Shown here: positions 1-64,000 of the stretch, piece after piece
How positions within the stretch are numbered: the first letter of the stretch is position 1
Layout: each line of letters opens with the position of its first letter
Source: Hymenobacter sp. 15J16-1T3B
Lineage (GTDB): Bacteria > Bacteroidota > Bacteroidia > Cytophagales > Hymenobacteraceae
DNA: 64,000 nt
Reading direction: 5' to 3'
Assembly (NCBI RefSeq): GCF_020711235.1
Contig: NZ_JAJFAV010000013.1
Location: forward strand, 1-64,000
Position numbers and translations under genes: made by a program
The notes under the pieces: generated by a model
The model's database searches: none
Told to the model about the DNA's origin: nothing
What the model saw: the letters and a program-made list of their open reading frames with translations, nothing else

Positions 1-188
1 AGTTGGTAGTCGTCGAGCAGGCGGTAGGGAGCGGCGCTGCCCGCCGGGCGCCACTCCACCACTTCTTTCACCACGTTATAGCGCATTTGGTAGCGCGTTA
101 AAAGGTAGTCCTCCACGGCCCGCAGCTTCTGATCCACCTCACCTTGGTCGTGTTCCGAAACGCCGGCCTGTTTTGACGTCGTCTTCAT
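1..188 (-). CDS. VapE-like/primase-helicase protein, N-terminal part only
   Basis: Only the first 62 codons are visible; the gene runs off the left edge. It starts at the ATG at 188, which overlaps the TGA stop of the upstream gene (ATGA arrangement), indicating translational coupling. The visible peptide contains VEDYLLTRYQMRYNVVKEVV followed by a WRP and a YRLLDDYQ segment. I recall this pattern from the N-termini of Bacteroidota VapE or DUF3987-type proteins of mobile elements, which are P-loop ATPases thought to act in element replication. The ATPase domain itself lies outside the window, so the family call rests on the N-terminus and on the preceding helix-turn-helix gene. Confidence 0.5.
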   Translation of the reverse strand, partial: MKTTSKQAGVSEHDQGEVDQKLRAVEDYLLTRYQMRYNVVKEVVEWRPAGSAAPYRLLDDYQ

Positions 189-577
189 AGGCCAGCCTGC
201 GTGGTGAGTTGGGCCAGCGTTTCCGGGCGGCAAATCTGAGCGGGAATACGATGGCATTGGCCTTGGGGAGCGGGCCCACCGATGCGTACCACAACTTCGG
301 TAAGAGTGGGATCTTGCTCCAGCAGACGGATCAATTCCTGCTCGATTTCGTGCCACATCTCCGGCCACAGCAATAGGGCTTCAATTGCCGAGGCTGGCAT
401 TTGCCCGCGCAACGAATGCACGAGGCAGTGAATTTCCTTCAAATCCTGGCCAAACTCCTGTTGCCTGGAGCGGGCCAGTTCCGACATCGTAGACTTCGGG
501 CGTCCGGCCGTCCAGCCGGCCACCTTCAGGTGCAGTACCAGGCTTTTTTCTTCAATGGTGGTAATGGTGGTTAGCAC
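185..577 (-). CDS. Hypothetical protein of accessory operon
   Basis: I do not recognise this protein. Two starts are possible. A GTG at 577 overlaps the TAA of the upstream helix-turn-helix gene (GTGCTAA) and gives 130 residues. An ATG at 487 gives about 100 residues beginning MSELARSRQQEFGQ. I chose the GTG because the overlap with the upstream stop mirrors the ATGA overlap at the downstream end, giving a tightly coupled three-gene operon. Most of the protein looks helical and acidic-polar (for example LRGQMPASAIEALLLWPEMW). There is no signal peptide or membrane segment. Its place between an excisionase-like protein and a VapE-like gene suggests a role in element replication or its control (inference). 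Confidence 0.5.
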   Translation of the reverse strand: MLTTITTIEEKSLVLHLKVAGWTAGRPKSTMSELARSRQQEFGQDLKEIHCLVHSLRGQMPASAIEALLLWPEMWHEIEQELIRLLEQDPTLTEVVVRIGGPAPQGQCHRIPAQICRPETLAQLTTQAGL

Positions 578-900
578 GGCTGGCGCCCCTCCTTCGGCTT
601 GGAAGCCTCCAGGTACGCGACCAACTCGCTGCGGCGGTAGAGCACGCGCTTGTCGGAGGAGTGGTACGCCGTGATGCGGCCCTCGCGGCGCAGCTTGTTG
701 AGCGTGGGTTTGGAGAGGTGCACAAACGCCAGCGCCTGCCGGGTCGTCAGATATTCCGAACCGCCTTGCGTGGCGCTCAGGTGCACGGCGGCGAGCAAAG
801 GCTGGAGCTTCTCGTCCAGCAGCATGCTCAGCAGCTCGTGCAGTTGGGGAAGCGACAGCATGACCAGTGCCACTTCGTGTAGGGTGTTGGGTAACTTCAT
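571..900 (-). CDS. Helix-turn-helix (excisionase/MerR-like) DNA-binding protein
   Basis: This is a 109-residue protein. Its second half reads YLTTRQALAFVHLSKPTLNK, then RREGRITAYHSSDKRVLYRR, then SELVAYLEA. This is the usual layout of the HTH_17/excisionase family: a turn-containing recognition helix followed by a small wing and a short end helix. About 45 N-terminal residues form an amphipathic helical extension (LPQLHELLSMLLDEKLQPLL), possibly for dimerisation. Such proteins head replication or mobilisation operons of Bacteroidota integrative elements and act as excision factors or repressors. The start codon lies inside an inverted repeat (898-929). The next gene overlaps its stop. Confidence 0.75.
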   Translation of the reverse strand: MKLPNTLHEVALVMLSLPQLHELLSMLLDEKLQPLLAAVHLSATQGGSEYLTTRQALAFVHLSKPTLNKLRREGRITAYHSSDKRVLYRRSELVAYLEASKPKEGRQPC

Positions 901-929
901 TTGCCTTGTCTGTAAGGTTCAGGCAAATG
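898..929 (-). promoter_or_regulatory. Inverted repeat over the HTH gene start codon
   Basis: Perfect 9-bp arms, CATTTGCCT at 898-906 and AGGCAAATG at 921-929, are separated by 14 bases. The left arm contains the complement of the ATG of the helix-turn-helix gene. It may be an autoregulatory operator or an mRNA hairpin that hides the start. Function is inferred from position only. Confidence 0.45.
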
Positions 930-937
930 TTTAGGCG

Positions 938-970
938 GTGGGAAAGACGCAAGAGGGACGCCTTTCCCAC
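938..970 (-). terminator. Hairpin after the decayed gene
   Basis: Perfect 9-bp arms GTGGGAAAG (938-946) and CTTTCCCAC (962-970) are separated by 15 bases, just past the stop at 987 of the minus-strand gene. There is no long U tract, so termination is only likely. Confidence 0.4.
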
Positions 971-986
971 AAAATGTCAGACTTAC

Positions 987-1846
987 CTATTTCTTACGGA
1001 CTTCACGTAGGTCGAACGCGTCGACGTCGATGCCAGGCATAATGCGGCGAATGTAGAGGAGGGCTTGATCGAAATTTTCCTGGGTATAGATGTATTCTTT
1101 CCCCCGTTCCCGCGCCTTCTCTGTCAAATTGGAGTTGAGGTAACGTCGGATCAGTCCCCTGTTGCCCTTGAGGGCCTTCACGATATAGTCTGCTTGCTGG
1201 TCAACATCGTTTCGGTTGGGCAGCTCAATGAGCCCGTACACGAACAACGTTTTATAAGCCAACACCTTCTGATTGATAAAAATATGCTTGGCCGGACCTT
1301 CCTGCTTAGCGGCGGCAATTCGCTCCGCTCGCATCTCTTTGCACAAGGCCTCGAACAAAGTCAGAGTGCCTTGCAACACAAATCGGGTGGTCTCCTGAAG
1401 TCCCGGCTCCAACACACGTTGCGTAGTTTGTTGAAGCAAGATTTCTCAGAAATACCCCTGCAACTCCGTCTGTGCTCGGGAACTGGTCAACTGCCGCAAG
1501 TGAAACGTGAGCAGTTCCATGTTGTACGCCTCGCTGGGTTGTACCCAGGCGCCAGCGCCGCCGACGTCTATTCCGCCCGTCCGTAAGCGATTGAGCAAAA
1601 AGCTTCGAAGGTTCGCTGGGAGGCTGGTTCGCAGCGCCCGGCCAAGTCTACTTCGTAGACGCAAGGAAAAGCCAACGGCTGCTTCAGTTTGCCTTCATCC
1701 GCGAGCTTTGTCGGCAAGGTGAAGTCCTCGCCTGCGGCAGTTGCTGCATCAAACGCTTGGACGACGCACGGAGCATACACATACTGCTTGACGTCCTGCT
1801 CTACGGTTAAGTGGAAGAACTTTACAGCCCCCTTCGACATACTCAT
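987..1846 (-). pseudogene. Decayed gene of unknown function (frameshift plus stop)
   Basis: Three consecutive open segments appear to be one broken gene of roughly 285 codons. The first runs from the ATG at 1846 to about 1590 and begins MSMSKGAVKFFHLTVEQDVK. A shift of one frame near 1590-1610 leads into a segment that reads FLLNRLRTGGIDVGG onwards. That segment is stopped by an in-frame TGA at 1446-1448 (after TELQGYF), and the same frame continues directly as EILLQQTTQRVLEPGLQETT to the stop at 987. The last part has no ATG near its beginning; its first usable codon is a TTG at 1439, three codons after the stop. I do not recognise the family. If the last part is still translated it would be about 150 residues, basic and helical. 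Confidence 0.55.
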
Positions 1847-1934
1847 TACAACAGCTTACCGCAATTTACGGGGCGGCTGAATACGACAGGCACAAACACA
1901 GTCTACCGCGGTCCCACTTGCGGCCCCAGTAAAT

Positions 1935-1971
1935 AAAAAACCCTGTTTGCAAGTTGCAGACAGGGTTTTCA
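1935..1971 (-). terminator. Terminator of tRNA-Lys
   Basis: On the minus strand a 10-bp stem (AAAACCCTGT with ACAGGGTTTT) is extended inward after one mismatch and is followed by TTTTTTATTT. It begins two bases after the tRNA 3' end, as expected for a single-gene tRNA transcript. Confidence 0.85.
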
Positions 1972-1972
1972 G

Positions 1973-2045
1973 TGATTCCGCTGGGATTCGAACCCAGGAC
2001 CCATACATTAAAAGTGTATTGCTCTACCAGCTGAGCTACAGAATC
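1973..2045 (-). tRNA. tRNA-Lys (anticodon TTT)
   Basis: The 73-base minus-strand gene folds as a tRNA. The acceptor arm is GATTCTG with CGGAATC, and the discriminator is A. The D arm contains GCTCAGCTGGTAGAGC, the anticodon loop is CTTTTAA with anticodon TTT, and the T arm contains GGTTCGAATCC. CCA is not encoded. The anticodon reads lysine AAA/AAG codons. A promoter lies 43 bases upstream and a terminator follows directly. The accessory genes begin on the 3' side of this tRNA, so it is a likely attachment site. Confidence 0.97.
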
Positions 2046-2087
2046 GTTTTCTTTGCATCCGGCGACCTACTGTCGTCGATTGTGGCA

Positions 2088-2119
2088 CAAAAGTAGTTGG
2101 CTACGCATCGAATGCCAAA
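2088..2119 (-). promoter_or_regulatory. Promoter of tRNA-Lys
   Basis: On the minus strand TTTG (2119-2116) and TACTTTTG (2095-2088) are separated by 20 bases. This matches the Bacteroidota consensus of -33 TTTG and -7 TAnnTTTG. It overlaps the first codons of the divergent BatE-like gene. Confidence 0.75.
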
Positions 2120-2837
2120 CTTTCCGGCAAAAAAAATTACCGTTTGCAGCCTGCTGCTCGTGTTTTTGACGCAAACAGCTCTCGTTCAGGCTGCTCCCCC
2201 TCATTCGCTCGTAGCCGATTCGCTGTTTGAGGCTGGCAAGCCCATGGAGGCCTACCAGCATTACCGCGCCCTGCTCCACCAACGCGTGGTCAGCCGCCAG
2301 CAATTGCTGCGCATGGCGGCCGTGCAGGAAAGCCGCGACCAATACCCCGCGGCACTGTACTACCTCAACCTGTACCAGGAATTCTACCCGAGCCCGGTGG
2401 TGTGGCGCAAAACCGCGGAGCTGGCGGCCTCCCACCGCCTCACCGGCTACCCCGACAACTGGCGGCAACAGTTAGCGTTGTCGCTGCGGCGCTACTACCC
2501 TACTGTGCTGCAGGGCTTGCTGGCCATCGGGGTGGCCGTGGGCACGCTGCTGCTGGTGCGTCGCCGCGGGTTGGCGCGGGGCTGGTGGCTGACGTACGGT
2601 TTCTACCTGCTCTTCGTGGCAGCGTTTCTCAACATCTTCACCACCAGCACCGTCGGGTTGGTGTGCCGGCCCCGCGCGGCGCTGATGAGCGCCCCCAGCG
2701 CCGGGGCGGCCTGGCTGACTACCGCCGCCGCCGGTGACCGGCTGCTGGTGCGCGGCCAGCAGGACATCTGGTACAAAGTGCTCTGGCGCGGGCGCACGGC
2801 CTACATCCGCCAGCACGACCTGCTGCTGGTGCAGTAA
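2112..2837 (+). CDS. BatE-like TPR/SH3 membrane protein
   Basis: The 241-residue protein starts at the ATG at 2112 (an upstream TTG at 2099 is less likely). A signal peptide (ITVCSLLLVFLTQTALVQA) is followed by a TPR-like helical segment (residues about 30-110, with FEAGKPMEAYQHYRALLHQ). Two membrane helices follow (about 125-145 and 155-175), then a bacterial SH3-like end with GDRLLVRGQQDIWYKVLW. This TPR, two-helix, SH3 order resembles the BatE proteins of Bacteroidota aerotolerance operons. No batA-D genes are beside it, so a stand-alone role is unknown. It is convergent with the dehydrogenase, with only 7 bp between stops. Confidence 0.65.
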   Translation: MPNFPAKKITVCSLLLVFLTQTALVQAAPPHSLVADSLFEAGKPMEAYQHYRALLHQRVVSRQQLLRMAAVQESRDQYPAALYYLNLYQEFYPSPVVWRKTAELAASHRLTGYPDNWRQQLALSLRRYYPTVLQGLLAIGVAVGTLLLVRRRGLARGWWLTYGFYLLFVAAFLNIFTTSTVGLVCRPRAALMSAPSAGAAWLTTAAAGDRLLVRGQQDIWYKVLWRGRTAYIRQHDLLLVQ

Positions 2838-2844
2838 CGCGCGC

Positions 2845-3654
2845 CTAGCGCACCGGCGAGTCTTTCTCCTTGCGAAACTCGTTGAGCACGAGCCGGTCCA
2901 TAATGCCGGCGGGCAGCCACTTGTTCAGGAATACCGTCAGCTTGCCTTTGCCGGTGAGCACCAGCGTAGGGCTGCGTTGCTGCACGGCGCGCAGGATGTG
3001 GTCGGCCACTTCCGCGCTGCTCATCATGCTGGCCTCGTCGCGCGGCGACTCGCCCTGCTGCGAGCCGTCGGCGGCCAAGGCGGTGTTGCGGATGTTGGAA
3101 GCGGTGAAGCCGGGGCAAGCTGTGAGTACGTGCACGCCCTGGGGCGCGAGTTCCGTGCGCAACGACTCCAGGAAGCCGTTCATGGCAAACTTGGAAGCCG
3201 AGTAGCCCGTGCGGCCCGGCAGGCCGCGGTAGCCGGCGATGCTGGAAATGCCTACCACGCTGCCGCGGCGGCTGAGCAAATGCGGCAGGGCAAACTTGGT
3301 GGTGTAGACGGTACCGAAGAAGTTGGTTTGCATCAGCCGGCGGATGACGTCGAGCGAGGCGTCGGCGAAAACAGCGCGCATGGAAATGCCGGCGTTGTTG
3401 ATCAGCACGTCGAGGCCGCCGAAGGCCTGCACGGTCTCGGCCACGGCGCGCTGGCAGTCGGCTTCCTCGCCCACGTCGGCGCGGATGGCCAGGGCCTGAA
3501 TGCCCTGGGCGGTGAGCTCGGCGTGGGTTTGGGCGAGGCGCTGGGCGTCGCGGCCGGTGAAGGCGACGCGGGCGCCGGCCCGGCCGAATGCCACGGCGCA
3601 GGCCTGCCCGATGCCGGAGGTACCGCCCGTAATCAGAACTACTTTGTTGTGCAT
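2845..3654 (-). CDS. Short-chain dehydrogenase/reductase (SDR)
   Basis: The 269-residue protein is a classical SDR. It has the cofactor motif TGGTSGIG near residue 10, the NNAG motif near residue 88, a catalytic Ser in GISSIAGYRG, and YSASK near residue 155. FTGRD after the second strand suggests NADP preference. The C-terminus (KWLPAGIMDRLVLNEFRKEK) is typical of Bacteroidota SDRs that act on lipid-like or unknown alcohols, so the substrate cannot be named. The ATG at 3654 is chosen over the TTG at 3660. A perfect -7 element TAGTTTTG lies at 3708-3701, about 47 bases upstream. The gene is cytosolic and monocistronic. Confidence 0.88.
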   Translation of the reverse strand: MHNKVVLITGGTSGIGQACAVAFGRAGARVAFTGRDAQRLAQTHAELTAQGIQALAIRADVGEEADCQRAVAETVQAFGGLDVLINNAGISMRAVFADASLDVIRRLMQTNFFGTVYTTKFALPHLLSRRGSVVGISSIAGYRGLPGRTGYSASKFAMNGFLESLRTELAPQGVHVLTACPGFTASNIRNTALAADGSQQGESPRDEASMMSSAEVADHILRAVQQRSPTLVLTGKGKLTVFLNKWLPAGIMDRLVLNEFRKEKDSPVR

Positions 3655-3700
3655 CTGCAAAAGCGAATTCGGACCGCGGCGGCAAGCCGCAGCCAGCGGA

Positions 3701-3708
3701 CAAAACTA
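3701..3708 (-). promoter_or_regulatory. -7 promoter element of the SDR gene
   Basis: TAGTTTTG on the minus strand fits TAnnTTTG exactly, 47 bases upstream of the SDR start. No clear TTTG at -33 was found. Confidence 0.5.
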
Positions 3709-3864
3709 CGGGCTTTTCGGGCAGGCACGGGGCACGGCGGGCATTAGTCGACAAATCCGGCGAAACCGTCGATTACGGGCCCCAAAAGTTGGATTAAGGG
3801 GCGTTAAGCTTTGTATTTAGTCGCTACATTTAAGGCGGTGAATTCCCTTCTCGCCGTTGACTTT

Positions 3865-6093
3865 ATGACGCAGCATTTACGGTCCTGGCGCCTAGCGCCC
3901 TTATTTCTTGTGTTGGCCGGCTGGTTTTCGGCCCTCTCGGCGGCGGCCCAGTGCCCGGCCACGACCAGCAGCTGCACGCCCGGGTCGGCACCGGCCTCGT
4001 CGTACCCCTTCGCCATGGGTATTTTCAACGTGACGCTGGGCACCATCAACAGCACCACGGCCGGCGTGGCCGACGGCTACCGCGACTACTCCTGCACGGT
4101 GGGCACCTCGCTCACCATCGGGCAAAACTACACCCTGCAGGTGCGCACCAACGCCTCGGCCGACGAGAACGTGCGCGTGTGGATTGACCTGAACAACGAC
4201 GGGCAATTCAACAACACTGCCCAGACCAGCGGCGGCGAGTTGGTGTTCAGCTCGTCGGGCCGCGGCACGCAGTCGGGCACGGTGCGCATCGGGGCGGGCG
4301 CTACTACGGGCGTGGCCCTGCGCATGCGCGTGGCCGCCGACTACGTGAACGTGGCCGTGCCCACGCCCTGCTCGACGCCGCAGTACTCGCAGACCGAGGA
4401 CTACCGCGTGACCCTGCAGGCGGCCACGGCCGCGCCGGTGGCCGCCTTCGTGGCCGACCAGACGCTGACCTGCTCGGGCTGCGTGCAGTTTACCGACCAG
4501 AGCACGAACGGGCCGACCAGCTGGCTCTGGGACTTCGGCGACAACACCACCAGCACCCAGCAAAACCCGCGCAAGTGCTACACCACGGCCGGCACCTACA
4601 CCGTGACCCTGACGGCTACCAATACCTCGGGCTCGAACACGAGCACCCGCACCGGCTACGTCACCTACAACAGCCAGGTGCCGGTGGCCGCTGCCTGCAC
4701 CCCCACCACCCTCAACTACTGCTGCAACTACGGCATCACGGCCGTGAACCTGGGCACGCTCACCAACACCTCGACCGGGGGCTCGGCCGGCTACCAGGAT
4801 TTCACCTGCACCGGCCGGGTGTCGCTGACGGAGGCCACCCGCTACCCGCTTACCATCATCACCAGCAGCAACCGCCAGGACACCCGCGTGTGGCTCGACC
4901 TGAACAACGACGGGCAGTTCGCGAGCAGCGAGCAGCTGCTGCAGTCGCTGGACCAGGCCTCGCCGGTGACGGGCTTCGTGACTATTCCGAACACGGCGGT
5001 GAAAAACGTGCCGCTGCGCCTGCGCATCGTGTCGGACTTCGTCGGGTCGAGCTTCACGGCCTGCGCCGGCGTGCAGCAGGGCCAGGCTGAGGATTACACC
5101 GTGACGGTGCTGGCCAACACCCAGCCGCCGACGGCCGACTTCACCTCCAACTACGCCACGACCTGCACCAACCCGGTGCAGTTTACCGACCAGAGCTCCA
5201 ATGCTACCAGCTGGGCGTGGACGTTCGGGGACGGCGGCACCTCAACCCAGCAAAATCCCACGCACACCTACGCCACCTCGGGCGTGTACGACGTGAGCCT
5301 GACGGCGACCAACTCCTTCGGCAGCCAGACCATGACCAAGCGCGCGTACATTGCCGTGTCGGTGCCGTGCCTAACTTACTGCGCCTCCACCGGCACGAAT
5401 CTTAACTCCTGGATTACGACGGTGCAAATCAGCGGCGGTTCGCTCGCCACGCCCTTCGTCAACACCTCGGCGGCGGACCCCAACGGCTACGGCAACTACA
5501 CCACACGCGTGGCGGAGTTGCGCCTGGGCACGAGCTACACGATGAGCGTGGCCGCGGCCAACAACTTTCAGCGCACCACCACGGTGTGGATTGACTACAA
5601 CCGCAACGGCTCGTTTACCGACGCCGGGGAGCAGGTGCTGAACATCGCGGGCACGACCACCATGACCAGCGCCTTCACGCTGCCCACCGCCGCGGCCGCC
5701 GCGGGCTTCACCCGCATGCGCGTGCTGATGCGCCTGAATGGCAACGCCCCGCAGCCCTGCGTGCAAAACCAGGTAAACGCCGAAACGGAAGACTACTCGG
5801 TGAATATTTCGCCGGCGCTGGCCACGGCCGCCCCCCGCGACCTGCCGGGCCTGGAAGTGTACCCCAACCCCACCCCCGACGGCCAGCTGCAGCTGCGCCT
5901 GGCCGCGGCCGGGGCCGGCCTCTACGAAGCCACCGTGGAAAATTTGCTTGGCGCCGTGGTGCTGCGCCAGCCGGTGCGCCTGGGCGCCGCCGAAACGGTT
6001 CTGAGCCTGGCGGCGCTGCCGCAGGGCGTGTACGTACTGCGCCTGCACAGCGCCGGCGGCCAGCAGGCCACGCGCCGCATCGTGCGCAATTAA
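3865..6093 (+). CDS. Secreted GEVED/PKD protein with T9SS type A sorting domain
   Basis: The 742-residue protein starts at the ATG at 3865 (a TTG at 3811 would put extra sequence before the signal peptide). After the signal peptide (LFLVLAGWFSALSAAAQ) there are three GEVED-type modules. Each ends with an E-D-Y-x-V motif (TEDYRVTL, AEDYTVTV, TEDYSVNI) and contains WIDLNNDGQF or WIDYNRNGSF. They alternate with two PKD domains (SWLWDFGDNTTSTQQNP and SWAWTFGDGGTSTQQNP). The last 80 residues (LEVYPNPTPDGQLQL to RRIVRN) are a T9SS type A domain, so the protein is predicted to reach the cell surface or medium. GEVED modules are usually found in adhesins or accessory regions of secreted enzymes; no catalytic domain is present. 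Confidence 0.9.
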   Translation: MTQHLRSWRLAPLFLVLAGWFSALSAAAQCPATTSSCTPGSAPASSYPFAMGIFNVTLGTINSTTAGVADGYRDYSCTVGTSLTIGQNYTLQVRTNASADENVRVWIDLNNDGQFNNTAQTSGGELVFSSSGRGTQSGTVRIGAGATTGVALRMRVAADYVNVAVPTPCSTPQYSQTEDYRVTLQAATAAPVAAFVADQTLTCSGCVQFTDQSTNGPTSWLWDFGDNTTSTQQNPRKCYTTAGTYTVTLTATNTSGSNTSTRTGYVTYNSQVPVAAACTPTTLNYCCNYGITAVNLGTLTNTSTGGSAGYQDFTCTGRVSLTEATRYPLTIITSSNRQDTRVWLDLNNDGQFASSEQLLQSLDQASPVTGFVTIPNTAVKNVPLRLRIVSDFVGSSFTACAGVQQGQAEDYTVTVLANTQPPTADFTSNYATTCTNPVQFTDQSSNATSWAWTFGDGGTSTQQNPTHTYATSGVYDVSLTATNSFGSQTMTKRAYIAVSVPCLTYCASTGTNLNSWITTVQISGGSLATPFVNTSAADPNGYGNYTTRVAELRLGTSYTMSVAAANNFQRTTTVWIDYNRNGSFTDAGEQVLNIAGTTTMTSAFTLPTAAAAAGFTRMRVLMRLNGNAPQPCVQNQVNAETEDYSVNISPALATAAPRDLPGLEVYPNPTPDGQLQLRLAAAGAGLYEATVENLLGAVVLRQPVRLGAAETVLSLAALPQGVYVLRLHSAGGQQATRRIVRN

Positions 6094-6111
6094 GTAGCTG
6101 CATCCGGTTAT

Positions 6112-6150
6112 CCGGCCGAAACGAGGGTTTCGGCCGGCTTTTCTTGTTTT
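6112..6150 (+). terminator. Rho-independent terminator after the GEVED/PKD gene
   Basis: An 11-bp stem CCGGCCGAAAC/GTTTCGGCCGG with a GAGG loop is followed by CTTTTCTTGTTTT. The next gene starts 15 bases later. Confidence 0.8.
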
Positions 6151-6164
6151 CCTCTCCCCACTAT

Positions 6165-9100
6165 ATGATCAAACTTTTCCTCCGCTACGGGTTGCTCCTG
6201 TTGCTGCTGGCCGGCCTGGCCGCCCCGCAGGCACGAGCCTCCCACCTGCTCGGCGGCGAAATGACGTACAGCTACCTGGGCGCGCTGGGCTCCGGCTCGA
6301 CCCCGTTTCGCTACCGCGTGACGGTGCTGATTTACGTGAATGCCGCCACCGGGGGCTCGACGCCCTCCAGCGTACCCGACGGCCGCCCGACGATTACTGT
6401 CAATTTCTACAACAAGTCGCAGAACGGGGCGCTGATTCGCACGCTGACCATGAACCGGTTGAGCAACCCGCTCATTGTGCCACCGGGCTGCACCTCGGCG
6501 GGCACGCCGGTGCCGGTGCGCCTGTGCCGCTACGAAGCCACGGTGGACTTGCCCGTGTCGTTCGATGGCTACTACGCTACCTACACCGACGGCACCCGCA
6601 ACCGGGGCATTACCAACCTGGCCAACCCGTCGGATTCGCAGCAGCAGACCATTTACATGGAAATGGCCCCGCCGCTGCTGCCCAACACCTCCCCTACCTT
6701 CTCCGACACGGCCGTGGTGGTTATCTGCCAGGGCGACACCAGCCTGTTTTTGAACAACGCCGTGGACCCCGACGGGGACCGGCTCGTGTACTCGCTGGTG
6801 ACGCCCTACGACCGGTTGGCCAACGTCAACCAGTTCACGCCGCCCCCCATTGCGGTGCAGTACGCCCCGGGCTACGGTCCGACCACGCCGTTTGGTACGG
6901 CCGCGGGCAACTTTGCCACCCTCAACGCCAGCACCGGTCTGGCGACTTACGCCGTCACCCAGCTGGGCAATTTCGTGGTGTCGGTGGAAGTCAAGGAATT
7001 CCGCACCATCAACGGGCAGCAGGTGCAGGTGGGCTCCACCAGGCGCGAGGTGCAGCTGGTGGTCCGAACGTGCCCGCCGAACAACTCACCGCAATTTACG
7101 CCCAACACCGTGGCCCAACACCTTTTCACGGTGGAAGAAGGCCAGACCCTGAACTTCACCGTGGGCACCACCGACGCCGACGGCAACACCATCACCCTGA
7201 GAGCCAACAGCGTCCTGCTTGACGGCGCCGGCGGCTACAATACTACGTTTGGCGGGCAGGCGGGCATGGTGCTTCCCGGCGCGCTGACCGGCAGCGCCAC
7301 CGTGGTGGGCAGCGGCGGCAGCGCCAGCGCCTCGTTCCGCTTTACGCCCCGCTGCGGCGACGCCCGCGCCAACCCCTACGACGTGGCCATTACGGCTACG
7401 GACCAAGTCAACTGCAATTCCAAAACCATTGCCGACGTCTTCCAGATTCAGGTAACGCGCACGCCGGCGCCCACGGCCCTCAACGGGGACAGCGTGATTT
7501 GCGACGCGACCCAGGTGCGGACCTACACCGCTACCGGCCCCGCGCCGGCCGGGGGCTACACCTGGCGCGTGCAGGGCGGCGCCATCCAAGGCTCGGCCTC
7601 GGGTTCCGCCATTCAGGTGCGCTGGAACGGCACGGGCCAAGGCCGCGTGACGGTGCGCAACCTCTCCGCCTTCGGCTGCCAGAGCGACTCGGTGAGCCGC
7701 ACCATCAACATCCGCCCGGCCAGCAACCTCGCCGTGACGGCCTCGCAGCCGAGTATTTGCGTGGGGCAGTCGGTGACCTTGACGGCGACCAACGGCACCA
7801 CTTACACCTGGACCGGCGGCACGGGCACGCTGCCCAGCGGCGCCACCATTACCGTGTCGCCCACCCAGACGACGACGTACACCGTGACGTCGGGCGACGG
7901 GGTGTGCACCGCTTCGCGCACCGTCACCGTAACGGTGAACCCGCTGCCGCAAGCCAACGTGGGCGCCAGCCCCACCCCCAGCCTGTGCTCGGGCGAGTCG
8001 ATTTCGCTGGGCGCGGCGGCCGTAACGGGCCTGACCTACCAGTGGAGCCCGGCCACCGGCCTGAGCAGCGCCACCGTGGCCAACCCCACCGTGACGCTGA
8101 CCAACTCGACCGGCGCCCCCGTCACGCAGACCTACACGCTGACGGTGACGTCGACCAGCACCGGCTGCAGCAGCACGGCCACGGTAACCGTAACGGTGAA
8201 ACCCGGCGCCACGGCCAGTGCAGGCCCCAACCGTACCTTCTGCTCCGGCGAGTCGGCGCAGCTGGGCGCGGCGGCCGTGACGGGCTTGACTTACCAGTGG
8301 AGCCCGGCCACCGGCCTGAGCAGCGCCTCGGTGGCCAACCCGACGGTGACGCTGACCAACACCACCGGCGCCCCCGTCACGCAGGTGTATACCGTGACGG
8401 CCAGCACCAGCCTCGGCTGCCAGGCCACCAGCCAGGTGACGGTGACGGTCAATCCGGCCATTGTAGCCCAGCCCGGCGCCAACGTAGCCATCTGCTCGGG
8501 TGCTTCGGCGCAGCTGGGCGCGGCGGCCGTGACGGGCTTGACTTACCAGTGGAGCCCGGCTACGGGCCTGAGCAGCGCCACCGCGGCTAACCCCACCGTG
8601 ACGCTGACCAACACCACCGGCGCCCCCGTCACGCAGACCTACACGCTGACGACCACCTCCAGCAGCACGACCTGCTTCGGCACGGCTACGGTGACCGTAA
8701 CGGTAAACCCGCGGCCGCAGGTAGCCCAGAACACGGCGCTTACGGTGTGCTCGGGCCAAACTGCCACGCTGACCGGGGCCACGGCCGCTCCCGGTGTTAC
8801 CTACGCTTGGACTTCGGCTACGCTCGGCGACCTGGACAACCCGGCTTCCGCCAGCCCCACGGCCACGGTAACCAACCCGACCAATGCCCCCATCGTGCGC
8901 ACCTACACCCTGACGGCCACCAACCCCGCGGCCGTGGGCGGCTGCACCAACACGACGGTATTCACGCTGACCGTTAATCCGGCCGTTGTCGTCAATGCCG
9001 GCGGCAACGTGACGGTGTGCTCGGGCGACACGCCCCCGCAACTCGGGGCCGCGCCGCTGGCGGGCTACACGTATCAGTGGAGCCCGGCTACCGGCCTGAG

Positions 9101-11855
9101 CAGCGCCTCGGTGGCCAACCCCACCTTCACCCAGACCTTGCCCACGGGTGCCGGGCAACAGGTAGTTACCTACACGCTAACGGCCACCACGCCCCAAGGC
9201 TGCTCGGCCACCGCGCAGGTTACGGTGACGCTGAACCCGGCAGCCGACGCCCAGGCGGGCAGCGATAAAACCATTTGCACGGGCACGACCACGCAGATTG
9301 GCGCCGCGCCCGCGACGGGCTACACGTATCAGTGGAGCCCGGCCACCGGCCTGAGCAGCGCCACCGTGGCCAACCCGACGGTGTCGCTGACCAACGCCAG
9401 CACTACGGCCCTGCTCACCCAGCGCTATATCCTGACCGTACGCAACAGCTTCCAATGCGAAGACCGAGACACGGTGGTGGTGACGGTGAACCCGACGGTG
9501 CTGGTAACGCCCGGCCCGGCCACCCGCTCCGCGTGCTCCGGCGAAACGATTACGCTGGGCGCCGCGCCGCTGGCGGGCTACAGCTACCAGTGGAGCCCGG
9601 CTACCGGCTTGAGCAGCGCCTCAGTGGCCAACCCCACCTTTACCCAAACGCTGCCGGCCGGCTCGGCCCCGCAAGCCCTTACGTACACGCTGACGGCAAC
9701 TTCGCCGCAGAACTGCTCGGCTACCGGCCAAGTCGTCATCACGCTGAACCCGGCAGTGAATGTGGATGCCGGCCCGGCTACCATGGCCATCTGCGCCGGC
9801 AAGTCGCTGCGCCTGGGCACGCCGACGGTGGCGGGCTACCAGTACCAGTGGACCCCGGCAACCAACCTGAGCAGCGCCGCGGTGGCGCAACCCCTGTTTA
9901 GCACGCCGCTCAACAGCGCCGCCCAAACGCTGCGCTACGTGCTGCGGGCCACCACGCCGCAGGGCTGCTCGCTCACCGACACCATCGTGGTGACGGTGAA
10001 CCCGCGCCCGGCCAACGACAGCATTCAGGGCTCGGCCTCGGTGTGCCCCACGGTACAAGGCGTGGCCTACAGCATCCGCAACCCGCGTAACTCGGCCTAT
10101 CAATGGATTGTCACCGGCGGTACCATTGCCAGCGGGCAGGGCACGCCGAACATTACCGTGAACTGGGGCACGGCCAGCAGCACCGCCCGCGTGCGGGCTT
10201 ACCAGCTCAACGCGGCGGGCTGCTCGTCCGACACGGTGAGCTTCCCGGTGCGCATCAACCAAGTGCTGCTGACCCAGAAGCCGGCCGGCCCGCTGCGCGT
10301 GTGCCAGGCCGACGGGCCCTACACCTACGCCACCCAGCTGACCGCCGGCTCGGTGTACGGCTGGCAGATCATCGGGGGCACGCAGGTTAGCACCAGCGGC
10401 GCCTCGGTGGTGGTGAACTGGACGCGCGCCGGCATCGGCAAGATTGTGGTGACGGAATCGAGCAACCCGGCCGGCGGCCGCTGCCTCGGCACCTCCGACA
10501 CGCTGTTTGTGACGGTGCTGCCCTCGCCGGCGCTGCCGCAGCTGACCGGGCCGGCGCGCATCTGCACCGGCACGGCGGCTACCTTCTCGGTACCGTCTAT
10601 CACCAACCCGCTCTACGAGTGGAAACTAAACGGAGTGGTGGTACCGGGCGCTGTCAACAGCATCATCACGCTGCCGACAACGCTGGCCCCCGGCACGTAT
10701 ACCCTTTCGGTCACGACCAGCACCAGCGCCGGCTGCAGCAGCCCCACCGCCACGCGCACCTTCACCGTCGACCCGCTGCCTGTAGCGCCGGCCGTAACCG
10801 GGCCGCGCTCGGTGTGCCCCGAAGGCCTGAACGGCGTGACCTACAGCATTGGCAACGCCAGCAGCACCAGCACCTACCAGTGGACGGTGGTGGGCGGCAC
10901 GGTGACCAGCGGCCAGGGCACCGGCACCGTGCAGGTGAACTTCGCCGCCACGGCTACCACCCGCAGCGTGGTGGTGACGGAAACCTCGCAGTTTGGCTGC
11001 GCCGGCCCGGCCACTACCCTCATCCTGCCGCTCGACAACGCCACGGTGGCGCTGAGCGCAGCCTCGGTGGACCAGGCGTCGGACCGCAAAATCACGCTGG
11101 CGCTGACCGTGGCCGACCGCGCCAACAACGCCGGGCAGGTGCGCATTCTGCGCCGCAACGCGGGCAGCACCGCCGCCTTTGCGCAGGTGGGCAGCGCGGC
11201 CAACTCAGCCACGAGCTTTGACGACACCAGCGTTGATGCTGACGCCACGGCCTACGAGTACCGCCTGGAGCTGCTCAACAGCTGCGGCACGGTGCTGAAC
11301 AGCTCGAACCACACCACGATGCGCCTAGAGGTAACGGGCACGCAAACCGGCTCGGGCCGCGCCGAGGACGCCGTTAGCCTGCGCTGGAATGCCTACCAGG
11401 GCTTCGCGGTGCAGCGCTACGAAGTGTACCGCCAGGCCGACGGCGGCGCCGCGACGCTGGTGCAAACGGTCACGCCGACCTCGGCCGCTGACTACACCGT
11501 CAGCTTTGCCACCAGCGCGGCCGGCTTCGACCAGCACTACCGCGTGAAAGCCGTGGGCGCCGCGCAGGCGTCGTTCTCGAACGAAGCGGGCCGGGCCTTC
11601 GCCAACGACCTGGAGTTCTACAACGTGATGACGCCCAACAACGACGGGCTGAACGACCAGCTCACCATCAAGAACGTGGCGCTGTACCCGGGCAACACCT
11701 TGGCCATTTACAACCGCTGGGGCAAGCAGGTGTACCAGACGCGCAATTACTTGAACACTTGGACCGGCGACGCCCAGCCCGCCGGCACCTACTACTTCCT
11801 CTTCACCGACGGCAGTGGCAAGGTGACCAAGGGGTGGTTTGAAATCCTGCGGTAA
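6165..11855 (+). CDS. Giant SprB/PKD-like repeat surface protein, T9SS type B
   Basis: The 1896-residue protein starts at the ATG at 6165 (MIKLFLRYG), followed by a strong signal peptide ending ARAS. The N-terminal 440 residues include SHLLGGEMTY, known from the start of many gliding-associated Bacteroidota surface proteins. Residues about 600-1280 hold eight tandem modules of about 83 residues; seven of them carry YQW(S/T)PAT(G/N)LSS. These resemble SprB/PKD-like repeats. Three or four more Ig-like modules (YQWTVVGGTVTSGQGTG and similar) follow, then an FN3-like stretch. The end, FYNVMTPNNDGLNDQLTIKN to GWFEILR, is the gliding-motility-associated (CHU_C, type B) sorting domain. The likely role is as an adhesin or gliding-related surface filament; no enzyme domain was seen. 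Confidence 0.88.
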   Translation: MIKLFLRYGLLLLLLAGLAAPQARASHLLGGEMTYSYLGALGSGSTPFRYRVTVLIYVNAATGGSTPSSVPDGRPTITVNFYNKSQNGALIRTLTMNRLSNPLIVPPGCTSAGTPVPVRLCRYEATVDLPVSFDGYYATYTDGTRNRGITNLANPSDSQQQTIYMEMAPPLLPNTSPTFSDTAVVVICQGDTSLFLNNAVDPDGDRLVYSLVTPYDRLANVNQFTPPPIAVQYAPGYGPTTPFGTAAGNFATLNASTGLATYAVTQLGNFVVSVEVKEFRTINGQQVQVGSTRREVQLVVRTCPPNNSPQFTPNTVAQHLFTVEEGQTLNFTVGTTDADGNTITLRANSVLLDGAGGYNTTFGGQAGMVLPGALTGSATVVGSGGSASASFRFTPRCGDARANPYDVAITATDQVNCNSKTIADVFQIQVTRTPAPTALNGDSVICDATQVRTYTATGPAPAGGYTWRVQGGAIQGSASGSAIQVRWNGTGQGRVTVRNLSAFGCQSDSVSRTINIRPASNLAVTASQPSICVGQSVTLTATNGTTYTWTGGTGTLPSGATITVSPTQTTTYTVTSGDGVCTASRTVTVTVNPLPQANVGASPTPSLCSGESISLGAAAVTGLTYQWSPATGLSSATVANPTVTLTNSTGAPVTQTYTLTVTSTSTGCSSTATVTVTVKPGATASAGPNRTFCSGESAQLGAAAVTGLTYQWSPATGLSSASVANPTVTLTNTTGAPVTQVYTVTASTSLGCQATSQVTVTVNPAIVAQPGANVAICSGASAQLGAAAVTGLTYQWSPATGLSSATAANPTVTLTNTTGAPVTQTYTLTTTSSSTTCFGTATVTVTVNPRPQVAQNTALTVCSGQTATLTGATAAPGVTYAWTSATLGDLDNPASASPTATVTNPTNAPIVRTYTLTATNPAAVGGCTNTTVFTLTVNPAVVVNAGGNVTVCSGDTPPQLGAAPLAGYTYQWSPATGLSSASVANPTFTQTLPTGAGQQVVTYTLTATTPQGCSATAQVTVTLNPAADAQAGSDKTICTGTTTQIGAAPATGYTYQWSPATGLSSATVANPTVSLTNASTTALLTQRYILTVRNSFQCEDRDTVVVTVNPTVLVTPGPATRSACSGETITLGAAPLAGYSYQWSPATGLSSASVANPTFTQTLPAGSAPQALTYTLTATSPQNCSATGQVVITLNPAVNVDAGPATMAICAGKSLRLGTPTVAGYQYQWTPATNLSSAAVAQPLFSTPLNSAAQTLRYVLRATTPQGCSLTDTIVVTVNPRPANDSIQGSASVCPTVQGVAYSIRNPRNSAYQWIVTGGTIASGQGTPNITVNWGTASSTARVRAYQLNAAGCSSDTVSFPVRINQVLLTQKPAGPLRVCQADGPYTYATQLTAGSVYGWQIIGGTQVSTSGASVVVNWTRAGIGKIVVTESSNPAGGRCLGTSDTLFVTVLPSPALPQLTGPARICTGTAATFSVPSITNPLYEWKLNGVVVPGAVNSIITLPTTLAPGTYTLSVTTSTSAGCSSPTATRTFTVDPLPVAPAVTGPRSVCPEGLNGVTYSIGNASSTSTYQWTVVGGTVTSGQGTGTVQVNFAATATTRSVVVTETSQFGCAGPATTLILPLDNATVALSAASVDQASDRKITLALTVADRANNAGQVRILRRNAGSTAAFAQVGSAANSATSFDDTSVDADATAYEYRLELLNSCGTVLNSSNHTTMRLEVTGTQTGSGRAEDAVSLRWNAYQGFAVQRYEVYRQADGGAATLVQTVTPTSAADYTVSFATSAAGFDQHYRVKAVGAAQASFSNEAGRAFANDLEFYNVMTPNNDGLNDQLTIKNVALYPGNTLAIYNRWGKQVYQTRNYLNTWTGDAQPAGTYYFLFTDGSGKVTKGWFEILR
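7963..10008 (+). repeat. Eight tandem Ig/SprB-like coding repeats
   Basis: Eight modules of roughly 250 bp encode CSGE(S/T)..LGAA, YQWSPATGLSS and a VTVTVNP end. Copies 1-3 and 5-7 are very close at DNA level around the YQWSPATGLSS part; copies 4 and 8 are more diverged. Such arrays change in copy number by recombination. Confidence 0.85.
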
Positions 11856-11874
11856 CAGCCGCGGAGGATCAGGT

Positions 11875-11913
11875 CACAACGGCCGCCCGGAACATCTCCG
11901 GGCGGCCGTTGTG
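11875..11913 (+). terminator. Long hairpin after the SprB-like gene
   Basis: A perfect 17-bp stem, CACAACGGCCGCCCGGA with its complement and a 5-base loop, lies 20 bases after the stop. It lacks a U tract, but its position fits a terminator or mRNA 3' stabiliser. Confidence 0.6.
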
Positions 11914-11994
11914 CTATACGCCCGGGCCGGCGGTGGGCGTTGGTATGGAATCCGGCCCGTCCCGGCATCTATCCGACACAAACCCTTTCGTGTT

Positions 11995-12717
11995 ATGCCG
12001 ACGCTCGTTTCCTTATCCCCGCTACTGGCCCTGCTTGGGCTGAGTTTATCCGTCTTGACACCGTCGACTCAACCGGCTGCCCCTGCGCCGCAGCCGGCCC
12101 AGGGCCCGGGCCACCCCACGGCGGCCGGGACTCCGCCGCCCGGCGCGCTCAACCTCACGTACATGCGCCGCGCTTCGTACACGGTGGCTTCGTCGTCGCG
12201 CCTGCGCCAATTCGCCAACCTCGGCGGCTGGGCTGATTCCGGCAACCGGCCCCGCCTAGTGGGCGCGGCCGAGGCTGGCCCCCGTACGTTGCGGGTAACG
12301 GTGGACGCGGCGGCCAGCACCAGCGGCGGCCCGGCCAGCCACCGCCTGCGCATCATCAACGGCTCGACCGATACGGTGCTGTTCGGGGCGCAGGACAGCC
12401 AATTGTCACTGAACCTGCAGGCCCTGGACCGCCAAGGCCAGTGGCAGGACATCGAGTACGTGCCCCGCAGCTGGTGCGGCAACAGCTACCACACCGTGTT
12501 CCTGGCGCCCGACCAGTACTGGCAGCTGACGGCCCCGGTCTACACGGGCGAGTTTGCCACCAAGCTGCGGGCCAAACTCCTGCGCCAGGATCCGCAAAAC
12601 CCAGGTAACACGCTGGCCGTGTACAGCAACGAGTTCGAGGGCCGCGTGAACCCGGGGCAGTTTGGCCGCAAGGAAGGCCACGCGCCGCAGGACATCATGG
12701 ACCCGTACAACGAGTAA
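11995..12717 (+). CDS. Hypothetical exported protein
   Basis: The 240-residue protein starts at the ATG at 11995 (MPTLVSLSPLLALLGLSLSV). The hydrophobic N-terminus is followed by a Pro/Ala-rich linker (about residues 23-50). The body is likely a beta-rich domain: HRLRIINGSTDTVLFGAQDS, then WQDIEYVPRSWCGNSYHTVF and LAPDQYWQLTAPVYTGEFAT. It resembles periplasmic or surface proteins with a cupredoxin-like or Ig fold, but I do not recognise a named family. It has no T9SS end domain and no lipobox. It is followed by a terminator, so it is monocistronic. Confidence 0.75.
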   Translation: MPTLVSLSPLLALLGLSLSVLTPSTQPAAPAPQPAQGPGHPTAAGTPPPGALNLTYMRRASYTVASSSRLRQFANLGGWADSGNRPRLVGAAEAGPRTLRVTVDAAASTSGGPASHRLRIINGSTDTVLFGAQDSQLSLNLQALDRQGQWQDIEYVPRSWCGNSYHTVFLAPDQYWQLTAPVYTGEFATKLRAKLLRQDPQNPGNTLAVYSNEFEGRVNPGQFGRKEGHAPQDIMDPYNE

Positions 12718-12730
12718 GGCCCGTTGGCTC

Positions 12731-12775
12731 CGCCGCCCGCGTCCCGCTTTTGCAATGGGCGCGGGCGGCGTTTTT
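12731..12775 (+). terminator. Terminator after the exported protein gene
   Basis: An 11-bp stem CGCCGCCCGCG/CGCGGGCGGCG is followed by TTTTTCGG. Confidence 0.8.
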
Positions 12776-12863
12776 CGGCTTACCAGGAGTCCACATGCCT
12801 TATCCTCCCCCGCGCCGACCACGAAATCCGACGACGGCGAAAAATCTGCACGCATCCGCGGGT

Positions 12864-12871
12864 TATCTTTG
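12864..12871 (+). promoter_or_regulatory. -7 promoter element of rlmD
   Basis: TATCTTTG matches TAnnTTTG. It lies 16 bases before the ATG at 12888, leaving a very short leader. The alternative GTG at 12876 would sit at or before the expected transcription start. Confidence 0.55.
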
Positions 12872-12887
12872 CCCCGTGAATCAGTTG

Positions 12888-14300
12888 ATGCCCAATCCGA
12901 AGAAAATCCCGGCGGAGGACCTCCGCAACGTGGAAATCCAAGACATGGTGGCCGAAGGCAAGTGCCTGGTGCGCCACAACAACCTGGTCATTTTCGTCTC
13001 GGGCGTGGCGCCCGGCGACGTGGTGGACCTGCGCGTGACCAAATCCAAGAAGACCTACCTCGAAGCCGAGCCCGTCTTTTTCCATAAGTACAGCGAGCTG
13101 CGCGTGCAGCCCTTCTGCCAGCACTTCGGCGTGTGCGGGGGCTGCAAGTGGCAGCACCTGGCCTACGAAACCCAGCTCATGTACAAGCAGCAGCAGGTCA
13201 ACGACACGCTGCAGCGCATCGGCAAGGTGGAGCTGCCCGAAATCCAGCCCATCATGGGCTCGAAGGAGACGACCTACTACCGCAACAAGCTGGAGTACAC
13301 CTTCAGCTACCAGGGCTGGCTGACCTCGGAGCAGATCAAGGACGAAACCAAGCAGTACGACCGCCGCGTGCTCGGCTACCACCTGCCCGGCCGTTTCGAC
13401 AAGATTATCGACATCGAGCACTGCTGGCTGCAGCCCGATCCGTCGAACCAGATCCGCCTGGCCTTCCGCGACTACGCCCGCGAAAACCAGCTGCGCTTCG
13501 GCAACCTGATGAAGCACACCGGGCTGCTGCGCACGCTCACCATTCGCACCGCCAAGAGCACCGGCGAAGTGATGGTAGTGGCCCAGTTCTACCGCCAGCA
13601 CCAGATGATTCCAGTGATTCTGGACTACCTGCTGGAGCAGTTCCCCGAGGTGGCGTCGATGAACTACGTGCTCAACGACAAGGGCAACGACTCGCTCGAA
13701 GGCCTGGAAGTGGTGTGCTACCACGGCCTGCCCTACATCCACGAGGAGATGGAAGGCCTGCGCTTCCGCGTGGGGCCGAAGTCCTTCTACCAGACCAACT
13801 CCGAGCAGGCCTACGAGCTGTACAAAGTAGCCCGCGAGTTTGCCGGCCTCACCGGCCAGGAGCTGGTGTACGACCTCTACACCGGCGCCGGCACCATTGC
13901 CAACTTCGTGGCCAAGCAGGCCCGCGAGGTTATCGGCGTGGAGTACGTGGAGCAGGCCATCGAGGACGCCAAGCTGAACTCCGAGCTCAACGGCGTGCTG
14001 AACACCAAATTTTACGCCGGCGACATGAAGGACGTGCTCACCAAGGACTTCACCGATGAGCACGGCCGCCCCGACGTCATCATCACCGACCCGCCCCGCG
14101 CCGGCATGCACGTCGACGTGGTCAACCGCCTAATCGAGCTGCGTGCCCCCCGCGTGGTGTACGTGAGCTGCAACCCCGCCACCCAGGCCCGCGACCTGGA
14201 GCTGCTGGCCGACACCTACCGCGTGACGCGCGTGCAGCCGGTGGACATGTTCCCGCACACCCACCACGTGGAGAACGTGGTGCTGCTGGAGCTGAAGTAA
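12888..14300 (+). CDS. rlmD: 23S rRNA (uracil-5-)-methyltransferase, RlmD/RumA family
   Basis: The 470-residue enzyme transfers a methyl group from S-adenosylmethionine to C5 of a uridine in RNA (U1939 of 23S rRNA in the E. coli RlmD prototype). A TRAM-type beta barrel lies at the N-terminus (NNLVIFVSGVAPGDVVDLRV). Iron-sulfur ligands are Cys77-x5-Cys83-x2-Cys86 plus Cys179. The methyltransferase part has DLYTGAGTIANF (SAM binding), ITDPPRAGMH, and the catalytic nucleophile Cys428 in VYVSCNPATQARDL. The ATG at 12888 is chosen because the -7 element ends at 12871. TrmA-family members with other uridine targets exist, so the exact position is inferred. Confidence 0.9.
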   Translation: MPNPKKIPAEDLRNVEIQDMVAEGKCLVRHNNLVIFVSGVAPGDVVDLRVTKSKKTYLEAEPVFFHKYSELRVQPFCQHFGVCGGCKWQHLAYETQLMYKQQQVNDTLQRIGKVELPEIQPIMGSKETTYYRNKLEYTFSYQGWLTSEQIKDETKQYDRRVLGYHLPGRFDKIIDIEHCWLQPDPSNQIRLAFRDYARENQLRFGNLMKHTGLLRTLTIRTAKSTGEVMVVAQFYRQHQMIPVILDYLLEQFPEVASMNYVLNDKGNDSLEGLEVVCYHGLPYIHEEMEGLRFRVGPKSFYQTNSEQAYELYKVAREFAGLTGQELVYDLYTGAGTIANFVAKQAREVIGVEYVEQAIEDAKLNSELNGVLNTKFYAGDMKDVLTKDFTDEHGRPDVIITDPPRAGMHVDVVNRLIELRAPRVVYVSCNPATQARDLELLADTYRVTRVQPVDMFPHTHHVENVVLLELK

Positions 14301-14309
14301 CGTCCTGTC

Positions 14310-14804
14310 ATGCGGCTAGCGTTTCTGCTTCTCCTGCTTGCAGCTGCGCGTCCCAGCGTTGCTCAAAACAGCCTGAAGGCAACGCTGCTGAATGACTTTG
14401 CCACCAGTAGGAAGGGTCCCTATTCAGTACATTCAGAGTGGTGGGTAAAGGATTCGGCTAATATCAGCACCAGAAACACCATTGTTTTCCACAACAAACC
14501 AAACTTCTATTTGGAGGAAACGGGAGCTTGTTCTTTCCTGACCTGGTCTTTCACATCAGGCAATACGATTAGCCAGTCCTCCTACTTTCCCTGCGTAGGT
14601 CATGGATATTTCACCTTGGCTATGAATGGCAGCGGCACATACAGATTCAAACTCAAGGAAGCTGCCGGCTGTGCTTACCTGAAACTTATTGACCATAAGT
14701 CTCAGGTAAGCTGGTTTGAAGTTTCACGGTCATGGGAATACGATTCCTATAACACGGCTTACCCTGTAATGACTTTGGTGCGTTTGAAAAACAAGCCCAT
14801 TTAA
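14310..14804 (+). CDS. Hypothetical secreted protein
   Basis: The 164-residue protein has a clear signal peptide (LAFLLLLLAAARPSVAQ). The mature part, beginning NSLKATLLNDF, is rich in aromatic and polar residues (SEWWVKDSANISTRNTIVF, SWEYDSYNTAYPVM) and has three Cys. No family is recognised. It starts 9 bases after the rlmD stop, so it may be co-transcribed. Its codons are clearly less GC-rich than its neighbours', which suggests recent arrival or weak constraint. Confidence 0.65.
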   Translation: MRLAFLLLLLAAARPSVAQNSLKATLLNDFATSRKGPYSVHSEWWVKDSANISTRNTIVFHNKPNFYLEETGACSFLTWSFTSGNTISQSSYFPCVGHGYFTLAMNGSGTYRFKLKEAAGCAYLKLIDHKSQVSWFEVSRSWEYDSYNTAYPVMTLVRLKNKPI

Positions 14805-14812
14805 CACCCCAT

Positions 14813-15184
14813 ATGGACTACGCCAACGACCCCGAGCTAAGCGGCAAGTACCTCGGCACCATCACCAAGGACTTCGCCATCGTTTCGGATACCCTGAAGG
14901 AAGCCTCCTACCAGATCCGCCGCAACGACATCAAGTACCCCATTTTCATCTTCTCGCGCGTGCCGGTGCCCTTCGGCTCTCTGCTCCTCTCCCCCGACGA
15001 GGTAGCCACCGAGTGGTACGTGCTAGCCTCCTACCTCGACATCTTCGTGCAGCAGGGTCTGGTGGCCGAGGACAGCGAAGCCGCGTTCCAGGCCGCTTAC
15101 AAAGACCCCGACGAGTTCTGCTGCCTGTTCGTGGTCGACGGTGAGTTTACGAAGTTCGTCTTCGTGCCCTACCCCGAGGACTAA
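14813..15184 (+). CDS. Conserved-looking hypothetical cytosolic protein
   Basis: The 123-residue acidic protein has no signal peptide or membrane segment and begins MDYANDPELSGKYLGTITKD. Features are YQIRRNDIKYPIFIFSRVPV, VATEWYVLASYLDIFVQQGL and an end FVVDGEFTKFVFVPYPED. Its codon use is typical of the genome, unlike the preceding gene's. It looks like a small alpha/beta protein common in this group, with no function I can name. The start lies 8 bases after the previous stop, and a terminator follows. Confidence 0.75.
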   Translation: MDYANDPELSGKYLGTITKDFAIVSDTLKEASYQIRRNDIKYPIFIFSRVPVPFGSLLLSPDEVATEWYVLASYLDIFVQQGLVAEDSEAAFQAAYKDPDEFCCLFVVDGEFTKFVFVPYPED

Positions 15185-15204
15185 TCTTCGACCCAACCCA
15201 TAGC

Positions 15205-15244
15205 AAAAACGCCCGCAGTTCCAGCCGCGGGCGTTTTTGTTTTC
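15205..15244. terminator. Bidirectional terminator
   Basis: AAAAACGCCCGC and GCGGGCGTTTTTG form a stem with A and T tracts on both sides. It lies between the convergent hypothetical gene and thiL. Confidence 0.85.
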
Positions 15245-15270
15245 CGAAGAAGCAGGCCAGGCTTACTGGC

Positions 15271-16308
15271 CTACTGGCCGAAGTGCGACCAGCCCTGCGC
15301 CCGCAGCGGCACGGCGTTGCCGCCTTTCGTCGCCAGGATGGCGCCCTCCGACGCCTCCGTGATTTTGCCGATAATGGTCACGTCAGGGTGGTTTTTGAGC
15401 TTGTCGAAGTCCGAGAGCGGGACGGTGAAGAGCAGTTCGTAGTCTTCGCCGCCGTTGAGCATGCACATCACCGGGTCGAGGCGGAACTCGTCGGCCACGT
15501 CGTACACCTGCTGATCGGCGGGGAGGCGGTCGGAGAAAATGGTGGCGCCCACGCCCGAGGCGGCGCAGAGGTGCATGATTTCCGAGGCCAGCCCGTCCGA
15601 GACGTCAATCATGCTGGTGGGCGTCACGCCCAGGTCGCGGAGCATGTGCACCACGTCCATGCGGGCTTCGGGGCGCAGCTGGCGCTGCACCACGTAGTCG
15701 TAGGCTTCCAGGTTGGGCTGGGTTTCGGGGTCGGCCAGATAGGCCTGCTTTTCGCGCTCCAGGATTTGCAGGCCCAGGTAGGCCGCGCCCAGGTCGCCGG
15801 TGACGCACAACAGGTCGTTGACGCGCGCGCCGGAGCGCCGCGCCGCCTGCCCGCGGGCCACCGTGCCCAAGGCCGTGACCGAAATAATCAGCCCCGCGCG
15901 CGAGGCCGTGGTGTCGCCGCCCACCACGTCGACGCGGTAGGCTTCCGAGGCCAGGCGCACGCCTTCGTAGAATTCCTGCACGGCTTCCACCGAAAAGCGG
16001 CTCGGCAAGGCCAAGCTCACGGTAATCTGCGTGGGCAGCGCGTTCATGGCCGCAATGTCGGAGACGTTGACGGCCACGGCCTTGTAGCCCAGGTGCTTGA
16101 GCGGGCAGAAGGCAAGGTCGAAGTGCACGCCTTCCACCAGCAGGTCGGTGCTGACGACCACCTCGTGCTCGGCCGGCGGCGCCAGGATGGCGGCGTCGTC
16201 GCCGATGCCGAGCACGGTGCTGGGCTGGTGCAGGGTGATGGAGTCTTGAATAAGGCGAATCAGGCCGATTTCGCCGACTTGATTGAGCGGGGTTACTTGT
16301 TCTGACAT
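15271..16308 (-). CDS. thiL: Thiamine-monophosphate kinase
   Basis: The 345-residue enzyme phosphorylates thiamine monophosphate to thiamine diphosphate with ATP, the last step of thiamine cofactor synthesis, in the cytosol. The AIRS/PurM-type fold shows GIGDDAAIL (residues about 41-49), STDLLVEGVHFDL, AVNVSDIAAMNA, VVGGDTTAS, and IDVSDGLASEIMHL in the C-terminal domain, with GGEDYELLF near residue 285. The length is normal for ThiL. The ATG at 16308 is preferred over a GTG at 16320. A -7 element TACCTTTG lies 28 bases upstream. No other thiamine genes are nearby. Confidence 0.95.
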   Translation of the reverse strand: MSEQVTPLNQVGEIGLIRLIQDSITLHQPSTVLGIGDDAAILAPPAEHEVVVSTDLLVEGVHFDLAFCPLKHLGYKAVAVNVSDIAAMNALPTQITVSLALPSRFSVEAVQEFYEGVRLASEAYRVDVVGGDTTASRAGLIISVTALGTVARGQAARRSGARVNDLLCVTGDLGAAYLGLQILEREKQAYLADPETQPNLEAYDYVVQRQLRPEARMDVVHMLRDLGVTPTSMIDVSDGLASEIMHLCAASGVGATIFSDRLPADQQVYDVADEFRLDPVMCMLNGGEDYELLFTVPLSDFDKLKNHPDVTIIGKITEASEGAILATKGGNAVPLRAQGWSHFGQ

Positions 16309-16336
16309 GGCTTTCTGCACTACGGTGCGGGGGCGG

Positions 16337-16344
16337 CAAAGGTA
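16337..16344 (-). promoter_or_regulatory. -7 promoter element of thiL
   Basis: TACCTTTG on the minus strand fits TAnnTTTG, 28 bases upstream of the thiL ATG. No thiamine riboswitch fits in the short leader. Confidence 0.6.
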
Positions 16345-16366
16345 ACGCGCCGCCCGCCCGAATCAG

Positions 16367-17002
16367 CTATTGGCCCAGGTCCTGCTCGATGCCGCTGGGA
16401 TAAATCGTGTTGATTTTCGTGGAATCCCCCGCGTCCGTCAGCTCCAGGATCAGGCTGCCAGTGCCGGGCAGCTTCACCCGCGCCTGCCACTGCGGACCCG
16501 CGCCCGGCACGATGTCGATCCGCCCCCGCTGCAATGCCGTAGCCACCACCACGGCCGGGCGCGGCGTGTAGAGAATCCAGCCGTACTCGAAGCCCACGGG
16601 TGGCCCGTAAGCCTGCCGGGTGCGCCGAAAATCCGCGTCGCGGCGCCCAAACTGCTGACGCTGGTCGTCGATAAACTCGGGGCTAAACCAGCCCGCCTGC
16701 CGCAGGTACTGCAAGTAGGCAGTGGCCCGCGCGGCGTCGACTTGGTAATGCGCCGTGTCGCCCTGGCCGGCTTTGCGGACCGTGGCCGTCAGCAACTGGT
16801 CGAGCCGGGGCTGGGCCTGTTGGTACCACCGCAGAAACCGCCGCACCGTTTCCGTCCGCTGGCGTTGCTGGGCCGGATTGGCGGCCACGGCCGGCGGCGC
16901 CGGGGCCTCTTCCACCGGCGCTTCACCGCTGGGTTGCCCGGGGCCGCAGCTTGTGAGGGCGAAAAAAGCCAGTAGCTGCCCCAAACGTTTGCGAAAAACC
17001 AT
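16367..17002 (-). CDS. Putative lipoprotein
   Basis: The 211-residue protein starts at the ATG at 17002. The N-terminus is a lipoprotein signal (LLAFFALTSC), so lipidation at that Cys is expected. After a Pro/Ala/Glu linker, the globular part begins RRFLRWYQQAQPRLDQLL and includes YLRQAGWFSPEFIDDQRQQF. A beta-rich end follows (FEYGWILYTPRPAVVVATAL, ARVKLPGTGSLILELTDAGD). The layout, with an aromatic FLRWY helix followed by a beta half, is reminiscent of DUF3828-like periplasmic proteins, but I am not sure of the match. It is divergent from the tetR gene and may share the intergenic control region. Confidence 0.7.
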   Translation of the reverse strand: MVFRKRLGQLLAFFALTSCGPGQPSGEAPVEEAPAPPAVAANPAQQRQRTETVRRFLRWYQQAQPRLDQLLTATVRKAGQGDTAHYQVDAARATAYLQYLRQAGWFSPEFIDDQRQQFGRRDADFRRTRQAYGPPVGFEYGWILYTPRPAVVVATALQRGRIDIVPGAGPQWQARVKLPGTGSLILELTDAGDSTKINTIYPSGIEQDLGQ

Positions 17003-17074
17003 ATGAGAATGAAAAAGATAGTCGTATTATGCTTCAGCAAACTTCTAGAGTCCATGGAAAATCCACAACTTTAA

Positions 17075-17107
17075 TTTGCTAACGAACGTTAGGAACCAGT
17101 ATATTTG
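17075..17107 (+). promoter_or_regulatory. tetR promoter with palindromic operator
   Basis: TTTG (17075-17078), 21 bases, then TATATTTG (17100-17107) form a complete Bacteroidota promoter. Inside the spacer lies the palindrome CTAACG-AA-CGTTAG (17079-17092), placed where a bound dimer would block RNA polymerase. Autorepression by the TetR protein encoded next is the simplest reading. Confidence 0.75.
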
Positions 17108-17125
17108 ATGGCTGTTACGCCTCCC

Positions 17126-17731
17126 ATGGAATCCACCACGCCCACCCTTTCCCGCAAAGCCCAAATCGACCAGACGGCCACCGCGCTGTTTCGGCAACGC
17201 GGCTACGCGGCCACCAGCATGCGCGAGCTGGCGGCGGCCCTGGGCATCGAAGCCGGCAGCATTTACTCGCACATCCGCTCCAAGGAAGAGTTGCTGCACC
17301 GCATCTGCTTCCGGGTAGCCGATGAGTTTATGGCGGGCCTGCGCACCGCCACTGTCGACGACCTAGCCCCCGCCGCCGTGCACCTGCGCCGCGCCATCGA
17401 CAGCCACGTACGCGTGCTCATCCGCGACACCGACGCCTCGGCCGTGTTTCTGCACGAGTGGCGCCACCTGAGCGAGCCGGCCCTGTCGGAGTTCGTACAG
17501 CTGCAGCGCGGCTACGAAGCGGCTTTCCGCGACATGATTGCCCGCGGCGTGGCCGACGGTGCCCTGCGCACCCCCGACCCCGCGTTTGCCACGCTCACGC
17601 TTTTTGCCAGCCTTACTTGGTTGCCCAACTGGTACCGCCCCGACGGCAAACTGAATCCCGACCAGATTGCCGAACGCCTCACCGACCAGTTGTTGGGCGG
17701 CTTGGCCACCGGTGACCACCTCCCAACCTGA
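17126..17731 (+). CDS. TetR/AcrR family transcriptional regulator
   Basis: The 201-residue protein has an N-terminal TetR DNA-binding domain: ARxQID-like helix, ALFRQRGYAATSMRELAAAL, then GIEAGSIYSHIRSKEELL. The ligand-binding half contains DASAVFLHEWRHLSEPALSE and TLTLFASLTWLPNWYRPDGK, as in fatty-acid/acyl-CoA-type TetR regulators, but the ligand cannot be read from sequence. Two in-frame ATGs exist at 17108 and 17126. The first overlaps the end of the -7 element, so 17126 is chosen. A palindrome in the promoter suggests autoregulation. No transporter or fatty-acid operon is adjacent; the nearest gene is the divergent lipoprotein. Confidence 0.9.
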   Translation: MESTTPTLSRKAQIDQTATALFRQRGYAATSMRELAAALGIEAGSIYSHIRSKEELLHRICFRVADEFMAGLRTATVDDLAPAAVHLRRAIDSHVRVLIRDTDASAVFLHEWRHLSEPALSEFVQLQRGYEAAFRDMIARGVADGALRTPDPAFATLTLFASLTWLPNWYRPDGKLNPDQIAERLTDQLLGGLATGDHLPT

Positions 17732-17824
17732 GCGCAGCGGGGCCCCCGGATGAGCATTCCCCCCTGCTTTTCCCCGTTAGCCGGGTGCCCTGCTGCTGCT
17801 CTCGTCGCATTTCCCTGTTCCCCG

Positions 17825-17868
17825 TTCATGCCGCTCCGCCGTCCCACGCGGGGCGGCATGAATTTTTT
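17825..17868 (+). terminator. Terminator in the tetR-lipoprotein gap
   Basis: TTCATGCCGC and GCGGCATGAA pair across a GC-rich loop and are followed by TTTTTTT. It lies 94 bases after the tetR stop. Nothing else was found in the gap 17732-17990. Confidence 0.75.
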
Positions 17869-17990
17869 TGGGACTCGTCCGCTGGTTGTCCGGGCCTTGG
17901 CTGCCACCTTCGGGGCGGCCGGGCCTGAAATTTGCGGTTTTTCCGCTGTCCCGGGAATATCCACTCCCGCTCCTGCGTTTGATGGCTACC

Positions 17991-18581
17991 ATGCGTAAAC
18001 TGCTGTTTTATTTCCCGCTGCTGGTCTTGCTGGCAGCCGCTTCCTGCCGCAAAACCGGCGACAACGTCGTCGTAGATCCTACTTCCCCGGCCGCTGCCCA
18101 AGCCCAGCTGGCGGTGCTGCGCGACACGGTCAATGTGCGCTGGCAGCGCATGATTGACAGCGACAACCAGAAACTGGTGGCCACCACCGCCGTGCTGCAA
18201 ACGCTCAAGCAACTGCCCGGCACCGACAAAACCCAGGCCGATCAGTTGCGTGCCGCCAACGACCAGCTGCTGGGCCTGCGCTACGACCAGAAAACCATGG
18301 CTGAGTCGGCCAAAATCGACGCGTACGACAACGCCCAGACCCAGGTGCTCAACGCCGTGTACGATTTGGCCCGGCCCCAGCTGGAGCGCAGCCAGGACGT
18401 GCAAGCCCTGACCGAAACCATCAAAGAGGCTGATAGCCAAGTTATCGGCTTTCGGGTGCGCTACGACCAAGCGGCCAAGAAATACAACCAGTACCTGCAG
18501 TTGCACGGCGCCACGCTCAAGAAAGCGGGCCGCAAGTACTCCAATCTGCAGCCCTTGCCGCTGTTCGAGTTGCAGCCTTAA
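17991..18581 (+). CDS. Coiled-coil lipoprotein, LemA-like ending
   Basis: The 196-residue protein starts at the ATG at 17991 (an ATG at 17982 would add three residues). The signal ends with the lipobox LAAASC. The mature part is almost wholly helical: NVRWQRMIDSDNQKLVATTA, then ADQLRAANDQLLGLRYDQKT, then QVIGFRVRYDQAAKKYNQYL. Its end, YSNLQPLPLFELQP, is like the end of LemA proteins, where helices are followed by a short FxPLPxF-type tail. LemA proteins are membrane-anchored helical bundles; here the anchor would be lipid. Function is unknown. A terminator follows directly, so it is monocistronic. Confidence 0.7.
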   Translation: MRKLLFYFPLLVLLAAASCRKTGDNVVVDPTSPAAAQAQLAVLRDTVNVRWQRMIDSDNQKLVATTAVLQTLKQLPGTDKTQADQLRAANDQLLGLRYDQKTMAESAKIDAYDNAQTQVLNAVYDLARPQLERSQDVQALTETIKEADSQVIGFRVRYDQAAKKYNQYLQLHGATLKKAGRKYSNLQPLPLFELQP

Positions 18582-18598
18582 CCGGTACCGAATGCAGT

Positions 18599-18640
18599 GT
18601 GAAAAAGCCCGCAGCCTCTGCTGCGGGCTTTTTCGGTTTT
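18599..18640 (+). terminator. Rho-independent terminator
   Basis: GAAAAAGCCCGCAG and CTGCGGGCTTTTTC form a 14-bp stem followed by GGTTTTT. Confidence 0.9.
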
Positions 18641-18710
18641 TAGCCCCAGCACGGTGCAACCTTACACCCCGTCTTACGCCTCCTGCTGGTATAGTTAACC
18701 CGTTTGTCTT

Positions 18711-19025
18711 ATGCGACGCCTGCATTTTCTGCTCGTTTTGGCCGTCTTCGTTCCGCTGGCATTCGGCTGCCAGGACGACCAGGACGCTCCCAACCCCGAC
18801 TGCAAAACCGCCGCCACCATCCGCGACCTGACCGGATTCGACGGCTGCGGCTTCGTGCTTGAACTCAGCAACGGCCAGCGTTTGGAGCCGCACGGCCCCC
18901 TGTGGCAGAACTACGCCAAGCACGACGGCGAGCGGGTGACCATCAGCTACGTCAGCGCGCCAACTCCCAGCATCTGCATGGTGGGCGAAGGCGTGACCCT
19001 CAACTGCATTCAGCAGATGAACTAG
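18711..19025 (+). CDS. Small lipoprotein, paralogue of the next gene
   Basis: The 104-residue protein has a lipoprotein signal ending LAFGC. The mature part holds TIRDLTGFDGCGFVLELSNG followed by QRLEPHGPLWQNY, RVTISYVSAP and an end GEGVTLNCIQQMN. The layout (xxGCGFVLEL, G..LxP...W, VxISY, TLxCI) is shared with the next gene, indicating tandem duplication. Four Cys in the mature part (DC, GC, IC, NC) may form two disulfides. No family name is recognised. Confidence 0.8.
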   Translation: MRRLHFLLVLAVFVPLAFGCQDDQDAPNPDCKTAATIRDLTGFDGCGFVLELSNGQRLEPHGPLWQNYAKHDGERVTISYVSAPTPSICMVGEGVTLNCIQQMN

Positions 19026-19084
19026 GCCGCTGCGCTTTTCGCCGCTGCTTTATTGCGTCATTTATTCATCCCTGCCCAACTGCC

Positions 19085-19426
19085 ATGCGTCCGTTTTTGC
19101 CGTTGCTTGCCGCCGTTACCAGCGCCCTACTTACGAGTTGCGAGCTGTGTAACGACCCGATGGAACCCGAACCGGCGTGCGCCACCCCGGCTACGGTGCG
19201 TTACCCCATCTGCAACGTGGCCAATTGTCCCGAGCACCCCATTCTGCTCGTGCTCAACGACGGCAAGGAACTGCGCCCCTTCGGCGGGGAGTGGGACGCC
19301 TTTCAGGCCACTTACCCCAGCGCGCTGCCTGAGCAAGTGCTGATTTCCTACAAGCCCGAAGTCACGCCGGCTGTGCATACCTGGCAAAACGCTACGCTCA
19401 CCTGCATCAGCACCGTGGCAGAATAA
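19085..19426 (+). CDS. Small lipoprotein, paralogue of the previous gene
   Basis: The 113-residue protein starts at the ATG at 19085, and the signal ends ALLTSC. The mature part contains NVANCPEHPILLVLNDGKEL, RPFGGEWDAF, PEQVLISYKPEV and TWQNATLTCISTVAE. It aligns with the preceding protein in the G(K/R)xLxP..W, V.ISY and TL(T/N)CI segments. The two genes lie in tandem 59 bp apart and end at a shared bidirectional terminator. The role is unknown; small disulfide-rich lipoproteins often act in the periplasm or at the surface. Confidence 0.8.
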   Translation: MRPFLPLLAAVTSALLTSCELCNDPMEPEPACATPATVRYPICNVANCPEHPILLVLNDGKELRPFGGEWDAFQATYPSALPEQVLISYKPEVTPAVHTWQNATLTCISTVAE

Positions 19427-19437
19427 CAACCTGATTT

Positions 19438-19485
19438 AAAGCAAGAAGCCCCGGCTGAACGACTCCAGCCGGGGCTTCTTGCTTT
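19438..19485. terminator. Bidirectional terminator
   Basis: A 20-bp perfect stem AAAGCAAGAAGCCCCGGCTG with its complement has an 8-base loop and lies between convergent genes. Confidence 0.9.
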
Positions 19486-19498
19486 ATAGGGTATCGGC

Positions 19499-21241
19499 CT
19501 ACAGCTGGGCCATTTCCGCGTGCACAAAATCGGCCAGGGTGCGCAGGTAATCGGTGCTGAAGTCAAAGCGGATGCCGGCGGCCTGGTAAATCTCGCCGAT
19601 GGTGGCGGTGTAACCCAGGGCCAGGGCGCGCTTGTAGGCTTCAAGGCCGGCCTGCGGATCGAGGCGGAAATTGCGCCACACGGCAATGGCCCCGAGCTGG
19701 GCCATGGCGTACTCGATGTAGTAGAAGGGCACTTCGTAGAGGTGTAGCTGCTTCTGCCAGAGCCAAGGCTTGTAGCCTTCCAGCCCTTTCCAGCTCACGG
19801 TGCGCTGGTTGAACTCGTCGAAGATTTCCGTCCAGCGCTGCTGACGCTGCTCCGAGGTGTGCGCCGGGTTTTCGTACACCCAGTGCTGGAATTTGTCGAT
19901 GGTGGCCACCCACGGGAACGTCTCCAACACCGATTCCAAGTGAGTTTTCTTGGCCCGGCGCAGCTCATCGGCGTCGGTGAAGAACACGTCCCAGTAGTCC
20001 ATGGAAATCAGCTCCATCGACATGGAGGCCAGTTCGGCTACCTCGCTCGGCGGATGCTTGTCGGCGCCCATGGGCAGGCGGCGCGTCAGGAAGGAGTGTA
20101 CGGCGTGGCCGCCCTCGTGCAGCATCGTAATGACGTCGCGCAAGGAGGACGTAGCGTTCATGAAGATGAACGGTACACCGGTTTCGTCGAGCGGGTAGTT
20201 GTAGCCGCCCGGCGCCTTGCCCTTGCGCGACTCCAGGTCGAGGTGGCCCATGTCGCGCATGGTGGTGAGGCAGTCCCCGAGGAAGGGGTCGAGGCGCTGG
20301 AAGACGGTAATGGTCTTTTCCAGCAGCTCCTGCCCGGTTTCGAAGGGCCGCATGGGCGCTTTGCCGGAAGGGTCGACGTCGAGGTCCCAGGGGCGCAGCT
20401 CGGGCAGGGCTAGGTCCTGGCGCCGCTCCAAATCCAGCTCGTCGATGAGCGGCACCACGGTTTCGCGGATGGCGCGGTGGAAGGCAAAGCAGTCCTCGGG
20501 CGTGTAATCGAAGCGGCCGAGGGCGGCAAACATGTAGTCGCGGAAATTGCTGAAGTCCGCGTTGCGGGCCATCTGGTCGCGCAGGCCGATGAGCTGGGTG
20601 AAGAGCAGGTCGAGCTTTTGCGCGTCCTGCACGCGGCGGTCCTGAATGGCCTGCCAGGCCTGTTCCCGCTTGGCGCGGTCGGTGTCCTTGAGACGGTCGG
20701 CGGCGCGTTGCAGGGTCATTTCCTCGCCGTCGAGGGTCACCGTCATGGCGCCCACCGTGGCGGCGTACTCCTGCTGCTTGGTGCTGATTTCCGTCTTGAG
20801 CGGAATGTTCTGCTCGCGGTAGATTTCCAGGGCCCGGCGCACGGAGCGCAGGAAAATGCGGTATTTCTGCTGGTCCAGCTCGCCGGCGTAGGGCGAGGCC
20901 ACCAGCTTTTCGTTCAGGGCGTGGTCGTAGGGCGCCACTTTGGGCTCAATCTCGCTGACGAAGTACTGAAACGCCTCGGCGCGGGCGGCATCCTGGGTGT
21001 CGCAGGTCATGCGGATATAGCGCCAGGCCAGGTCTTCGCTGAGCACGGCCTCCAGCTCGGAACGGTCGAGCAACCACTGCTCCAGCGCGGCGCCGGAGCC
21101 AACGGCCCGGTCACGCAGCTCGATAAAGTAGGGTTCGATGGTCGCCCAATCGGTGACGGTGAAAGCCTCGGGCAGGTAGTGCCGGGCCGGCCGGTTGGGC
21201 GAAGTAACGTCGGCGGAAATTTCCAGAGGAGAAGAAAGCAT
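19499..21241 (-). CDS. M3 family oligoendopeptidase (PepF-like)
   Basis: The 580-residue zinc metallopeptidase hydrolyses short peptides, probably in the cytosol as there is no signal peptide. The active site is HEGGH at residues 375-379 (MLHEGGHAVHSFL), with the third zinc ligand Glu in SEVAELASMSMELIS. Further family landmarks are GKAPGGYNYPLDETGVPFIF, FQHWVYENPAHTSEQRQQRW and YIEYAMAQLGAIAVWRNF. The length fits M3B peptidases of the PepF type. The start is the ATG at 21241. It is monocistronic and convergent with the lipoprotein pair. Confidence 0.92.
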   Translation of the reverse strand: MLSSPLEISADVTSPNRPARHYLPEAFTVTDWATIEPYFIELRDRAVGSGAALEQWLLDRSELEAVLSEDLAWRYIRMTCDTQDAARAEAFQYFVSEIEPKVAPYDHALNEKLVASPYAGELDQQKYRIFLRSVRRALEIYREQNIPLKTEISTKQQEYAATVGAMTVTLDGEEMTLQRAADRLKDTDRAKREQAWQAIQDRRVQDAQKLDLLFTQLIGLRDQMARNADFSNFRDYMFAALGRFDYTPEDCFAFHRAIRETVVPLIDELDLERRQDLALPELRPWDLDVDPSGKAPMRPFETGQELLEKTITVFQRLDPFLGDCLTTMRDMGHLDLESRKGKAPGGYNYPLDETGVPFIFMNATSSLRDVITMLHEGGHAVHSFLTRRLPMGADKHPPSEVAELASMSMELISMDYWDVFFTDADELRRAKKTHLESVLETFPWVATIDKFQHWVYENPAHTSEQRQQRWTEIFDEFNQRTVSWKGLEGYKPWLWQKQLHLYEVPFYYIEYAMAQLGAIAVWRNFRLDPQAGLEAYKRALALGYTATIGEIYQAAGIRFDFSTDYLRTLADFVHAEMAQL

Positions 21242-21343
21242 GGGCTAGGGTGCGGCGGGCGGGAGGTTGGAACCTATATGCTACGCAGAAGCGGCGCAAA
21301 AGACGGGAATGCGGCGCAAAAAATTAACCGGCGCGCCGCCTAG

Positions 21344-22516
21344 TTAGTCAATCTCGATGACCACGTCGTCGGTGAGCGGGTGGCCCACGCACATGAGCAC
21401 GTAGCCCTGCTGAATTTCGCGGTCCGACAGGCCTTCGCGCTCGTCGAGGTGCACCTTGCCGGTGAGGCATTTGCCGCGGCAAGCCGTGCAGAGGCCGGCC
21501 TGGCAGCTGTAGGGCAGGTCGATGTCCTGGTCGAGGGCGGCCTCCAGCATGGTCTGATTGGGCTGCACTTCCACCACGTACTCGGTGCCTTCGTACTGGA
21601 TGGTAACCTTGCGGGCCGAAATTTCATCCTTGTCGTCGGCCATAACGGTGCCGTGGCCCTCGGGCTGGGCCGCGGCGGCTTCGGCCGAATCGGCGGAGGC
21701 CACGAAACTCTCGCGGCGGATGCGGTCGGCGGGCACGCCGAGCAGCTCCAGGGCCGCTTTGGCTTCGGCCATCATGCCCTCGGGGCCGCACATGTAATAC
21801 TCGGCCTGGGCGGGCGCGGTTTGCCAGCGCTGTTCGAGCACCCGCAGCAGCATGGTGCGGTTCAGGCGGCCGGTGTGCTGGTGCTCGGCCGCGGGCTGCG
21901 GCGCCGAGGAGCCGCCACCGAACAGGCGGCCCAGCAGCCCGCCCCCGCTCTTGGCGGCTTGCTTGGGCTGGCTGAACACGTGCTCCACCTCGAAACGGCC
22001 GGCGTACTGCTGCTCCAGCTGCTTGAGCTGCTCGCGGAAAATCACCGTGTCCTCGTTGCGGTTGCCGTACACGAGCAGCACCTGGCTCTGCGGTTCCTGC
22101 TGCAGCACCGTTTTGAGAATCGACATCAGCGGGGTGATGCCCGAGCCGGCGCCGATAAGCACCAGCTGCCGGGCCGTCTGCGGGTTGGCTTCGAGGGTGA
22201 AGTTGCCCAGCGGGGCCATGGCCTCGATGGTCTGGCCCACGCGCACCGTGTCGAGCAGGTGGTTGCTGACCAGGCCGCCGGGCACGCGCTTCACTGTCAC
22301 GGAAAGGCGCGGGGCATCGGCGGGGGTGCTGCTGAGCGAGTACGAGCGGCGCTCGGGCCGCTTGCCGCTGCCGCAGGGCACGATGAGGGTCAGGAACTGG
22401 CCCGGCTGGCTGGGCACGGGCTGCCGGTCGGCGCGTTCGAGGTGAATGGTGATGGCGTCGGCGGTTTCGCGGGTCAGCTCGACGACGGTCAGCGTCAGGT
22501 AAGGACTGGTGCTCAT
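21344..22516 (-). CDS. PaaE-like ferredoxin/flavin oxidoreductase
   Basis: The 390-residue protein has an FAD-binding domain (RRSYSLSS near residue 56, then GGLVSNHLLD) and an NAD(P) domain (LVLIGAGSGITPLMSILKTV; YYMCGPEGMM). A C-terminal plant-type 2Fe-2S ferredoxin has the cluster motif CQAGLCTACRGKC and a later Cys in LMCVGHP. This order matches the reductase PaaE of phenylacetyl-CoA epoxidase. No other paa genes are near, so here it is best called a PaaE-type electron-transfer flavoprotein with unknown partner. Many Bacteroidota carry such a stand-alone copy. A glycine/alanine-rich insert (GGGLLGRLFGGGSS) interrupts the NAD domain. The start is the ATG at 22516. Confidence 0.88.
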   Translation of the reverse strand: MSTSPYLTLTVVELTRETADAITIHLERADRQPVPSQPGQFLTLIVPCGSGKRPERRSYSLSSTPADAPRLSVTVKRVPGGLVSNHLLDTVRVGQTIEAMAPLGNFTLEANPQTARQLVLIGAGSGITPLMSILKTVLQQEPQSQVLLVYGNRNEDTVIFREQLKQLEQQYAGRFEVEHVFSQPKQAAKSGGGLLGRLFGGGSSAPQPAAEHQHTGRLNRTMLLRVLEQRWQTAPAQAEYYMCGPEGMMAEAKAALELLGVPADRIRRESFVASADSAEAAAAQPEGHGTVMADDKDEISARKVTIQYEGTEYVVEVQPNQTMLEAALDQDIDLPYSCQAGLCTACRGKCLTGKVHLDEREGLSDREIQQGYVLMCVGHPLTDDVVIEID

Positions 22517-22796
22517 GCGGTTCTCGGCCGGCCGCAGCCGGCGCACGAAAACTTAAGGTTCGGGAAGGGGAAAACGGCTCCGCGGCCCAAGGGGCGGCGG
22601 GACTGCAAAATACGGGAAAAGCCGGCGAAGGGTGGCTTCGCCGGGCTGACGAAAGGGTTACGGCCGGGTTAGCGGCCCTGCCGAAGCCGGCTGCCCCGCG
22701 CCGCAACGAAATGCGTCGACCAAGTAAAGTATTTTCCCGCCGGCTGCGTCGACCCCGAAGCCCCCTTGCCCCTGCCCGCCTTACCGAGCTACGTCT

Positions 22797-24080
22797 ATGG
22801 AGCACCTTTCCGCCCCGCCCCCGGCCTTCACCGGCTACCAAAAATTCCTGATTGCCGTGCTGGCCCTGCTGCAGTTCACGGTTATTCTCGACTTCATGGT
22901 GTTGTCGCCGCTGGGCGACGCGCTGATGAAGTCCCTGCAGATTGCGCCCGCCCGCTTCAGCCTGGTGGTATCGGCCTACGCGTTCAGCGCGGGGGCGGCC
23001 GGCCTGCTCACGGCGGGCTTTGCCGACCGCTTCGACCGCAAAAAGCTCCTGCTATTCTTCTACGCCGGCTTCACCCTCGGCACGCTGGGCTGCGGCTTGG
23101 CCACGAGCTACCCACTGCTGCTGGCCGCGCGGGTGGTGGCGGGGCTGTTTGGCGGCGTCATCGGCTCAATCTCCCTGGCCATCATCGCCGACGAGTTTGC
23201 CGTGCACCAGCGCGGGCGGGTGATGGGCGTGGTGCAGATGGCTTTTGCCGCCAGCCAAGTGCTGGGCATTCCGCTGAGCCTGTACCTGGCCAACCGCTGG
23301 GACTGGCACGCGCCTTTTCTGCTGATTGTGGGCCTTGCGTTGGTGATTGGCGCGGCCGTGTGGCTGCGCATGCGCCCCGTCGACGGGCACCTGCGGCTGC
23401 AAACGGGCACCAACGCCTTTGCCCACCTCTGGCACACCGTCAGCACGCCCAGCTACCAGACGGGCTTTCTGGCCATAGCGTTTCTGGCCGTGGGCGGCTT
23501 TCTGCTCATGCCCTTCGGCAGCGCGTTTCTGATCAACAACGTGCACATCCCGCCGGCGCAGCTCCCGCTGATTTACCTGTGCACCGGCTGCGCCTCGCTG
23601 CTCATCATGCCCGTCATCGGCCGCCTGAGCGACCGGTTCAGCAAGTTTCACCTGTTCACCGCGGGCTCGGTGCTGGCCCTGATTACGGTGCTGATTTATA
23701 CCCACATCGGCCCGACGCCGCTCTGGCAGGTAGTGGCCTTGAACGTGGTCATGTTCATGGGCATCATGAGCCGCATGGTGCCGGCTACCGCCCTGAACAC
23801 CAGCGTGCCGGAGCCCCAGGACCGCGGCGCCTACATGAGCGTGACGGCCTCGCTGCAGCAGGTGAGCGGCGGGCTGGCGGCCGTGGGTGCCGGCTTGGTG
23901 GTGACGCAGGCCACCAGCCACAGCCCACTGGTGCACTACAACTGGCTGGGCTACATGGCCTGCGTGGTGTTCGTGGGGTGCATGCTGCTGGTGTACCGCG
24001 TCAGCCGCTTGGTGGACCGCAAGCAGGCCGCCGCCGGGCCGGTACCTGCTCCCGCGCCGGTAGCCGCGCTGGCCGAGTAA
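22797..24080 (+). CDS. MFS transporter
   Basis: The 427-residue membrane protein has about twelve hydrophobic segments. Landmarks of the drug/arabinose-efflux type are DFMVLSPLGDAL in helix 1, GFADRFDRKKLLLFFYAGF in the loop 2-3 signature, GVIGSISLAIIADEF in helix 4, and ALNTSVPEPQDRGAYMSVTA in the second half. It is likely an exporter of small molecules driven by proton motive force; the substrate cannot be told. The next gene starts 38 bp downstream, so the two may be co-transcribed. The start is the ATG at 22797. Confidence 0.9.
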   Translation: MEHLSAPPPAFTGYQKFLIAVLALLQFTVILDFMVLSPLGDALMKSLQIAPARFSLVVSAYAFSAGAAGLLTAGFADRFDRKKLLLFFYAGFTLGTLGCGLATSYPLLLAARVVAGLFGGVIGSISLAIIADEFAVHQRGRVMGVVQMAFAASQVLGIPLSLYLANRWDWHAPFLLIVGLALVIGAAVWLRMRPVDGHLRLQTGTNAFAHLWHTVSTPSYQTGFLAIAFLAVGGFLLMPFGSAFLINNVHIPPAQLPLIYLCTGCASLLIMPVIGRLSDRFSKFHLFTAGSVLALITVLIYTHIGPTPLWQVVALNVVMFMGIMSRMVPATALNTSVPEPQDRGAYMSVTASLQQVSGGLAAVGAGLVVTQATSHSPLVHYNWLGYMACVVFVGCMLLVYRVSRLVDRKQAAAGPVPAPAPVAALAE

Positions 24081-24118
24081 CTTCGCGCCGCCGCGCTGCC
24101 ACTTCATTAGTCCTTTCC

Positions 24119-24820
24119 GTGTCCGAAACGCCCCTTTCCGCCCTGCTCCGCCGCCACGCCGCCGATTTCGGCCCGGTGCTGCCCGTCGACCTCAATGCGG
24201 CCGATGTTGCCCGCCTCGATTTTACCGCCGCCAACCCGCGCCTCGCTGCGGCCGACCTGCGCGACACCGTCGCCTTCGACCAGCTGGTGCACGAGCTGCT
24301 GCGGGCCGAGCAGGCCCGCATCGGCGTGGGCGGCTACCTCGAAAACCGCGTTATCTACCGCCGCAGCCCCGGCCTGTTCGGCGACCCGGCTGTGCCCGCC
24401 CGCTCCCTGCACCTGGGCGTCGACGTGTGGCTGCCGGCCGGCACGCCGGTGCTGGCCCCGCTGCCTGCCACCGTGCACAGCCTGGCCGACAACGACAACT
24501 TCGGTGACTACGGCCCCACCGTTATCCTGCAGCACGAGCTGGAAGGCGTCACTTTCTACTCGCTCTACGGCCACCTCAGCCGCCGGGAAGTAGCCGAGCT
24601 GCGCGAGGGGCGGCCGCTGGCGCAAGGCCAAGCCTTTGCTACCGTCGGGCCCTGGCCGGAAAACGGCGACTGGCCCCCGCACCTGCACTTTCAGCTCATG
24701 GCCGACCTGCAGGGCCGCCGCGGCGACTTCCCCGGCGTGGCCTTGCCGGAGGAGCGGGACTACTGGGCCGCGCTCTGCCCCGACCCCAACCTAGTGCTGC
24801 AGAGCCGCTGGCTGAGCTAG
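24119..24820 (+). CDS. M23 (LytM) family metallopeptidase
   Basis: The 233-residue protein begins with GTG at 24119; no ATG or other good start lies upstream within the frame after the MFS stop. Zinc ligands are visible: LHLGVDVWLPAG (His and Asp) and PPHLHFQL (His-x-His), with FYSLYGHLS between. That is the complete LytM set, so peptidoglycan endopeptidase activity is expected. There is no signal peptide or membrane helix, which is odd for a cell-wall enzyme. Some M23-fold proteins of this short kind are cytosolic and have other roles. It ends just before a bidirectional terminator nested in a REP-like palindrome. Confidence 0.8.
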   Translation: MSETPLSALLRRHAADFGPVLPVDLNAADVARLDFTAANPRLAAADLRDTVAFDQLVHELLRAEQARIGVGGYLENRVIYRRSPGLFGDPAVPARSLHLGVDVWLPAGTPVLAPLPATVHSLADNDNFGDYGPTVILQHELEGVTFYSLYGHLSRREVAELREGRPLAQGQAFATVGPWPENGDWPPHLHFQLMADLQGRRGDFPGVALPEERDYWAALCPDPNLVLQSRWLS

Positions 24821-24858
24821 TCGGCGGCCGGCTATTACTTCTAACGGTAGTGCTGGCA

Positions 24859-25040
24859 GTCATTGCGAGCGAAGCGCGGCAATTGTTCCGCTAGTAGCAC
24901 CGCCGACGCAATCCTTCCTGACCGAAAACAGCAGCGCCCGAAACCGGAGTTTCCGGTTTCGGGCGCTGCTGTTTTAAGTTTCTGCCGGCTGGCTCGTCTT
25001 GCCACTAGAGGAACAATTGCCGCGCTTCGCTCGCAATGAC
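24859..25040. repeat. REP-like inverted repeat flanking a terminator
   Basis: Perfect 31-base arms (24859-24889 and 25010-25040) start GTCATTGCGAGCGAAGCGCG. Similarity continues another ten bases inward with two mismatches. This is the CATTGCGAGCGAAGC type of bacterial repetitive extragenic palindrome. A 50-base terminator hairpin sits in the middle. Confidence 0.85.
24925..24975. terminator. Bidirectional terminator inside the REP-like repeat
   Basis: A stem of more than 20 bp, AAAACAGCAGCGCCCGAAAC with its complement and a short loop, has A and T tracts on the two sides. It serves the convergent M23 and permease genes. Confidence 0.9.
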
Positions 25041-25070
25041 GGCCTAGCGGGTTGTTTTCAAGGCACCTAT

Positions 25071-26285
25071 TTAGTCGAACTTGATGGCTACCACCGGCTT
25101 GATGCGGGCAATGAGGTAGGTCGGAATGAGCACGGCCAATTGCGAAGTGATGAACACGGCCAGGTTGATGAGCAGGATAACCTGCACGTCCCAGTGAATC
25201 GGCACCCGGTCCATGTAGTAGTTCTCGGGGTCGAGCGGGATGGGGTGGAAATAATACTGAATGGCGCAGAAGCCCAGGGCCACCACGTTGCCCCAGAGCA
25301 TGCCTTTGAGCGTTAGATTCAGGCCGCGGAAGAAAAACATGCGGCGAATCTGGTTGTCGGTGGCGCCCAGGGCCTTGAGCACCCCGATCATATTGGTGCG
25401 CTCCAAAATCATGATGAAAATCGTCGCGACCATGTTGAAGGTAGCCACGAAGATGATCAGGATGAGGAAGATGATGACGTTGCGGTTGAGCAGCTGCAGC
25501 CAGTCGAACAGCTGGGCGTACTGGTCGGTAATCTTGTCCAGCTTCAGGTCGTAGGGCAGCGCGTTGAGGATGTTGTCGTAGGTCGGGTCGAGCTGGCGGA
25601 AGTCGCGCAGCACCACTTCGTAACCGCCCACCAAGGAGTCGGGCCAAGCATTCAGCTCCCGGATCTGGCGAATGTCGCCCATCACGTACACCTCGTCGAA
25701 CTCGTCGAGGCCGGTTTGGTAGATGCCGGCCACGTGGAAGCGGCGGATGCGCGGCGGGTTTTGGATAAAGTAGAACAAGGCCTCGTCGCCCACTTTCAGG
25801 CGCAGCTTGTCGGCCATCTTGCGCGAAATCAGCACCTGGTCGGACGCGGCCGAGTCGGGGTAGCTCAGGAACTGGCCCGCCACCAGGTTCTGGCGCATGG
25901 GTGAGCGGCCGTTCGTCTCGTCGATGCCCTTGAGCACCACGCCCATCACCTCGTCCTTGGTCTTGATAATGGCCGTTTTGCGGGCAAAGGGCTGCATGCT
26001 GAGCACCTGCGGGTAGCGGCGCATCTCCGCCGAGAGCTTGGGCCCGTTGATGGGCTCCACTTCCAGGGAGTTGTTGTTGTCGTACTTGCTGACGGTCAGG
26101 TGCGCCCCGAACGAGAAGATTTTGGCCTGGATTTCGTTGCGGAAGCCTTCCAGAATGGCAAACGACACGACCATCACGGCCAAGCCCAGCGCGATGCTGA
26201 TGATGGCAATTTTGGTAACCGACGACGTAAACGACCCCGAATCGGAGCCTGCAATCTTCTGGGATATGTACCGCGAAACGTTCAC
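25071..26285 (-). CDS. ABC transporter permease, LolC/E (FtsX) type
   Basis: The 404-residue protein starts at GTG 26285, giving VNVSRYISQKI, the usual N-terminal form of this family. The ATG-less longer frame upstream overlaps the next promoter. Four membrane helices occur in the FtsX pattern: one N-terminal (ITSSVTKIAIISIALGLAVM region), then, after a periplasmic MacB-PCD-type domain of about 230 residues, three more (VIIFLILIIFVATFNMVATI; MLWGNVVALGFCAIQYYF; VILLINLAVFITSQLAVLIP). The coupling loop ERTNMIGVLKALGATDNQIR contacts the ATPase. The family exports lipoproteins toward the outer membrane or other envelope substrates. The ATPase gene is not adjacent, which is common in Bacteroidota. 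Confidence 0.85.
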   Translation of the reverse strand: MNVSRYISQKIAGSDSGSFTSSVTKIAIISIALGLAVMVVSFAILEGFRNEIQAKIFSFGAHLTVSKYDNNNSLEVEPINGPKLSAEMRRYPQVLSMQPFARKTAIIKTKDEVMGVVLKGIDETNGRSPMRQNLVAGQFLSYPDSAASDQVLISRKMADKLRLKVGDEALFYFIQNPPRIRRFHVAGIYQTGLDEFDEVYVMGDIRQIRELNAWPDSLVGGYEVVLRDFRQLDPTYDNILNALPYDLKLDKITDQYAQLFDWLQLLNRNVIIFLILIIFVATFNMVATIFIMILERTNMIGVLKALGATDNQIRRMFFFRGLNLTLKGMLWGNVVALGFCAIQYYFHPIPLDPENYYMDRVPIHWDVQVILLINLAVFITSQLAVLIPTYLIARIKPVVAIKFD

Positions 26286-26311
26286 TGGGCGTAAAGCTAC
26301 GCGAAGCCGGC

Positions 26312-26319
26312 TAGTTTTG
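26312..26319 (+). promoter_or_regulatory. -7 promoter element of the namZ-like gene
   Basis: TAGTTTTG fits TAnnTTTG and lies 21 bases before the ATG at 26340. The first in-frame GTG (26319) overlaps it and is therefore not the start. Confidence 0.6.
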
Positions 26320-26339
26320 TGAATCTCCCACCCTCTCGG

Positions 26340-27596
26340 ATGACAACCATGATTTCCCTTGCCCTGCCCGTGCTCGGCACGCTGCTGTTGCTGCAAGATG
26401 CGGGCTGTACGCGCCCGCAGCCGGCAACGTTGCCACCAGCCCCGACCTCAACCGTAACCACCTCAACTGCCGCGGCTTCTAGTTCCGCCCCGGCCGCCGC
26501 GCCGGTGCAGGTCGGGGCCGCCCAATTCGACAAGTACCTGCCGCTGCTCAAGGGCAAGCGTGTGGGCGTGGTCGTGAACCAGACCTCCACCGTGGGCCGG
26601 GCCCTGCTGCCCGACACGCTGCTAAGCCGGGGCGTCAACATCACCGCCATTTTCGGGCCCGAGCACGGCTTCCGCGGCGAAGCCGCCGACGGGGCCACCA
26701 TCAAAGACGGCAAGGACGCGCGCACCGGCAAGCCCGTGCGCAGCCTCTACGGGGCCACCAAAAAGCCCACCGCCGAGATGCTGCAGGACGTGGACGTGCT
26801 CATTTTCGACATTCAGGACGTGGGCACGCGCTTCTACACCTACATCAGCACCATGCACTACGTGATGGAGGCCGCCGCCGAGCAGGGCAAGGCCGTCATC
26901 GTGCTCGACCGGCCCAACCCCAACGGCTGGTACGTCGACGGGCCGGTGATGGAGCCCCAGCACAAGTCGTTCGTGGGCATGCACCCCATCCCCGTGGTGC
27001 ACGGGCTGACGGTGGGCGAGCTGGCCAAGATGATCAACGGCGAGAAGTGGCTGGCCGGCGGCAAGCAGTGCCAGCTCACGGTGGTTCCCGTGGCGGGCTA
27101 CACCCACAGCACCCGCTACCAGCTGCCGGTGCGCCCCTCCCCCAACCTGCCCAACCCGCACGCCGTGTCGCTCTACCCCACCATGTGCCTGTTCGAGGGC
27201 ACCGACGTGAGCGTAGGCCGCGGCACCGACACGCCCTTCGAGGTCATCGGCGCGCCCACGCAGCCCAGCACCCGGCCCTACTCGTTTACGCCCCGCCCCA
27301 ACGCCGGCTCCACCTCCCCGCCCCAGAACGGCAAACTGTGCTACGGCCAGGATTTGCGCCAGACCGGCAACGATGTGGGCTTTACGCTGAAGTACCTCAT
27401 CGACTATTACCAGCAGAGTACGGCCAAGGATAAGTTTTTCGGCAAGTACTTCGAAGAGCTGACCGGCACGCGCACGGTGCGCGACATGATTGTGGCCGGT
27501 AAACCGGAGCCGGAAATCCGCGCGGCCTGGGAGCCGAAGCTCAGCCAGTACAAGCAGCTGCGCAAGAAGTATTTGCTGTACCCGGACTTCAAGTAA
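26340..27596 (+). CDS. NamZ-like exo-beta-N-acetylmuramidase (DUF1343)
   Basis: The 418-residue lipoprotein has a signal ending LLLQDAGC and then a Ser/Thr/Ala-Pro linker of about 35 residues. The DUF1343 body includes KRVGVVVNQTSTVGRALLPD, IFGPEHGFRGEAADGATIKD, YGATKKPTAEML, DVLIFDIQDVGTRFYTYIST, VLDRPNPNGWYVDGP and LFEGTDVSVGRGTDTPFEVI. DUF1343 members have been characterised as NamZ, exo-N-acetylmuramidases (GH171) that release MurNAc from the non-reducing ends of peptidoglycan fragments. The lipobox places it in the periplasm on a membrane. Murein recycling is the likely role. Confidence 0.88.
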   Translation: MTTMISLALPVLGTLLLLQDAGCTRPQPATLPPAPTSTVTTSTAAASSSAPAAAPVQVGAAQFDKYLPLLKGKRVGVVVNQTSTVGRALLPDTLLSRGVNITAIFGPEHGFRGEAADGATIKDGKDARTGKPVRSLYGATKKPTAEMLQDVDVLIFDIQDVGTRFYTYISTMHYVMEAAAEQGKAVIVLDRPNPNGWYVDGPVMEPQHKSFVGMHPIPVVHGLTVGELAKMINGEKWLAGGKQCQLTVVPVAGYTHSTRYQLPVRPSPNLPNPHAVSLYPTMCLFEGTDVSVGRGTDTPFEVIGAPTQPSTRPYSFTPRPNAGSTSPPQNGKLCYGQDLRQTGNDVGFTLKYLIDYYQQSTAKDKFFGKYFEELTGTRTVRDMIVAGKPEPEIRAAWEPKLSQYKQLRKKYLLYPDFK

Positions 27597-27604
27597 AGCC
27601 GTTG

Positions 27605-27943
27605 ATGAGCGAGGTCCTTGACATCTTAGCCGACCGTAAACTAAGCGCAGTTGTGTTCGTGCAGGATTACTTGCAGCTGCAATTCGATGGGGATACGATG
27701 ACGCTCTACGCTTGGCCCACCTTCTTGCTGCCGCAAGGCATCTGTAGCTTCGGCGATGTTGCTTATCGGAACGAACTGTGCTCGTTCATCACGCGAATAG
27801 TGCAACGCGTTGAATTGCTGGAGCAGCAATGCTTGACGCTCTACTTCAAAGGCACCAACGACGTCATCCGTATTCCACTGGATACTGGTCGCGAGGCTGT
27901 GTACTTTACGGAATATGACAATACCTCCTGGCTTACCCTCTGA
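27605..27943 (+). CDS. Hypothetical protein
   Basis: The 112-residue cytosolic protein begins with the ATG at 27605, eight bases after the namZ-like stop. It shows LSAVVFVQDYLQLQFDGDTM, WPTFLLPQG, YRNELCSFITRIVQRVELLE and TLYFKGTNDVIRIPLDTGRE. The alternating hydrophobic pattern suggests a beta-rich domain like those of small Bacteroidota immunity-type or unknown proteins, but I do not recognise it. Its codons are clearly less GC-rich than the neighbours', which suggests later acquisition. The gene might be co-transcribed with the preceding gene; fmt has its own promoter. Confidence 0.65.
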   Translation: MSEVLDILADRKLSAVVFVQDYLQLQFDGDTMTLYAWPTFLLPQGICSFGDVAYRNELCSFITRIVQRVELLEQQCLTLYFKGTNDVIRIPLDTGREAVYFTEYDNTSWLTL

Positions 27944-27972
27944 GCTGGCTTCACGCAATTGTAGCTTCTAGC

Positions 27973-27980
27973 TAGTTTTG
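27973..27980 (+). promoter_or_regulatory. -7 promoter element of fmt
   Basis: TAGTTTTG fits TAnnTTTG and lies 22 bases before the fmt ATG at 28003. No TTTG was found at the -33 position. Confidence 0.6.
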
Positions 27981-28002
27981 CCCGCTCATTTCTGACTTGA
28001 TT

Positions 28003-28959
28003 ATGCCCGAATCCGCCCCCCTCCGCATTGTGTTCATGGGTACGCCCGAGTTTGCGGTGCCCACCCTGGAAGCCCTGCTCACCTGGCCCGGCTGCCAGGT
28101 CGTGGCCGTCGTGACGGCGGCGGACAAGCCGGCGGGCCGCGGGCAGAAGCTGGCCGAATCGGCGGTGAAGCAGGCGGCCGTGGCGCACGGCCTACCGGTA
28201 CTGCAGCCCACCAACCTCAAGGCGCCCGAGTTTCAGGCGGAGCTACGCGCCTACGCGGCCGACTTGCAGGTGATTGTGGCGTTTCGGATGCTGCCCGAGG
28301 CCGTGTGGAGCATGCCGCGGCTGGGCTCCATCAACATCCACGCCTCCCTGCTGCCCCAGTACCGCGGCGCGGCGCCCATCAACTGGGCCATCATCCACGG
28401 CGACGCGGTGACGGGCGTTACTTCGTTTTTCCTGCAGCACGAAATCGACACGGGCAACCTGATTTTCCAGGACGAGGTGCCCATCGAGGCCGCCGACGAC
28501 TTCGGCACGGTGTACGAAAAGCTGCAGCACGCCGGCGCCGCCCTGGCGTTGCGCACGGTGCAGGCCATTGCTGCCGGCACGGCGCCGAGCATTCCGCAGC
28601 CCGCGGGGCGCGGCGAGCTGCGCCCCGCGCCCAAGTTGCAAAAGGAAACCGGCCGCCTCGACTTTCAGCAGCCCGCCGCCGCGCTGGCCAACCTGGTGCG
28701 GGGCCTCTCGCCCTGGCCCACGGCCTTTACCCAGCTGCCCGACGGCCGGGGCCTGAAAGTGTTCCGCGCCCAAGCCCTGCCCGGCGCCCCCACCGCCGAC
28801 GCGCCCGCCGGCCGCTGGCTGACCGACGGCCGCAGCTACCTGCGCGTGCAAACCCCCGACGGGCAGCTCGACCTGGTCGACATCCAGCTCGAAGGCAAAA
28901 AGCGCATGCCCGTGGCCGATTTCCTGCGCGGCTTCAACGCGGCTGTGCTGACTGCGTAG
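28003..28959 (+). CDS. fmt: Methionyl-tRNA formyltransferase
   Basis: The 318-residue enzyme formylates Met-tRNA(fMet) with 10-formyltetrahydrofolate, giving the initiator tRNA. N-terminal landmarks are RIVFMGTPEFAVPTLEALL and NIHASLLPQYRGAAPINWAI, with His and Asn of the catalytic triad and the later Asp in ITFFLQHEIDTGNL-type context (here SFFLQHEIDTGNL). The C-terminal OB-like domain ends VDIQLEGKKRMPVADFLRGF. The length is normal. The ATG at 28003 is chosen; a TTG two codons earlier is less likely. The next gene, folA, also serves folate metabolism and starts 45 bp downstream, so an operon is probable. Confidence 0.96.
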   Translation: MPESAPLRIVFMGTPEFAVPTLEALLTWPGCQVVAVVTAADKPAGRGQKLAESAVKQAAVAHGLPVLQPTNLKAPEFQAELRAYAADLQVIVAFRMLPEAVWSMPRLGSINIHASLLPQYRGAAPINWAIIHGDAVTGVTSFFLQHEIDTGNLIFQDEVPIEAADDFGTVYEKLQHAGAALALRTVQAIAAGTAPSIPQPAGRGELRPAPKLQKETGRLDFQQPAAALANLVRGLSPWPTAFTQLPDGRGLKVFRAQALPGAPTADAPAGRWLTDGRSYLRVQTPDGQLDLVDIQLEGKKRMPVADFLRGFNAAVLTA

Positions 28960-29004
28960 CCCGGCCGACCAGCCGTTTCTCACCACTTCACCTCGCTTTT
29001 CCGC

Positions 29005-29490
29005 ATGATTGCCATCGTAGTAGCCCGGGCCGACAACGGCGTTATCGGGCGCGACAACCAGTTGCCCTGGCACCTGCCGGCTGATTTGCGCCACTTCAAG
29101 CAGCTCACCAGCGGCCATCCGGTGGTGATGGGCCGCCGCACCTACGACAGCATCGGCCGGCCCCTGCCCAACCGTCGCAACGTGGTGGTGACGCGCCAGC
29201 CCGATTGGCGGGCCGAGGGCGTGGAAACGGCCCCGTCGGTACTGGACGCGCTGGAACTGGCCCGGCAGTCCGATGAGGACGTTTTCGTTATCGGCGGGGC
29301 CGAAATCTACCGCGAAGCCCTGCCCGCCGTGGACACGGTGTACCTGACCGAGGTGCACCACGCCCCCGCGGGCGACGCGGTGCTGCCCGAGTTTCCGGCC
29401 GAAACCTGGCGCGAGGAAAGCCGGGAACGGCACGAGCCCGACGACAAGCACGCCTACGCCTTCAGCTTCGTGACGCTGCGCCGCCGCTAA
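29005..29490 (+). CDS. folA: Dihydrofolate reductase
   Basis: The 161-residue enzyme reduces dihydrofolate to tetrahydrofolate with NADPH. Family motifs are IAIVVARADNGVIGRDNQLP with WHLPADLRHFK (the Met20-loop region and catalytic Asp), VVMGRRTYDSIGRPLPNR (NADPH binding), VFVIGGAEIYREALP and YLTEVHH. The length is normal for chromosomal FolA. The start is the ATG at 29005. It lies downstream of fmt, whose product uses a folate cofactor, and ends at a symmetric terminator. Confidence 0.96.
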   Translation: MIAIVVARADNGVIGRDNQLPWHLPADLRHFKQLTSGHPVVMGRRTYDSIGRPLPNRRNVVVTRQPDWRAEGVETAPSVLDALELARQSDEDVFVIGGAEIYREALPAVDTVYLTEVHHAPAGDAVLPEFPAETWREESRERHEPDDKHAYAFSFVTLRRR

Positions 29491-29514
29491 AGCCCAATTG
29501 CCCGCGCTTATTTC

Positions 29515-29552
29515 GCAAAAAAGCCCGGTTCAGCTGAACCGGGCTTTTTTGC
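29515..29552. terminator. Fully palindromic bidirectional terminator
   Basis: A perfect 38-base palindrome with half-site GCAAAAAAGCCCGGTTCAG reads the same on both strands. It ends both folA and the convergent porU2-like gene. Confidence 0.9.
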
Positions 29553-30000
29553 GGGGTATGTCTTGGGCGCTAGCGCAGCAGCACGAGCTTGCCCCAGCCG
29601 TTGTGGAAGGCTCGGTCGGCGGCGGTGCGCCGGTGCTCGACCTGGCCCTCGGGGTCGTCGAGCACCACGCGGTAGAGGTAGGTGCCGTTGGCCAGGCGCG
29701 CGCCGTACTCGTCCGTGCCGTCCCAGGCGTAGCTGGTCACGTTGTTGCCGATGCGCAAGGGGCCCAGCTCGCTCTGCAGGATTTCGCGCACCACCTTGCC
29801 CGACACGGTCAGGATCTGGATCTTCAGGTTGCGCGGCGGCGTCGAGCCGGTGAGCGTGAACACGAAGCGCGCCGTGCTCGTGATGGGGTTCGGGTAGGGA
29901 AACACGTGGGTGATGCTGGTTTTGTTCACCACCTCGAAGGTGACCCCGTAGCGCTGCGCCGCCGCCGCGTTGTCGCCCATGTCCTTGGCCTGCACCTCCA
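29551..30000 (-). repeat. 450-bp duplicate, copy 1
   Basis: This segment matches 35040-35489 with a single C/T difference (in the CTCGCTCTG / CTCGTTCTG part). It covers the last 143 codons of the PorU2-like gene and 19 bases past its stop. Outside these limits the two genes diverge clearly. Confidence 0.9.
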
Positions 30001-33000
30001 ACTTGTACACCCCGTCGGCAAGCGGCACTCGTTTGCCGTCCAGTTGGGTATCGGGCAGGTAATACACGCGGGTGCGGCCGGCCGCCGCGTCGTTGACCAA
30101 GTGGATGGCCAAGTTATTGGTCATCGGCACGACTTCCGGGGTGGTGCTGCCGGGGCGGGTGAGCAGCAGCTGCACCTTGCTCGGGTCGGTCAGCGGACGG
30201 CGCTTGTCTTCGTACTTCACGTCGACGGCGACTTCCGGCGCGGGCGAAACGATGTCGCCGTTGAGGATGTGGATGCCGTCGAAGGCCACGTCGAGCACCG
30301 GCGGCACGTTGAAGTCGGGGGCCGTGAAGCTCAGGTTCAGCTCGTTGTTGTAGTACACCTGCTCGGGCAGCTCCTGCTCGTTGGCCACAATGCGGATGGT
30401 AGCCGGCCCGCGCACCGAAGTCACGTTCAGGCGGAAGTTGTAGACGGCGGTGGAATCGGCCCCGGGCCGCTGCGAGAAGCCCGCTACCCGGCTGGCCTGT
30501 ACCGTGGTCGTTTCGGACCGGCCGCTGCTGGTTTCCGTCACGATGGCCTTGGCCCGCGCCAGATCGGCAAAGCCGGTGGGCGCCACGTTTTCGAAGTACA
30601 CCGGCACGTTCAGCATCCCCGTGCTGGTGGCCGCCGCGTTGAGTGTGGCGGCGGAGTAAGCACCGGCCGGAATGCTGGGATGGTCGCGGCGCACCACGCC
30701 TTCGGGCAGGCCCTGGTAGGTCACCAGCCACTGCTTCAGCTGCGGGGGCGTGAGGTTGACGGTATCGCGCAACTCGAGTTCCAGCGCCAGGTACGGGTAC
30801 TGCCGGGCATCGACGCTGGCCAGCGACAGGGACGGGCTGGTCACGCTCGGGTTGAGTACGGTGCGCGCGTTGCTGGCGTCGTAGCCCACCAGGCGCAGCG
30901 TGTAGCGGTCGGCCGCGGCCCCGTCGGGGCGTTTGATGGTGTGGTAGAGCGTCTGCCACTGCTGGGCCGGCCCAATGCGGGTGCTGGTGAGGGTGCCGGC
31001 GGTGTTGCGGCCGGTGAGCGTGGCGTGCAGGGTGATGATCTGCTCGTAGCGGGGCGTGGGGTCGGCCGGCGAATAAGTGGATTCCTGGGTTTGCCCGGGG
31101 AAGCCTTTGCGCAGCAGCAGCAGCAGCGGGTCACCGTCCTGCGCCGTGTTGATGAGCTGGGAGCCCATGGCGCCGAGCTGGGCTTTGAGCGCCGGCAGAA
31201 AGGAGCTGAATTCCACCCGGTTCATCGACACCAGCGCCACGTACGCCCCGGTCGGCACGTTTTGCAGGAAGGTCAGCAGTTGGGCCTGCCGCTGGGCGCT
31301 GTTGATGTTGTCCGTTTGCAGCGTCGGCCCCCAGTTATCGGTGGTGGCGAAGTGGTAAAACGGCTTGCCGACTTCGCCGCACATCTGGTAAGGGCCGCCC
31401 GGCACGTTGCCGAGCTGCCGGATGCTCACCGGGTCGAACACCGCGGCAATGATGTTGGCCGGCGACACCGTGGGCGGTATCACGGCCTGCCCGCACCCGC
31501 CGGCCGACACCAGCGCGCCGTTCACGGTGATGCCGTAGGACTGCAGAAACGTAGCCTGGCGCACCACGTCGACGTTGTTGGAGCCCACCGTTTGCAGCTG
31601 CAGCGGCACGTTGATGTTGCCAAACTCCCAGCGGCCGCTCGGCACCTGCTGCGCCACCTGCGTCTTGGCATTGTCCACCATCTGTCCGTAGTGGCTCTGC
31701 GACCAGCCGCCCGGGCTCCCGTTGATGAAACGGAACGAGCTGCGCACCCAGGAGGTATCGAGGCCGGAAGGCGCGCCGGCGGGCGCAAAGCGCACGCGCC
31801 AGTAGTACACCAGCGAGTCGCGGCCGTTGGGGCGCAAGGGCAGGTTGGGCGTCCAGGACGCTACGTCGAGGGCGTTGAGCGTGGCGCGGGCCACCGGCGC
31901 CCCGAACGAGGGAATGGTATCCAGCTGAAATTCGTAGGCGAGCGGGTTGAGCTGCGGCGTGTTGCTCTGGCCCACCAGCCGCACATTCGTCCGCCCCACA
32001 ATGGCGTAAGGCGAAGGGTTCAGAATGGTGATGCCGCCGTTGAGGAAGTTGTAGGTCAGCGAGGCGGAGTTGTTGGTTTCCAGCAGCTCCGGAATCACGT
32101 TGGGGTTGTCGATGCGGACGGTGAACGTGTTGTTGCCAAACACCGCCGCCGCGGACGGGTTAGTCAGGGCCACCACCAGTACGGTATCCCGCAGAAAATA
32201 CGGGATGACAACCGGGGGCACCGGCAACGTGGTGCTGCCGCTCGGGCCCACCACGGTCCGGTCCACGGTGATGCGGATGCTGCGCACGGGCTCGATTCGG
32301 CCGTAGTTGCTCAGGCGCAGGCGTAGGTTGAAGCCCGGCGAGGAAGCCAGCACCCGCCCGCCGCTGGTGGCCTCGATGCTGATGGGCGCTACGCCCGGGG
32401 TGAACTGGTAATCGGGCAGGGCCGGCGAAAACAGCCCCACGGCCGGGTCGCCGTGCCAAGTGAAGTTGGTCATCATGGCCTGGCCCGTCAGGCTGGCCGG
32501 AATGCTGCTGTAGCGCGGAATGGTGTGCAGCCGCCGCAGCACCTCGGCCTGAATGGCCGGAATGGGCTTGCCGTGCCACGCCGCTTCGCGGAACATCACC
32601 CGGTACACCAGCTTCATGTACGTGTCCAGGTTGGGCGCATCGTCCAGGTCGGATTCGGCCAGCCAGCCAATGGCGCCTTTGCCCTCGGCCAGAATCCAGT
32701 CTTCGGGCAACGAGCCCAGGGCGGCGGACGCGGTGCGGCCGATTGCGCAGCCGGCCGCCATAAACACGGGGTACTTGCCGCCCTGCGCGTAGCCGCTGCC
32801 GGGGTGCTTGATGGACGGCGGCTGCATGTCGATGGTGCCGTCGGAGCCGTGACCGAAATAGGTCATCAGGGCCACCCCGGCGTTGATCTGGGGCACAATG
32901 TTGGCGCTGCCGGGGCCGTTGACGGGGTTGATCAGGGTCGTGACGTTGGCCCCGAACAGCGGCTTGCGGGCCGTGTCGGCGTAGGCCTGCAGGTAGCTGC

Positions 33001-34801
33001 TGAACAGCTGATGTTCGTTCGCGTCGTGCCCGCCGGCGAGATGCAGCACGTTTTTGCGCCAGGCCGCCGTCCCGGTCGCTTCATGGTCGCGCAGCTTTTC
33101 CAGGTAGGCCACCACTTGCGCGGGTGTGCGGGCCGGCACCCGGCCGGTAAACATGCGCGGCACGTAGTTGCTGTTCTGCCAGTCGGCCGTAAAGAAGATG
33201 TCGGAGGCGCCGCGGGTGCTGGCGGGCACCAGATCGGGGAACAGCGCCCGCTCGTTGGCCGGCGCTTGGCGGTACCGGCTGTTCAGCCCCAACGCGGGAT
33301 TGGATTCGGTGATGAAGATGCCCCGGCCCAGCAGCAGCAAATACCGGTCGGTGCGGGGGGCCGTGAGCAGGTACTGGGCAAATTGGCGCACGGCCAGCGG
33401 CGACCGTTCGCCGTAGTGAAACTGTTCGTAGAGCAGCTCGGAAGTCACCACCAGCGTATCGTAGGCCGGGTGGCCCGGCCCGGCCGTGGCGCGGTAGCTG
33501 GCGTAGGCCCGCACCGGGTTGGGGGTGCTGCCCGCCGGCTGCATCAGCGCCGTGCTGGTGACGATGATGAAATTGGGCTGCGCGGGGTTGAACACGCGGA
33601 AGCCGACACGCTGGGCGGGCATGGGCGTCAGGCTGCGCGCCGCATCGGCCAGCACCAGCTGGCGCGTGCTGCCCACGGCAGTCGCAAAGCCGTAGGCGCG
33701 GCGCTGCCCGCTCAAGGCCACGCCCGAGGTGCGGCGCACGTTGCCTGGGTCGGTTACGTCGTAGCCCACCACGGTGGCGGGTATGCTGTCGAGCTGGTAG
33801 TAAGCGGCGCCGGCCAGGGTGGAGTCGTTCCAGAAGTGTACCGCCCGGCTGCCGCTGGGCCAATGCGCCGCCTGCGGACTCACGATGCGCACGTACCCGA
33901 CGCAAAACTGGTCGTTGTTGGCGGTGCCGGCCCGCTCGAACCGCACGCCCAGCTGCCCGTTGCTGCCGAAGTCGCTGGGTTGCAGCCGCAGCGTCACGCG
34001 GCGGTTTTGGTAGGGCGCGTAGGTGATGGGGGGCGTGGTCAGGATGCGGGGCGTGCCGCTGCCGCCCGGCAGCGCGGAAATAATGGTGTTGTGAGTGCCC
34101 GTTTGGGCGCCCACCAGCACCGTTTCCAGCCAGGCCTGGGCCCCGGTGGCGGCCCGGCGAAACAGCGAATCGACGGTAATGGTCGTGCTGCCGTTGACGT
34201 CCGGGCTCAGGAAGGCTTCTCCTTTGTCGGCCCAGCTCAGGTAGGCTTGCTGCCCGTCGGTTTGGCCGTAGTTGTATTCGCTGGTGAGCAGCTTTAGGCG
34301 GTTCAGCAGCCAGTTCGCGTGCACCGTACCCGTGGCGGCCGTGGTCGTTTCCGTCATCCGCCGCCCGGCCGTGGTGGCCGACACGGTCAGGAAATACGCC
34401 GCGGTATCGGTGAAGAGACTGTAAAGCTGGTGCGGCTGGTCCCCGGGCTCCTTATACATGCCGCGGTCCAGCTTGCCGTCGTTGCGCTGGCCGTAGAACT
34501 CGAAGTAGGTGGTCGGGTCCAGCTGCCCCTGGTTGCCGCCGCCGTAGAGGGCTACTTCGCGGCCCCGGCGCCAGAGCTGCACCCGCTGCAGGTTGGTGCC
34601 CGCCCCGATACCGGCACGCGAGAGGTAGGTATGGTCGAGGCGGTAGATGCCGTCCTTGGTGATTTTGATTTTGTAGTACGACTGCGTGGGCACTATCCAC
34701 TCGTTGCCGTACGTGCTCGATTGCGCCTGCAATCGGGTGGCGCCCAACAGCCACAGCAAGGCTGTCAGGAAGCTCACCCACCTGGTAAATCGTTGTGTCA
34801 T
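29570..34801 (-). CDS. Giant C25 (gingipain-fold) protease, PorU2-like, copy A
   Basis: The 1743-residue protein starts at the ATG at 34801 with MTQRFTRWVSFLTALLWLLG, a signal peptide ending RLQA. The N-terminal part (about 30-350) is a beta-rich domain found in PorU proteins (YYKIKITKDGIYRLDHTYL). The C25 caspase-like domain (about 440-780) has the catalytic pair His651 in TYFGHGSDGTID and Cys685 in FMAAGCAIG. Further parts are Ig-like and CARDB-like modules, with WSQSHYGQM at about residue 1015-1040 and RDHPSIPAGAYSAATL near 1385. A FlgD-like end domain follows (FPYPNPITSTARFVFTLTGS; WDGTDEYGARLANGTYLYRV). PorU removes T9SS sorting domains and attaches cargo to the surface. This protein is several hundred residues longer than ordinary PorU and matches what is named PorU2. 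Confidence 0.85.
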   Translation of the reverse strand: MTQRFTRWVSFLTALLWLLGATRLQAQSSTYGNEWIVPTQSYYKIKITKDGIYRLDHTYLSRAGIGAGTNLQRVQLWRRGREVALYGGGNQGQLDPTTYFEFYGQRNDGKLDRGMYKEPGDQPHQLYSLFTDTAAYFLTVSATTAGRRMTETTTAATGTVHANWLLNRLKLLTSEYNYGQTDGQQAYLSWADKGEAFLSPDVNGSTTITVDSLFRRAATGAQAWLETVLVGAQTGTHNTIISALPGGSGTPRILTTPPITYAPYQNRRVTLRLQPSDFGSNGQLGVRFERAGTANNDQFCVGYVRIVSPQAAHWPSGSRAVHFWNDSTLAGAAYYQLDSIPATVVGYDVTDPGNVRRTSGVALSGQRRAYGFATAVGSTRQLVLADAARSLTPMPAQRVGFRVFNPAQPNFIIVTSTALMQPAGSTPNPVRAYASYRATAGPGHPAYDTLVVTSELLYEQFHYGERSPLAVRQFAQYLLTAPRTDRYLLLLGRGIFITESNPALGLNSRYRQAPANERALFPDLVPASTRGASDIFFTADWQNSNYVPRMFTGRVPARTPAQVVAYLEKLRDHEATGTAAWRKNVLHLAGGHDANEHQLFSSYLQAYADTARKPLFGANVTTLINPVNGPGSANIVPQINAGVALMTYFGHGSDGTIDMQPPSIKHPGSGYAQGGKYPVFMAAGCAIGRTASAALGSLPEDWILAEGKGAIGWLAESDLDDAPNLDTYMKLVYRVMFREAAWHGKPIPAIQAEVLRRLHTIPRYSSIPASLTGQAMMTNFTWHGDPAVGLFSPALPDYQFTPGVAPISIEATSGGRVLASSPGFNLRLRLSNYGRIEPVRSIRITVDRTVVGPSGSTTLPVPPVVIPYFLRDTVLVVALTNPSAAAVFGNNTFTVRIDNPNVIPELLETNNSASLTYNFLNGGITILNPSPYAIVGRTNVRLVGQSNTPQLNPLAYEFQLDTIPSFGAPVARATLNALDVASWTPNLPLRPNGRDSLVYYWRVRFAPAGAPSGLDTSWVRSSFRFINGSPGGWSQSHYGQMVDNAKTQVAQQVPSGRWEFGNINVPLQLQTVGSNNVDVVRQATFLQSYGITVNGALVSAGGCGQAVIPPTVSPANIIAAVFDPVSIRQLGNVPGGPYQMCGEVGKPFYHFATTDNWGPTLQTDNINSAQRQAQLLTFLQNVPTGAYVALVSMNRVEFSSFLPALKAQLGAMGSQLINTAQDGDPLLLLLRKGFPGQTQESTYSPADPTPRYEQIITLHATLTGRNTAGTLTSTRIGPAQQWQTLYHTIKRPDGAAADRYTLRLVGYDASNARTVLNPSVTSPSLSLASVDARQYPYLALELELRDTVNLTPPQLKQWLVTYQGLPEGVVRRDHPSIPAGAYSAATLNAAATSTGMLNVPVYFENVAPTGFADLARAKAIVTETSSGRSETTTVQASRVAGFSQRPGADSTAVYNFRLNVTSVRGPATIRIVANEQELPEQVYYNNELNLSFTAPDFNVPPVLDVAFDGIHILNGDIVSPAPEVAVDVKYEDKRRPLTDPSKVQLLLTRPGSTTPEVVPMTNNLAIHLVNDAAAGRTRVYYLPDTQLDGKRVPLADGVYKLEVQAKDMGDNAAAAQRYGVTFEVVNKTSITHVFPYPNPITSTARFVFTLTGSTPPRNLKIQILTVSGKVVREILQSELGPLRIGNNVTSYAWDGTDEYGARLANGTYLYRVVLDDPEGQVEHRRTAADRAFHNGWGKLVLLR

Positions 34802-34993
34802 AATCACCTATTCTATGAAACCGGGTATGCGTTTATTCGACCTGTGACAATTATCTACTGCAATAATTCCGGGGCCCCGAGCCCCTTTACCGGCCCTTTG
34901 AATTGCTCAGCGCCCAGCCGACTGCTGGCTCACCAACCCCGAACGGCGTGACAATTTACTTAAGCTCACCGCTTTTGACCTGGCCCCGCACCG

Positions 34994-35035
34994 CAAAAAA
35001 CCGGTGCCCCAGCTGTCAGCCAGAGCACCGGTTTG
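34994..35035 (-). terminator. Terminator of the upstream porU2-like gene
   Basis: On the minus strand AAACCGGTGC and GCACCGGTTT form the stem, followed by TTTTG. It separates the two porU2-like genes, so copy A probably has its own promoter within 34802-34990, although no clean TAnnTTTG was found there. Confidence 0.8.
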
Positions 35036-35039
35036 TATT

Positions 35040-35489
35040 GCGGGGTATGTCTTGGGCGCTAGCGCAGCAGCACGAGCTTGCCCCAGCCGTTGTGGAAGGC
35101 TCGGTCGGCGGCGGTGCGCCGGTGCTCGACCTGGCCCTCGGGGTCGTCGAGCACCACGCGGTAGAGGTAGGTGCCGTTGGCCAGGCGCGCGCCGTACTCG
35201 TCCGTGCCGTCCCAGGCGTAGCTGGTCACGTTGTTGCCGATGCGCAAGGGGCCCAGCTCGTTCTGCAGGATTTCGCGCACCACCTTGCCCGACACGGTCA
35301 GGATCTGGATCTTCAGGTTGCGCGGCGGCGTCGAGCCGGTGAGCGTGAACACGAAGCGCGCCGTGCTCGTGATGGGGTTCGGGTAGGGAAACACGTGGGT
35401 GATGCTGGTTTTGTTCACCACCTCGAAGGTGACCCCGTAGCGCTGCGCCGCCGCCGCGTTGTCGCCCATGTCCTTGGCCTGCACCTCCA
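35040..35489 (-). repeat. 450-bp duplicate, copy 2
   Basis: Partner of 29551-30000, differing at one base. It covers the 3' end of the second PorU2-like gene and 19 bases after its stop. Confidence 0.9.
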
Positions 35490-38400
35490 GCCGGTACACC
35501 CCATCGGGCAGGGTCCCGGGCGTGTAGTACACGCGGGTGCGCCCAGCGGTGGAGTCGTTCACGAGGCGAACCAGCGCGCTGTTGGTCATCGGCACGGTTT
35601 CGGGCACCGTACTACCGGGGCGGGTGAGCAGCAACTGCACCTTGCTCGGGTCGGTCAGCGGGCGGCGCTTGTCTTCGTAGCGCACCTCCACCAGCACCTC
35701 CGGGTTCGGCGAGACGATGTCGCCGTTGAGGATGTGGGTGCCGTCGAAGGCCACGTCGAGCACCGGCGGCACGGTGATGTTGGGGGCCGTGAAGCTCAGG
35801 TTCAGCTCGTTGTTGTAGTACACCTGCTCCGGCAATTCCTGCGAGTTGGCGATGATGCGGATGGTGGCCGCGCCCCGGACCGCCGATACGTTCAGGCGGA
35901 AGTTGTAGACGGCCGTGGAGTCAGCCCCGGGGCGCCGCGAGAAGCCCGCTACCCGGCTGGCGCGGATGGACACGGTATCGGGCCGGCCGCTGCTAGTTTC
36001 CGTCACGATGGCCTTGGCCCGCGTCAACGCCGAGAAACTGATCGGCGACACGTTCTCGAAGTACACCGGGATGTTCAGCATGCCCGTGCTGGCCGCCGCC
36101 GCGCTCAGCGTAGCGGCGTCGTAGGCCCCGTTCGGAATGCTGGGATGGTCGCGGCGCACCACCCCTTCGGGCACGCCCTGGTAGGTCACCAGCCACTGCT
36201 TCAGCTGCGGGGCCGTGCGGTTGGTGGTGTCGCGCAGCACCATTTGCAGCTGCAGGTACGGGTAGGTGTTGGCGTCGACGTTGGTCAACGAGTAAATCCC
36301 GTTGCGGGGCTGCACGTTGCGCCGCAGCACCACGCGGGTGTTGTTGCGGGTGTAGCCGATCAGGTTCAGCGTGTCGCTGTCGGCCAGCGGCTCGGGCAGC
36401 TTCACGGTGTGGAAGAGCGTCTGCCAGCGCTGGGCCGGCCCGATGAGCGTGCTCGTGACCGTGCCCGACCCTTCGCGGGTGCGCAGGGTATCGGCCAGGC
36501 TGATGGCCTGCTCGTTGCGCGGGATGGGGTTGCTGGGCGAGAACGTGACTTCGCGGCGGTCGGCGGGGAAGCCTTTGTGCAGCACCATGGCCAGCGGGTC
36601 GCCGTCCTGGGCCGAGCCAATGAGCTGGGAGCCCAGGGCCTGCAGTTCGGCTTTCAGGGCCGGGCTGAAGGAGCTGTAGTTGACCTTGTTGATGGTCAGC
36701 AGCGCCACGTAGGCCCCGTTGGGCACGTTGCGCAGCAGCTGCAGCAGCTGGCCCTGCCGCCGGGCGGTGTTGATGTTGTCGGTCAGGCTGTCGAGGCTGC
36801 GGTCGTAGGTGCTGGCGAAGTGGAAGTAGGTAATCGACCCCACGGCGCCGCAGGTGCTGTACGCGCCCCCGGGCAGGCTGTTGAGCTGCCGCAGGTTACG
36901 GCCTTCGAACACGGCCACCATGATGTTGGGCGAGCGAACCGTCACGCCGTTGTACACGCCGCAGTTGTCCACGCGCACCGGCTGGTTGTCGACGATGATG
37001 CCGTTGGAGAGCTGGAAGGTCGGGTTGGCGTCGGGGGCGCCTTTGGTCGACAGCTGCACAGTTCGGGTCCGTGCGTCAAACTCCCAGCGCCCGCTCGGCG
37101 CCGACTGCGTTACCCGGCTTTTCTCGTTGCGGGCCATCTGCCCGTAGTGGCTCTGCGACCAGCCGCCCGGGCTGCCGTTGATGAAGCGGAACGAGCTGTT
37201 GGCCCAGGTCACGTCGAGCCCGGCCGGAGCGGTGGCCGGCGAGAAGCGGAAGCGCCAGTAGTACACCAGCGAGTCGCGGCCGGCCGTGGGCAGCGTGGTG
37301 GTCCAGCTGGCAATGTCGCGGCCCGACACGGGGCCCGACTGCCGCCGGAACGCGGAGGTAAACGTCGGAATCGTGTCCAGCTCGAACTCATAGTTGATGG
37401 GCTGGAGCTGCGGCAGGTTGCTTTGGCCGACCAGGCGCACGGTGGCCCGGTTGACGATGGCAAATTCGGTGGGCTGCAGCAAGGTCACGCCCCCGTTCAA
37501 GAAGTTGTAGGTGAAGGTGGTCGAGTTGTTGGTCTCGTCCAGCTCGTCGATGACGTTCGGGTTGTCCAGCCGCACCGTGAAGGTGTTGGAGCCGAGCACC
37601 GACGTGCCCGCCGGGTTGGTCATCGAAATGTACACGGTGGTGTCGCGCAGGTAGTAGTGCAGCTTCTCCACCTTGCCGGGCAGGGGCGTGCCGTTCAGGG
37701 TGCGCTCCACGGTGATGCGCACCGAGTCGGTGACGATTTTGCCGGGGTTGCTGAGCTGCAGCTTCAGCCGGAAGGTGGGCATGTTCGCCAGCACCGGCCC
37801 GGCCCCATCGTCGACGCGGGCGGCCGTGGCGTTCGGGGTGAACTTGTAGTCGGGCTTTTCGGGGGCAAACAAGCTCAGCGCCGGGTCGCCCTGCCACGTC
37901 AGGTTCATCAGCAGCGAGAGGTAGTAGCGCCGCCCCTGGTTGTCGGCTGCGGGCGGGATGGTCAGCGACATGCGCCGCGCCACCTCGGCCTGCACCGCCG
38001 CCACGGATTTGCCGTACCAGTTGGGCTCGTTGAAGAGCGCCGAGTACATCTGGTTGCAGAAGCGGTCCTGGTCGTTTTCCAGCCCGAAATCCGAGTCGGC
38101 CAGGAAGCCGATAATGCCCTTGTTGGCAATCAGCAGCCAGTCCTCGGCAATGGAGCCGCCGGTGGTGTAGGTGTTGCCGGCCGCGCAGCCGTTGACGTAG
38201 AACACCGGGTACTTGCCGCCGCCGCTGGGGTAGTTGCTGCCCGGGTCGTTGATGGACGTGGGCAGCAGGTCCAGGTAGTTGGTGGAGCCGTGGCCGAAGT
38301 AGGTAATCAGGCTCAGGCCCTTGCGCAGCTGCGGGGTAATGTCCACGGAAACCACCCCGCCATTGACCAGCGGCGTGGTATTGTAGATGTTTTCCACGTT

Positions 38401-40263
38401 GGCCCCGAAGAAGGGCATTTCCGCCTTGCGCTGGTAGCCCCGCAAAAACGACTGGAAGCGCGTAAACTCGCTGGCGTCGTGGCCGCCGGCCATGTGCAGG
38501 ATGTTTTTGCGCCAGGGTTCGGCGCCCAGTGCCTCGTACTGCTTGAGCTTGTCGAGGTAATTGAGCACCTGCTGGCTCGTCACGGCCGGAATGCGCCCCG
38601 TCGGGATGCGCGGCACGTACGAGCCGTTTTGCCAGTCGGCGGTAAAGAAGATGTCGGAGGCCCCGCGGGTGCTGGTGGGCACCAAATCGGGCCACACGGC
38701 GCGGTTGGCCGCCGAGGTCTGCCGGTAGAAGCCGCCCGCCGACTCGGTGATGAGCACACCCTTGCCCAGCAGCAGCAGGTAGCGGTTGGCCCGCGGCGAG
38801 GCCAGCAGGTAATTGGCGAAATGCTTGATGGCCAGCGGCGACCGTTCGCCGTAGTGAAACTGGTCGTAGAGTTGGTCGGAGGTCACCACCAGCGTATCGT
38901 GGCGGCCGCCGGCCGCGGAGGCGCGGTAGGTGGCGTACTCGCGCACCGGGTTCACCTGGCCGGTGCCGGTGCGGCGCATCAGGGCCGCATTCGATACGAT
39001 GATGAAGTTGTGGCTGGCAGCGTTGATGGAGCGGAAGCGCATGGCCTGCGCGGCCGCCGGGGCCAGCGGCTGGGCAGCGTCGGCCAGCACCAACGCGCGC
39101 ATGCGCCCGACGGTGCCCGGGAAGCTGAAGCCGCGCCGCGTGGCCGAGAGGCTGGCGCTGCTCACGCGCTGCACGTTGTAGGGGTCGGCCACGTTGTAGC
39201 CGTACACCGTGGCCGGGATGCTATCCAGCTCGTAGTAGGCCCCGCCGGCGAGGGTGGAGTCGTTCCAGAACTGGAAATACTGGCGCCCGGCCTTCCAGTG
39301 GGCCGTCTGCGGGTACATCACCCGGGCATACCCGACCCGGAATTTGTCGGTGGGCGGGTTGACCGGCGCGGCCACTTCCTGGCGGATGCGCAGGCTGTTG
39401 GTGGTGCCGAAGTCGCTGCGCTGCAGTGCCAGGCGAGTGCGCAGCACATCGTAGCTGCCGTAGTTGAGCACGCCGAGCACCCGCGGCGCTCCGGTGCCGC
39501 CGGGCAGCACCGATACCACCGTGCTGTGGGGGTTGGGATACGCGCCCACCACCACGTAATCGAGCCAGGCCTGCGCGCCGCCGGGGGCAAGCCGCGACAT
39601 GGTTTGGGTGCCGTAAGCAAACCCCGTCAGCACGTAGGGCGGCCGGGTTTCCCCGACTGCTCCCCCCAAAAACCCTTCGCCGGTATCGGCCCAGGGTAGA
39701 AAGGCTACTTGCTGGTCGGTCTGGCCGTAGTTGTAGTCGCCGTTGTCCAGAATCAGGTTCTGCTGCAGCCAGTTGGCGTGCACGGTGCCGGCCGCCGAGG
39801 TGTTTTCGGCCATGTCGCGGCCGTTGGCTGTGGCCGACACCGTCAGGAAATACGCCGCCGTGTCGGTAAACAGGCTGTAGAGCTGGTGGGGCTGGTGGCT
39901 GGCCGCCAGGTACATGTCGCGGTCGAGCTTGCCATCGTTGCGCTGCCCGAAAAACTCCACGTAGGTCGTGGCGTCGAGCTGGGTGCGGTTGCCGCCGATG
40001 TAGCGCGCCACCTGTTGCCCGCGCCGCCACAGCTGCAGGCGCTGCGGGTTGACGGCCCCGCTCAGGCCCGCCTGCGTGAGGTAGGTGTAATCGAGGCGGT
40101 AGATGCCGTCCTGCGTGACTTTGATTTTGTAGTAGGTCTGCGTAGGCACTATCCATTCGTTGCCGTACGGCCCCGATTGGGCCCGCGCAACCACCCCGCT
40201 GGCCACCAAAGCCAGCAGCAACCCCAGGCAGCGAGTCAGTAGCCGGGTATATCGTTGAGTCAT
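35059..40263 (-). CDS. Giant C25 (gingipain-fold) protease, PorU2-like, copy B
   Basis: The 1734-residue paralogue of copy A starts at the ATG at 40263 (MTQRYTRLLTRCLGLLLALV; signal ending VARA). The domain order is the same: the N-terminal PorU-type beta domain (YYKIKVTQDGIYRLDYTYL), then the C25 domain with His658 in TYFGHGSTNYLD and Cys693 in YVNGCAAG, then CARDB/Ig-like modules and the FlgD-like end. The last 143 residues are almost identical to copy A, while the rest has diverged (roughly half to two thirds identical by eye). The upstream porV2-like gene ends 60 bp before the start with no terminator between, so the pair is probably one operon. Both catalytic residues are intact in both copies, so neither looks decayed. 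Confidence 0.85.
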   Translation of the reverse strand: MTQRYTRLLTRCLGLLLALVASGVVARAQSGPYGNEWIVPTQTYYKIKVTQDGIYRLDYTYLTQAGLSGAVNPQRLQLWRRGQQVARYIGGNRTQLDATTYVEFFGQRNDGKLDRDMYLAASHQPHQLYSLFTDTAAYFLTVSATANGRDMAENTSAAGTVHANWLQQNLILDNGDYNYGQTDQQVAFLPWADTGEGFLGGAVGETRPPYVLTGFAYGTQTMSRLAPGGAQAWLDYVVVGAYPNPHSTVVSVLPGGTGAPRVLGVLNYGSYDVLRTRLALQRSDFGTTNSLRIRQEVAAPVNPPTDKFRVGYARVMYPQTAHWKAGRQYFQFWNDSTLAGGAYYELDSIPATVYGYNVADPYNVQRVSSASLSATRRGFSFPGTVGRMRALVLADAAQPLAPAAAQAMRFRSINAASHNFIIVSNAALMRRTGTGQVNPVREYATYRASAAGGRHDTLVVTSDQLYDQFHYGERSPLAIKHFANYLLASPRANRYLLLLGKGVLITESAGGFYRQTSAANRAVWPDLVPTSTRGASDIFFTADWQNGSYVPRIPTGRIPAVTSQQVLNYLDKLKQYEALGAEPWRKNILHMAGGHDASEFTRFQSFLRGYQRKAEMPFFGANVENIYNTTPLVNGGVVSVDITPQLRKGLSLITYFGHGSTNYLDLLPTSINDPGSNYPSGGGKYPVFYVNGCAAGNTYTTGGSIAEDWLLIANKGIIGFLADSDFGLENDQDRFCNQMYSALFNEPNWYGKSVAAVQAEVARRMSLTIPPAADNQGRRYYLSLLMNLTWQGDPALSLFAPEKPDYKFTPNATAARVDDGAGPVLANMPTFRLKLQLSNPGKIVTDSVRITVERTLNGTPLPGKVEKLHYYLRDTTVYISMTNPAGTSVLGSNTFTVRLDNPNVIDELDETNNSTTFTYNFLNGGVTLLQPTEFAIVNRATVRLVGQSNLPQLQPINYEFELDTIPTFTSAFRRQSGPVSGRDIASWTTTLPTAGRDSLVYYWRFRFSPATAPAGLDVTWANSSFRFINGSPGGWSQSHYGQMARNEKSRVTQSAPSGRWEFDARTRTVQLSTKGAPDANPTFQLSNGIIVDNQPVRVDNCGVYNGVTVRSPNIMVAVFEGRNLRQLNSLPGGAYSTCGAVGSITYFHFASTYDRSLDSLTDNINTARRQGQLLQLLRNVPNGAYVALLTINKVNYSSFSPALKAELQALGSQLIGSAQDGDPLAMVLHKGFPADRREVTFSPSNPIPRNEQAISLADTLRTREGSGTVTSTLIGPAQRWQTLFHTVKLPEPLADSDTLNLIGYTRNNTRVVLRRNVQPRNGIYSLTNVDANTYPYLQLQMVLRDTTNRTAPQLKQWLVTYQGVPEGVVRRDHPSIPNGAYDAATLSAAAASTGMLNIPVYFENVSPISFSALTRAKAIVTETSSGRPDTVSIRASRVAGFSRRPGADSTAVYNFRLNVSAVRGAATIRIIANSQELPEQVYYNNELNLSFTAPNITVPPVLDVAFDGTHILNGDIVSPNPEVLVEVRYEDKRRPLTDPSKVQLLLTRPGSTVPETVPMTNSALVRLVNDSTAGRTRVYYTPGTLPDGVYRLEVQAKDMGDNAAAAQRYGVTFEVVNKTSITHVFPYPNPITSTARFVFTLTGSTPPRNLKIQILTVSGKVVREILQNELGPLRIGNNVTSYAWDGTDEYGARLANGTYLYRVVLDDPEGQVEHRRTAADRAFHNGWGKLVLLR

Positions 40264-40323
40264 AGTCAAATTGCTAGATGCGAAGCCAGTACGTCGCCGG
40301 GCCATCTTCCGTTCCTTCTCCCC

Positions 40324-41436
40324 TTATTTAAAGCCGTAGCCCAACGACACCATGATGGAGTTGGCCTGGGAGCTGGCGCCTAGCCGCTCGATGGCCAGGC
40401 GCGACAAGGCCAAATCGAGGCGCAGGCCGCTCAGGGCCACGCCCACGCCCAGCGTGGGTTGCACCTTCCACTCTTCCTGGCCGCTGAAGGATTTGATTTT
40501 TTGCACGTTGGTGGCCCCACCGCGCAGGAACAGCAGGTTCTTGTAGCCGATTTCGGCGCCCACGTGCGGGGCAATGCTCACGAAGTCACTCGACACGGGC
40601 GTATTGCGCTTGCCGTCGGTGGTCATTTCCAGGTCGAGGGCGGCCACGGCGGTCAGGTCGGCGGGCAGCTTGAACGAGCGGCTCACCCCGAGCACAAAGC
40701 GCGGCAGGGTAATTTCGGTGCTGTTCTTGGGAATAAAATCCAGCGTATCCTGCGTGGGCTTGAACTTGTCCGTGTTCATCGACCAGGCGTTGAACGTGGT
40801 GGTGATGTCGCGGGCCATCAGAGCCAGGCGCCAGTTGCCGCGCTGGTACTGCGCGCCTGCGTCCACGCCGAAGCCCCAGGCGTTGGCGTAGTCGCCCACG
40901 TTGCGGTAGATAATTTTGGCGTTGGCGCCGATGCTCAGGCCCTCAATGGCTTCCAGCTTGCGCGCGTACGAGAGCAGCAGGCCGTAGTCGGCCACCGAGA
41001 AGTAGGTAATCCGGTCGTAGCTGATCTGGTTGTACTCGTTGACCAGCGCCCGCGTGTCGGGAATGTCGTCGACGCCGACGCGGATAATGCTGGCCCCGAT
41101 GGCGCTGCGCTCGTCCAGCGGCATGGAAAAGGCCGCGTAGTCATTCTTCACGATGCCCGAAAACAACTCGGAGTGCATCAGCACCGCGTCGTACTTGGTT
41201 TTTTGGCCGACCAAGCCGGCCGGGTTCCAGTAACCGGCGGTGGCATCCTGCGCCAGGCTTACTTGGGTACCACCCATGGCCAGGGCGCGCCCCCCTACCC
41301 CGATGGAGAGGAAGTCGTTGCTATACTTCGGCGTGTTGTCTCTGGTGGGCGTGGTGGTCTGGGCCAGCGCGGCACCAGTCCCTACCAAGGAAACCGTCGA
41401 GAAGGCGAGGATACTGCGGCGGAAAAAGTGTGGCAT
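40324..41436 (-). CDS. PorV2-like outer-membrane protein (PorV/PorQ family)
   Basis: The 370-residue protein starts at the ATG at 41436, with a signal ending TGAALAQ. The first mature part is the PorV/PorQ hallmark FLSIGVGGRALAMGGTQVSL followed by AQDATAGYWNPAGLVG. The rest alternates strands as in a 14-stranded FadL-like barrel and ends SIMVSLGYGFK. PorV collects cargo from the T9SS channel and hands it to the PorU sortase. Its place directly before a PorU2-like gene supports a matching shuttle-sortase pair. It is predicted to sit in the outer membrane. The sequence is closer to what is called PorV2 than to PorV of the attachment complex, by my recollection. Confidence 0.85.
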   Translation of the reverse strand: MPHFFRRSILAFSTVSLVGTGAALAQTTTPTRDNTPKYSNDFLSIGVGGRALAMGGTQVSLAQDATAGYWNPAGLVGQKTKYDAVLMHSELFSGIVKNDYAAFSMPLDERSAIGASIIRVGVDDIPDTRALVNEYNQISYDRITYFSVADYGLLLSYARKLEAIEGLSIGANAKIIYRNVGDYANAWGFGVDAGAQYQRGNWRLALMARDITTTFNAWSMNTDKFKPTQDTLDFIPKNSTEITLPRFVLGVSRSFKLPADLTAVAALDLEMTTDGKRNTPVSSDFVSIAPHVGAEIGYKNLLFLRGGATNVQKIKSFSGQEEWKVQPTLGVGVALSGLRLDLALSRLAIERLGASSQANSIMVSLGYGFK

Positions 41437-41458
41437 AGAGTAATGAAGTAGAAGCCGG

Positions 41459-41483
41459 GCGTTGTAAGCAGGCTTCACAACGC
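41459..41483 (-). promoter_or_regulatory. Inverted repeat upstream of porV2-like gene
   Basis: Seven-bp arms GCGTTGT (41459-41465) and ACAACGC (41477-41483) lie 23 bases before the start codon. It could be an operator or a leader hairpin. Confidence 0.35.
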
Positions 41484-41725
41484 AAGTTACTTATTAATAG
41501 TGCGGCGGCCCGGGGCAAATGTACCCGACCGAATTGGCTGACCGTGAAACCGCCGGATTGGTTGCCCTATTCCGATAATTTCTTGCTTAACCGCGGCGCG
41601 GCACCTTCTTCCCCTCACATGATCGGGTGAGGCACCGAGTAAGTATTCGCGGCGCCGGCCTCTCAATCAAGCTTTTAGCCCGGTTGCCATTTCGACGATA
41701 TCGTGCAACCAAAATTATTCTAACC

Positions 41726-41763
41726 AAGTACCTTGCTTTACAAAGTACCTGCTTTTATATTTG
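41726..41763 (+). promoter_or_regulatory. padR promoter with GTAC dyad operator
   Basis: CTTG (41732-41735), 20 bases, then TATATTTG (41756-41763) form a Bacteroidota promoter. AAGTACCTTG (41726-41735) and CAAAGTACCT (41741-41750) form an imperfect dyad (8 of 10 positions) with GTAC cores over the -33 element. This is a good candidate for PadR autorepression. Confidence 0.65.
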
Positions 41764-41796
41764 TACCATTCTTCACCGACTACCGCCCGCAAGCCC

Positions 41797-42204
41797 ATGA
41801 AAGTCGAAAACACCCAAGTGCAGATGCGGAAAGGCATCCTAGAGTTCTGCATTCTGGAAATCATTGCGCGGGGCGAGGTGTATGCCTCCGACATGCTGGA
41901 GGAGCTAACCCAAGCCCGTATGATCGTGGTGGAGGGGACGCTTTACCCCCTGCTCACCCGCCTCAAAAATGCCGGCCTACTCGATTATACCTGGAAGGAA
42001 TCGAGCAGCGGCCCGCCCCGCAAGTACTATACCCTCACGCCGGTGGGGCAGGACTTCCTGCACGAGCTGCGCCTGACCTGGGAGGAAATCGAAGATTCCC
42101 TGCAGATCATCCGCAACAAACCCCAGGGCGCTGTGCCGGCCGCCCCGGCCGCCTACCCGCCGCCCGCGCCCGCGCCGTCCTCCGACGAAGACGCGCTTAT
42201 CTAG
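41797..42204 (+). CDS. PadR family transcriptional regulator
   Basis: The 135-residue protein has the PadR winged-helix domain: MRKGILEFCILEIIARGEVY, DMLEELTQARMIVVEGTLYP, LLTRLKNAGLLDYTWKESSS, then GPPRKYYTLTPVGQDFLHEL. The acidic tail after residue 105 is a Pro/Ala-rich extension ending DEDALI. The start is the ATG at 41797. The PspC/GIN gene follows after 25 bp, so PadR most likely controls that gene and itself through the GTAC dyad in the promoter. PadR-PspC pairs are common in Bacteroidota and are linked to envelope stress. Confidence 0.92.
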   Translation: MKVENTQVQMRKGILEFCILEIIARGEVYASDMLEELTQARMIVVEGTLYPLLTRLKNAGLLDYTWKESSSGPPRKYYTLTPVGQDFLHELRLTWEEIEDSLQIIRNKPQGAVPAAPAAYPPPAPAPSSDEDALI

Positions 42205-42229
42205 CCACCGCTTTAGTTGCAGCACTGCG

Positions 42230-44842
42230 ATGAAAAAGAATATCAGCATCAACCTGCAGGGCCTCATCTTCCACATCGAGGAAGATGGTTACGAAGTCCT
42301 CCAACGCTACTTGCAGGACGTGAAGGCGCACTTCAACACCTTCCGCGGCCACGAAGAAATCGTAGCCGACATCGAGGGCCGTATCGCCGAAATCTTCGCC
42401 GCCCGCACCTCCGCCACCAAGCAGGTCATCACCTTCGAGGACGTGGAGGCCATGATGAGCAAGATGGGCCGGGTGCAGGACTTCCAAAACGACGGTTCGC
42501 TCGACGAGGACGACGACGTGGCCGACACCGCCAGCTACGGCCAGCCCCTGGGCGGTCAGCAGCAGGCCTACGCCGGCGCCACCAGCACCGCCCGCCCCGC
42601 CACCGGCACCGTGCCGCCCGTCGTCGACGAGCCCCGCCGCCTCTACCGCGACATGAGCAACCGCCGCATGGCCGGGGTGGCCGCCGGTCTGGCCCGCTAC
42701 TTCAACGTGAACCCGCTCTGGATTCGCCTAGCCTTCGTGCTGACCTTGCTCTCCCCCATCGTCGGGGACTTCGTGGGCGCGCTGCCGGCCATCAGCATCC
42801 TGACCTACGTGGTGCTCTGGATTTCCTTGCCCAAGCGCTACGACAACGACAGCCCGATGCCCGACGACGACGTGACGCGCAAACTGTACCGCGACACCGA
42901 CAACGGCTCCATCGGCGGGGTGGCCAGCGGCCTGGCCCATTACCTGGGCATTGAGGTAGCCATTGTGCGCATCGTGTTCGTGCTGCTGGTACTCTTCGGC
43001 GGCAGCGGCTTGCTGCTCTACCTCATCCTCTGGATGGTCGTCCCCCCGGCCCTCACGCTCAGCCAAAAAGCGCAGATGCGCGGGCAGGCCGTGACCCTCT
43101 CGGGCCTGGAAAACAGTCTGCGCAACCCCGCGCAGCCCGCCAACCGCCCGGTGGGCGCCTTTCTGGAAGAGGTAGCTCGGGCCGTGCGCCCCATTGTCAA
43201 AGCCTTGGGGACCGTGGCGCGCATCTTCGTGGGCCTGATGTTCCTGCTGACGGGCTTCGCGCTGCTGATGGGCCTGCTCGTGCTGGTCGGCGTAGCGCTG
43301 GGCTTGCTGCCCGAGTCGCAAAACATTCACCTGGGCGACGCGCCGGCCTACACCGTGCTGGCCGGGGTACCGTGGTGGTTCGTGGTGAGCGGCTTCCTGG
43401 CCGCCGGCGTACCGGTGCTGTTGCTGCTCTTCTCGGGCGTGGGCCTCATCGTGCGCCGCTGGCTGCTGGGCCGCACCCTCACGCTGGTGCTGCTGGGCCT
43501 CTGGATGCTGGGCATCGTGGGCTCCATCATGGGCGGGGTGCGCTACTCGCAGGAATTCCAAGAGGAAGGCTACTTCACCGCCACCCGCAACCTAGGCACC
43601 ATTGCTAACCCGGTGGTGACCCTCGACACCCGCACCTTCGACTACGACGGCTGGGACATGCGCCCCGACCTGACCCTGGCCGCCGCCGACAGCGGCAACA
43701 CCATCACGCTGGTCGAAGACTACTCGGCCCACGGCCGCACCGAAGCCATCGGCGCTGCCCTGGCCCGCACCAGCATGGGCTACCGCGCCGTGGTGCGCGA
43801 CACCACCGTGCTGCTCGATGACCGCTTCACCTTCAAGCCCGGCGCCATCTTCCGCGGGCAGGAACTGAACCTGACGCTGCGCATCCCGCGCAACAAGCGC
43901 ATCCGCCTCTCCCGCGACTTTGAGCGCATGCTCGACGACGACAACTTCGTCAACGGCCACCGCCCCAACGAGCCCGGCCAGCACACCTACGAACTGGTAG
44001 GCCGCCAGCTGCGCTGCCTCGATTGCGCCCCCGGCGACATTCCCGAGGACCACGAGGACGAGGACTACAGCGGCGACGACGTGCACGTGGGCGACATGCG
44101 GGTGCACGTCGACACCGACAACGATGATGACGTGCGCGTGTCGGTGGACTACGACGGCGACGTGAACTTTTCCACCGAGCCCGGCGACTACGGCTCCGAG
44201 CAGCAAAGCTTTTCCTTTACCGACTTCGACGACGTGGCCGTGTCCGGCGCCTACCGCGTGGTGATTCGCCGCGCCGATACCTACAGCGTGAAGGCTTACG
44301 GCTCGGAGCGCGCCCTGCGCGAGCTGGACGCCGAAAGCCCCGGCGACGAGCTGCACCTGCGCCCCAACCACCGCGGCTTCTTCAACTTCGGTTCCCGCAA
44401 CGACGCCCGCAACCGCGTGCTGCTGGTGGTGGAAATGCCCACCCTGAAGCAGCTCAACCTGAGCGGCGCCGTGCAAGCCAAAGTCACCGGCTTCGACAAC
44501 TCGGATGATCTGAGCGTCGACCAGTCGGGCGCCAGCCACCTCTCCTTCGAGGGTACCGTGCGCCGCCTGGCCCTGGACATGGGCGGGGCCTGCCGCACCA
44601 ACCTCAAAGGCCGCGCCGACCGCCTCGACATCGACGGCTCGGGCGTGTGCCAAGTACAGGCCGCCAACTTCCCCGTGCAAAGCGCCGACGTGGAGCTGAG
44701 CGGGGCCAGCAAGGCCCGCCTGAACGTGGAAAATGAACTGCGCACCGACCTCTCGGGCGCCAGCCAGGTCGACTACAACGGCAGCCCCACCAACGTGCGC
44801 AACCAAAAATCGGGCGCCTCGCGCGTGCGGCGCGTAGAATAA
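42230..44842 (+). CDS. Two-PspC-domain membrane protein with GIN (DUF2807) end
   Basis: The 870-residue protein starts MKKNISINLQGLIFHIEEDG, an N-terminal domain of about 90 residues (VADIEGRIAEIFAARTSATK) usual before PspC in this phylum. PspC domain 1 (about 138-200) reads RLYRDMSNRRMAGVAAGLAR, and domain 2 (about 218-275) reads KLYRDTDNGSIGGVASGLAH; each is followed by membrane helices. Three more membrane helices lie at about 325-440. The periplasmic half ends in a DUF2807/GIN beta-helix-like domain (about 655-865) with FDDVAVSGAYRVVIRR, LKQLNLSGAVQAKV and repeated D-xSGAS units. An acidic Asp/Glu-rich stretch (about 605-650) precedes it. It is an envelope-stress sensor or adhesion-type protein; the exact task is unknown. 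Confidence 0.88.
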   Translation: MKKNISINLQGLIFHIEEDGYEVLQRYLQDVKAHFNTFRGHEEIVADIEGRIAEIFAARTSATKQVITFEDVEAMMSKMGRVQDFQNDGSLDEDDDVADTASYGQPLGGQQQAYAGATSTARPATGTVPPVVDEPRRLYRDMSNRRMAGVAAGLARYFNVNPLWIRLAFVLTLLSPIVGDFVGALPAISILTYVVLWISLPKRYDNDSPMPDDDVTRKLYRDTDNGSIGGVASGLAHYLGIEVAIVRIVFVLLVLFGGSGLLLYLILWMVVPPALTLSQKAQMRGQAVTLSGLENSLRNPAQPANRPVGAFLEEVARAVRPIVKALGTVARIFVGLMFLLTGFALLMGLLVLVGVALGLLPESQNIHLGDAPAYTVLAGVPWWFVVSGFLAAGVPVLLLLFSGVGLIVRRWLLGRTLTLVLLGLWMLGIVGSIMGGVRYSQEFQEEGYFTATRNLGTIANPVVTLDTRTFDYDGWDMRPDLTLAAADSGNTITLVEDYSAHGRTEAIGAALARTSMGYRAVVRDTTVLLDDRFTFKPGAIFRGQELNLTLRIPRNKRIRLSRDFERMLDDDNFVNGHRPNEPGQHTYELVGRQLRCLDCAPGDIPEDHEDEDYSGDDVHVGDMRVHVDTDNDDDVRVSVDYDGDVNFSTEPGDYGSEQQSFSFTDFDDVAVSGAYRVVIRRADTYSVKAYGSERALRELDAESPGDELHLRPNHRGFFNFGSRNDARNRVLLVVEMPTLKQLNLSGAVQAKVTGFDNSDDLSVDQSGASHLSFEGTVRRLALDMGGACRTNLKGRADRLDIDGSGVCQVQAANFPVQSADVELSGASKARLNVENELRTDLSGASQVDYNGSPTNVRNQKSGASRVRRVE

Positions 44843-45098
44843 GCTACTGCGACAAAAAGCTTCCGTTCCAATAGCTTACCAAGCTAACTTATCCCTATAT
44901 TGGGATGCATCCTTACTCGGCACGCTTCGTAAGCAACCCTTGTTTGGCTTGTTCGCATCTACTCTCTGACTGCTACGAGATTAGGGGCCCTTGGTGAGTG
45001 AATGGTTGCCCCCGAGGAAATCAGCGCTTTTCCGAGCTGCAACAGGAAGGCAACGATTTCCTCGAACTCGCAGTGACGGGCGTAGTTCGACCCGGCCT
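44843..45098. other. Gene-free stretch after the PspC/GIN gene
   Basis: I see no gene, repeat or RNA here. A short weak dyad, ATCCC-TATATT-GGGAT, lies near 44890-44906. Base composition is lower in GC than the surroundings. Confidence 0.5.
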
Positions 45099-45144
45099 AA
45101 CGACAAAGCCGGCTTGCTTCTGCAGGCCGGCTTTGTCGTTTTTG
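45099..45144. terminator. Bidirectional terminator
   Basis: The stem AACGACAAAGCCGGC/GCCGGCTTTGTCGTT is followed by TTTT on the plus strand. It lies between the PspC/GIN gene and the CCA enzyme gene. Confidence 0.85.
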
Positions 45145-45170
45145 GCAGTGGCACCGTGGCTGGGGTTTTA

Positions 45171-46613
45171 CTAGTCGGCCTGCGGCGCCGGCAGCTCTTG
45201 CTTCACCTCCAAGCCTTTGCGCTGCCCCAAGGCCAGCAGGAAGGGGTACGCCTCGCCGAACTCGTTGCGCACCTGCCCGTCGAGAATGGCTTCGAGCACC
45301 GCGTCCTTCAGCTCGCCAACCGCTTTGGATGGCGCGAGGCCGAAAGTCTGCATGATGACTTCGCCGGTGATGACGGGCTTGAAGTTGCGCAGGTGGTCTT
45401 TCTCCTCGACCTCCTTCAGCTTCTGCTCCACCACGTCGAAGTTGCGCAGGTAGCGGGCCACGCGCTGGTGGTCCTTGCTGGTGATGTCGGCCCGGCACAG
45501 CTTCATCAGCAGGTCGATTTCGTCACCGGCCTCGAAGAGCAGGCGGCGCACGGCCGAGTCGGTCACGGTTTCCTTCACCAGGGCAATGGGGCGCAGGTGC
45601 AGCCGCACCAGCTTCTGCACCATGCGCATTTCCTCGCCCAAGGGCAGCTTGAGGTCGGCAAAGATGCCCGGCGTCCAGCGCGCCCCTTTGTCCTCGTGGC
45701 CGTGAAAGGTCCAGCCCACTTTCGGGTCGAAGCGCTTGGTGGCGGGCTTGGCAATGTCGTGCAGAATGGCCGCCCAGCGCAGCCAGAGGTCGGCGCCGGC
45801 GTCCACCACGTTGTCGAGCACCTGCAGGGTGTGGTAGAAGTTGTCCTTGTGCGCGTGCTGGCCGCGCTTTTCCACGCCCTGCAACAGGGCCATTTTGGGG
45901 AAGATGAGCGGCAGCAGCCCCGAGGCAAACAACAGCTTGAAGCCGTAGCTCGGCTTCGGCGCCATGATAATCTTGTTGAGCTCCGTCGTAATGCGCTCCT
46001 GCGACACGATGCGAATCCGCTCCTTGTTGCGCGCAATGGCGTCGAAGGTGTCGGGGTCGATGTCGAAGTTGAGCTGGGTGGCGAAGCGAATGGCCCGCAT
46101 CATGCGCAGCGGGTCGTCGCTGAAGGTAATGTCCGGATCAAGCGGGGTGCGGATGATACCGTCCTGCAGGTCCTGAATGCCGTTGTAGCGGTCCACCAGC
46201 GTGCCGAAGTCGCCGGCGTTCAGGCTCAGGCCCAAGGCGTTGATGGTGAAGTCGCGGCGGGCCAGGTCTTCTTCCAACGTGCCTGCTTCCACCTCCGGCT
46301 TGCGCGACTCGGCCCGGTAGCTTTCCTTGCGCGCGCCCACAAACTCCAGTTCAATCTCGGGCGTGGGCAACATGGCCGTGCCGAAGTTCTTGAACACCGT
46401 AACGCGCGGCCGGTTGGGCAACCGTTTGCCCACGGCCTGTGCCAGCTGAATGCCGTCGCCCACGCACACCACATCCACGTCCTTGCTGGTGCGCTCCAGC
46501 GCGAGGTCCCGCACGTAGCCACCGATGACGTAGGCCGGGTAGCCCAATTCCTGGGCGGCGTCGGCAATGGTACGAAACAGGGGCAGGTCGGGCAGCTGGG
46601 GCGGCAAGTTCAT
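45171..46613 (-). CDS. cca: CCA tRNA nucleotidyltransferase with HD domain
   Basis: The 480-residue class II enzyme adds or repairs the 3' CCA of tRNAs. The nucleotidyltransferase head shows VIGGYVRDLAL, DVDVVCVGDG (metal-binding Asp pair), ARRDFTINALG and DDPLRMMRAIRFATQ. The C-terminal HD phosphohydrolase-type domain shows WAAILHDIAKPATKRFD. The HD domain is frequent in bacterial CCA enzymes and may give phosphatase activity. The tRNA-Lys in this window lacks an encoded CCA, consistent with the need for this enzyme. The ATG at 46613 is chosen over an in-frame start at 46640; the -7 element lies between 46638 and 46645. Confidence 0.93.
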   Translation of the reverse strand: MNLPPQLPDLPLFRTIADAAQELGYPAYVIGGYVRDLALERTSKDVDVVCVGDGIQLAQAVGKRLPNRPRVTVFKNFGTAMLPTPEIELEFVGARKESYRAESRKPEVEAGTLEEDLARRDFTINALGLSLNAGDFGTLVDRYNGIQDLQDGIIRTPLDPDITFSDDPLRMMRAIRFATQLNFDIDPDTFDAIARNKERIRIVSQERITTELNKIIMAPKPSYGFKLLFASGLLPLIFPKMALLQGVEKRGQHAHKDNFYHTLQVLDNVVDAGADLWLRWAAILHDIAKPATKRFDPKVGWTFHGHEDKGARWTPGIFADLKLPLGEEMRMVQKLVRLHLRPIALVKETVTDSAVRRLLFEAGDEIDLLMKLCRADITSKDHQRVARYLRNFDVVEQKLKEVEEKDHLRNFKPVITGEVIMQTFGLAPSKAVGELKDAVLEAILDGQVRNEFGEAYPFLLALGQRKGLEVKQELPAPQAD

Positions 46614-46637
46614 GCGAAAACGGGGTAAAACTGGCGG

Positions 46638-46645
46638 CAAAGGTA
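46638..46645 (-). promoter_or_regulatory. -7 promoter element of cca
   Basis: TACCTTTG on the minus strand fits TAnnTTTG and lies 24 bases before the cca ATG. Confidence 0.6.
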
Positions 46646-46786
46646 CGGCACAAGCCGCTGGTCGGCGTTTACCGAGCCGTACTCCGCAAAGCGCAGGATC
46701 TTAGCACGCGTGAAATCCCGCCGGCAGGCGGTTACAGCATCACCCGGCAACATCCTTCGCACGGCTCTGAATGACAGCTTACTAGC

Positions 46787-47368
46787 CTAGTCCCGCAGCA
46801 CTTCCAGTCCACCATCGGCCAGCACCCGCACCACCCGCGAGGGCGCGGCGCGGGTTTCGTCGTCCTGCCGCCAGTTCACCACGTACTCGGCGCCGCGCAC
46901 GATGGCCGGCGCCACTTCCTTGTAAATGGCCGGCGTGGGCTCCCCGCTGATGTTGGCCGAGGTCGACACCAGGCCGTGGCCCAGGCGGCGCACCAGTTTA
47001 TGCGTAAACTCGTCGCCCTGCACCACGCGCAGGCCGATGGTGCCGTCGGGCGCCAGCAGGTTGGGCGCCAGAAAGCGGCTGCCTTTCACCACGTAGGTGG
47101 TCGGCTTCTGCTGCGCGGCCAGCAGCTCGGTCAGGTTGTCGGGGACCTGTTCGGCGTAGCGGGCAAACATAGCTTCGTCGGCCACCAGCACGATGCAGGC
47201 CTTTTCGGCCGGACGCTGCTTGAGCTTGTAGATTTTCTCGACGGCCCGGGGCACCTCGGCGTCGCAGCCCAGGCCCCACACCGTGTCGGTGGGGTAGAGA
47301 ATAACTTGCTGCGTCAGCAGCGCATCCACGGCGGCGTCGACTTCCTCGCGCAGGAATTTCTGACTCAT
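46787..47368 (-). CDS. tsaC: Threonylcarbamoyl-AMP synthase (TsaC/YrdC family)
   Basis: The 193-residue enzyme makes threonylcarbamoyl-AMP from Thr, bicarbonate and ATP for the universal t6A37 modification of ANN-reading tRNAs. Landmarks are ILYPTDTVWGLGCDAEVPRA, KQRPAEKACIVLVADE and HGLVSTSANISGEPTP. It is the short TsaC/YrdC form without the Sua5 extension. The start codon lies 3 bases after the stop of the epimerase gene, so the two are one operon. The ATG at 47368 is clear. Confidence 0.95.
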   Translation of the reverse strand: MSQKFLREEVDAAVDALLTQQVILYPTDTVWGLGCDAEVPRAVEKIYKLKQRPAEKACIVLVADEAMFARYAEQVPDNLTELLAAQQKPTTYVVKGSRFLAPNLLAPDGTIGLRVVQGDEFTHKLVRRLGHGLVSTSANISGEPTPAIYKEVAPAIVRGAEYVVNWRQDDETRAAPSRVVRVLADGGLEVLRD

Positions 47369-47371
47369 GGC

Positions 47372-47779
47372 TTACTCCTTAATAGATTGGCAGAGCTCCA
47401 CCAATACGCCGTGGGCCGACTTGGGGTGCACAAAACACACCAGCTTGTTGTCGGCCCCGCGCTTGGGCTCCTCGTTGAGCAACACGAAGCCCGCGGCCCG
47501 CAGCCGCTGCATTTCCGCCCGGATGTCGTCCACCTCAAAGGCGACGTGGTGTATCCCCTCCCCTTTTTTGGCCACAAACTTGGTGATGGCGCTGTCGGGT
47601 GTGGTGCCGCCCAGCAGCTCGATCTTGGAGCCGCCAACCTGGAAAAACACCGTGTCCACCCCCTCGCTTTCCACGGCTTCGCGCTTGTAAGGCGCCGCGC
47701 CCAGCAGGGTGGTATACAAGGCCGTAGCGGCTTCCAGGTCCTGCACGGCCAGGCCCAGGTGTTCGAGGTTGGTGAACAT
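47372..47779 (-). CDS. mce: Methylmalonyl-CoA epimerase
   Basis: The 135-residue protein belongs to the glyoxalase/VOC fold. Metal ligands are visible in LEHLGLAVQDL, GIHHVAFEVDDI and HGVLVELCQ (final Glu), and the catalytic Glu region is SKIELLGGT. It interconverts the (S) and (R) forms of methylmalonyl-CoA in propionate metabolism, in the cytosol. Family length is normal. It is the first gene of the mce-tsaC operon. The 22-bp palindrome at 47839-47860 lies 60 bases upstream and contains a minus-strand TACTTTTG. The methylmalonyl-CoA mutase genes are not in this window. Confidence 0.93.
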   Translation of the reverse strand: MFTNLEHLGLAVQDLEAATALYTTLLGAAPYKREAVESEGVDTVFFQVGGSKIELLGGTTPDSAITKFVAKKGEGIHHVAFEVDDIRAEMQRLRAAGFVLLNEEPKRGADNKLVCFVHPKSAHGVLVELCQSIKE

Positions 47780-47838
47780 ATAATAAGGAGTGAAAAAAAC
47801 GTCCGAAGCCGGGGCGCCGACGTTATTTGGATTGTGTC

Positions 47839-47860
47839 TACTTTTGTGCGCACAAAAGTA
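47839..47860. promoter_or_regulatory. Perfect 22-bp palindrome with back-to-back -7 elements
   Basis: TACTTTTGTGC followed by its exact complement gives a TAnnTTTG element on each strand. It lies between mce (minus) and iscS (plus). It may act as a divergent promoter core or as an operator for a dimeric regulator. Confidence 0.55.
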
Positions 47861-47938
47861 AACCTCTGGCCTCGTTTCGCTGTTCTACCCGCGAATCATT
47901 CTCCGCTGGATTCCTCGCGGTATCCGCGGCCCAGTGGT

Positions 47939-47946
47939 TACCTTTG
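47939..47946 (+). promoter_or_regulatory. -7 promoter element of the isc operon
   Basis: TACCTTTG fits TAnnTTTG, 22 bases before the iscS ATG at 47968. Confidence 0.65.
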
Positions 47947-47967
47947 CCCGCGACAATACTAAGCACC

Positions 47968-49182
47968 ATGCTCAAGCTGCCCATTTACCTCGACAACAAC
48001 GCCACCACGCCGATGGACCCGCGCGTGCTCGAGGCTATGTTGCCCTATTTCACCGAGCAATTCGGTAACGCCGCCTCGCGCAACCACCCGTTTGGCTGGC
48101 AGGCCGAAGAAGCCGTGGACTACGCCCGCGAGCAGATTGCGCAGCTGATCAACTGCGACCCGAAGGAAATCATCTTCACTTCGGGCGCGACCGAGTCGGA
48201 CAACCTCGCTATCAAAGGCGTGTACGAGATGTACGCCCAGAAGGGCAACCACATCATCACCGCCACCACCGAGCACAAAGCCGTGCTCGACACCTGCAAG
48301 CACCTCGAAAAGCAGGGCGCCCGCGTGACCTACCTGCAGGTCAACGAGGAAGGCCTCATCAACCTCGAGGAGTTGGAAGCCGCCATGACGCCGCAGACCA
48401 TCCTGGTCGCCATCATGTACGGCAACAACGAAATCGGCGTGCTGCAGGACATCCGCGCTATTTCGGCCATTGCCAAGAAGCACGGCGCCCTCTTCTTCTC
48501 CGACGCCACCCAGGCCGTGGGCAAAGTACCCGTCGACGTTATTGCCGACGGCATCGACCTGATGGCCTTCACCGGCCACAAGATGTACGGCCCCAAAGGC
48601 ATCGGTGCGCTGTACGTGCGTCGCAAGAACCCGCGGGTGAAAGTAACCGCCCAGATGGACGGCGGCGGCCACGAGCGCGGCATGCGCTCCGGCACGCTGA
48701 ACGTGCCCGGCATCGTGGGCTTGGGCAAGGCCTGCGAGCTGGCCCGCCTGGAAATGGAGTCGGACACGGCCCGCATCTCGGCCATGCGCGACCGGCTGGA
48801 GCGCGAGCTGCTGACCTTGGAGGAAAGCTACGTGAACGGCTCCCGGGAGCACCGCCTGCCCCACGTGACCAACATCTCCTTTAAGTACGTGGAAGGCGAA
48901 GGCCTGATGATGGGCGTGAAGGACCTCGCGGTATCGTCGGGTTCGGCCTGTACCTCGGCTTCGCTGGAGCCTTCCTACGTGCTCAAGGCCCTGGGCTTGA
49001 GCGACGACCTGGCGCATAGCTCCCTGCGCTTCGGCCTCTCGCGCTTCACCACCGACGAGCAGATCGACTACGCCATCAATCACGTAAAAGAAGCCGTGAC
49101 CAAGCTCCGCGAAATGTCCCCGCTGTGGGAGATGTTCAAGGAAGGCATCGACCTGAACTCCATCGAGTGGGCCGAGCATTAA
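47968..49182 (+). CDS. iscS: Cysteine desulfurase
   Basis: The 404-residue PLP enzyme takes sulfur from cysteine for iron-sulfur cluster assembly. It begins [20 protein letters not shown]. The PLP lysine is Lys205 in [15 protein letters not shown], the persulfide cysteine is Cys328 in [17 protein letters not shown], and the group-I loop is present. Other landmarks are [13 protein letters not shown] and [15 protein letters not shown]. It heads a cluster with iscU, an unknown gene and iscA. The start is the ATG at 47968; a longer frame upstream overlaps the promoter. Confidence 0.96.
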
Positions 49183-49199
49183 TAGTGCCTAGTGCTCGG

Positions 49200-49233
49200 T
49201 TGTCAGTGCTTGGCTCGTTCTGAGCACTGACAA
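49200..49233 (+). repeat. Inverted repeat between iscS and iscU
   Basis: Perfect 11-bp arms TTGTCAGTGCT and AGCACTGACAA are separated by a 12-base loop. This and the two following spacers of the operon contain dyads of similar simple composition. Confidence 0.7.
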
Positions 49234-49280
49234 TTAAGTACAACCCTAAGCACCAACAACAAAGCACTTCAACAAAAGCC

Positions 49281-49697
49281 ATGGCTTACTCCGATAAAGT
49301 AATCGACCATTACAGCAACCCGCGCAACGTGGGCACGCTGGACAAGAGCAAGAAAAACGTGGGCACCGGCCTGGTCGGCGCCCCCGAGTGCGGCGACGTA
49401 ATGCGCCTGCAGATCGAGGTGGACGAAGCCACCAACGTCATCACCGACGCCAAGTTCAAGACCTTCGGTTGCGGCTCGGCCATTGCGTCTTCCTCGCTCG
49501 CAACGGAGTGGCTGAAGGGCAAGTCGGTGGACGAAGCGCTGAACATCGACAACATGGAGATTGTGGAGGAGCTGGCCCTGCCGCCCGTCAAAATCCACTG
49601 CTCGGTGCTGGCCGAAGACGCCATCAAGGCTGCCATCAACGACTACCGCGTGAAAAACGGCCTGCCGGAACTGGAAGCCGCCAAGTCGCACCACTAA
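49281..49697 (+). CDS. iscU: Iron-sulfur cluster scaffold IscU
   Basis: The 138-residue scaffold protein has the three conserved cluster cysteines in GAPECGDVM, FGCGSAIASSS and VKIHCSVLAED, and the LPPVK chaperone-binding loop. It begins MAYSDKVIDHYSNPRNVGTL. IscS delivers sulfur here to build 2Fe-2S clusters. It sits 98 bp after iscS, with a dyad in between. The end KSHH carries no extra domain. Confidence 0.96.
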   Translation: MAYSDKVIDHYSNPRNVGTLDKSKKNVGTGLVGAPECGDVMRLQIEVDEATNVITDAKFKTFGCGSAIASSSLATEWLKGKSVDEALNIDNMEIVEELALPPVKIHCSVLAEDAIKAAINDYRVKNGLPELEAAKSHH

Positions 49698-49713
49698 GTG
49701 GAACTGAGAGCGT

Positions 49714-49759
49714 AGAAGTGAGAAGTCGGACTCCGAACCGGGGCTGACTTCTCACTTCT
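49714..49759 (+). repeat. Inverted repeat between iscU and the next gene
   Basis: Perfect 14-bp arms AGAAGTGAGAAGTC (49714-49727) and GACTTCTCACTTCT (49746-49759) are separated by 18 bases. A third partial copy, CTCTCACTTCT, lies near 49770. Confidence 0.75.
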
Positions 49760-49787
49760 AAGTTCTAACCTCTCACTTCTGTACCGA

Positions 49788-50195
49788 ATGGAAGTTTCCC
49801 CCGACGTGCACGTAGAGAGTGCGCGCCTGCAGCGGCAGATTGCGGAAGCCTTGGGCTTGCCGGCTGACCAGCTCGTGTTTGATTTCCGCCAGATCGACGG
49901 GCAGACGCGGCTCGACCTGATTACCGTCAACCCGCGCCACCAGCAGAGTTTCCTGTTTCGCTACGAGCTCGGCTACGACAAGCTCGACGCGCTGCGCAAG
50001 ATGCTCGGTTACGTGCAATCCTCGCGCGACGCGGAAGCCTCCTACACCATTCAGTGGCGGGCCCGCGGCGACAAGGAGCTGCAAACCTCCTATTTCCGGG
50101 CCCACAACGCCTACGAAGCCCTCGACAAACTCTACTACGGCCGCGACCTGAACACCATTACCGTGTTTAGCGTCGTGCTGAATCCTTCTTCCTAG
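49788..50195 (+). CDS. Hypothetical protein within the isc operon
   Basis: The 135-residue protein is of unknown function and lies between iscU and iscA. It shows VHVESARLQRQIAEALGLPA, IDGQTRLDLITVNPRHQQSF, LFRYELGYDKLDALRKMLGY and TSYFRAHNAYEALDKLYYGR, ending TVFSVVLNPSS. It is a soluble alpha/beta protein without Cys or His clusters, so it is unlikely to carry a cluster itself. It has no signal peptide. Its position within the cluster suggests a role in iron-sulfur assembly or its control (inference). I cannot match it to HscB, Fdx or IscX. Confidence 0.75.
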   Translation: MEVSPDVHVESARLQRQIAEALGLPADQLVFDFRQIDGQTRLDLITVNPRHQQSFLFRYELGYDKLDALRKMLGYVQSSRDAEASYTIQWRARGDKELQTSYFRAHNAYEALDKLYYGRDLNTITVFSVVLNPSS

Positions 50196-50276
50196 TTGTT
50201 TGTTATCAGACAGGACGCGCCACTTCCCAGCTGACGCGGCCGCCTGACAACTGGCAACCGACAACTGACAAGCGAC

Positions 50277-50603
50277 ATGATTACCGTTTCTGACAAGGCC
50301 AAAGAGAAAGTAACCGCCCTGCGCGCCGACGCGGGCCTTACCGACGCTTTCCGCCTGCGCGCCTCGGTGGCCGGCGGCGGCTGCTCGGGCCTGAGCTACA
50401 AGCTCGACTTCGACGACGAAGTAAAGCCCATGGACCAGGAGTTTGAAGACAAGGGCGTTCGGGTGGTGGTCGACATGAAGAGCTTCCTCTACCTGGCTGG
50501 CACCGAGCTGGACTTCTCCGACGGGTTGAACGGCAAGGGCTTCTTCTTCAACAACCCCAACGCCTCGCGCACCTGCGGCTGCGGCGAAAGTTTTTCGGTG
50601 TAG
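50277..50603 (+). CDS. iscA: Iron-sulfur cluster assembly accessory protein, IscA/ErpA type
   Basis: The 108-residue A-type carrier has the three conserved cysteines in GGGCSGLSYK and TCGCGESFSV. It accepts clusters from IscU and passes them to apoproteins. It begins MITVSDKAKEKVTALRADAG. Length is as usual. The spacer before it contains direct repeats of GACAACTG. A terminator follows, so it is the last gene of the isc operon. Separating IscA from ErpA or SufA by sequence alone is uncertain. Confidence 0.93.
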   Translation: MITVSDKAKEKVTALRADAGLTDAFRLRASVAGGGCSGLSYKLDFDDEVKPMDQEFEDKGVRVVVDMKSFLYLAGTELDFSDGLNGKGFFFNNPNASRTCGCGESFSV

Positions 50604-50630
50604 CCCCCCTGCTCCCGGGTTTTGATTGCC

Positions 50631-50663
50631 AACCCCTTCTGCCTTGCGGTAGAAGGGGTTTTT
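50631..50663 (+). terminator. Terminator of the isc operon
   Basis: AACCCCTTCTGCC and GGTAGAAGGGGTT with loop TTGC, followed by TTT. Confidence 0.9.
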
Positions 50664-50739
50664 CATTACTCACACGGTTGGCTCATGCGAAGCTGCATAA
50701 AATACATTACACATCTTATATATACGTGAATGCGGTCGG

Positions 50740-51006
50740 TTGGCCGCGCCGAAGGTCAGTTGACCGAACCGGCGGCGGTTGGGGCCGCCGCCTGCCGGTT
50801 GGGAACGACGACGCCCGCGTTGCCGCGCAGAACGGTGCGCCAGGGTGGAAACTCGTCGCGTAGGGCCGACGACACCGTGCTCAAGGGCCGAAACGGCGCA
50901 GGCACACGCGGAAAATCGGAGCGCAGGGAGCCCAACCGCCTGGGCAGGAGTGGAAAACTACCTAGCAGAAGTGGAAACCCAGCGGCCAGGGTTGAAAACC
51001 GGATGC
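50740..51006 (+). repeat. Degenerate tandem repeat, period about 20-21 bp
   Basis: About thirteen units of 19-21 bases follow each other. The clearest are GCCAGGGTGGAAACTCGTCGC, GCAGGAGTGGAAAACTACC, GCAGAAGTGGAAACCCAGCG and GCCAGGGTTGAAAACCGG. Read in one frame the period is seven codons. It is in a gap between iscA and the next gene and does not look like a gene. No CRISPR-like repeat and spacer structure is present. Confidence 0.65.
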
Positions 51007-51101
51007 GCACGGCTGGCGCCCCGGGGCGGGTCGTTCGTTGGCGTGCCGCGGCATTCTTTTTACCTTGGCGGCCTTTCTCACTTCCTTGTGCTATCCGTAG
51101 T

Positions 51102-51782
51102 ATGAAAAATGACCTGATCGAGGCCCGCCTGCGCCGTGACGAGGCGCTGAATGCGTTTCTTCTCGCCGACAAAGCGGTTTACGCCGATATCGAAACCGAC
51201 GTAGCACCGCTGCGGCAGCAGCTCAGCGAGGCGCTGACCCAGGCCCAGGACATGGCCCAGGCCGTGCTGGCCGCAGACAACGACGGCAACGCCGAGCGCA
51301 AAAAAGGCCAGCGCAACCAACTCACCCAATTGCTGCGCCGCCTCGTGGTGGGCTTGCAGGCGGTGGCCACCAGCACCCGCGATGCGCGCCTGCTGGCCCT
51401 GGCCGGGCAGGTAAGCCGCTTGCACAAGCTGAGCGAATCGTCGTTTGTTGAGGAGGCACGCCGGCTGCTGAGCCTAGCTCCCGAGCGCAGCGAGGCGCTG
51501 ACGAAGCGGCGCTTCACGCCCGAGCACTACCGCGAGGCCATGACGCTGACCAGCGAGTTGCGCCGCAACATCAACGAAGGCCGGCTCAACGACGCTGAGG
51601 GCAGCACAGGCCGTCAGGGCTTGGAGCGTCTTATCAAGCAGAACGCCCGCACCATCGAGCAACTGCGCACCTACTTCCGCGTGTACGAGCAGGACGAGCC
51701 CGACCTGTGGGCCCACTTCGAAACGGCGGCGCGGGTGGTGAAGCGCGGCGGTGCTGCCGGCAGCACCCAACCCGGCCAGTAA
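51102..51782 (+). CDS. Hypothetical coiled-coil protein
   Basis: The 226-residue soluble protein begins with the ATG at 51102. Earlier in-frame sequence is the tandem repeat and is excluded. It is almost entirely helical: LIEARLRRDEALNAFLLADK, LRQQLSEALTQAQDMAQAVL, NQLTQLLRRLVVGLQAVATS, then LERLIKQNARTIEQLRTYFR. No family is recognised. It is flanked by the tandem repeat on one side and a 29-bp-arm hairpin on the other. Confidence 0.7.
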   Translation: MKNDLIEARLRRDEALNAFLLADKAVYADIETDVAPLRQQLSEALTQAQDMAQAVLAADNDGNAERKKGQRNQLTQLLRRLVVGLQAVATSTRDARLLALAGQVSRLHKLSESSFVEEARRLLSLAPERSEALTKRRFTPEHYREAMTLTSELRRNINEGRLNDAEGSTGRQGLERLIKQNARTIEQLRTYFRVYEQDEPDLWAHFETAARVVKRGGAAGSTQPGQ

Positions 51783-51790
51783 GCCACAGT

Positions 51791-51853
51791 TTCGTGCCCT
51801 CAGCAACGCGCCCCGCCGGTACTCCCGGCGGGGCGCGTTGCTGAGGGCACGAA
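51791..51853. terminator. 29-bp-arm hairpin between convergent genes
   Basis: Perfect arms 51791-51819 and 51825-51853 with a 5-base loop, starting TTCGTGCCCTCAGCAACGCG. There is no U tract, but its place between convergent genes fits a bidirectional terminator. Confidence 0.75.
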
Positions 51854-51870
51854 GCCAATAGTTGGTGGCG

Positions 51871-52548
51871 TTATTCGGGCGCGTATTTGAGGAAGGTGCG
51901 CGTCGTGCGCAGGGTGCCCGTGCGTAACTCCAGCGTGTGGTTGCCGTTGCGCAGCCGCCGCACGTCGATGCGCTGCCCGGCCGCCAAACGGCCGGTAAGC
52001 ACGGTGCGGCCCGCGGCATCCAGAATGCGGTACTCGCCGCTGGCGTTGCCGCAGCTGAGCCAATCCGTTGCCGGGTTGGGGCTGGGCTGCCACGCAACGT
52101 TTTCGGGGGTATAGGTGAGCACGGCGGACGTGCCGCTGCCCCCGGCCACCGGTTGCCGCAGCCGGTAATACACCGTGCCGCCGCCCGCACTGGTGTCCAT
52201 AAACCGGTAGGCGCTGCCCTGGGCAGTTGTGACTACGCCGACTAATCGAAACACGCTGCCATCGGTAGACCGCTCGACTTCAAAACGCAGCGGGGTTTTG
52301 ACGGGCGGAGCCGTCCAGGTCAGCAGCACGCCTTGAGGAGCAGCAGTAGCCGTCAACCCGCTGGCGGCCGACGGAGCCGCGGCAGTACCGGCCGGTTTGG
52401 TCGCTTCGGCGGGGGGTGGCCCTCCGGCGGCTCCGTCGCCGGAAACGCTCTGTTGGGCTACTGCCATTCCGGGGACGAAGCCCAAGGCCCAAAGAGCCCA
52501 CGTAACCGACCGCAACACTTGGCCACGGCCATGGGAGGAAGTTTTCAT
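51871..52548 (-). CDS. Minimal T9SS-type cargo: FN3-like module plus sorting end
   Basis: The 225-residue protein starts at the ATG at 52548; the signal ends GMAVAQ. A Gly/Pro/Ala linker (about 30-60) is followed by a fibronectin-III-like module: GVLLTWTAPPVKTPLRFEVE, then RSTDGSVFRLVG, then GTVYYRLRQPV. The C-terminal region has WQPSPNPATDWLSCG and an end RTLRTTRTFLKYAPE-like, the outline of a T9SS type A sorting domain. Larger cargo in this window (52688-55372 and 56020-60858) has the same FN3-like unit before its sorting domain, but here no passenger precedes it. It is therefore a shortened cargo or a small adapter. Confidence 0.75.
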   Translation of the reverse strand: MKTSSHGRGQVLRSVTWALWALGFVPGMAVAQQSVSGDGAAGGPPPAEATKPAGTAAAPSAASGLTATAAPQGVLLTWTAPPVKTPLRFEVERSTDGSVFRLVGVVTTAQGSAYRFMDTSAGGGTVYYRLRQPVAGGSGTSAVLTYTPENVAWQPSPNPATDWLSCGNASGEYRILDAAGRTVLTGRLAAGQRIDVRRLRNGNHTLELRTGTLRTTRTFLKYAPE

Positions 52549-52629
52549 GCGGGTTGTGGGGTAGCAGATGAAGCAGGACAATATAGTATTTTTTATACAT
52601 ATATTTATATTTAATTCACTGATATATAC

Positions 52630-52662
52630 AAAAAAACGACCACCGCTGGAGCGGTGGTCGTT
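52630..52662 (-). terminator. Terminator of the 894-residue cargo gene
   Basis: AACGACCACCGC and GCGGTGGTCGTT pair around TGGA, followed by TTTTT on the minus strand. Confidence 0.85.
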
Positions 52663-52687
52663 GCAAACAGCGCTTGATGCGCAGCCG

Positions 52688-55372
52688 TTAGTTGGTTTTG
52701 ATCAGGGAACGAACGACGCGCTGGGTGCCGCTGCGGATTTCCAGCTGGTAGCTGCCAGCGGGCAGGGTGCTCAGGTCCACGGTAGCCTCGCCAAATGCCT
52801 TGCCTTGACGCAGGGGCTGGCCCAGCAGGCTCAGCACGCTCCACTGCACCGGGTTTTCGCCCAGTTGCAGGTGCAGCTCGTGCTGTACGGGGTTGGGGTA
52901 GGCCGACACGAGCAGCTGTTCCGAACCACCGAGTACCACGATGCGCGAGTCAGTAGCCGTGCCGTCGAGGTCCACCTGGTGCAGGCGGTAGTATACGGTA
53001 CCGGCCGCGGCTTTGTCGAGGAAGCTGTAATCAATGGCACGGGTGCTGTTGCCTTGGGCCTGCACTTTGCCAATGGTCTGGAACTCGCGGCCGTCGCGGC
53101 TGCGCTGCACTTCAAAGTAAGCGCTGTTCTTTTCCAGGGCCGTGGTCCAGCGCAGCAGCGCGTCGGCATTGCGGCGCTCGGCCGTGAAGCTGGTCAGCTC
53201 CACGGGCAGCGGGTTGTTGCCGGGGGCGTTGCTGTAGTTGGTGGTGGCCAGCGTGAATTCCGTAATCGTGGTAATGGCCGTCGTGCTGGCAACGGTACCG
53301 GCCAGGAAAGACGCCCCATCAGCTTGCGCACCCGTTACCGAGCCGCCGATATCATTCCAACGCCCGAACGCACTCTGCGCAATACGCAGGGTAGCCGGAG
53401 CATCAACTTGGTCGATGCCGATGAAGCCCAGGGAAATCTGCGCGTTGGTGAACGAAGCGTTGGTGTAGCCACTGTAGTAGCGTACGCCCGACACGCGTTG
53501 CAGCGCATTGGCACCCGTGGGCAACGTGTACAGCGGGGCGCGGTCGGCAATGGCTTCAAACTGATAAGAGGCCGAGGCACTGGATTGCGTCAGGGACAAC
53601 GTAACCGGGCCGTAACCGTTGGGCGTACCGATCGGGAAGAAAAGGCCGGTGCTGCTCGAAGCAGCGTACACGCCGCTGCCCGTAGCCGAGCGCACCATCA
53701 GACCTTCCACGTAGCTCGTGCGGCTGGCGCCGAGGACGGAGGCCGACGTCGGCATGCTCAGGTAATTGGTGCTGCTGCCGATGAGGTGGCCGCTCCGCCC
53801 CGTGAAACGCAAAGCTTTGGGAACGTCAATCGGGCGCAACAACCGAACACCCAACGGGTTGTCGAGCACCAGCGTGGCATTGCTGCCCAAAATCGTAGCC
53901 CCGGCCGTACCAATGGTTTGCACGGCGCCGGTGCCGTTGAGGGTAACATCAGCCGCAGTAGCCGGGTTGAAGGTCAGCTGCGAGCCGCTGCCAATCTCGA
54001 TGTTGCCGCCGATGGTGACGCCACCGGTGTTGTTCAGGTTGACAATAGCGCCGCCCGAGGCGAGCAGGCTGTTTTGGATGGTGGTGGCAAAAGTGCCGGC
54101 CGTGGTGTAGCTCAACCGGAAATCCAGGTTGCCGTAGGTGCGGGCTGCTTCGGAGAAGGTGCCGCCGAAGTAGCGGTAGGTGCTACCGCCCTGGAAAACG
54201 GCTACGGCCGAGCCACCGTTACCGAACGGATCAAGGCCGCTGCGCTGCTCGAAGACCGAGCCGGATTCAAACACGACGGAACCTGCACCGGCTTTGCCCG
54301 TTGCCACGTTGCCTACGGGGTTTTCGGTGGTGGCGGTGGTGCCGAACGGATGACCCACTACTTCCGCCGAGCTGAAGAGCGACCCGCTGCGGAACCGAAT
54401 GGCGCCGGCGTCGGCCGCAACGAAGCGCTGCGGAATGTTGGTGCTGGTGCCAAGCACGTTCTGGTACGAACCGCTGATGCTGGCCGTGCTGCCCGTGGGC
54501 AGGTTGACCACGATGTAGCGGTTGTTGGTGTTCGAGCCGGTGGTCATGGTGACGCCCGAGCCGGATTCAATTACAAAATCGTCTCCGGTGGTACCGGTAT
54601 TGCCGATTTGCAGGGTACCGGCGGTGTTGGCAGTGCTCGGCGCGTAGAACGTCGGAACAGCGTTGTTAACGATATACAGCTGACCAAAGATCTGCTCGTC
54701 GCGGTTGCTGCCGAAGTCACGGGCAATTTGCACCGTCGGGGCACTGGTCACGGCGCCGTCAAATACCAATACGTCGTTGGCGTTGGGCGTCGGGTTGCCG
54801 GAGGTCGGGTTAGGCAGGATGCGGTTGGGCGACCAGTTGGTAGCCGTGCCAAAATCTGCCGGGTTGCTGGTGCTGGCGCTGGCGTTGTTCCAGGTATAGG
54901 TGGGCAGGGCCAGGAAAGACAGCGTGGACGGGTTGGTTTGGAGGTAATCGGTGCCGCTGCCGTCTTGGTTGTAGGCGTACACGTCGACCACGTAGGAAGA
55001 GTTGGCCGCCAGGCCCGCCACGGTGATTTTGTTGAACGTTGCCGCGGTGGGCGGCACGTCGGCGTACACCACGTAGTTGCCCGCGCCGGTCGTGCGGTTG
55101 GTGCCGGTGGTGCCGTAAGTCAGGCTGGGCGAGTAGGTCACGCCATCGGTAGGTGCCACGCGGCTTACGGTGCTCAGGCGCACCACAACCAGGTAACGAG
55201 TGCCGTCACCGCTGGTCAATTTCAGGCCGGCCGAAGGTGCAGTAGCAGTAGCTCCACTGACCGGGTTATAGCCCACCGTAGGCTGCGCAGTAGGTTCGGT
55301 AGCCGCGTGGGCTGCATACCCGATTCCTGACCCTAATACTATTAGGAGGAGCCTCGTAAAATTGTTAATCAT
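52688..55372 (-). CDS. Secreted T9SS type A cargo protein, beta-rich
   Basis: The 894-residue protein starts at the ATG at 55372 with signal peptide MINNFTRLLLIVLGSGIGYA. The N-terminal part has an FN3-like module (LKLTSGDGTRYLVVVRLSTV; YVVDVYAYNQDGSGTDYLQT). The middle (about 165-560) is a low-complexity beta-helix-like region rich in Gly, Thr, Ser and Asn. A second FN3-like unit (NPLPVELTSFTAERRNADAL; FEVQRSRDGREFQTIGKVQA; VYYRLHQVDLDGTATDSRIV) precedes the sorting domain (VSAYPNPVQHELHLQLG to RSLIKTN). It is predicted to be a surface or released protein without a recognisable enzyme; an adhesin or matrix role is plausible. Confidence 0.88.
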   Translation of the reverse strand: MINNFTRLLLIVLGSGIGYAAHAATEPTAQPTVGYNPVSGATATAPSAGLKLTSGDGTRYLVVVRLSTVSRVAPTDGVTYSPSLTYGTTGTNRTTGAGNYVVYADVPPTAATFNKITVAGLAANSSYVVDVYAYNQDGSGTDYLQTNPSTLSFLALPTYTWNNASASTSNPADFGTATNWSPNRILPNPTSGNPTPNANDVLVFDGAVTSAPTVQIARDFGSNRDEQIFGQLYIVNNAVPTFYAPSTANTAGTLQIGNTGTTGDDFVIESGSGVTMTTGSNTNNRYIVVNLPTGSTASISGSYQNVLGTSTNIPQRFVAADAGAIRFRSGSLFSSAEVVGHPFGTTATTENPVGNVATGKAGAGSVVFESGSVFEQRSGLDPFGNGGSAVAVFQGGSTYRYFGGTFSEAARTYGNLDFRLSYTTAGTFATTIQNSLLASGGAIVNLNNTGGVTIGGNIEIGSGSQLTFNPATAADVTLNGTGAVQTIGTAGATILGSNATLVLDNPLGVRLLRPIDVPKALRFTGRSGHLIGSSTNYLSMPTSASVLGASRTSYVEGLMVRSATGSGVYAASSSTGLFFPIGTPNGYGPVTLSLTQSSASASYQFEAIADRAPLYTLPTGANALQRVSGVRYYSGYTNASFTNAQISLGFIGIDQVDAPATLRIAQSAFGRWNDIGGSVTGAQADGASFLAGTVASTTAITTITEFTLATTNYSNAPGNNPLPVELTSFTAERRNADALLRWTTALEKNSAYFEVQRSRDGREFQTIGKVQAQGNSTRAIDYSFLDKAAAGTVYYRLHQVDLDGTATDSRIVVLGGSEQLLVSAYPNPVQHELHLQLGENPVQWSVLSLLGQPLRQGKAFGEATVDLSTLPAGSYQLEIRSGTQRVVRSLIKTN

Positions 55373-56019
55373 GCAAAAGGAGTTGGAATGGAACGTCTCA
55401 GACAAGTAATGGGGGTTAGCGTGGTGGGTTTGCCTACTACCACGCTTATCTACTACTTGAAACCAAAATTATATAAATTTTCCTCTACTTGTGTATAGCT
55501 CAAATCATGACAGTTCCACAAATGATAAAAATCATACTGAATCTTCCCGTTTAGGGAAAATATAAGGCATACAAAAGCCCCGGTTACAAGGCGCAGCCAG
55601 GGCTGAGTGCAAAGGTAGGGCCCAAGCCCCCGTCTGAACAAGCGCCGAGAAATGTTGACGGGCTACGACCCAGCCTGCGGCCTGCTAACTGCCTTTCTTG
55701 GCTGATTTTCTTCAAACTACCGCTTCCGTTTCCTGCTTAGCGGCAGTGGCGCCGTACTTCCCGGTACTAGCTGCGCCTGCCTGCGGGTGGTGGTCCGTGG
55801 CCGCTCCGCTCCGGTTGGCCCGGCAAACAATTGCCGCAGCCCCGCAGGAGTGGAAGACAAACCCGGTGTTGTCCAGCTCCATGCTCATTTGGGCAACGCC
55901 TAGCCCACTGCCACCGCGCTTCCAATATGACTTCGCCGGCTGCGGCTACCCGAGTGACAAAAAAACGAGCAGCCCAGGCGTGGGCTGCTCGTTGCTAAAA
56001 GTCACCAGCGGCTTGCTGC
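55373..56019. other. Gene-free stretch with AT-rich promoter zone
   Basis: No convincing gene is seen. An AT-rich segment near 55460-55500 contains AAAATT-ATATA-AATTTT and a minus-strand TAATTTTG (55471-55464) that could be the -7 element of the downstream cargo gene. The rest has no feature apart from the terminator at 55958-55993. A short plus-strand frame in 55698-56075 runs across that terminator and is not believed. Confidence 0.5.
55958..55993 (-). terminator. Terminator of the 1612-residue cargo gene
   Basis: AACGAGCAGCCCA and TGGGCTGCTCGTT pair; on the minus strand a TTTTTT tract follows. Confidence 0.85.
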
Positions 56020-59000
56020 CTACTGCTTCACAAAGCGCTTCCGCAAGTGAGTGCCGTCGGTCAGGGTCACATTGAGGCTGTAGGTACCGGCGGGCAGACG
56101 GGTCACGTCGATGCTGGTTTCGACGGAGCCTCCCTGCAGCACCACCTGACCAGCCAAGCCCTCAACCTGCCACTTGGCCACCGGGGCGCTGCTGCGCAGG
56201 GCCAAGCGCGCCGAGGTGGGGTTGGGATAGAGCGTTACCTCGGCGCCAAGGGCCTGCAGGGCCACGGCAGAAGAAAGCGTGGCCGTACCGTCGAGGTCGA
56301 CCTGGCGCAGGCGGTAGTACACGGTGCAACCGGGGCGGCGGGCATCGAGGAAGGTGTACTGGCGGGCGCTGCTGCTGTGGCCTGCCGCCTGTACCCGGCC
56401 AACGGCCTCAAACTCCCGCCCGCCGTCGATGGAGCGCAGCACCTCGAAGTACGCGCTGTTTTTCTCTTGGGCGGTGGTCCACTCCAGCATGGCGCCGTTG
56501 CCCTGAGCCCGGGCAGTGAAATCGGTCAGGACCACGGGCAGCGGGTTGGTGCCGGGCGTGGCCGCATCGGTGGCCAGGCTGATGTCGCCCAGGGCCGTGC
56601 TGATGGCCGCCACGGTGCCGCTGAGGAAGCTGGGGCCGGTGCCCGTGATGGTGACGGTGGGCGAGCCCAAATCCGCGTACGGCGTACCCGGACCAGACGA
56701 GCGGGCCAGGCGCAGCGTGGCCGCGTCGTTCACGCCATCATCCTCGCCGAAGCTGAGCGTGACGGTGCCGCTGGTGAAGCTGGCCCCGCCGGTTTCTTTC
56801 GCCAGCGAGAAGTACCGAATGCCCGACACATTGGTCAGCGGAGCCGTTACGCCCCGGCCATTGCCCGTCAGTTCCTGAATCCGGGCCGTGTAGCCCGTTA
56901 CCGACGTGCTGCTGCTCTGGGTGAGGGCCAGCGAGACGGGCCGGTAGAAACCCAGAGCGCCGCCGAGCGGGAAGCTCAGCGTCGCCGTGGTGGTGCTGGC
57001 GGGCGTCTGGCGCGTCATGGCGTTGGTGTAGCTGATGGCCGTGCCGCCCGTTACCGTGCCCGTCACGGTGAGGCGGGTGGAGCCGCTAAACGACAGCGAC
57101 CCGCCCGTGAAAGTCACGTTCCCCACCGTCAGGGTTTCGGTCAGGGAAATCAGGTCGTTGGTGGTGCGGTTGAGCACAAGCGAGGCCAGCGAGGCGGTGG
57201 TGTTCACAAAATCCAGGGCGCCGATGCTGCCCGAGCCGGTGAACGTGAGGCTGCTGGCGGCGGAGCCGCGTAGCTGCCCGGCAACCGAATTGACCGGCCC
57301 GCTCAGCGTCAGTGCTTTGCCGTTCAGCCCGAGCACGCCGCTGGTCAGGTTCAGGGTAGTGATGGTGACGTTGCTGCCCAGAGTCAGTTCGTCGCCGCTG
57401 CCGGTGGGGGCCAGCGTGAGCGTGCCCAGCGTTTCACCGGTGCCGAAGTAGAGGGTGCCGGGGTCTGCGGCGCCCGACTTAGCCACGTTCACGGTGCCCG
57501 CGGAGGCGCCAATAATGGTGCCGGTGCCCGTGGAGGTGGCGTTGGCGGCGAGGGTAATGGTGTTGCTGTTCAGCGTCAGGGTGGTACCCGCCGTCAGCAC
57601 CAGCCCGCCGCCGTTGCTGCCGGTGGTGGTGTTGCCCAGCACGAGGGTCGTGTTGCCGGCCGCGGTGAGCACGGCACCGGCTGTGTTGTTATTAATGAGG
57701 CGGTAGAGGCTGATGGGGCTGCCGTTGCCGGCCAGCGTCTGCGCGGCGGTGCCGTCGAGCTGCAGGGTGAAACCGTTGGCAACGGGACCGTAGGTGACGG
57801 TGCCCAGGCTGGTGAAATTGCCAAGCAGGCTCAGCGTGGTAAACGGCGAGCTGGCGCCGTTGAAGTTGGTCACGTTGTCGACGGTGAAGTTGCCGCGCAC
57901 CACCAGGGTGCCGCTGCCCAGGGTCTTGGTGCCGCCGGTCAGCTTCAGGTTGCCGTAGCTGGGGGCCGTCGGTACCACGAACGTGCCGCTCTGGGCGAAT
58001 TCAACGGTGCTGCTGGCGTCGATGGTGCCCAGGGTGTAGGCCACGGTGCTGTTTTGCATCACCAAGGTGCTGCCGGCCCCCAGGTCGAGCGGGCCGGTGT
58101 AGTTGAACGCGGCCGGGATGATCAGCGAGGCGTTGGGAGCCAGCACCAGCTTGGAGCCCGAGCCGGAAATTGCGAGGTTGGCGCTGATGGTGCGGCCGGT
58201 GCCCGTCACGTTGAACACCTGCCCGTCGGAGGTGAAATCAACCGGCGACATGCCCGAACCGTCGGCGTTGATGCCGAAGGTGGTCGGGTCGTTCAGGTCC
58301 CCGGTGGCCTTGGCGTAATACAGCCCCGAGCCGATGCCGGTGAAGTTGATGACGAAGGGGTTTTCGTTGTCCGTCGCGTCGTTGCTCGGAATGCTGATGG
58401 AGCCGGTGCGCGGGCCGGCCGCCGTGGGCGCGAAACGCACCGTGACGCTCACCGTGCCGTTGGCCGCCACCGTGCTGCCCGAGGGGTCGGCGCCGGTCAG
58501 GGCAAACTCCGCGTTGGCGGCGGTGATGGTGCCGAGCACCAGGGGCTGGCTGCCCAGGTTGGTGATGGTGAAGCTCAGGTCGGTGAAGGCCCCCACTTGG
58601 GCCGAGGCCACGCTCACCGTGTTGCCGGTGTTGACGTTGGTGCCCGCCGTCGTTTGCTTTACGCTGATTTCCGCCCCGGCCGGCACGAAGTCGGCAATGG
58701 AGAGGTCGTCGATGTTGACGCGGGTAGACGTGGAGCCGCCGATGGTGCGCACGCGCACGCGCACCGGGCCGGCCACGTTGGCGGTGAAGGTGTAGGCCGT
58801 CAGCGTGCCGGTTATCGACGTAGAGGCGCTGGCGTAGGCCGTGTAGCTGTTGCCACCGTCGTTGGACACTTCCACCACAAACGGAATGGCCGAGTCGCTG
58901 CCGTACGAGGCCGCGTACAGCGTGATGACGCCCGCACCGCTGGCCTTGTCAAAATCCATGGCAATGGAGGCATTGCCGCGCAGGCGGGCGGATTTGCTGC

Positions 59001-60858
59001 CGGTTTTCTTGTCGTTGGCGTCCGTCCCGAGCAGGGCGTCGGAGAAGGTCCAGCTGCCGGTGGTGATGGTTACGCTGGCCGCCGGATACCCCGTTTTCGT
59101 GCCGGTTTCGAAGTCTTCGATCAGGCCCGTGAACGGCGCGTTGACGGTAAAGGTGGCCGCGGCCGATTGGCCGCCCCCGGGCGCGGGGTTGGTTACGGTC
59201 ACGTCGTAGGTGCCGGCCGTGGCAGGCACTGCTACGTTGGCCACGGTCAGGCGCCCGGCATTCACGAAGGTGGCCGTGTAGGCCGTGCCGGCGAAAGTCA
59301 CGGTCGCGCCGCTGACGAAGCTGCTGCCGTTGATGGTCAGCGTGGCAATGGTGGCGCCGGTCAGGGCCGTGTTCGGCGACAGGCTGCTGATGCTCGGGAT
59401 GGGGTTGTTGACGGTGAAGCTGGTGGCCGACGTAGCCGTGCCGCCCGGCGTGGTCACGGCCAAGGGGCCAGTGCTGACGCTAGCCGGGGCCGTGGCCGTG
59501 ATGCTGGTGGCCGAGTTGACGGTGTAGCTAGCGGCGGCCACCCCGTTGAAGGTTACCGCCGTGGCGCCGGTGAAGTCAGTGCCCGTAATGGTCACCGGGG
59601 TACCCGCAACGCCGTTATCGGGGGTGAAGGTGGAAATGGTGGGGGCCGGAGCCGGGTCGGCTACGTTTACCTGCACGGTGTTGCTGGTAACGGTACCGCA
59701 CGCGAAAATTGACTGAACGGCGACGAAGTAGGTGCCAACCGTGCTGAAGTTCGGGGTGTAGGTAGTGCCCGTCTGGGTGCCGATGGCCGTGAATGGCCCC
59801 GTAGCCGACGGGCCCGAAACCCATTGTCGCGCCGAAGACGAGCCAGTGGTGGTGGCGGTCAGCTGCGTGCCGTTAGCCCCCGTCACAATGTTCTGCGTAG
59901 CCGTGGGGGCGATACTGACGCCGGCAACGGTAAAGGTGCTGGACGTGGAGCTGGTAAAGGCAGGATTGTCGGCCGTAACACGGACGCGGTAGCCGGTACC
60001 GCCGGCAGTGCCCGTCGGAATAGTAGCCGTGATGGTTTGCTGGGCGGTGTTGTTGTTCTGCGCCGAACCGATGACGGGCGGCGAGGCCGCAAACGTGCCG
60101 GTCGGGCCGGACAGCTCCACGTTGAAGTTGTTAGCGGCGTCGAAAGTGCCGGCAGCGGTAAACGTTACGTCGAGGGTGCCGCCGGGGCAAGCGGTAGTGG
60201 CGCCAAGCGTCGGGGTATTAATAGGGCCGACTGCCTGAACTTGGAAGTTATCAACCCGGATGGTTCCGGTACCTGAGCTGGCAAACGTCAGCCTGAAATA
60301 TACGGCAGACTGCAGGTTTAACGCCGTTACCCCCGATAGGTCAAACGTTTGCGCGTTGAAGCTGCCGTTGCCCAAGGTTAACGTGGTGGTAGTGAAATCG
60401 GTAAAGCTGGTCCCGTCGGTACTATAAGAGAGCGTAGCAACAGTAGGATTATTGGACGAACGCTGCGCCTGAGCATATACCTTATACGTTTTGTACGAGC
60501 TCAGCCCGGTCCCCGCAAGGGAAAACTGAAAGTACTTGCCATTGTTGGCGGCACTGGTCAATGCCACAGCCTGCCCGCTGGTGGAATTGGCAGTAAACGC
60601 CGCGGCCGTAGTAGCCACTCCACTGAATGACGTAACGCTGGATTCCGAACTAGAGAAAGTAGACGTAACTCCAGAGGCAGTAGCAAGCGGCGTCACTGCG
60701 CTGGGAGCAATACTGCCGCCTGCGAGGTTATTAAAATCGTAATTGACAATCGTCGTCTGCCCCCACCCTATCAGCGGAGAGCCAAATAACAACAGGGCGA
60801 CAAGCCACCTCAAGTGTCGGAGTGAACCGGCGGAATTGCGGGTAAATCGTTGTGTCAT
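56020..60858 (-). CDS. Large T9SS type A cargo with IPT/TIG and choice-of-anchor-D domains
   Basis: The 1612-residue protein starts MTQRFTRNSAGSLRHLRWLV, with a signal peptide ending GWGQ. An N-terminal beta-sandwich (about 35-200) is followed by Ig-like modules. IPT/TIG units come next, for example PTISTFTPDNGVAGTPVTIT and PSISSLSPNTALTGATIATL with NPAPGGG linkers. A further beta domain follows at about 585-720 (GLIEDFETGTKTGYPAASVT onwards, with RVRTIGGSTSTRVNIDDLSI). A choice-of-anchor-D/ASH-like domain (about 730-855) has VSVTVRFAPTAAGPRTGSIS. A long beta-helix-like region follows, then the FN3-like unit and the sorting end (ALRSSAPVAKWQVEGLAGQV to LRKRFVKQ). It is secreted and possibly adhesive; no enzyme motif was seen. 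Confidence 0.88.
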   Translation of the reverse strand: MTQRFTRNSAGSLRHLRWLVALLLFGSPLIGWGQTTIVNYDFNNLAGGSIAPSAVTPLATASGVTSTFSSSESSVTSFSGVATTAAAFTANSTSGQAVALTSAANNGKYFQFSLAGTGLSSYKTYKVYAQAQRSSNNPTVATLSYSTDGTSFTDFTTTTLTLGNGSFNAQTFDLSGVTALNLQSAVYFRLTFASSGTGTIRVDNFQVQAVGPINTPTLGATTACPGGTLDVTFTAAGTFDAANNFNVELSGPTGTFAASPPVIGSAQNNNTAQQTITATIPTGTAGGTGYRVRVTADNPAFTSSTSSTFTVAGVSIAPTATQNIVTGANGTQLTATTTGSSSARQWVSGPSATGPFTAIGTQTGTTYTPNFSTVGTYFVAVQSIFACGTVTSNTVQVNVADPAPAPTISTFTPDNGVAGTPVTITGTDFTGATAVTFNGVAAASYTVNSATSITATAPASVSTGPLAVTTPGGTATSATSFTVNNPIPSISSLSPNTALTGATIATLTINGSSFVSGATVTFAGTAYTATFVNAGRLTVANVAVPATAGTYDVTVTNPAPGGGQSAAATFTVNAPFTGLIEDFETGTKTGYPAASVTITTGSWTFSDALLGTDANDKKTGSKSARLRGNASIAMDFDKASGAGVITLYAASYGSDSAIPFVVEVSNDGGNSYTAYASASTSITGTLTAYTFTANVAGPVRVRVRTIGGSTSTRVNIDDLSIADFVPAGAEISVKQTTAGTNVNTGNTVSVASAQVGAFTDLSFTITNLGSQPLVLGTITAANAEFALTGADPSGSTVAANGTVSVTVRFAPTAAGPRTGSISIPSNDATDNENPFVINFTGIGSGLYYAKATGDLNDPTTFGINADGSGMSPVDFTSDGQVFNVTGTGRTISANLAISGSGSKLVLAPNASLIIPAAFNYTGPLDLGAGSTLVMQNSTVAYTLGTIDASSTVEFAQSGTFVVPTAPSYGNLKLTGGTKTLGSGTLVVRGNFTVDNVTNFNGASSPFTTLSLLGNFTSLGTVTYGPVANGFTLQLDGTAAQTLAGNGSPISLYRLINNNTAGAVLTAAGNTTLVLGNTTTGSNGGGLVLTAGTTLTLNSNTITLAANATSTGTGTIIGASAGTVNVAKSGAADPGTLYFGTGETLGTLTLAPTGSGDELTLGSNVTITTLNLTSGVLGLNGKALTLSGPVNSVAGQLRGSAASSLTFTGSGSIGALDFVNTTASLASLVLNRTTNDLISLTETLTVGNVTFTGGSLSFSGSTRLTVTGTVTGGTAISYTNAMTRQTPASTTTATLSFPLGGALGFYRPVSLALTQSSSTSVTGYTARIQELTGNGRGVTAPLTNVSGIRYFSLAKETGGASFTSGTVTLSFGEDDGVNDAATLRLARSSGPGTPYADLGSPTVTITGTGPSFLSGTVAAISTALGDISLATDAATPGTNPLPVVLTDFTARAQGNGAMLEWTTAQEKNSAYFEVLRSIDGGREFEAVGRVQAAGHSSSARQYTFLDARRPGCTVYYRLRQVDLDGTATLSSAVALQALGAEVTLYPNPTSARLALRSSAPVAKWQVEGLAGQVVLQGGSVETSIDVTRLPAGTYSLNVTLTDGTHLRKRFVKQ

Positions 60859-60901
60859 GCAAACGGGCTGAAGTGAGAGAGAGTTGGAGCGAACTAAGAT
60901 A

Positions 60902-60909
60902 CAAAAGTA
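60902..60909 (-). promoter_or_regulatory. -7 promoter element of the 1612-residue cargo gene
   Basis: TACTTTTG on the minus strand fits TAnnTTTG, 43 bases before the ATG. Confidence 0.6.
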
Positions 60910-60980
60910 CCATTCGCCTCCGCCGGCCTGTCGAGTTCATTGTTAACGATTTGTTACCTAGCAGTTACCTGTCTGAGTAT

Positions 60981-61018
60981 AAAAAAAGGCCCCTACCGCG
61001 CTGGCAGGGGCCTTTTTT
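60981..61018 (-). terminator. Terminator of the IPT/TIG repeat gene
   Basis: On the minus strand AAAAAAGGCCCCT and AGGGGCCTTTTTT pair, followed by further T bases. Confidence 0.9.
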
Positions 61019-61034
61019 GAACTACGACGCGGCG

Positions 61035-64000
61035 TTAGCGCTTGGAAATACGGCTGGTAGCGGCTCCGTCTTTGGTGGCCACTTTCACCAAGTACTGCCC
61101 GGTCGGCAGCTGGCGCAGGTCCAAGCTGCCGTCGGCGGCTAGGCGGCCGGTCCACACGGGGCGGCCGAGCATATCCAGCACCGTTACTTCGGCAGCGGGC
61201 ACGGCGCCGGCCAGGCGCACGTGCAGCACCTCGGTCACCGGGTTGGGGTACACGCTCAGCCCCTGCAGCTTGCCCGCGTAGGCTGCCGTGGTGGTCGTCA
61301 CCGTGAAGGTTACCGTGCTGGTGGCCGTGCCGCCGGGCGTGGTCACCGAAATCGTGCCCGAGGTAGCGCCGGCAGGCACCGGCACCGTGATGCTGGTGGC
61401 ACTAACCACGGTAAAGCCCGGGGCGTTGACGCCGTTGAACGCCACTGCCGTGGCGCCCGTCAGGTTGGTGCCCGTGATGGTCACCACCGTGCCCACGGCC
61501 CCGCTCGTCGGCGAAACGGCCGTGATGGTCGGAGCCGGCGTGGGCACCGTCACCGTAAAGCTGGCCGTCGAAGTGGCCGTGCCGCCGGGCGTGGTCACAG
61601 CAATGGTGCCGGAGGTGGCGCCCGTCGGCACGGTGGCCGTGATGCTCGTCGCCGAGTTAACCGTGAAGCTCGTCGCGGCCGTGCCGTTAAACGACACTGC
61701 GGTTGCGCCCGTCAGGTTCGTCCCGGTGATGGTCACCACCGTGCCGACCGGCCCGCTGGTGGGCGTGAAGCTGGCAATGGTCGGAGCGGCCGGCGTCGGG
61801 GTCGTGACGGTGAAGGTCACCGCGCCGGAGGTACCGCCGCCCGGGGCGGGGTTGGTCACGGTCACGTTGTAAGTGCCGGCCGTGGCAATAGCCGAGGCCG
61901 GCACGGTGGCCGTCAACTGCGTGGCCGAGACGAAGGTCGTGGTCAGGGCCGTGCCGTTGAAAGTCACCACCGCGCCCGATACGAAGTTCGTGCCGGTCAG
62001 CGTCAGCGTGAAGCCCGCACTGCCGGCCGCCACGGTGTTGGGCGAAAGGCTGGTCAGCGTCGGGGCCGGGTTGGGCGCCGTCACCGTAAAGCTGGCCGTC
62101 GAGGTAGCCGTGCCGCCGGGCGTGGTCACGGCAATGGTGCCCGAGCTGGCGCCAGTCGGCACCGTGGCCGTGATGCTCGTCGCCGAGTTGACCGTGAAGG
62201 CCGTAGCGGCCGTGCCGTTAAACGACACTGCGGTTGCGCCCGTCAGGTTCGTCCCGGTGATGGTCACCACCGTGCCGACTGGGCCACTGGTGGGCGTGAA
62301 GCTGGCAAGGGTTGGAGCGGCCGGCGTAGGCGTGGTCACGGTAAACGTTACCGCGCCGGAGGTACCGCCGCCGGGCGCCGGGTTGGTCACCGTTACATTA
62401 TAAGTACCGGCCGTAGCAATAGCTGAGGCCGGCACCGCCGCCGTCAGCGAGGTAGCCGAGCCAAACGTGGTCGTCAGGGCCGTGCCGTTGAAGTTTACCA
62501 CCGAGCCGGCGACGAAGCCGGTACCGGTCACCGTCAGCGTGAAGCCCGCACTGCCGGCCACGGCGGTGTTGGGCGAAACGGCCGTGATGGTCGGGGCCGG
62601 GTTGGGCACCGTTACGGTGAAAGAGGCCGTCGAGGTAGCCGTGCCGCCGGGCGTGGTCACGGCAATGGTGCCCGAGCTGGCACCCGTCGGCACCGTGGCC
62701 GTGATGCTCGTCGCCGAGTTGACCGTGAAGCTCGTCGCGGCCGTGCCGTTAAACGACACTGCGGTTGCGCCCGTCAGATCGGTGCCGGTGATGGTCACCA
62801 CCGTGCCGACCGGGCCGCTGGTGGGCGCGAAGCTGGCAATGGTCGGGGCCGCCGGCGTCGGGGTGGTCACGGTAAACGTTACCGCGCCGGAGGTGCCGCC
62901 GCCGGGAGCCGGGTTGGTCACCGTTACATTATAAATGCCGGCCGTGGCAACAGAGGTGGCGGGTACGGTGGCCGTCAACTGCGTGGCCGAGACGAAGGTC
63001 GTGGTCAAAGCCACGCCGTTGAAATTGACAACGGAACCGGCGACAAATCCGGTGCCGGTGGCCGTGAGCGTGAAGCCGGCGCTGCCGGCCACGGCGGTGT
63101 TGGGCGAAAGGCTGGTCAGCGTCGGGGCCGGGTTGGGCGCCGTCACCGTAAAGCTGACCGTCGAGGTGGCCGTGCCGCCCGGGGTGGTCACGGCAATGGC
63201 GCCGGAGGTGGCGCCCGTCGGCACGGTGGCCGTGATGCTCGTCGCCGAGTTGACCGTGAAGGCCGTAGCGGCCGTGCCGTTAAACGACACTGCGGTTGCG
63301 CCCGTCAGGTTCGTCCCGGTGATAGTCACCACCGTGCCGACTGGGCCACTGGTGGGCGTGAAGCTGGCAAGGGTCGGAGCGGGCGTCGCCGAAGTTACCG
63401 TAAAAGGTAGCGGAGCCGAGGTGCCGCCGCCCGGGGCGGGGTTGGTTACGGTCACATCGTAGGTCCCGGCCGTAGCCACGGCCGAGGCCGGCACCGCCGC
63501 CGTTAGTTGAGCCGTGTTTACATAGGTGGTCGTCAGGGCCGTGCCGTTGAAGTTCACCACCGAAGCCGCCGAGAAATTCGAGCCGGTCACCGTGAGCGTG
63601 AAGCCGGCGCTGCCGGCCACGGCGGTGTTGGGCGAAAGGCTGGTCAGCGTCGGGGCCGGGTTGGGCGCCGTCACCGTAAAGCTCAGGCTGGACGTAGCCG
63701 TGCCGCCGGGCGTGGTCACGGCAATGGTGCCCGAGCTGGCGCCCGTCGGCACCGTGGCCGTGATGCTCGTCGCCGAGTTAACCGTGAAGCTCGTCGCGGC
63801 CGTGCCGTTGAAGCTGACGGCCGTGGCCCCGGTGAAGTTGGAGCCGAGAATGGTCACCACCGTACCGGCCGGTCCGCTCAGGGGCGAGAAGCTGGCAATG
63901 GAAGGCGTTTGGCTAGCCGCATTGACGGGCGCAAACGACACGCCCCGGAACACCGTATTTGCCGCCGCCGTCTTGATGGTGGCCAGGGAAGAACCCGCGG
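61035..64000 (-). CDS. IPT/TIG-repeat T9SS cargo protein, 5' end missing
   Basis: The gene enters from the right edge and is open there; the first visible codons read AGSSLATIKTAAANTVFRGV. Ten IPT/TIG domains are visible in two alternating types. Type A is PTSGPVGTVVTITGTNLTGA with PGGTATSTxSFTVT. Type B is SLSPNTAVAGSAGFTLTVTG with YNVTVTNPAPGGGTSGAVTF. The order is A-B-A-B-A-B-A-B-A-A. The end, LQGLSVYPNPVTEVLHVRL to ATSRISKR, is a T9SS type A sorting domain. TIG domains are Ig-like and often serve adhesion or as spacers. The missing N-terminal part would hold the functional domain. Confidence 0.9.
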   Translation of the reverse strand, partial: AGSSLATIKTAAANTVFRGVSFAPVNAASQTPSIASFSPLSGPAGTVVTILGSNFTGATAVSFNGTAATSFTVNSATSITATVPTGASSGTIAVTTPGGTATSSLSFTVTAPNPAPTLTSLSPNTAVAGSAGFTLTVTGSNFSAASVVNFNGTALTTTYVNTAQLTAAVPASAVATAGTYDVTVTNPAPGGGTSAPLPFTVTSATPAPTLASFTPTSGPVGTVVTITGTNLTGATAVSFNGTAATAFTVNSATSITATVPTGATSGAIAVTTPGGTATSTVSFTVTAPNPAPTLTSLSPNTAVAGSAGFTLTATGTGFVAGSVVNFNGVALTTTFVSATQLTATVPATSVATAGIYNVTVTNPAPGGGTSGAVTFTVTTPTPAAPTIASFAPTSGPVGTVVTITGTDLTGATAVSFNGTAATSFTVNSATSITATVPTGASSGTIAVTTPGGTATSTASFTVTVPNPAPTITAVSPNTAVAGSAGFTLTVTGTGFVAGSVVNFNGTALTTTFGSATSLTAAVPASAIATAGTYNVTVTNPAPGGGTSGAVTFTVTTPTPAAPTLASFTPTSGPVGTVVTITGTNLTGATAVSFNGTAATAFTVNSATSITATVPTGASSGTIAVTTPGGTATSTASFTVTAPNPAPTLTSLSPNTVAAGSAGFTLTLTGTNFVSGAVVTFNGTALTTTFVSATQLTATVPASAIATAGTYNVTVTNPAPGGGTSGAVTFTVTTPTPAAPTIASFTPTSGPVGTVVTITGTNLTGATAVSFNGTAATSFTVNSATSITATVPTGATSGTIAVTTPGGTATSTASFTVTVPTPAPTITAVSPTSGAVGTVVTITGTNLTGATAVAFNGVNAPGFTVVSATSITVPVPAGATSGTISVTTPGGTATSTVTFTVTTTTAAYAGKLQGLSVYPNPVTEVLHVRLAGAVPAAEVTVLDMLGRPVWTGRLAADGSLDLRQLPTGQYLVKVATKDGAATSRISKR
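61270..63950 (-). repeat. Tandem IPT/TIG coding repeats
   Basis: Long near-identical DNA blocks recur every 530 bp or so, one A plus B unit each; for example the stretch GGTCACCACCGTGCCGAC near 61733, 62269, 62803 and 63327. Such near-identity shows recent duplication or continuing conversion. Long open frames on the opposite strand here are a by-product of the codon pattern. Confidence 0.85.

Follow-up and report, generated by a model that had tools for sequence, protein, structure and literature searches.

Three consecutive open reading frames, all on the minus strand of the window (the whole stretch analysed, positions 1–64000 of contig C4), encode PorV2 and two very large C25-family proteins, PorU2a and PorU2b; in the three tandem pairs of Hymenobacteraceae compared, the C-terminal domains (CTDs) of the two copies have been homogenised by gene conversion, an observation that is new here. 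The profile and locus data give an even chance that PorV2–PorU2 constitutes a second dock-plus-peptidase unit of the type IX secretion system (T9SS), in this genome with two catalytic heads per dock and with PorV2 as the candidate dock or shuttle.

Features of the PorV2–PorU2a–PorU2b block, in window coordinates
Feature	Position	Strand	Description
PorV2	40324..41478	-	384 aa; PorV/PorQ-family outer-membrane barrel
PorU2a	35059..40305	-	1748 aa; C25-family, PorU-like
PorU2b	29570..34807	-	1745 aa; C25-family, PorU-like, second copy
PorU2a CTD-encoding 3' 420 nt	35059..35478	-	gene-conversion tract
PorU2b CTD-encoding 3' 420 nt	29570..29989	-	gene-conversion tract
ILEI/GG-type domain of PorU2a, about residues 1180-1245	36571..36768	-	Pfam ILEI
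Hairpin 3' of porU2b	29511..29556		20 pairs and T run, terminator-like

The open reading frames and profile matches confirm the preliminary description of the block as a PorV/PorQ-family protein followed on one strand by two giant C25 proteins, and its lengths of 1734 and 1743 residues fit PorU2a and PorU2b if translation starts at the methionine of MTQ in each. porU2a starts 18 bases downstream of porV2, and PorU2a and PorU2b, both with a hydrophobic N terminus as judged by eye only, are 61% identical. The ILEI-type domain of PorU2a scores 24.0 bits, below the Pfam cut-off of 27, and ILEI was matched at E ≤ 0.01 in all eight rows scanned, with a best E of 3e-8.

PorU2a and PorU2b score 895.2 and 812.9 bits against the 879-position PorU2 model (NF052324, cut-off 450), and 196.3 and 191.5 bits against that of canonical PorU (NF033707, cut-off 420), the latter alignments spanning model positions 4–669 and 4–737. 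PorV2 scores 497 bits with NF052325 (PorV2, cut-off 325) and 117.9 bits with NF033709 (cut-off 90), and fails the canonical PorV model NF033710 (42.1 bits versus a cut-off of 250). A separate canonical PorU of 1321 aa is encoded on contig C39 (1249.2 bits with NF033707), with a PorV-family protein directly downstream (408.8 bits with NF033709, a wider model than NF033710). Judged by these scores, PorU2a and PorU2b are not canonical PorU, and PorU2 is a family of its own, both families occurring in one genome. The preliminary description had weighed a second machine with its own shuttle against a duplicate of the ordinary sortase; the pair on C39, the sub-threshold PorU scores of both giants and the PorV-family membership of PorV2 speak against the latter and support the former in part, leaving aside the differing cargo choice also ascribed to the two enzymes, which is taken up below. 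The PorU2 and PorV2 families are already named in NCBIfam, as 'putative type IX secretion system sortase PorU2' (NF052324) and 'putative type IX sorting system protein PorV2' (NF052325); these names are annotation, and a search of the open-licence PMC literature for the function of PorU2 or PorV2 found nothing.

Both giants are matched by Pfam C25 (193.5 bits for PorU2a and 165.4 for PorU2b, cut-off 23), with the dyad at His672/Cys707 in PorU2a and His653/Cys687 in PorU2b; as described earlier, the His lies in FGHGS and the Cys in a GC context (GCAAG/GCAIG). Both residues are retained in all 112 aligned PorU2 rows and align in sequence with the dyad of Lys-gingipain (Kgp), an agreement on which the sortase-like reading of the preliminary description had been made to depend. 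The third catalytic residue of gingipains is Asp388 in Kgp, and by eye its equivalent is not conserved at the aligned PorU2 position. AlphaFold gave poor models of PorU2a residues 46–960 (9 rows, mean pLDDT 46.0) and 911–1748 (8 rows, mean pLDDT 57.4), and the Foldseek match of the latter to PorU 6za2, at ranks 3–4, is given no weight owing to its TM near 0.1 among many Ig-rich proteins. Against solved structures, a profile of 15 PorV2 rows retrieved PorV 6h3i at E 7.6e-7, with BamG absent among them, and the identification of PorV2 as BamG was rejected; the single PorV2 sequence (phmmer) gave only a weak match to a sulfhydrogenase subunit (E 0.02).

The CTDs of PorU2a and PorU2b score 77.2 and 66.1 bits on the PorU-tail model and 19.0 and 17.8 bits on the type A model, below its cut-off of 23, two scales that are not directly comparable because the PorU tail spans more columns. 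The corresponding PorU-tail and type A scores of four PorV2-linked relatives outside the Hymenobacteraceae are 78.9 and 21.6 (G276), 80.7 and 25.9 (G098), 74.0 and 24.6 (G133), and 63.7 and 21.9 bits (G014), so that two of the four exceed the type A cut-off, as do two canonical PorU tails (27.7 and 25.5 bits). G133 also encodes a second PorU2, unlinked, whose CTD is plainly of type A (57.1 bits) and lacks a PorU tail. By sequence, the PorV2-linked CTDs examined resemble the PorU/PorZ kind; the CTDs of PorU and PorZ are reported, in the part of PMC10202324 drawn on here, to be unprocessed and bound to PorV and PorQ.

The two tracts at the 3' ends of porU2a and porU2b are identical at 419 of 420 nt, and the identity runs 21 nt past the stop codon; within the last 140 codons of the window pair, all 81 4-fold sites are identical. 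Across the three Hymenobacteraceae tandem pairs, 4-fold identity is 81/81, 77/80 and 76/78 in the CTD versus 165/292, 221/308 and 160/285 in the first ~900 codons, and the catalytic half is 56–59% identical. Selection may have favoured this conversion, or it may be mechanical, since the CTD is the most conserved stretch. Two further tandem pairs, both from a single distant genus, showed no CTD conversion; PorV2 did not lie in the stretch fetched for them.

A single PorV2–PorU2 pair is ordinary in the Hymenobacteraceae. Both families are over cut-off in 148 of the 150 genomes searched, and PorV2 adjoins PorU2 at the same locus in 36/36 genomes fetched, hand-picked and non-random, from those 150. 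Only the second copy is unusual: a second PorU2 occurs in one of eight genomes of the genus and in at least 3/150 in the family. In the phylum sample, the pair is adjacent in 20 of the 25 genomes with both over cut-off and apart in five; PorV2 over cut-off is absent in 8/33 PorU2 genomes, and PorU2 over cut-off in 43/68 PorV2 genomes. porU2 and porV2 are not obligate partners. A mirror-tree of 39 rows gave r 0.852 between PorV2 and the PorU2 CTD and 0.887–0.937 for other parts of PorU2, with no CTD-specific covariation with PorV2.

In the proposed mechanism, PorU2 would be exported through the T9SS by its own PorU/PorZ-type CTD, would keep that CTD and would remain at the cell surface docked to PorV2, and its C25 Cys/His peptidase or transpeptidase may act on clients other than the bulk type A cargo; we infer the docking, the enzymatic activity and the identity of the clients. 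In this genome, porU2 has been duplicated in place, with gene conversion holding both CTDs identical and the peptidase and middle domains diverging, the proposed outcome being two catalytic heads for one dock. As the CTDs are kept identical, PorU2a and PorU2b should both fit the single PorV2. More tentatively, and short of an even prospect, PorV2–PorU2 may be a second route of attachment or processing that operates without PorU and PorV, with its own client class and interchangeable catalytic heads on a shared dock, conversion keeping the CTD common as the peptidase halves specialise.

The genome of G276 bears on how PorV2 and PorU2 might act. It retains the pair, neither PorU nor canonical PorV was found in it, and the T9SS motor genes GldK, L, M and N are over cut-off. 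Its one type A match is marginal (E 2.2e-4) and is probably the CTD of PorU2 itself, which gives E 1.6e-4 on the type A model; PorV2 is its sole PorV-family match. Type A and B CTDs were not found with a home-made profile in 800 kb (24%) of G276 and L168, weak evidence in that this profile misses PorU2's own CTD in L168. That sole PorV-family match and the probable source of the type A match would also suit a PorV2 that only carries PorU2, the latter being a stand-alone surface protease without a part in sorting, as with type B adhesins and PorP/SprF; for type B, PMC12618676 describes cognate pairs of shuttle and client genes. However, PorU2 aligns with the N-terminal region of PorU as well as with its C25 part and has a CTD of the PorU/PorZ kind, and such a dedicated shuttle appears somewhat unlikely. 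G276 weighs against the idea that PorU2 truly serves as a second sortase of the ordinary type A cargo, parallel to PorU and replacing it where lost, for here PorU2 is present with a single marginal type A match. PorU is moreover kept in 29 of 33 sampled PorU2 genomes, and type A matches persist in genomes with neither PorU nor PorU2 (4 in G087, 9 each in G106 and G137, and 15 in G154). In favour of a second sortase, two of the four PorU-less PorU2 genomes, a set that includes G276, have two PorU2 copies each alongside 52 (G098) and 96 (G133) type A matches. In addition, in six f36 genomes where PorU is not over cut-off, PorU2-like proteins of 362–425 bits, short of the 450 required, occur together with 16–58 type A matches. 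On balance this explanation is improbable.

The window contains four type A CTDs and one type B CTD from the own-genome lists, and a fifth type A CTD at 51871–52701 from the home-made profile, in line with the six likely T9SS cargo proteins of two types noted earlier. At least 150 type A CTDs are encoded genome-wide, so that the presence of six cargo genes here carries little weight, and the suggestion that two sortases of different cargo choice match plural signals gains little from them. That suggestion is further weakened by the pair in G276 with its one marginal match and by type B clients, which use PorP/SprF shuttles, one such client studied in Porphyromonas gingivalis retaining its CTD uncleaved (both from the portions of PMC12618676 and PMC9143113 consulted). 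It is also conceivable, if very improbable, that PorU2b is a duplicate in decay, or a redundant one, with no separate role. It is confined to one of the eight genomes of the genus, and its end branch in the N-terminal tree is 0.39 versus 0.057 for PorU2a, the N-terminal half of which is 86% identical to the single PorU2 of G002. Yet the PorU2b frame is open over 1745 codons with the dyad intact, its CTD has recently been converted, and in that tree it is sister to the sole PorU2 listed for G003, a different species.

Among known systems, the window proteins share with the NCBIfam PorU2/PorV2 families scores over the curated cut-offs, and differ from the adjacent single pair usual in Hymenobacteraceae in that one PorV2 is followed by two PorU2 genes whose CTDs are converted. 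The PorU–PorV–PorQ–PorZ system of P. gingivalis likewise combines a PorV-family barrel and a C25 Cys/His enzyme whose CTD is of the PorU/PorZ type, whereas PorU2 is a separate family whose sortase role is putative. PorU2a and PorU2b have 1748 and 1745 aa and an ILEI-type domain versus 1321 aa for the PorU of this genome, and the gene order is PorV2 to PorU2 in the window versus PorU to PorV in the canonical pair, which lies elsewhere. The type B CTD proteins of Flavobacterium johnsoniae and PorP/SprF also combine a surface protein with its own outer-membrane shuttle in adjacent genes, but PorV2 is of the PorV/PorQ family, and the passenger, a C25-family enzyme, bears a PorU/PorZ-like CTD. In BamG–BamH of the Bacteroidota BAM complex, a FadL-type barrel holds a large surface protein, in this case a lipoprotein scaffold, BamH (the part of PMC12578637 consulted), whereas the PorV2 profile finds PorV, not BamG.

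T9SS reviews, in the parts drawn on here, describe one sortase, PorU. If the proposed unit exists, a second widespread dock-plus-peptidase would account for the way in which clients outside the range of PorU are dealt with in the phylum. It would be testable in genomes such as G276, in G098 and G133, and in those with tandem porU2 pairs, where the converted CTDs point to a shared interface as opposed to the part free to change.

Terminator-like sites in the region number 11 against 11.1 expected in shuffles, a chance level, so that the hairpin 3' of porU2b is set apart by stem length alone. Promoter patterns of sigma-70-like (2 versus 1.5) and Bacteroidota-like type (5 versus 4.67) were also at chance. 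Plus-strand open reading frames of 942 and 1598 aa that overlap the DNA of the block are interpreted as frames antisense to GC-rich coding sequence.

PorU2a and PorU2b, the two giant proteins of the C25 family encoded on the minus strand of the window, gave matches to the NCBIfam PorU2 model well above its cut-off and to the PorU model well below. Both also exceeded the Pfam C25 cut-off and retain the His and the Cys, in keeping with the two C25-fold giants of the preliminary description, and are distinct from the ordinary sortase. A separate canonical porU/porV pair, the existence of which had been left to be checked, was located in the same genome (6.33 Mb, 42 contigs), with PorU at C39:2795-6259 (1249.2 bits) and a PorV-family protein (408.8 bits) directly 3' of it on the same strand. 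Further PorV/PorQ-family matches comprise one above cut-off on contig C37 (156.1 bits) and three below. A profile built from the N-terminal parts of nine PorU2 rows matched Lys-gingipain (4rbm) at E = 6.3e-7. By hand count, the His of FGHG aligned to chain position 216 and the Cys of GC to 249, an interval of 33 residues that also separates the catalytic His444 and Cys477. The alignment with gingipain residues on which the sortase proposal had been made to depend is therefore found at the level of a sequence profile. Both residues are retained in 112/112 PorU2 rows (own profile >250 bits, length >800 aa, near-duplicates taken out and weaker relatives left out).

Predicted genes of the PorV2-PorU2 locus and a small candidate cargo frame in the window
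Feature	Position	Strand	Remarks
PorV2	40324-41478	minus	first of three consecutive genes
PorU2a	35059-40305	minus	second of three consecutive genes
PorU2b	29570-34807	minus	third of three consecutive genes
Small ORF, type A CTD	51871-52701	minus	276-codon frame; home-made profile only, i-E 2.3e-6

PorV2 and PorU2a are separated by 18 bases and PorU2a and PorU2b by 251 bases. Because of the latter gap and a G+C-rich stem-loop and T run 3' of PorU2a (about 34995-35032, identified by eye, its loop exceeding the limit of the terminator scan), PorU2b may be transcribed separately from the PorV2-PorU2a unit. The two giants are 61% identical; the closest named relatives found are Hymenobacter loci, PorU2a being 87% identical to its counterpart in H. 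edaphi (L075).

The PorV2-PorU2 locus is fixed in Hymenobacteraceae, with PorV2 followed by PorU2 on one strand in 36/36 fetched loci (the window and 35 others, hand-picked) and the fmt-side neighbour kept in 34 of those 35, the stretch from G173 stopping 2.4 kb past its second PorU2. PorU2 was above cut-off in 8/8 genomes of the genus, with two copies only in the source genome, and in 148/150 of the family, where at least three genomes (the source, G173 and G516) carry a second copy, among matches listed down to 751.9 bits. Across an even phylum sample of 395 genomes, with at most two candidates scored per genome for PorU2 and PorU and five for PorV2, PorU2 was above cut-off in 33, PorV2 in 68 and PorU in 257. 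Of the 33 PorU2 genomes, 29 also have PorU (E 1.1e-160 or smaller) and 25 have PorV2 above cut-off, as a same-strand neighbour in 20. The eight without PorV2 above cut-off include three f2 genomes (G056, G193, G153) and three f3 genomes (G197, G256, G378); since each of these six encodes a PorV-family protein with a strong score (373-421 bits), their PorU2 might use PorV. Five f3 loci (L071-L073, L157, L158) have PorU2 without PorV2, shortened to 1080-1345 aa in four. Lone PorV2-family genes also occur: at 17 loci outside Hymenobacteraceae, 13 of them above the PorV2 cut-off and four below, no PorU/PorU2 relative was found near PorV2 in the fetched stretch (L133-L138, L140-L145, L151, L152, L160, L162, L201).

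A tree of the N-terminal half of PorU2 (44 rows, quick method) places the sole PorU2 of G002 beside PorU2a and that of G003 beside PorU2b (SH-aLRT 100 each). G173 and G516 have second copies that group instead with the copy of G468, so tandem porU2 arose at least twice; the tree would be compatible both with loss of either copy after duplication and with exchange between species. In three tandem pairs gene conversion has evened out the C-terminal sorting domain (CTD). Over their final 420 nt, PorU2a and PorU2b are identical except for a single base, and the identity continues for 21 nt after the stop. Fourfold sites agree over the final 140 codons at 81/81 in the window, 77/80 in G173 and 76/78 in G516, compared with 165/292, 221/308 and 160/285 over roughly the first 900 codons. 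Fisher tests that treat sites as independent give p = 9.2e-18, 2.2e-7 and 2.1e-14, respectively. The same CTD agrees less between species (57/71 for PorU2a-G002, 56/71 for PorU2b-G003, 44/68 for both G173a-G516a and G173b-G516b), so the likeness within these tandem pairs is more than conservation alone explains, and the conversion in G173 and G516 dates to after their split. The tract in G516 is wider than the CTD, at least 280 codons (next bin 83/86), and in G173 the similarity takes in part of the middle as well (158/195). No CTD conversion was detected in G062 or G258 (10/36 and 13/37 agreeing within their tandem pairs), two species of one distant genus whose fetched stretch is without PorV2. 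G098 (f5) has one PorV2 between two PorU2, the first without a recognizable CTD.

The ends of PorU2a and PorU2b scored 77.2 and 66.1 bits with the PorU tail and 19.0 and 17.8 bits with the type A model, below its cut-off of 23; the PorU model spans more columns, and the bits are not directly comparable. Ten further ends were scanned, including two from canonical PorU with type A scores of 27.7 and 25.5 bits.

CTD scores (bits) of PorU2 and PorU2-like ends
End	PorU tail	Type A	PorZ end
G276, PorV2-linked PorU2	78.9	21.6	33.3
G098, second PorU2, PorV2-linked	80.7	25.9	34.3
G133, PorV2-linked PorU2	74.0	24.6	31.7
G014, PorV2-linked PorU2	63.7	21.9	21.6
G400, PorU2-like, other class	78.7	35.4	
G316, PorU2-like, other class	63.7	22.3	

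The second PorU2 of G133 (L063:4943-9847) lies away from PorV2 and ends in an ordinary type A CTD (57.1 bits), with no PorU tail; in this PorU-less genome it may represent a branch of the family that is cargo-like or replaces PorU.

At 1748 and 1745 aa, PorU2a and PorU2b are some 400 residues longer than the PorU of the same genome (1321 aa), and an ILEI/GG-type domain precedes the CTD in 8/8 PorU2 rows. The domain has animal relatives in FAM3 and in the stem of POMGnT1; that stem is sugar-binding. We would guess that the PorU2 domain binds glycan. The CTDs of PorU and PorZ are reported to be unprocessed and to remain bound to PorV and PorQ (PMC10202324, PMC11285876, PMC5562754); we infer by analogy that the PorU2 CTD would likewise stay unprocessed and bound to PorV2. 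Our preferred reading, to which we give an even chance, is that PorV2-PorU2 is a second dock-plus-peptidase unit. The chief rival makes PorV2 a dedicated shuttle and PorU2 a stand-alone surface protease, and the conversion pattern is compatible with either. It could mark the CTD as shared and under constraint, with the catalytic half free to vary, or conversion may simply begin where the sequence is most conserved.

PorU is missing above cut-off from four of the PorU2 genomes, G014, G098, G133 and G276, which have 8, 52, 96 and one (marginal) type A matches, respectively. The first three have a strong PorV-family protein (431.5, 403.9 and 357.1 bits), and the two PorU2 copies in each of G098 and G133 would be consistent with PorU2 having taken over the role of PorU in those genomes. 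The sole PorV-family match of G276 (L168, L245) is PorV2; GldK, GldL, GldM and GldN are all above cut-off, and a motif search of 24% of the genome did not find SprA. From this gene content, PorV2-PorU2 can persist with T9SS motor genes in the absence of PorU and canonical PorV, and with no type A match beyond a single marginal one. Type A matches, in a comparison of small numbers uncorrected for kinship, were 18-121 in seven f5 genomes with PorU and PorU2, 18 and 12 in two f5 genomes with PorU but no PorU2 above cut-off, 16-58 in six f36 genomes with PorU2-like proteins but no PorU, and 4, 9, 9 and 15 in four genomes with neither.

Type A matches number at least 150 in the source genome, with 150 of 200 candidates scored, and 12 of its 16 type B matches exceed the cut-off. 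About 1.7 T9SS CTD matches would be expected per 64 kb at this density, and the window holds five by the genome lists; the small type A ORF, whose neighbour at 52688-55405 encodes a larger type A protein, brings the total to six, the number of likely cargo genes first described there.
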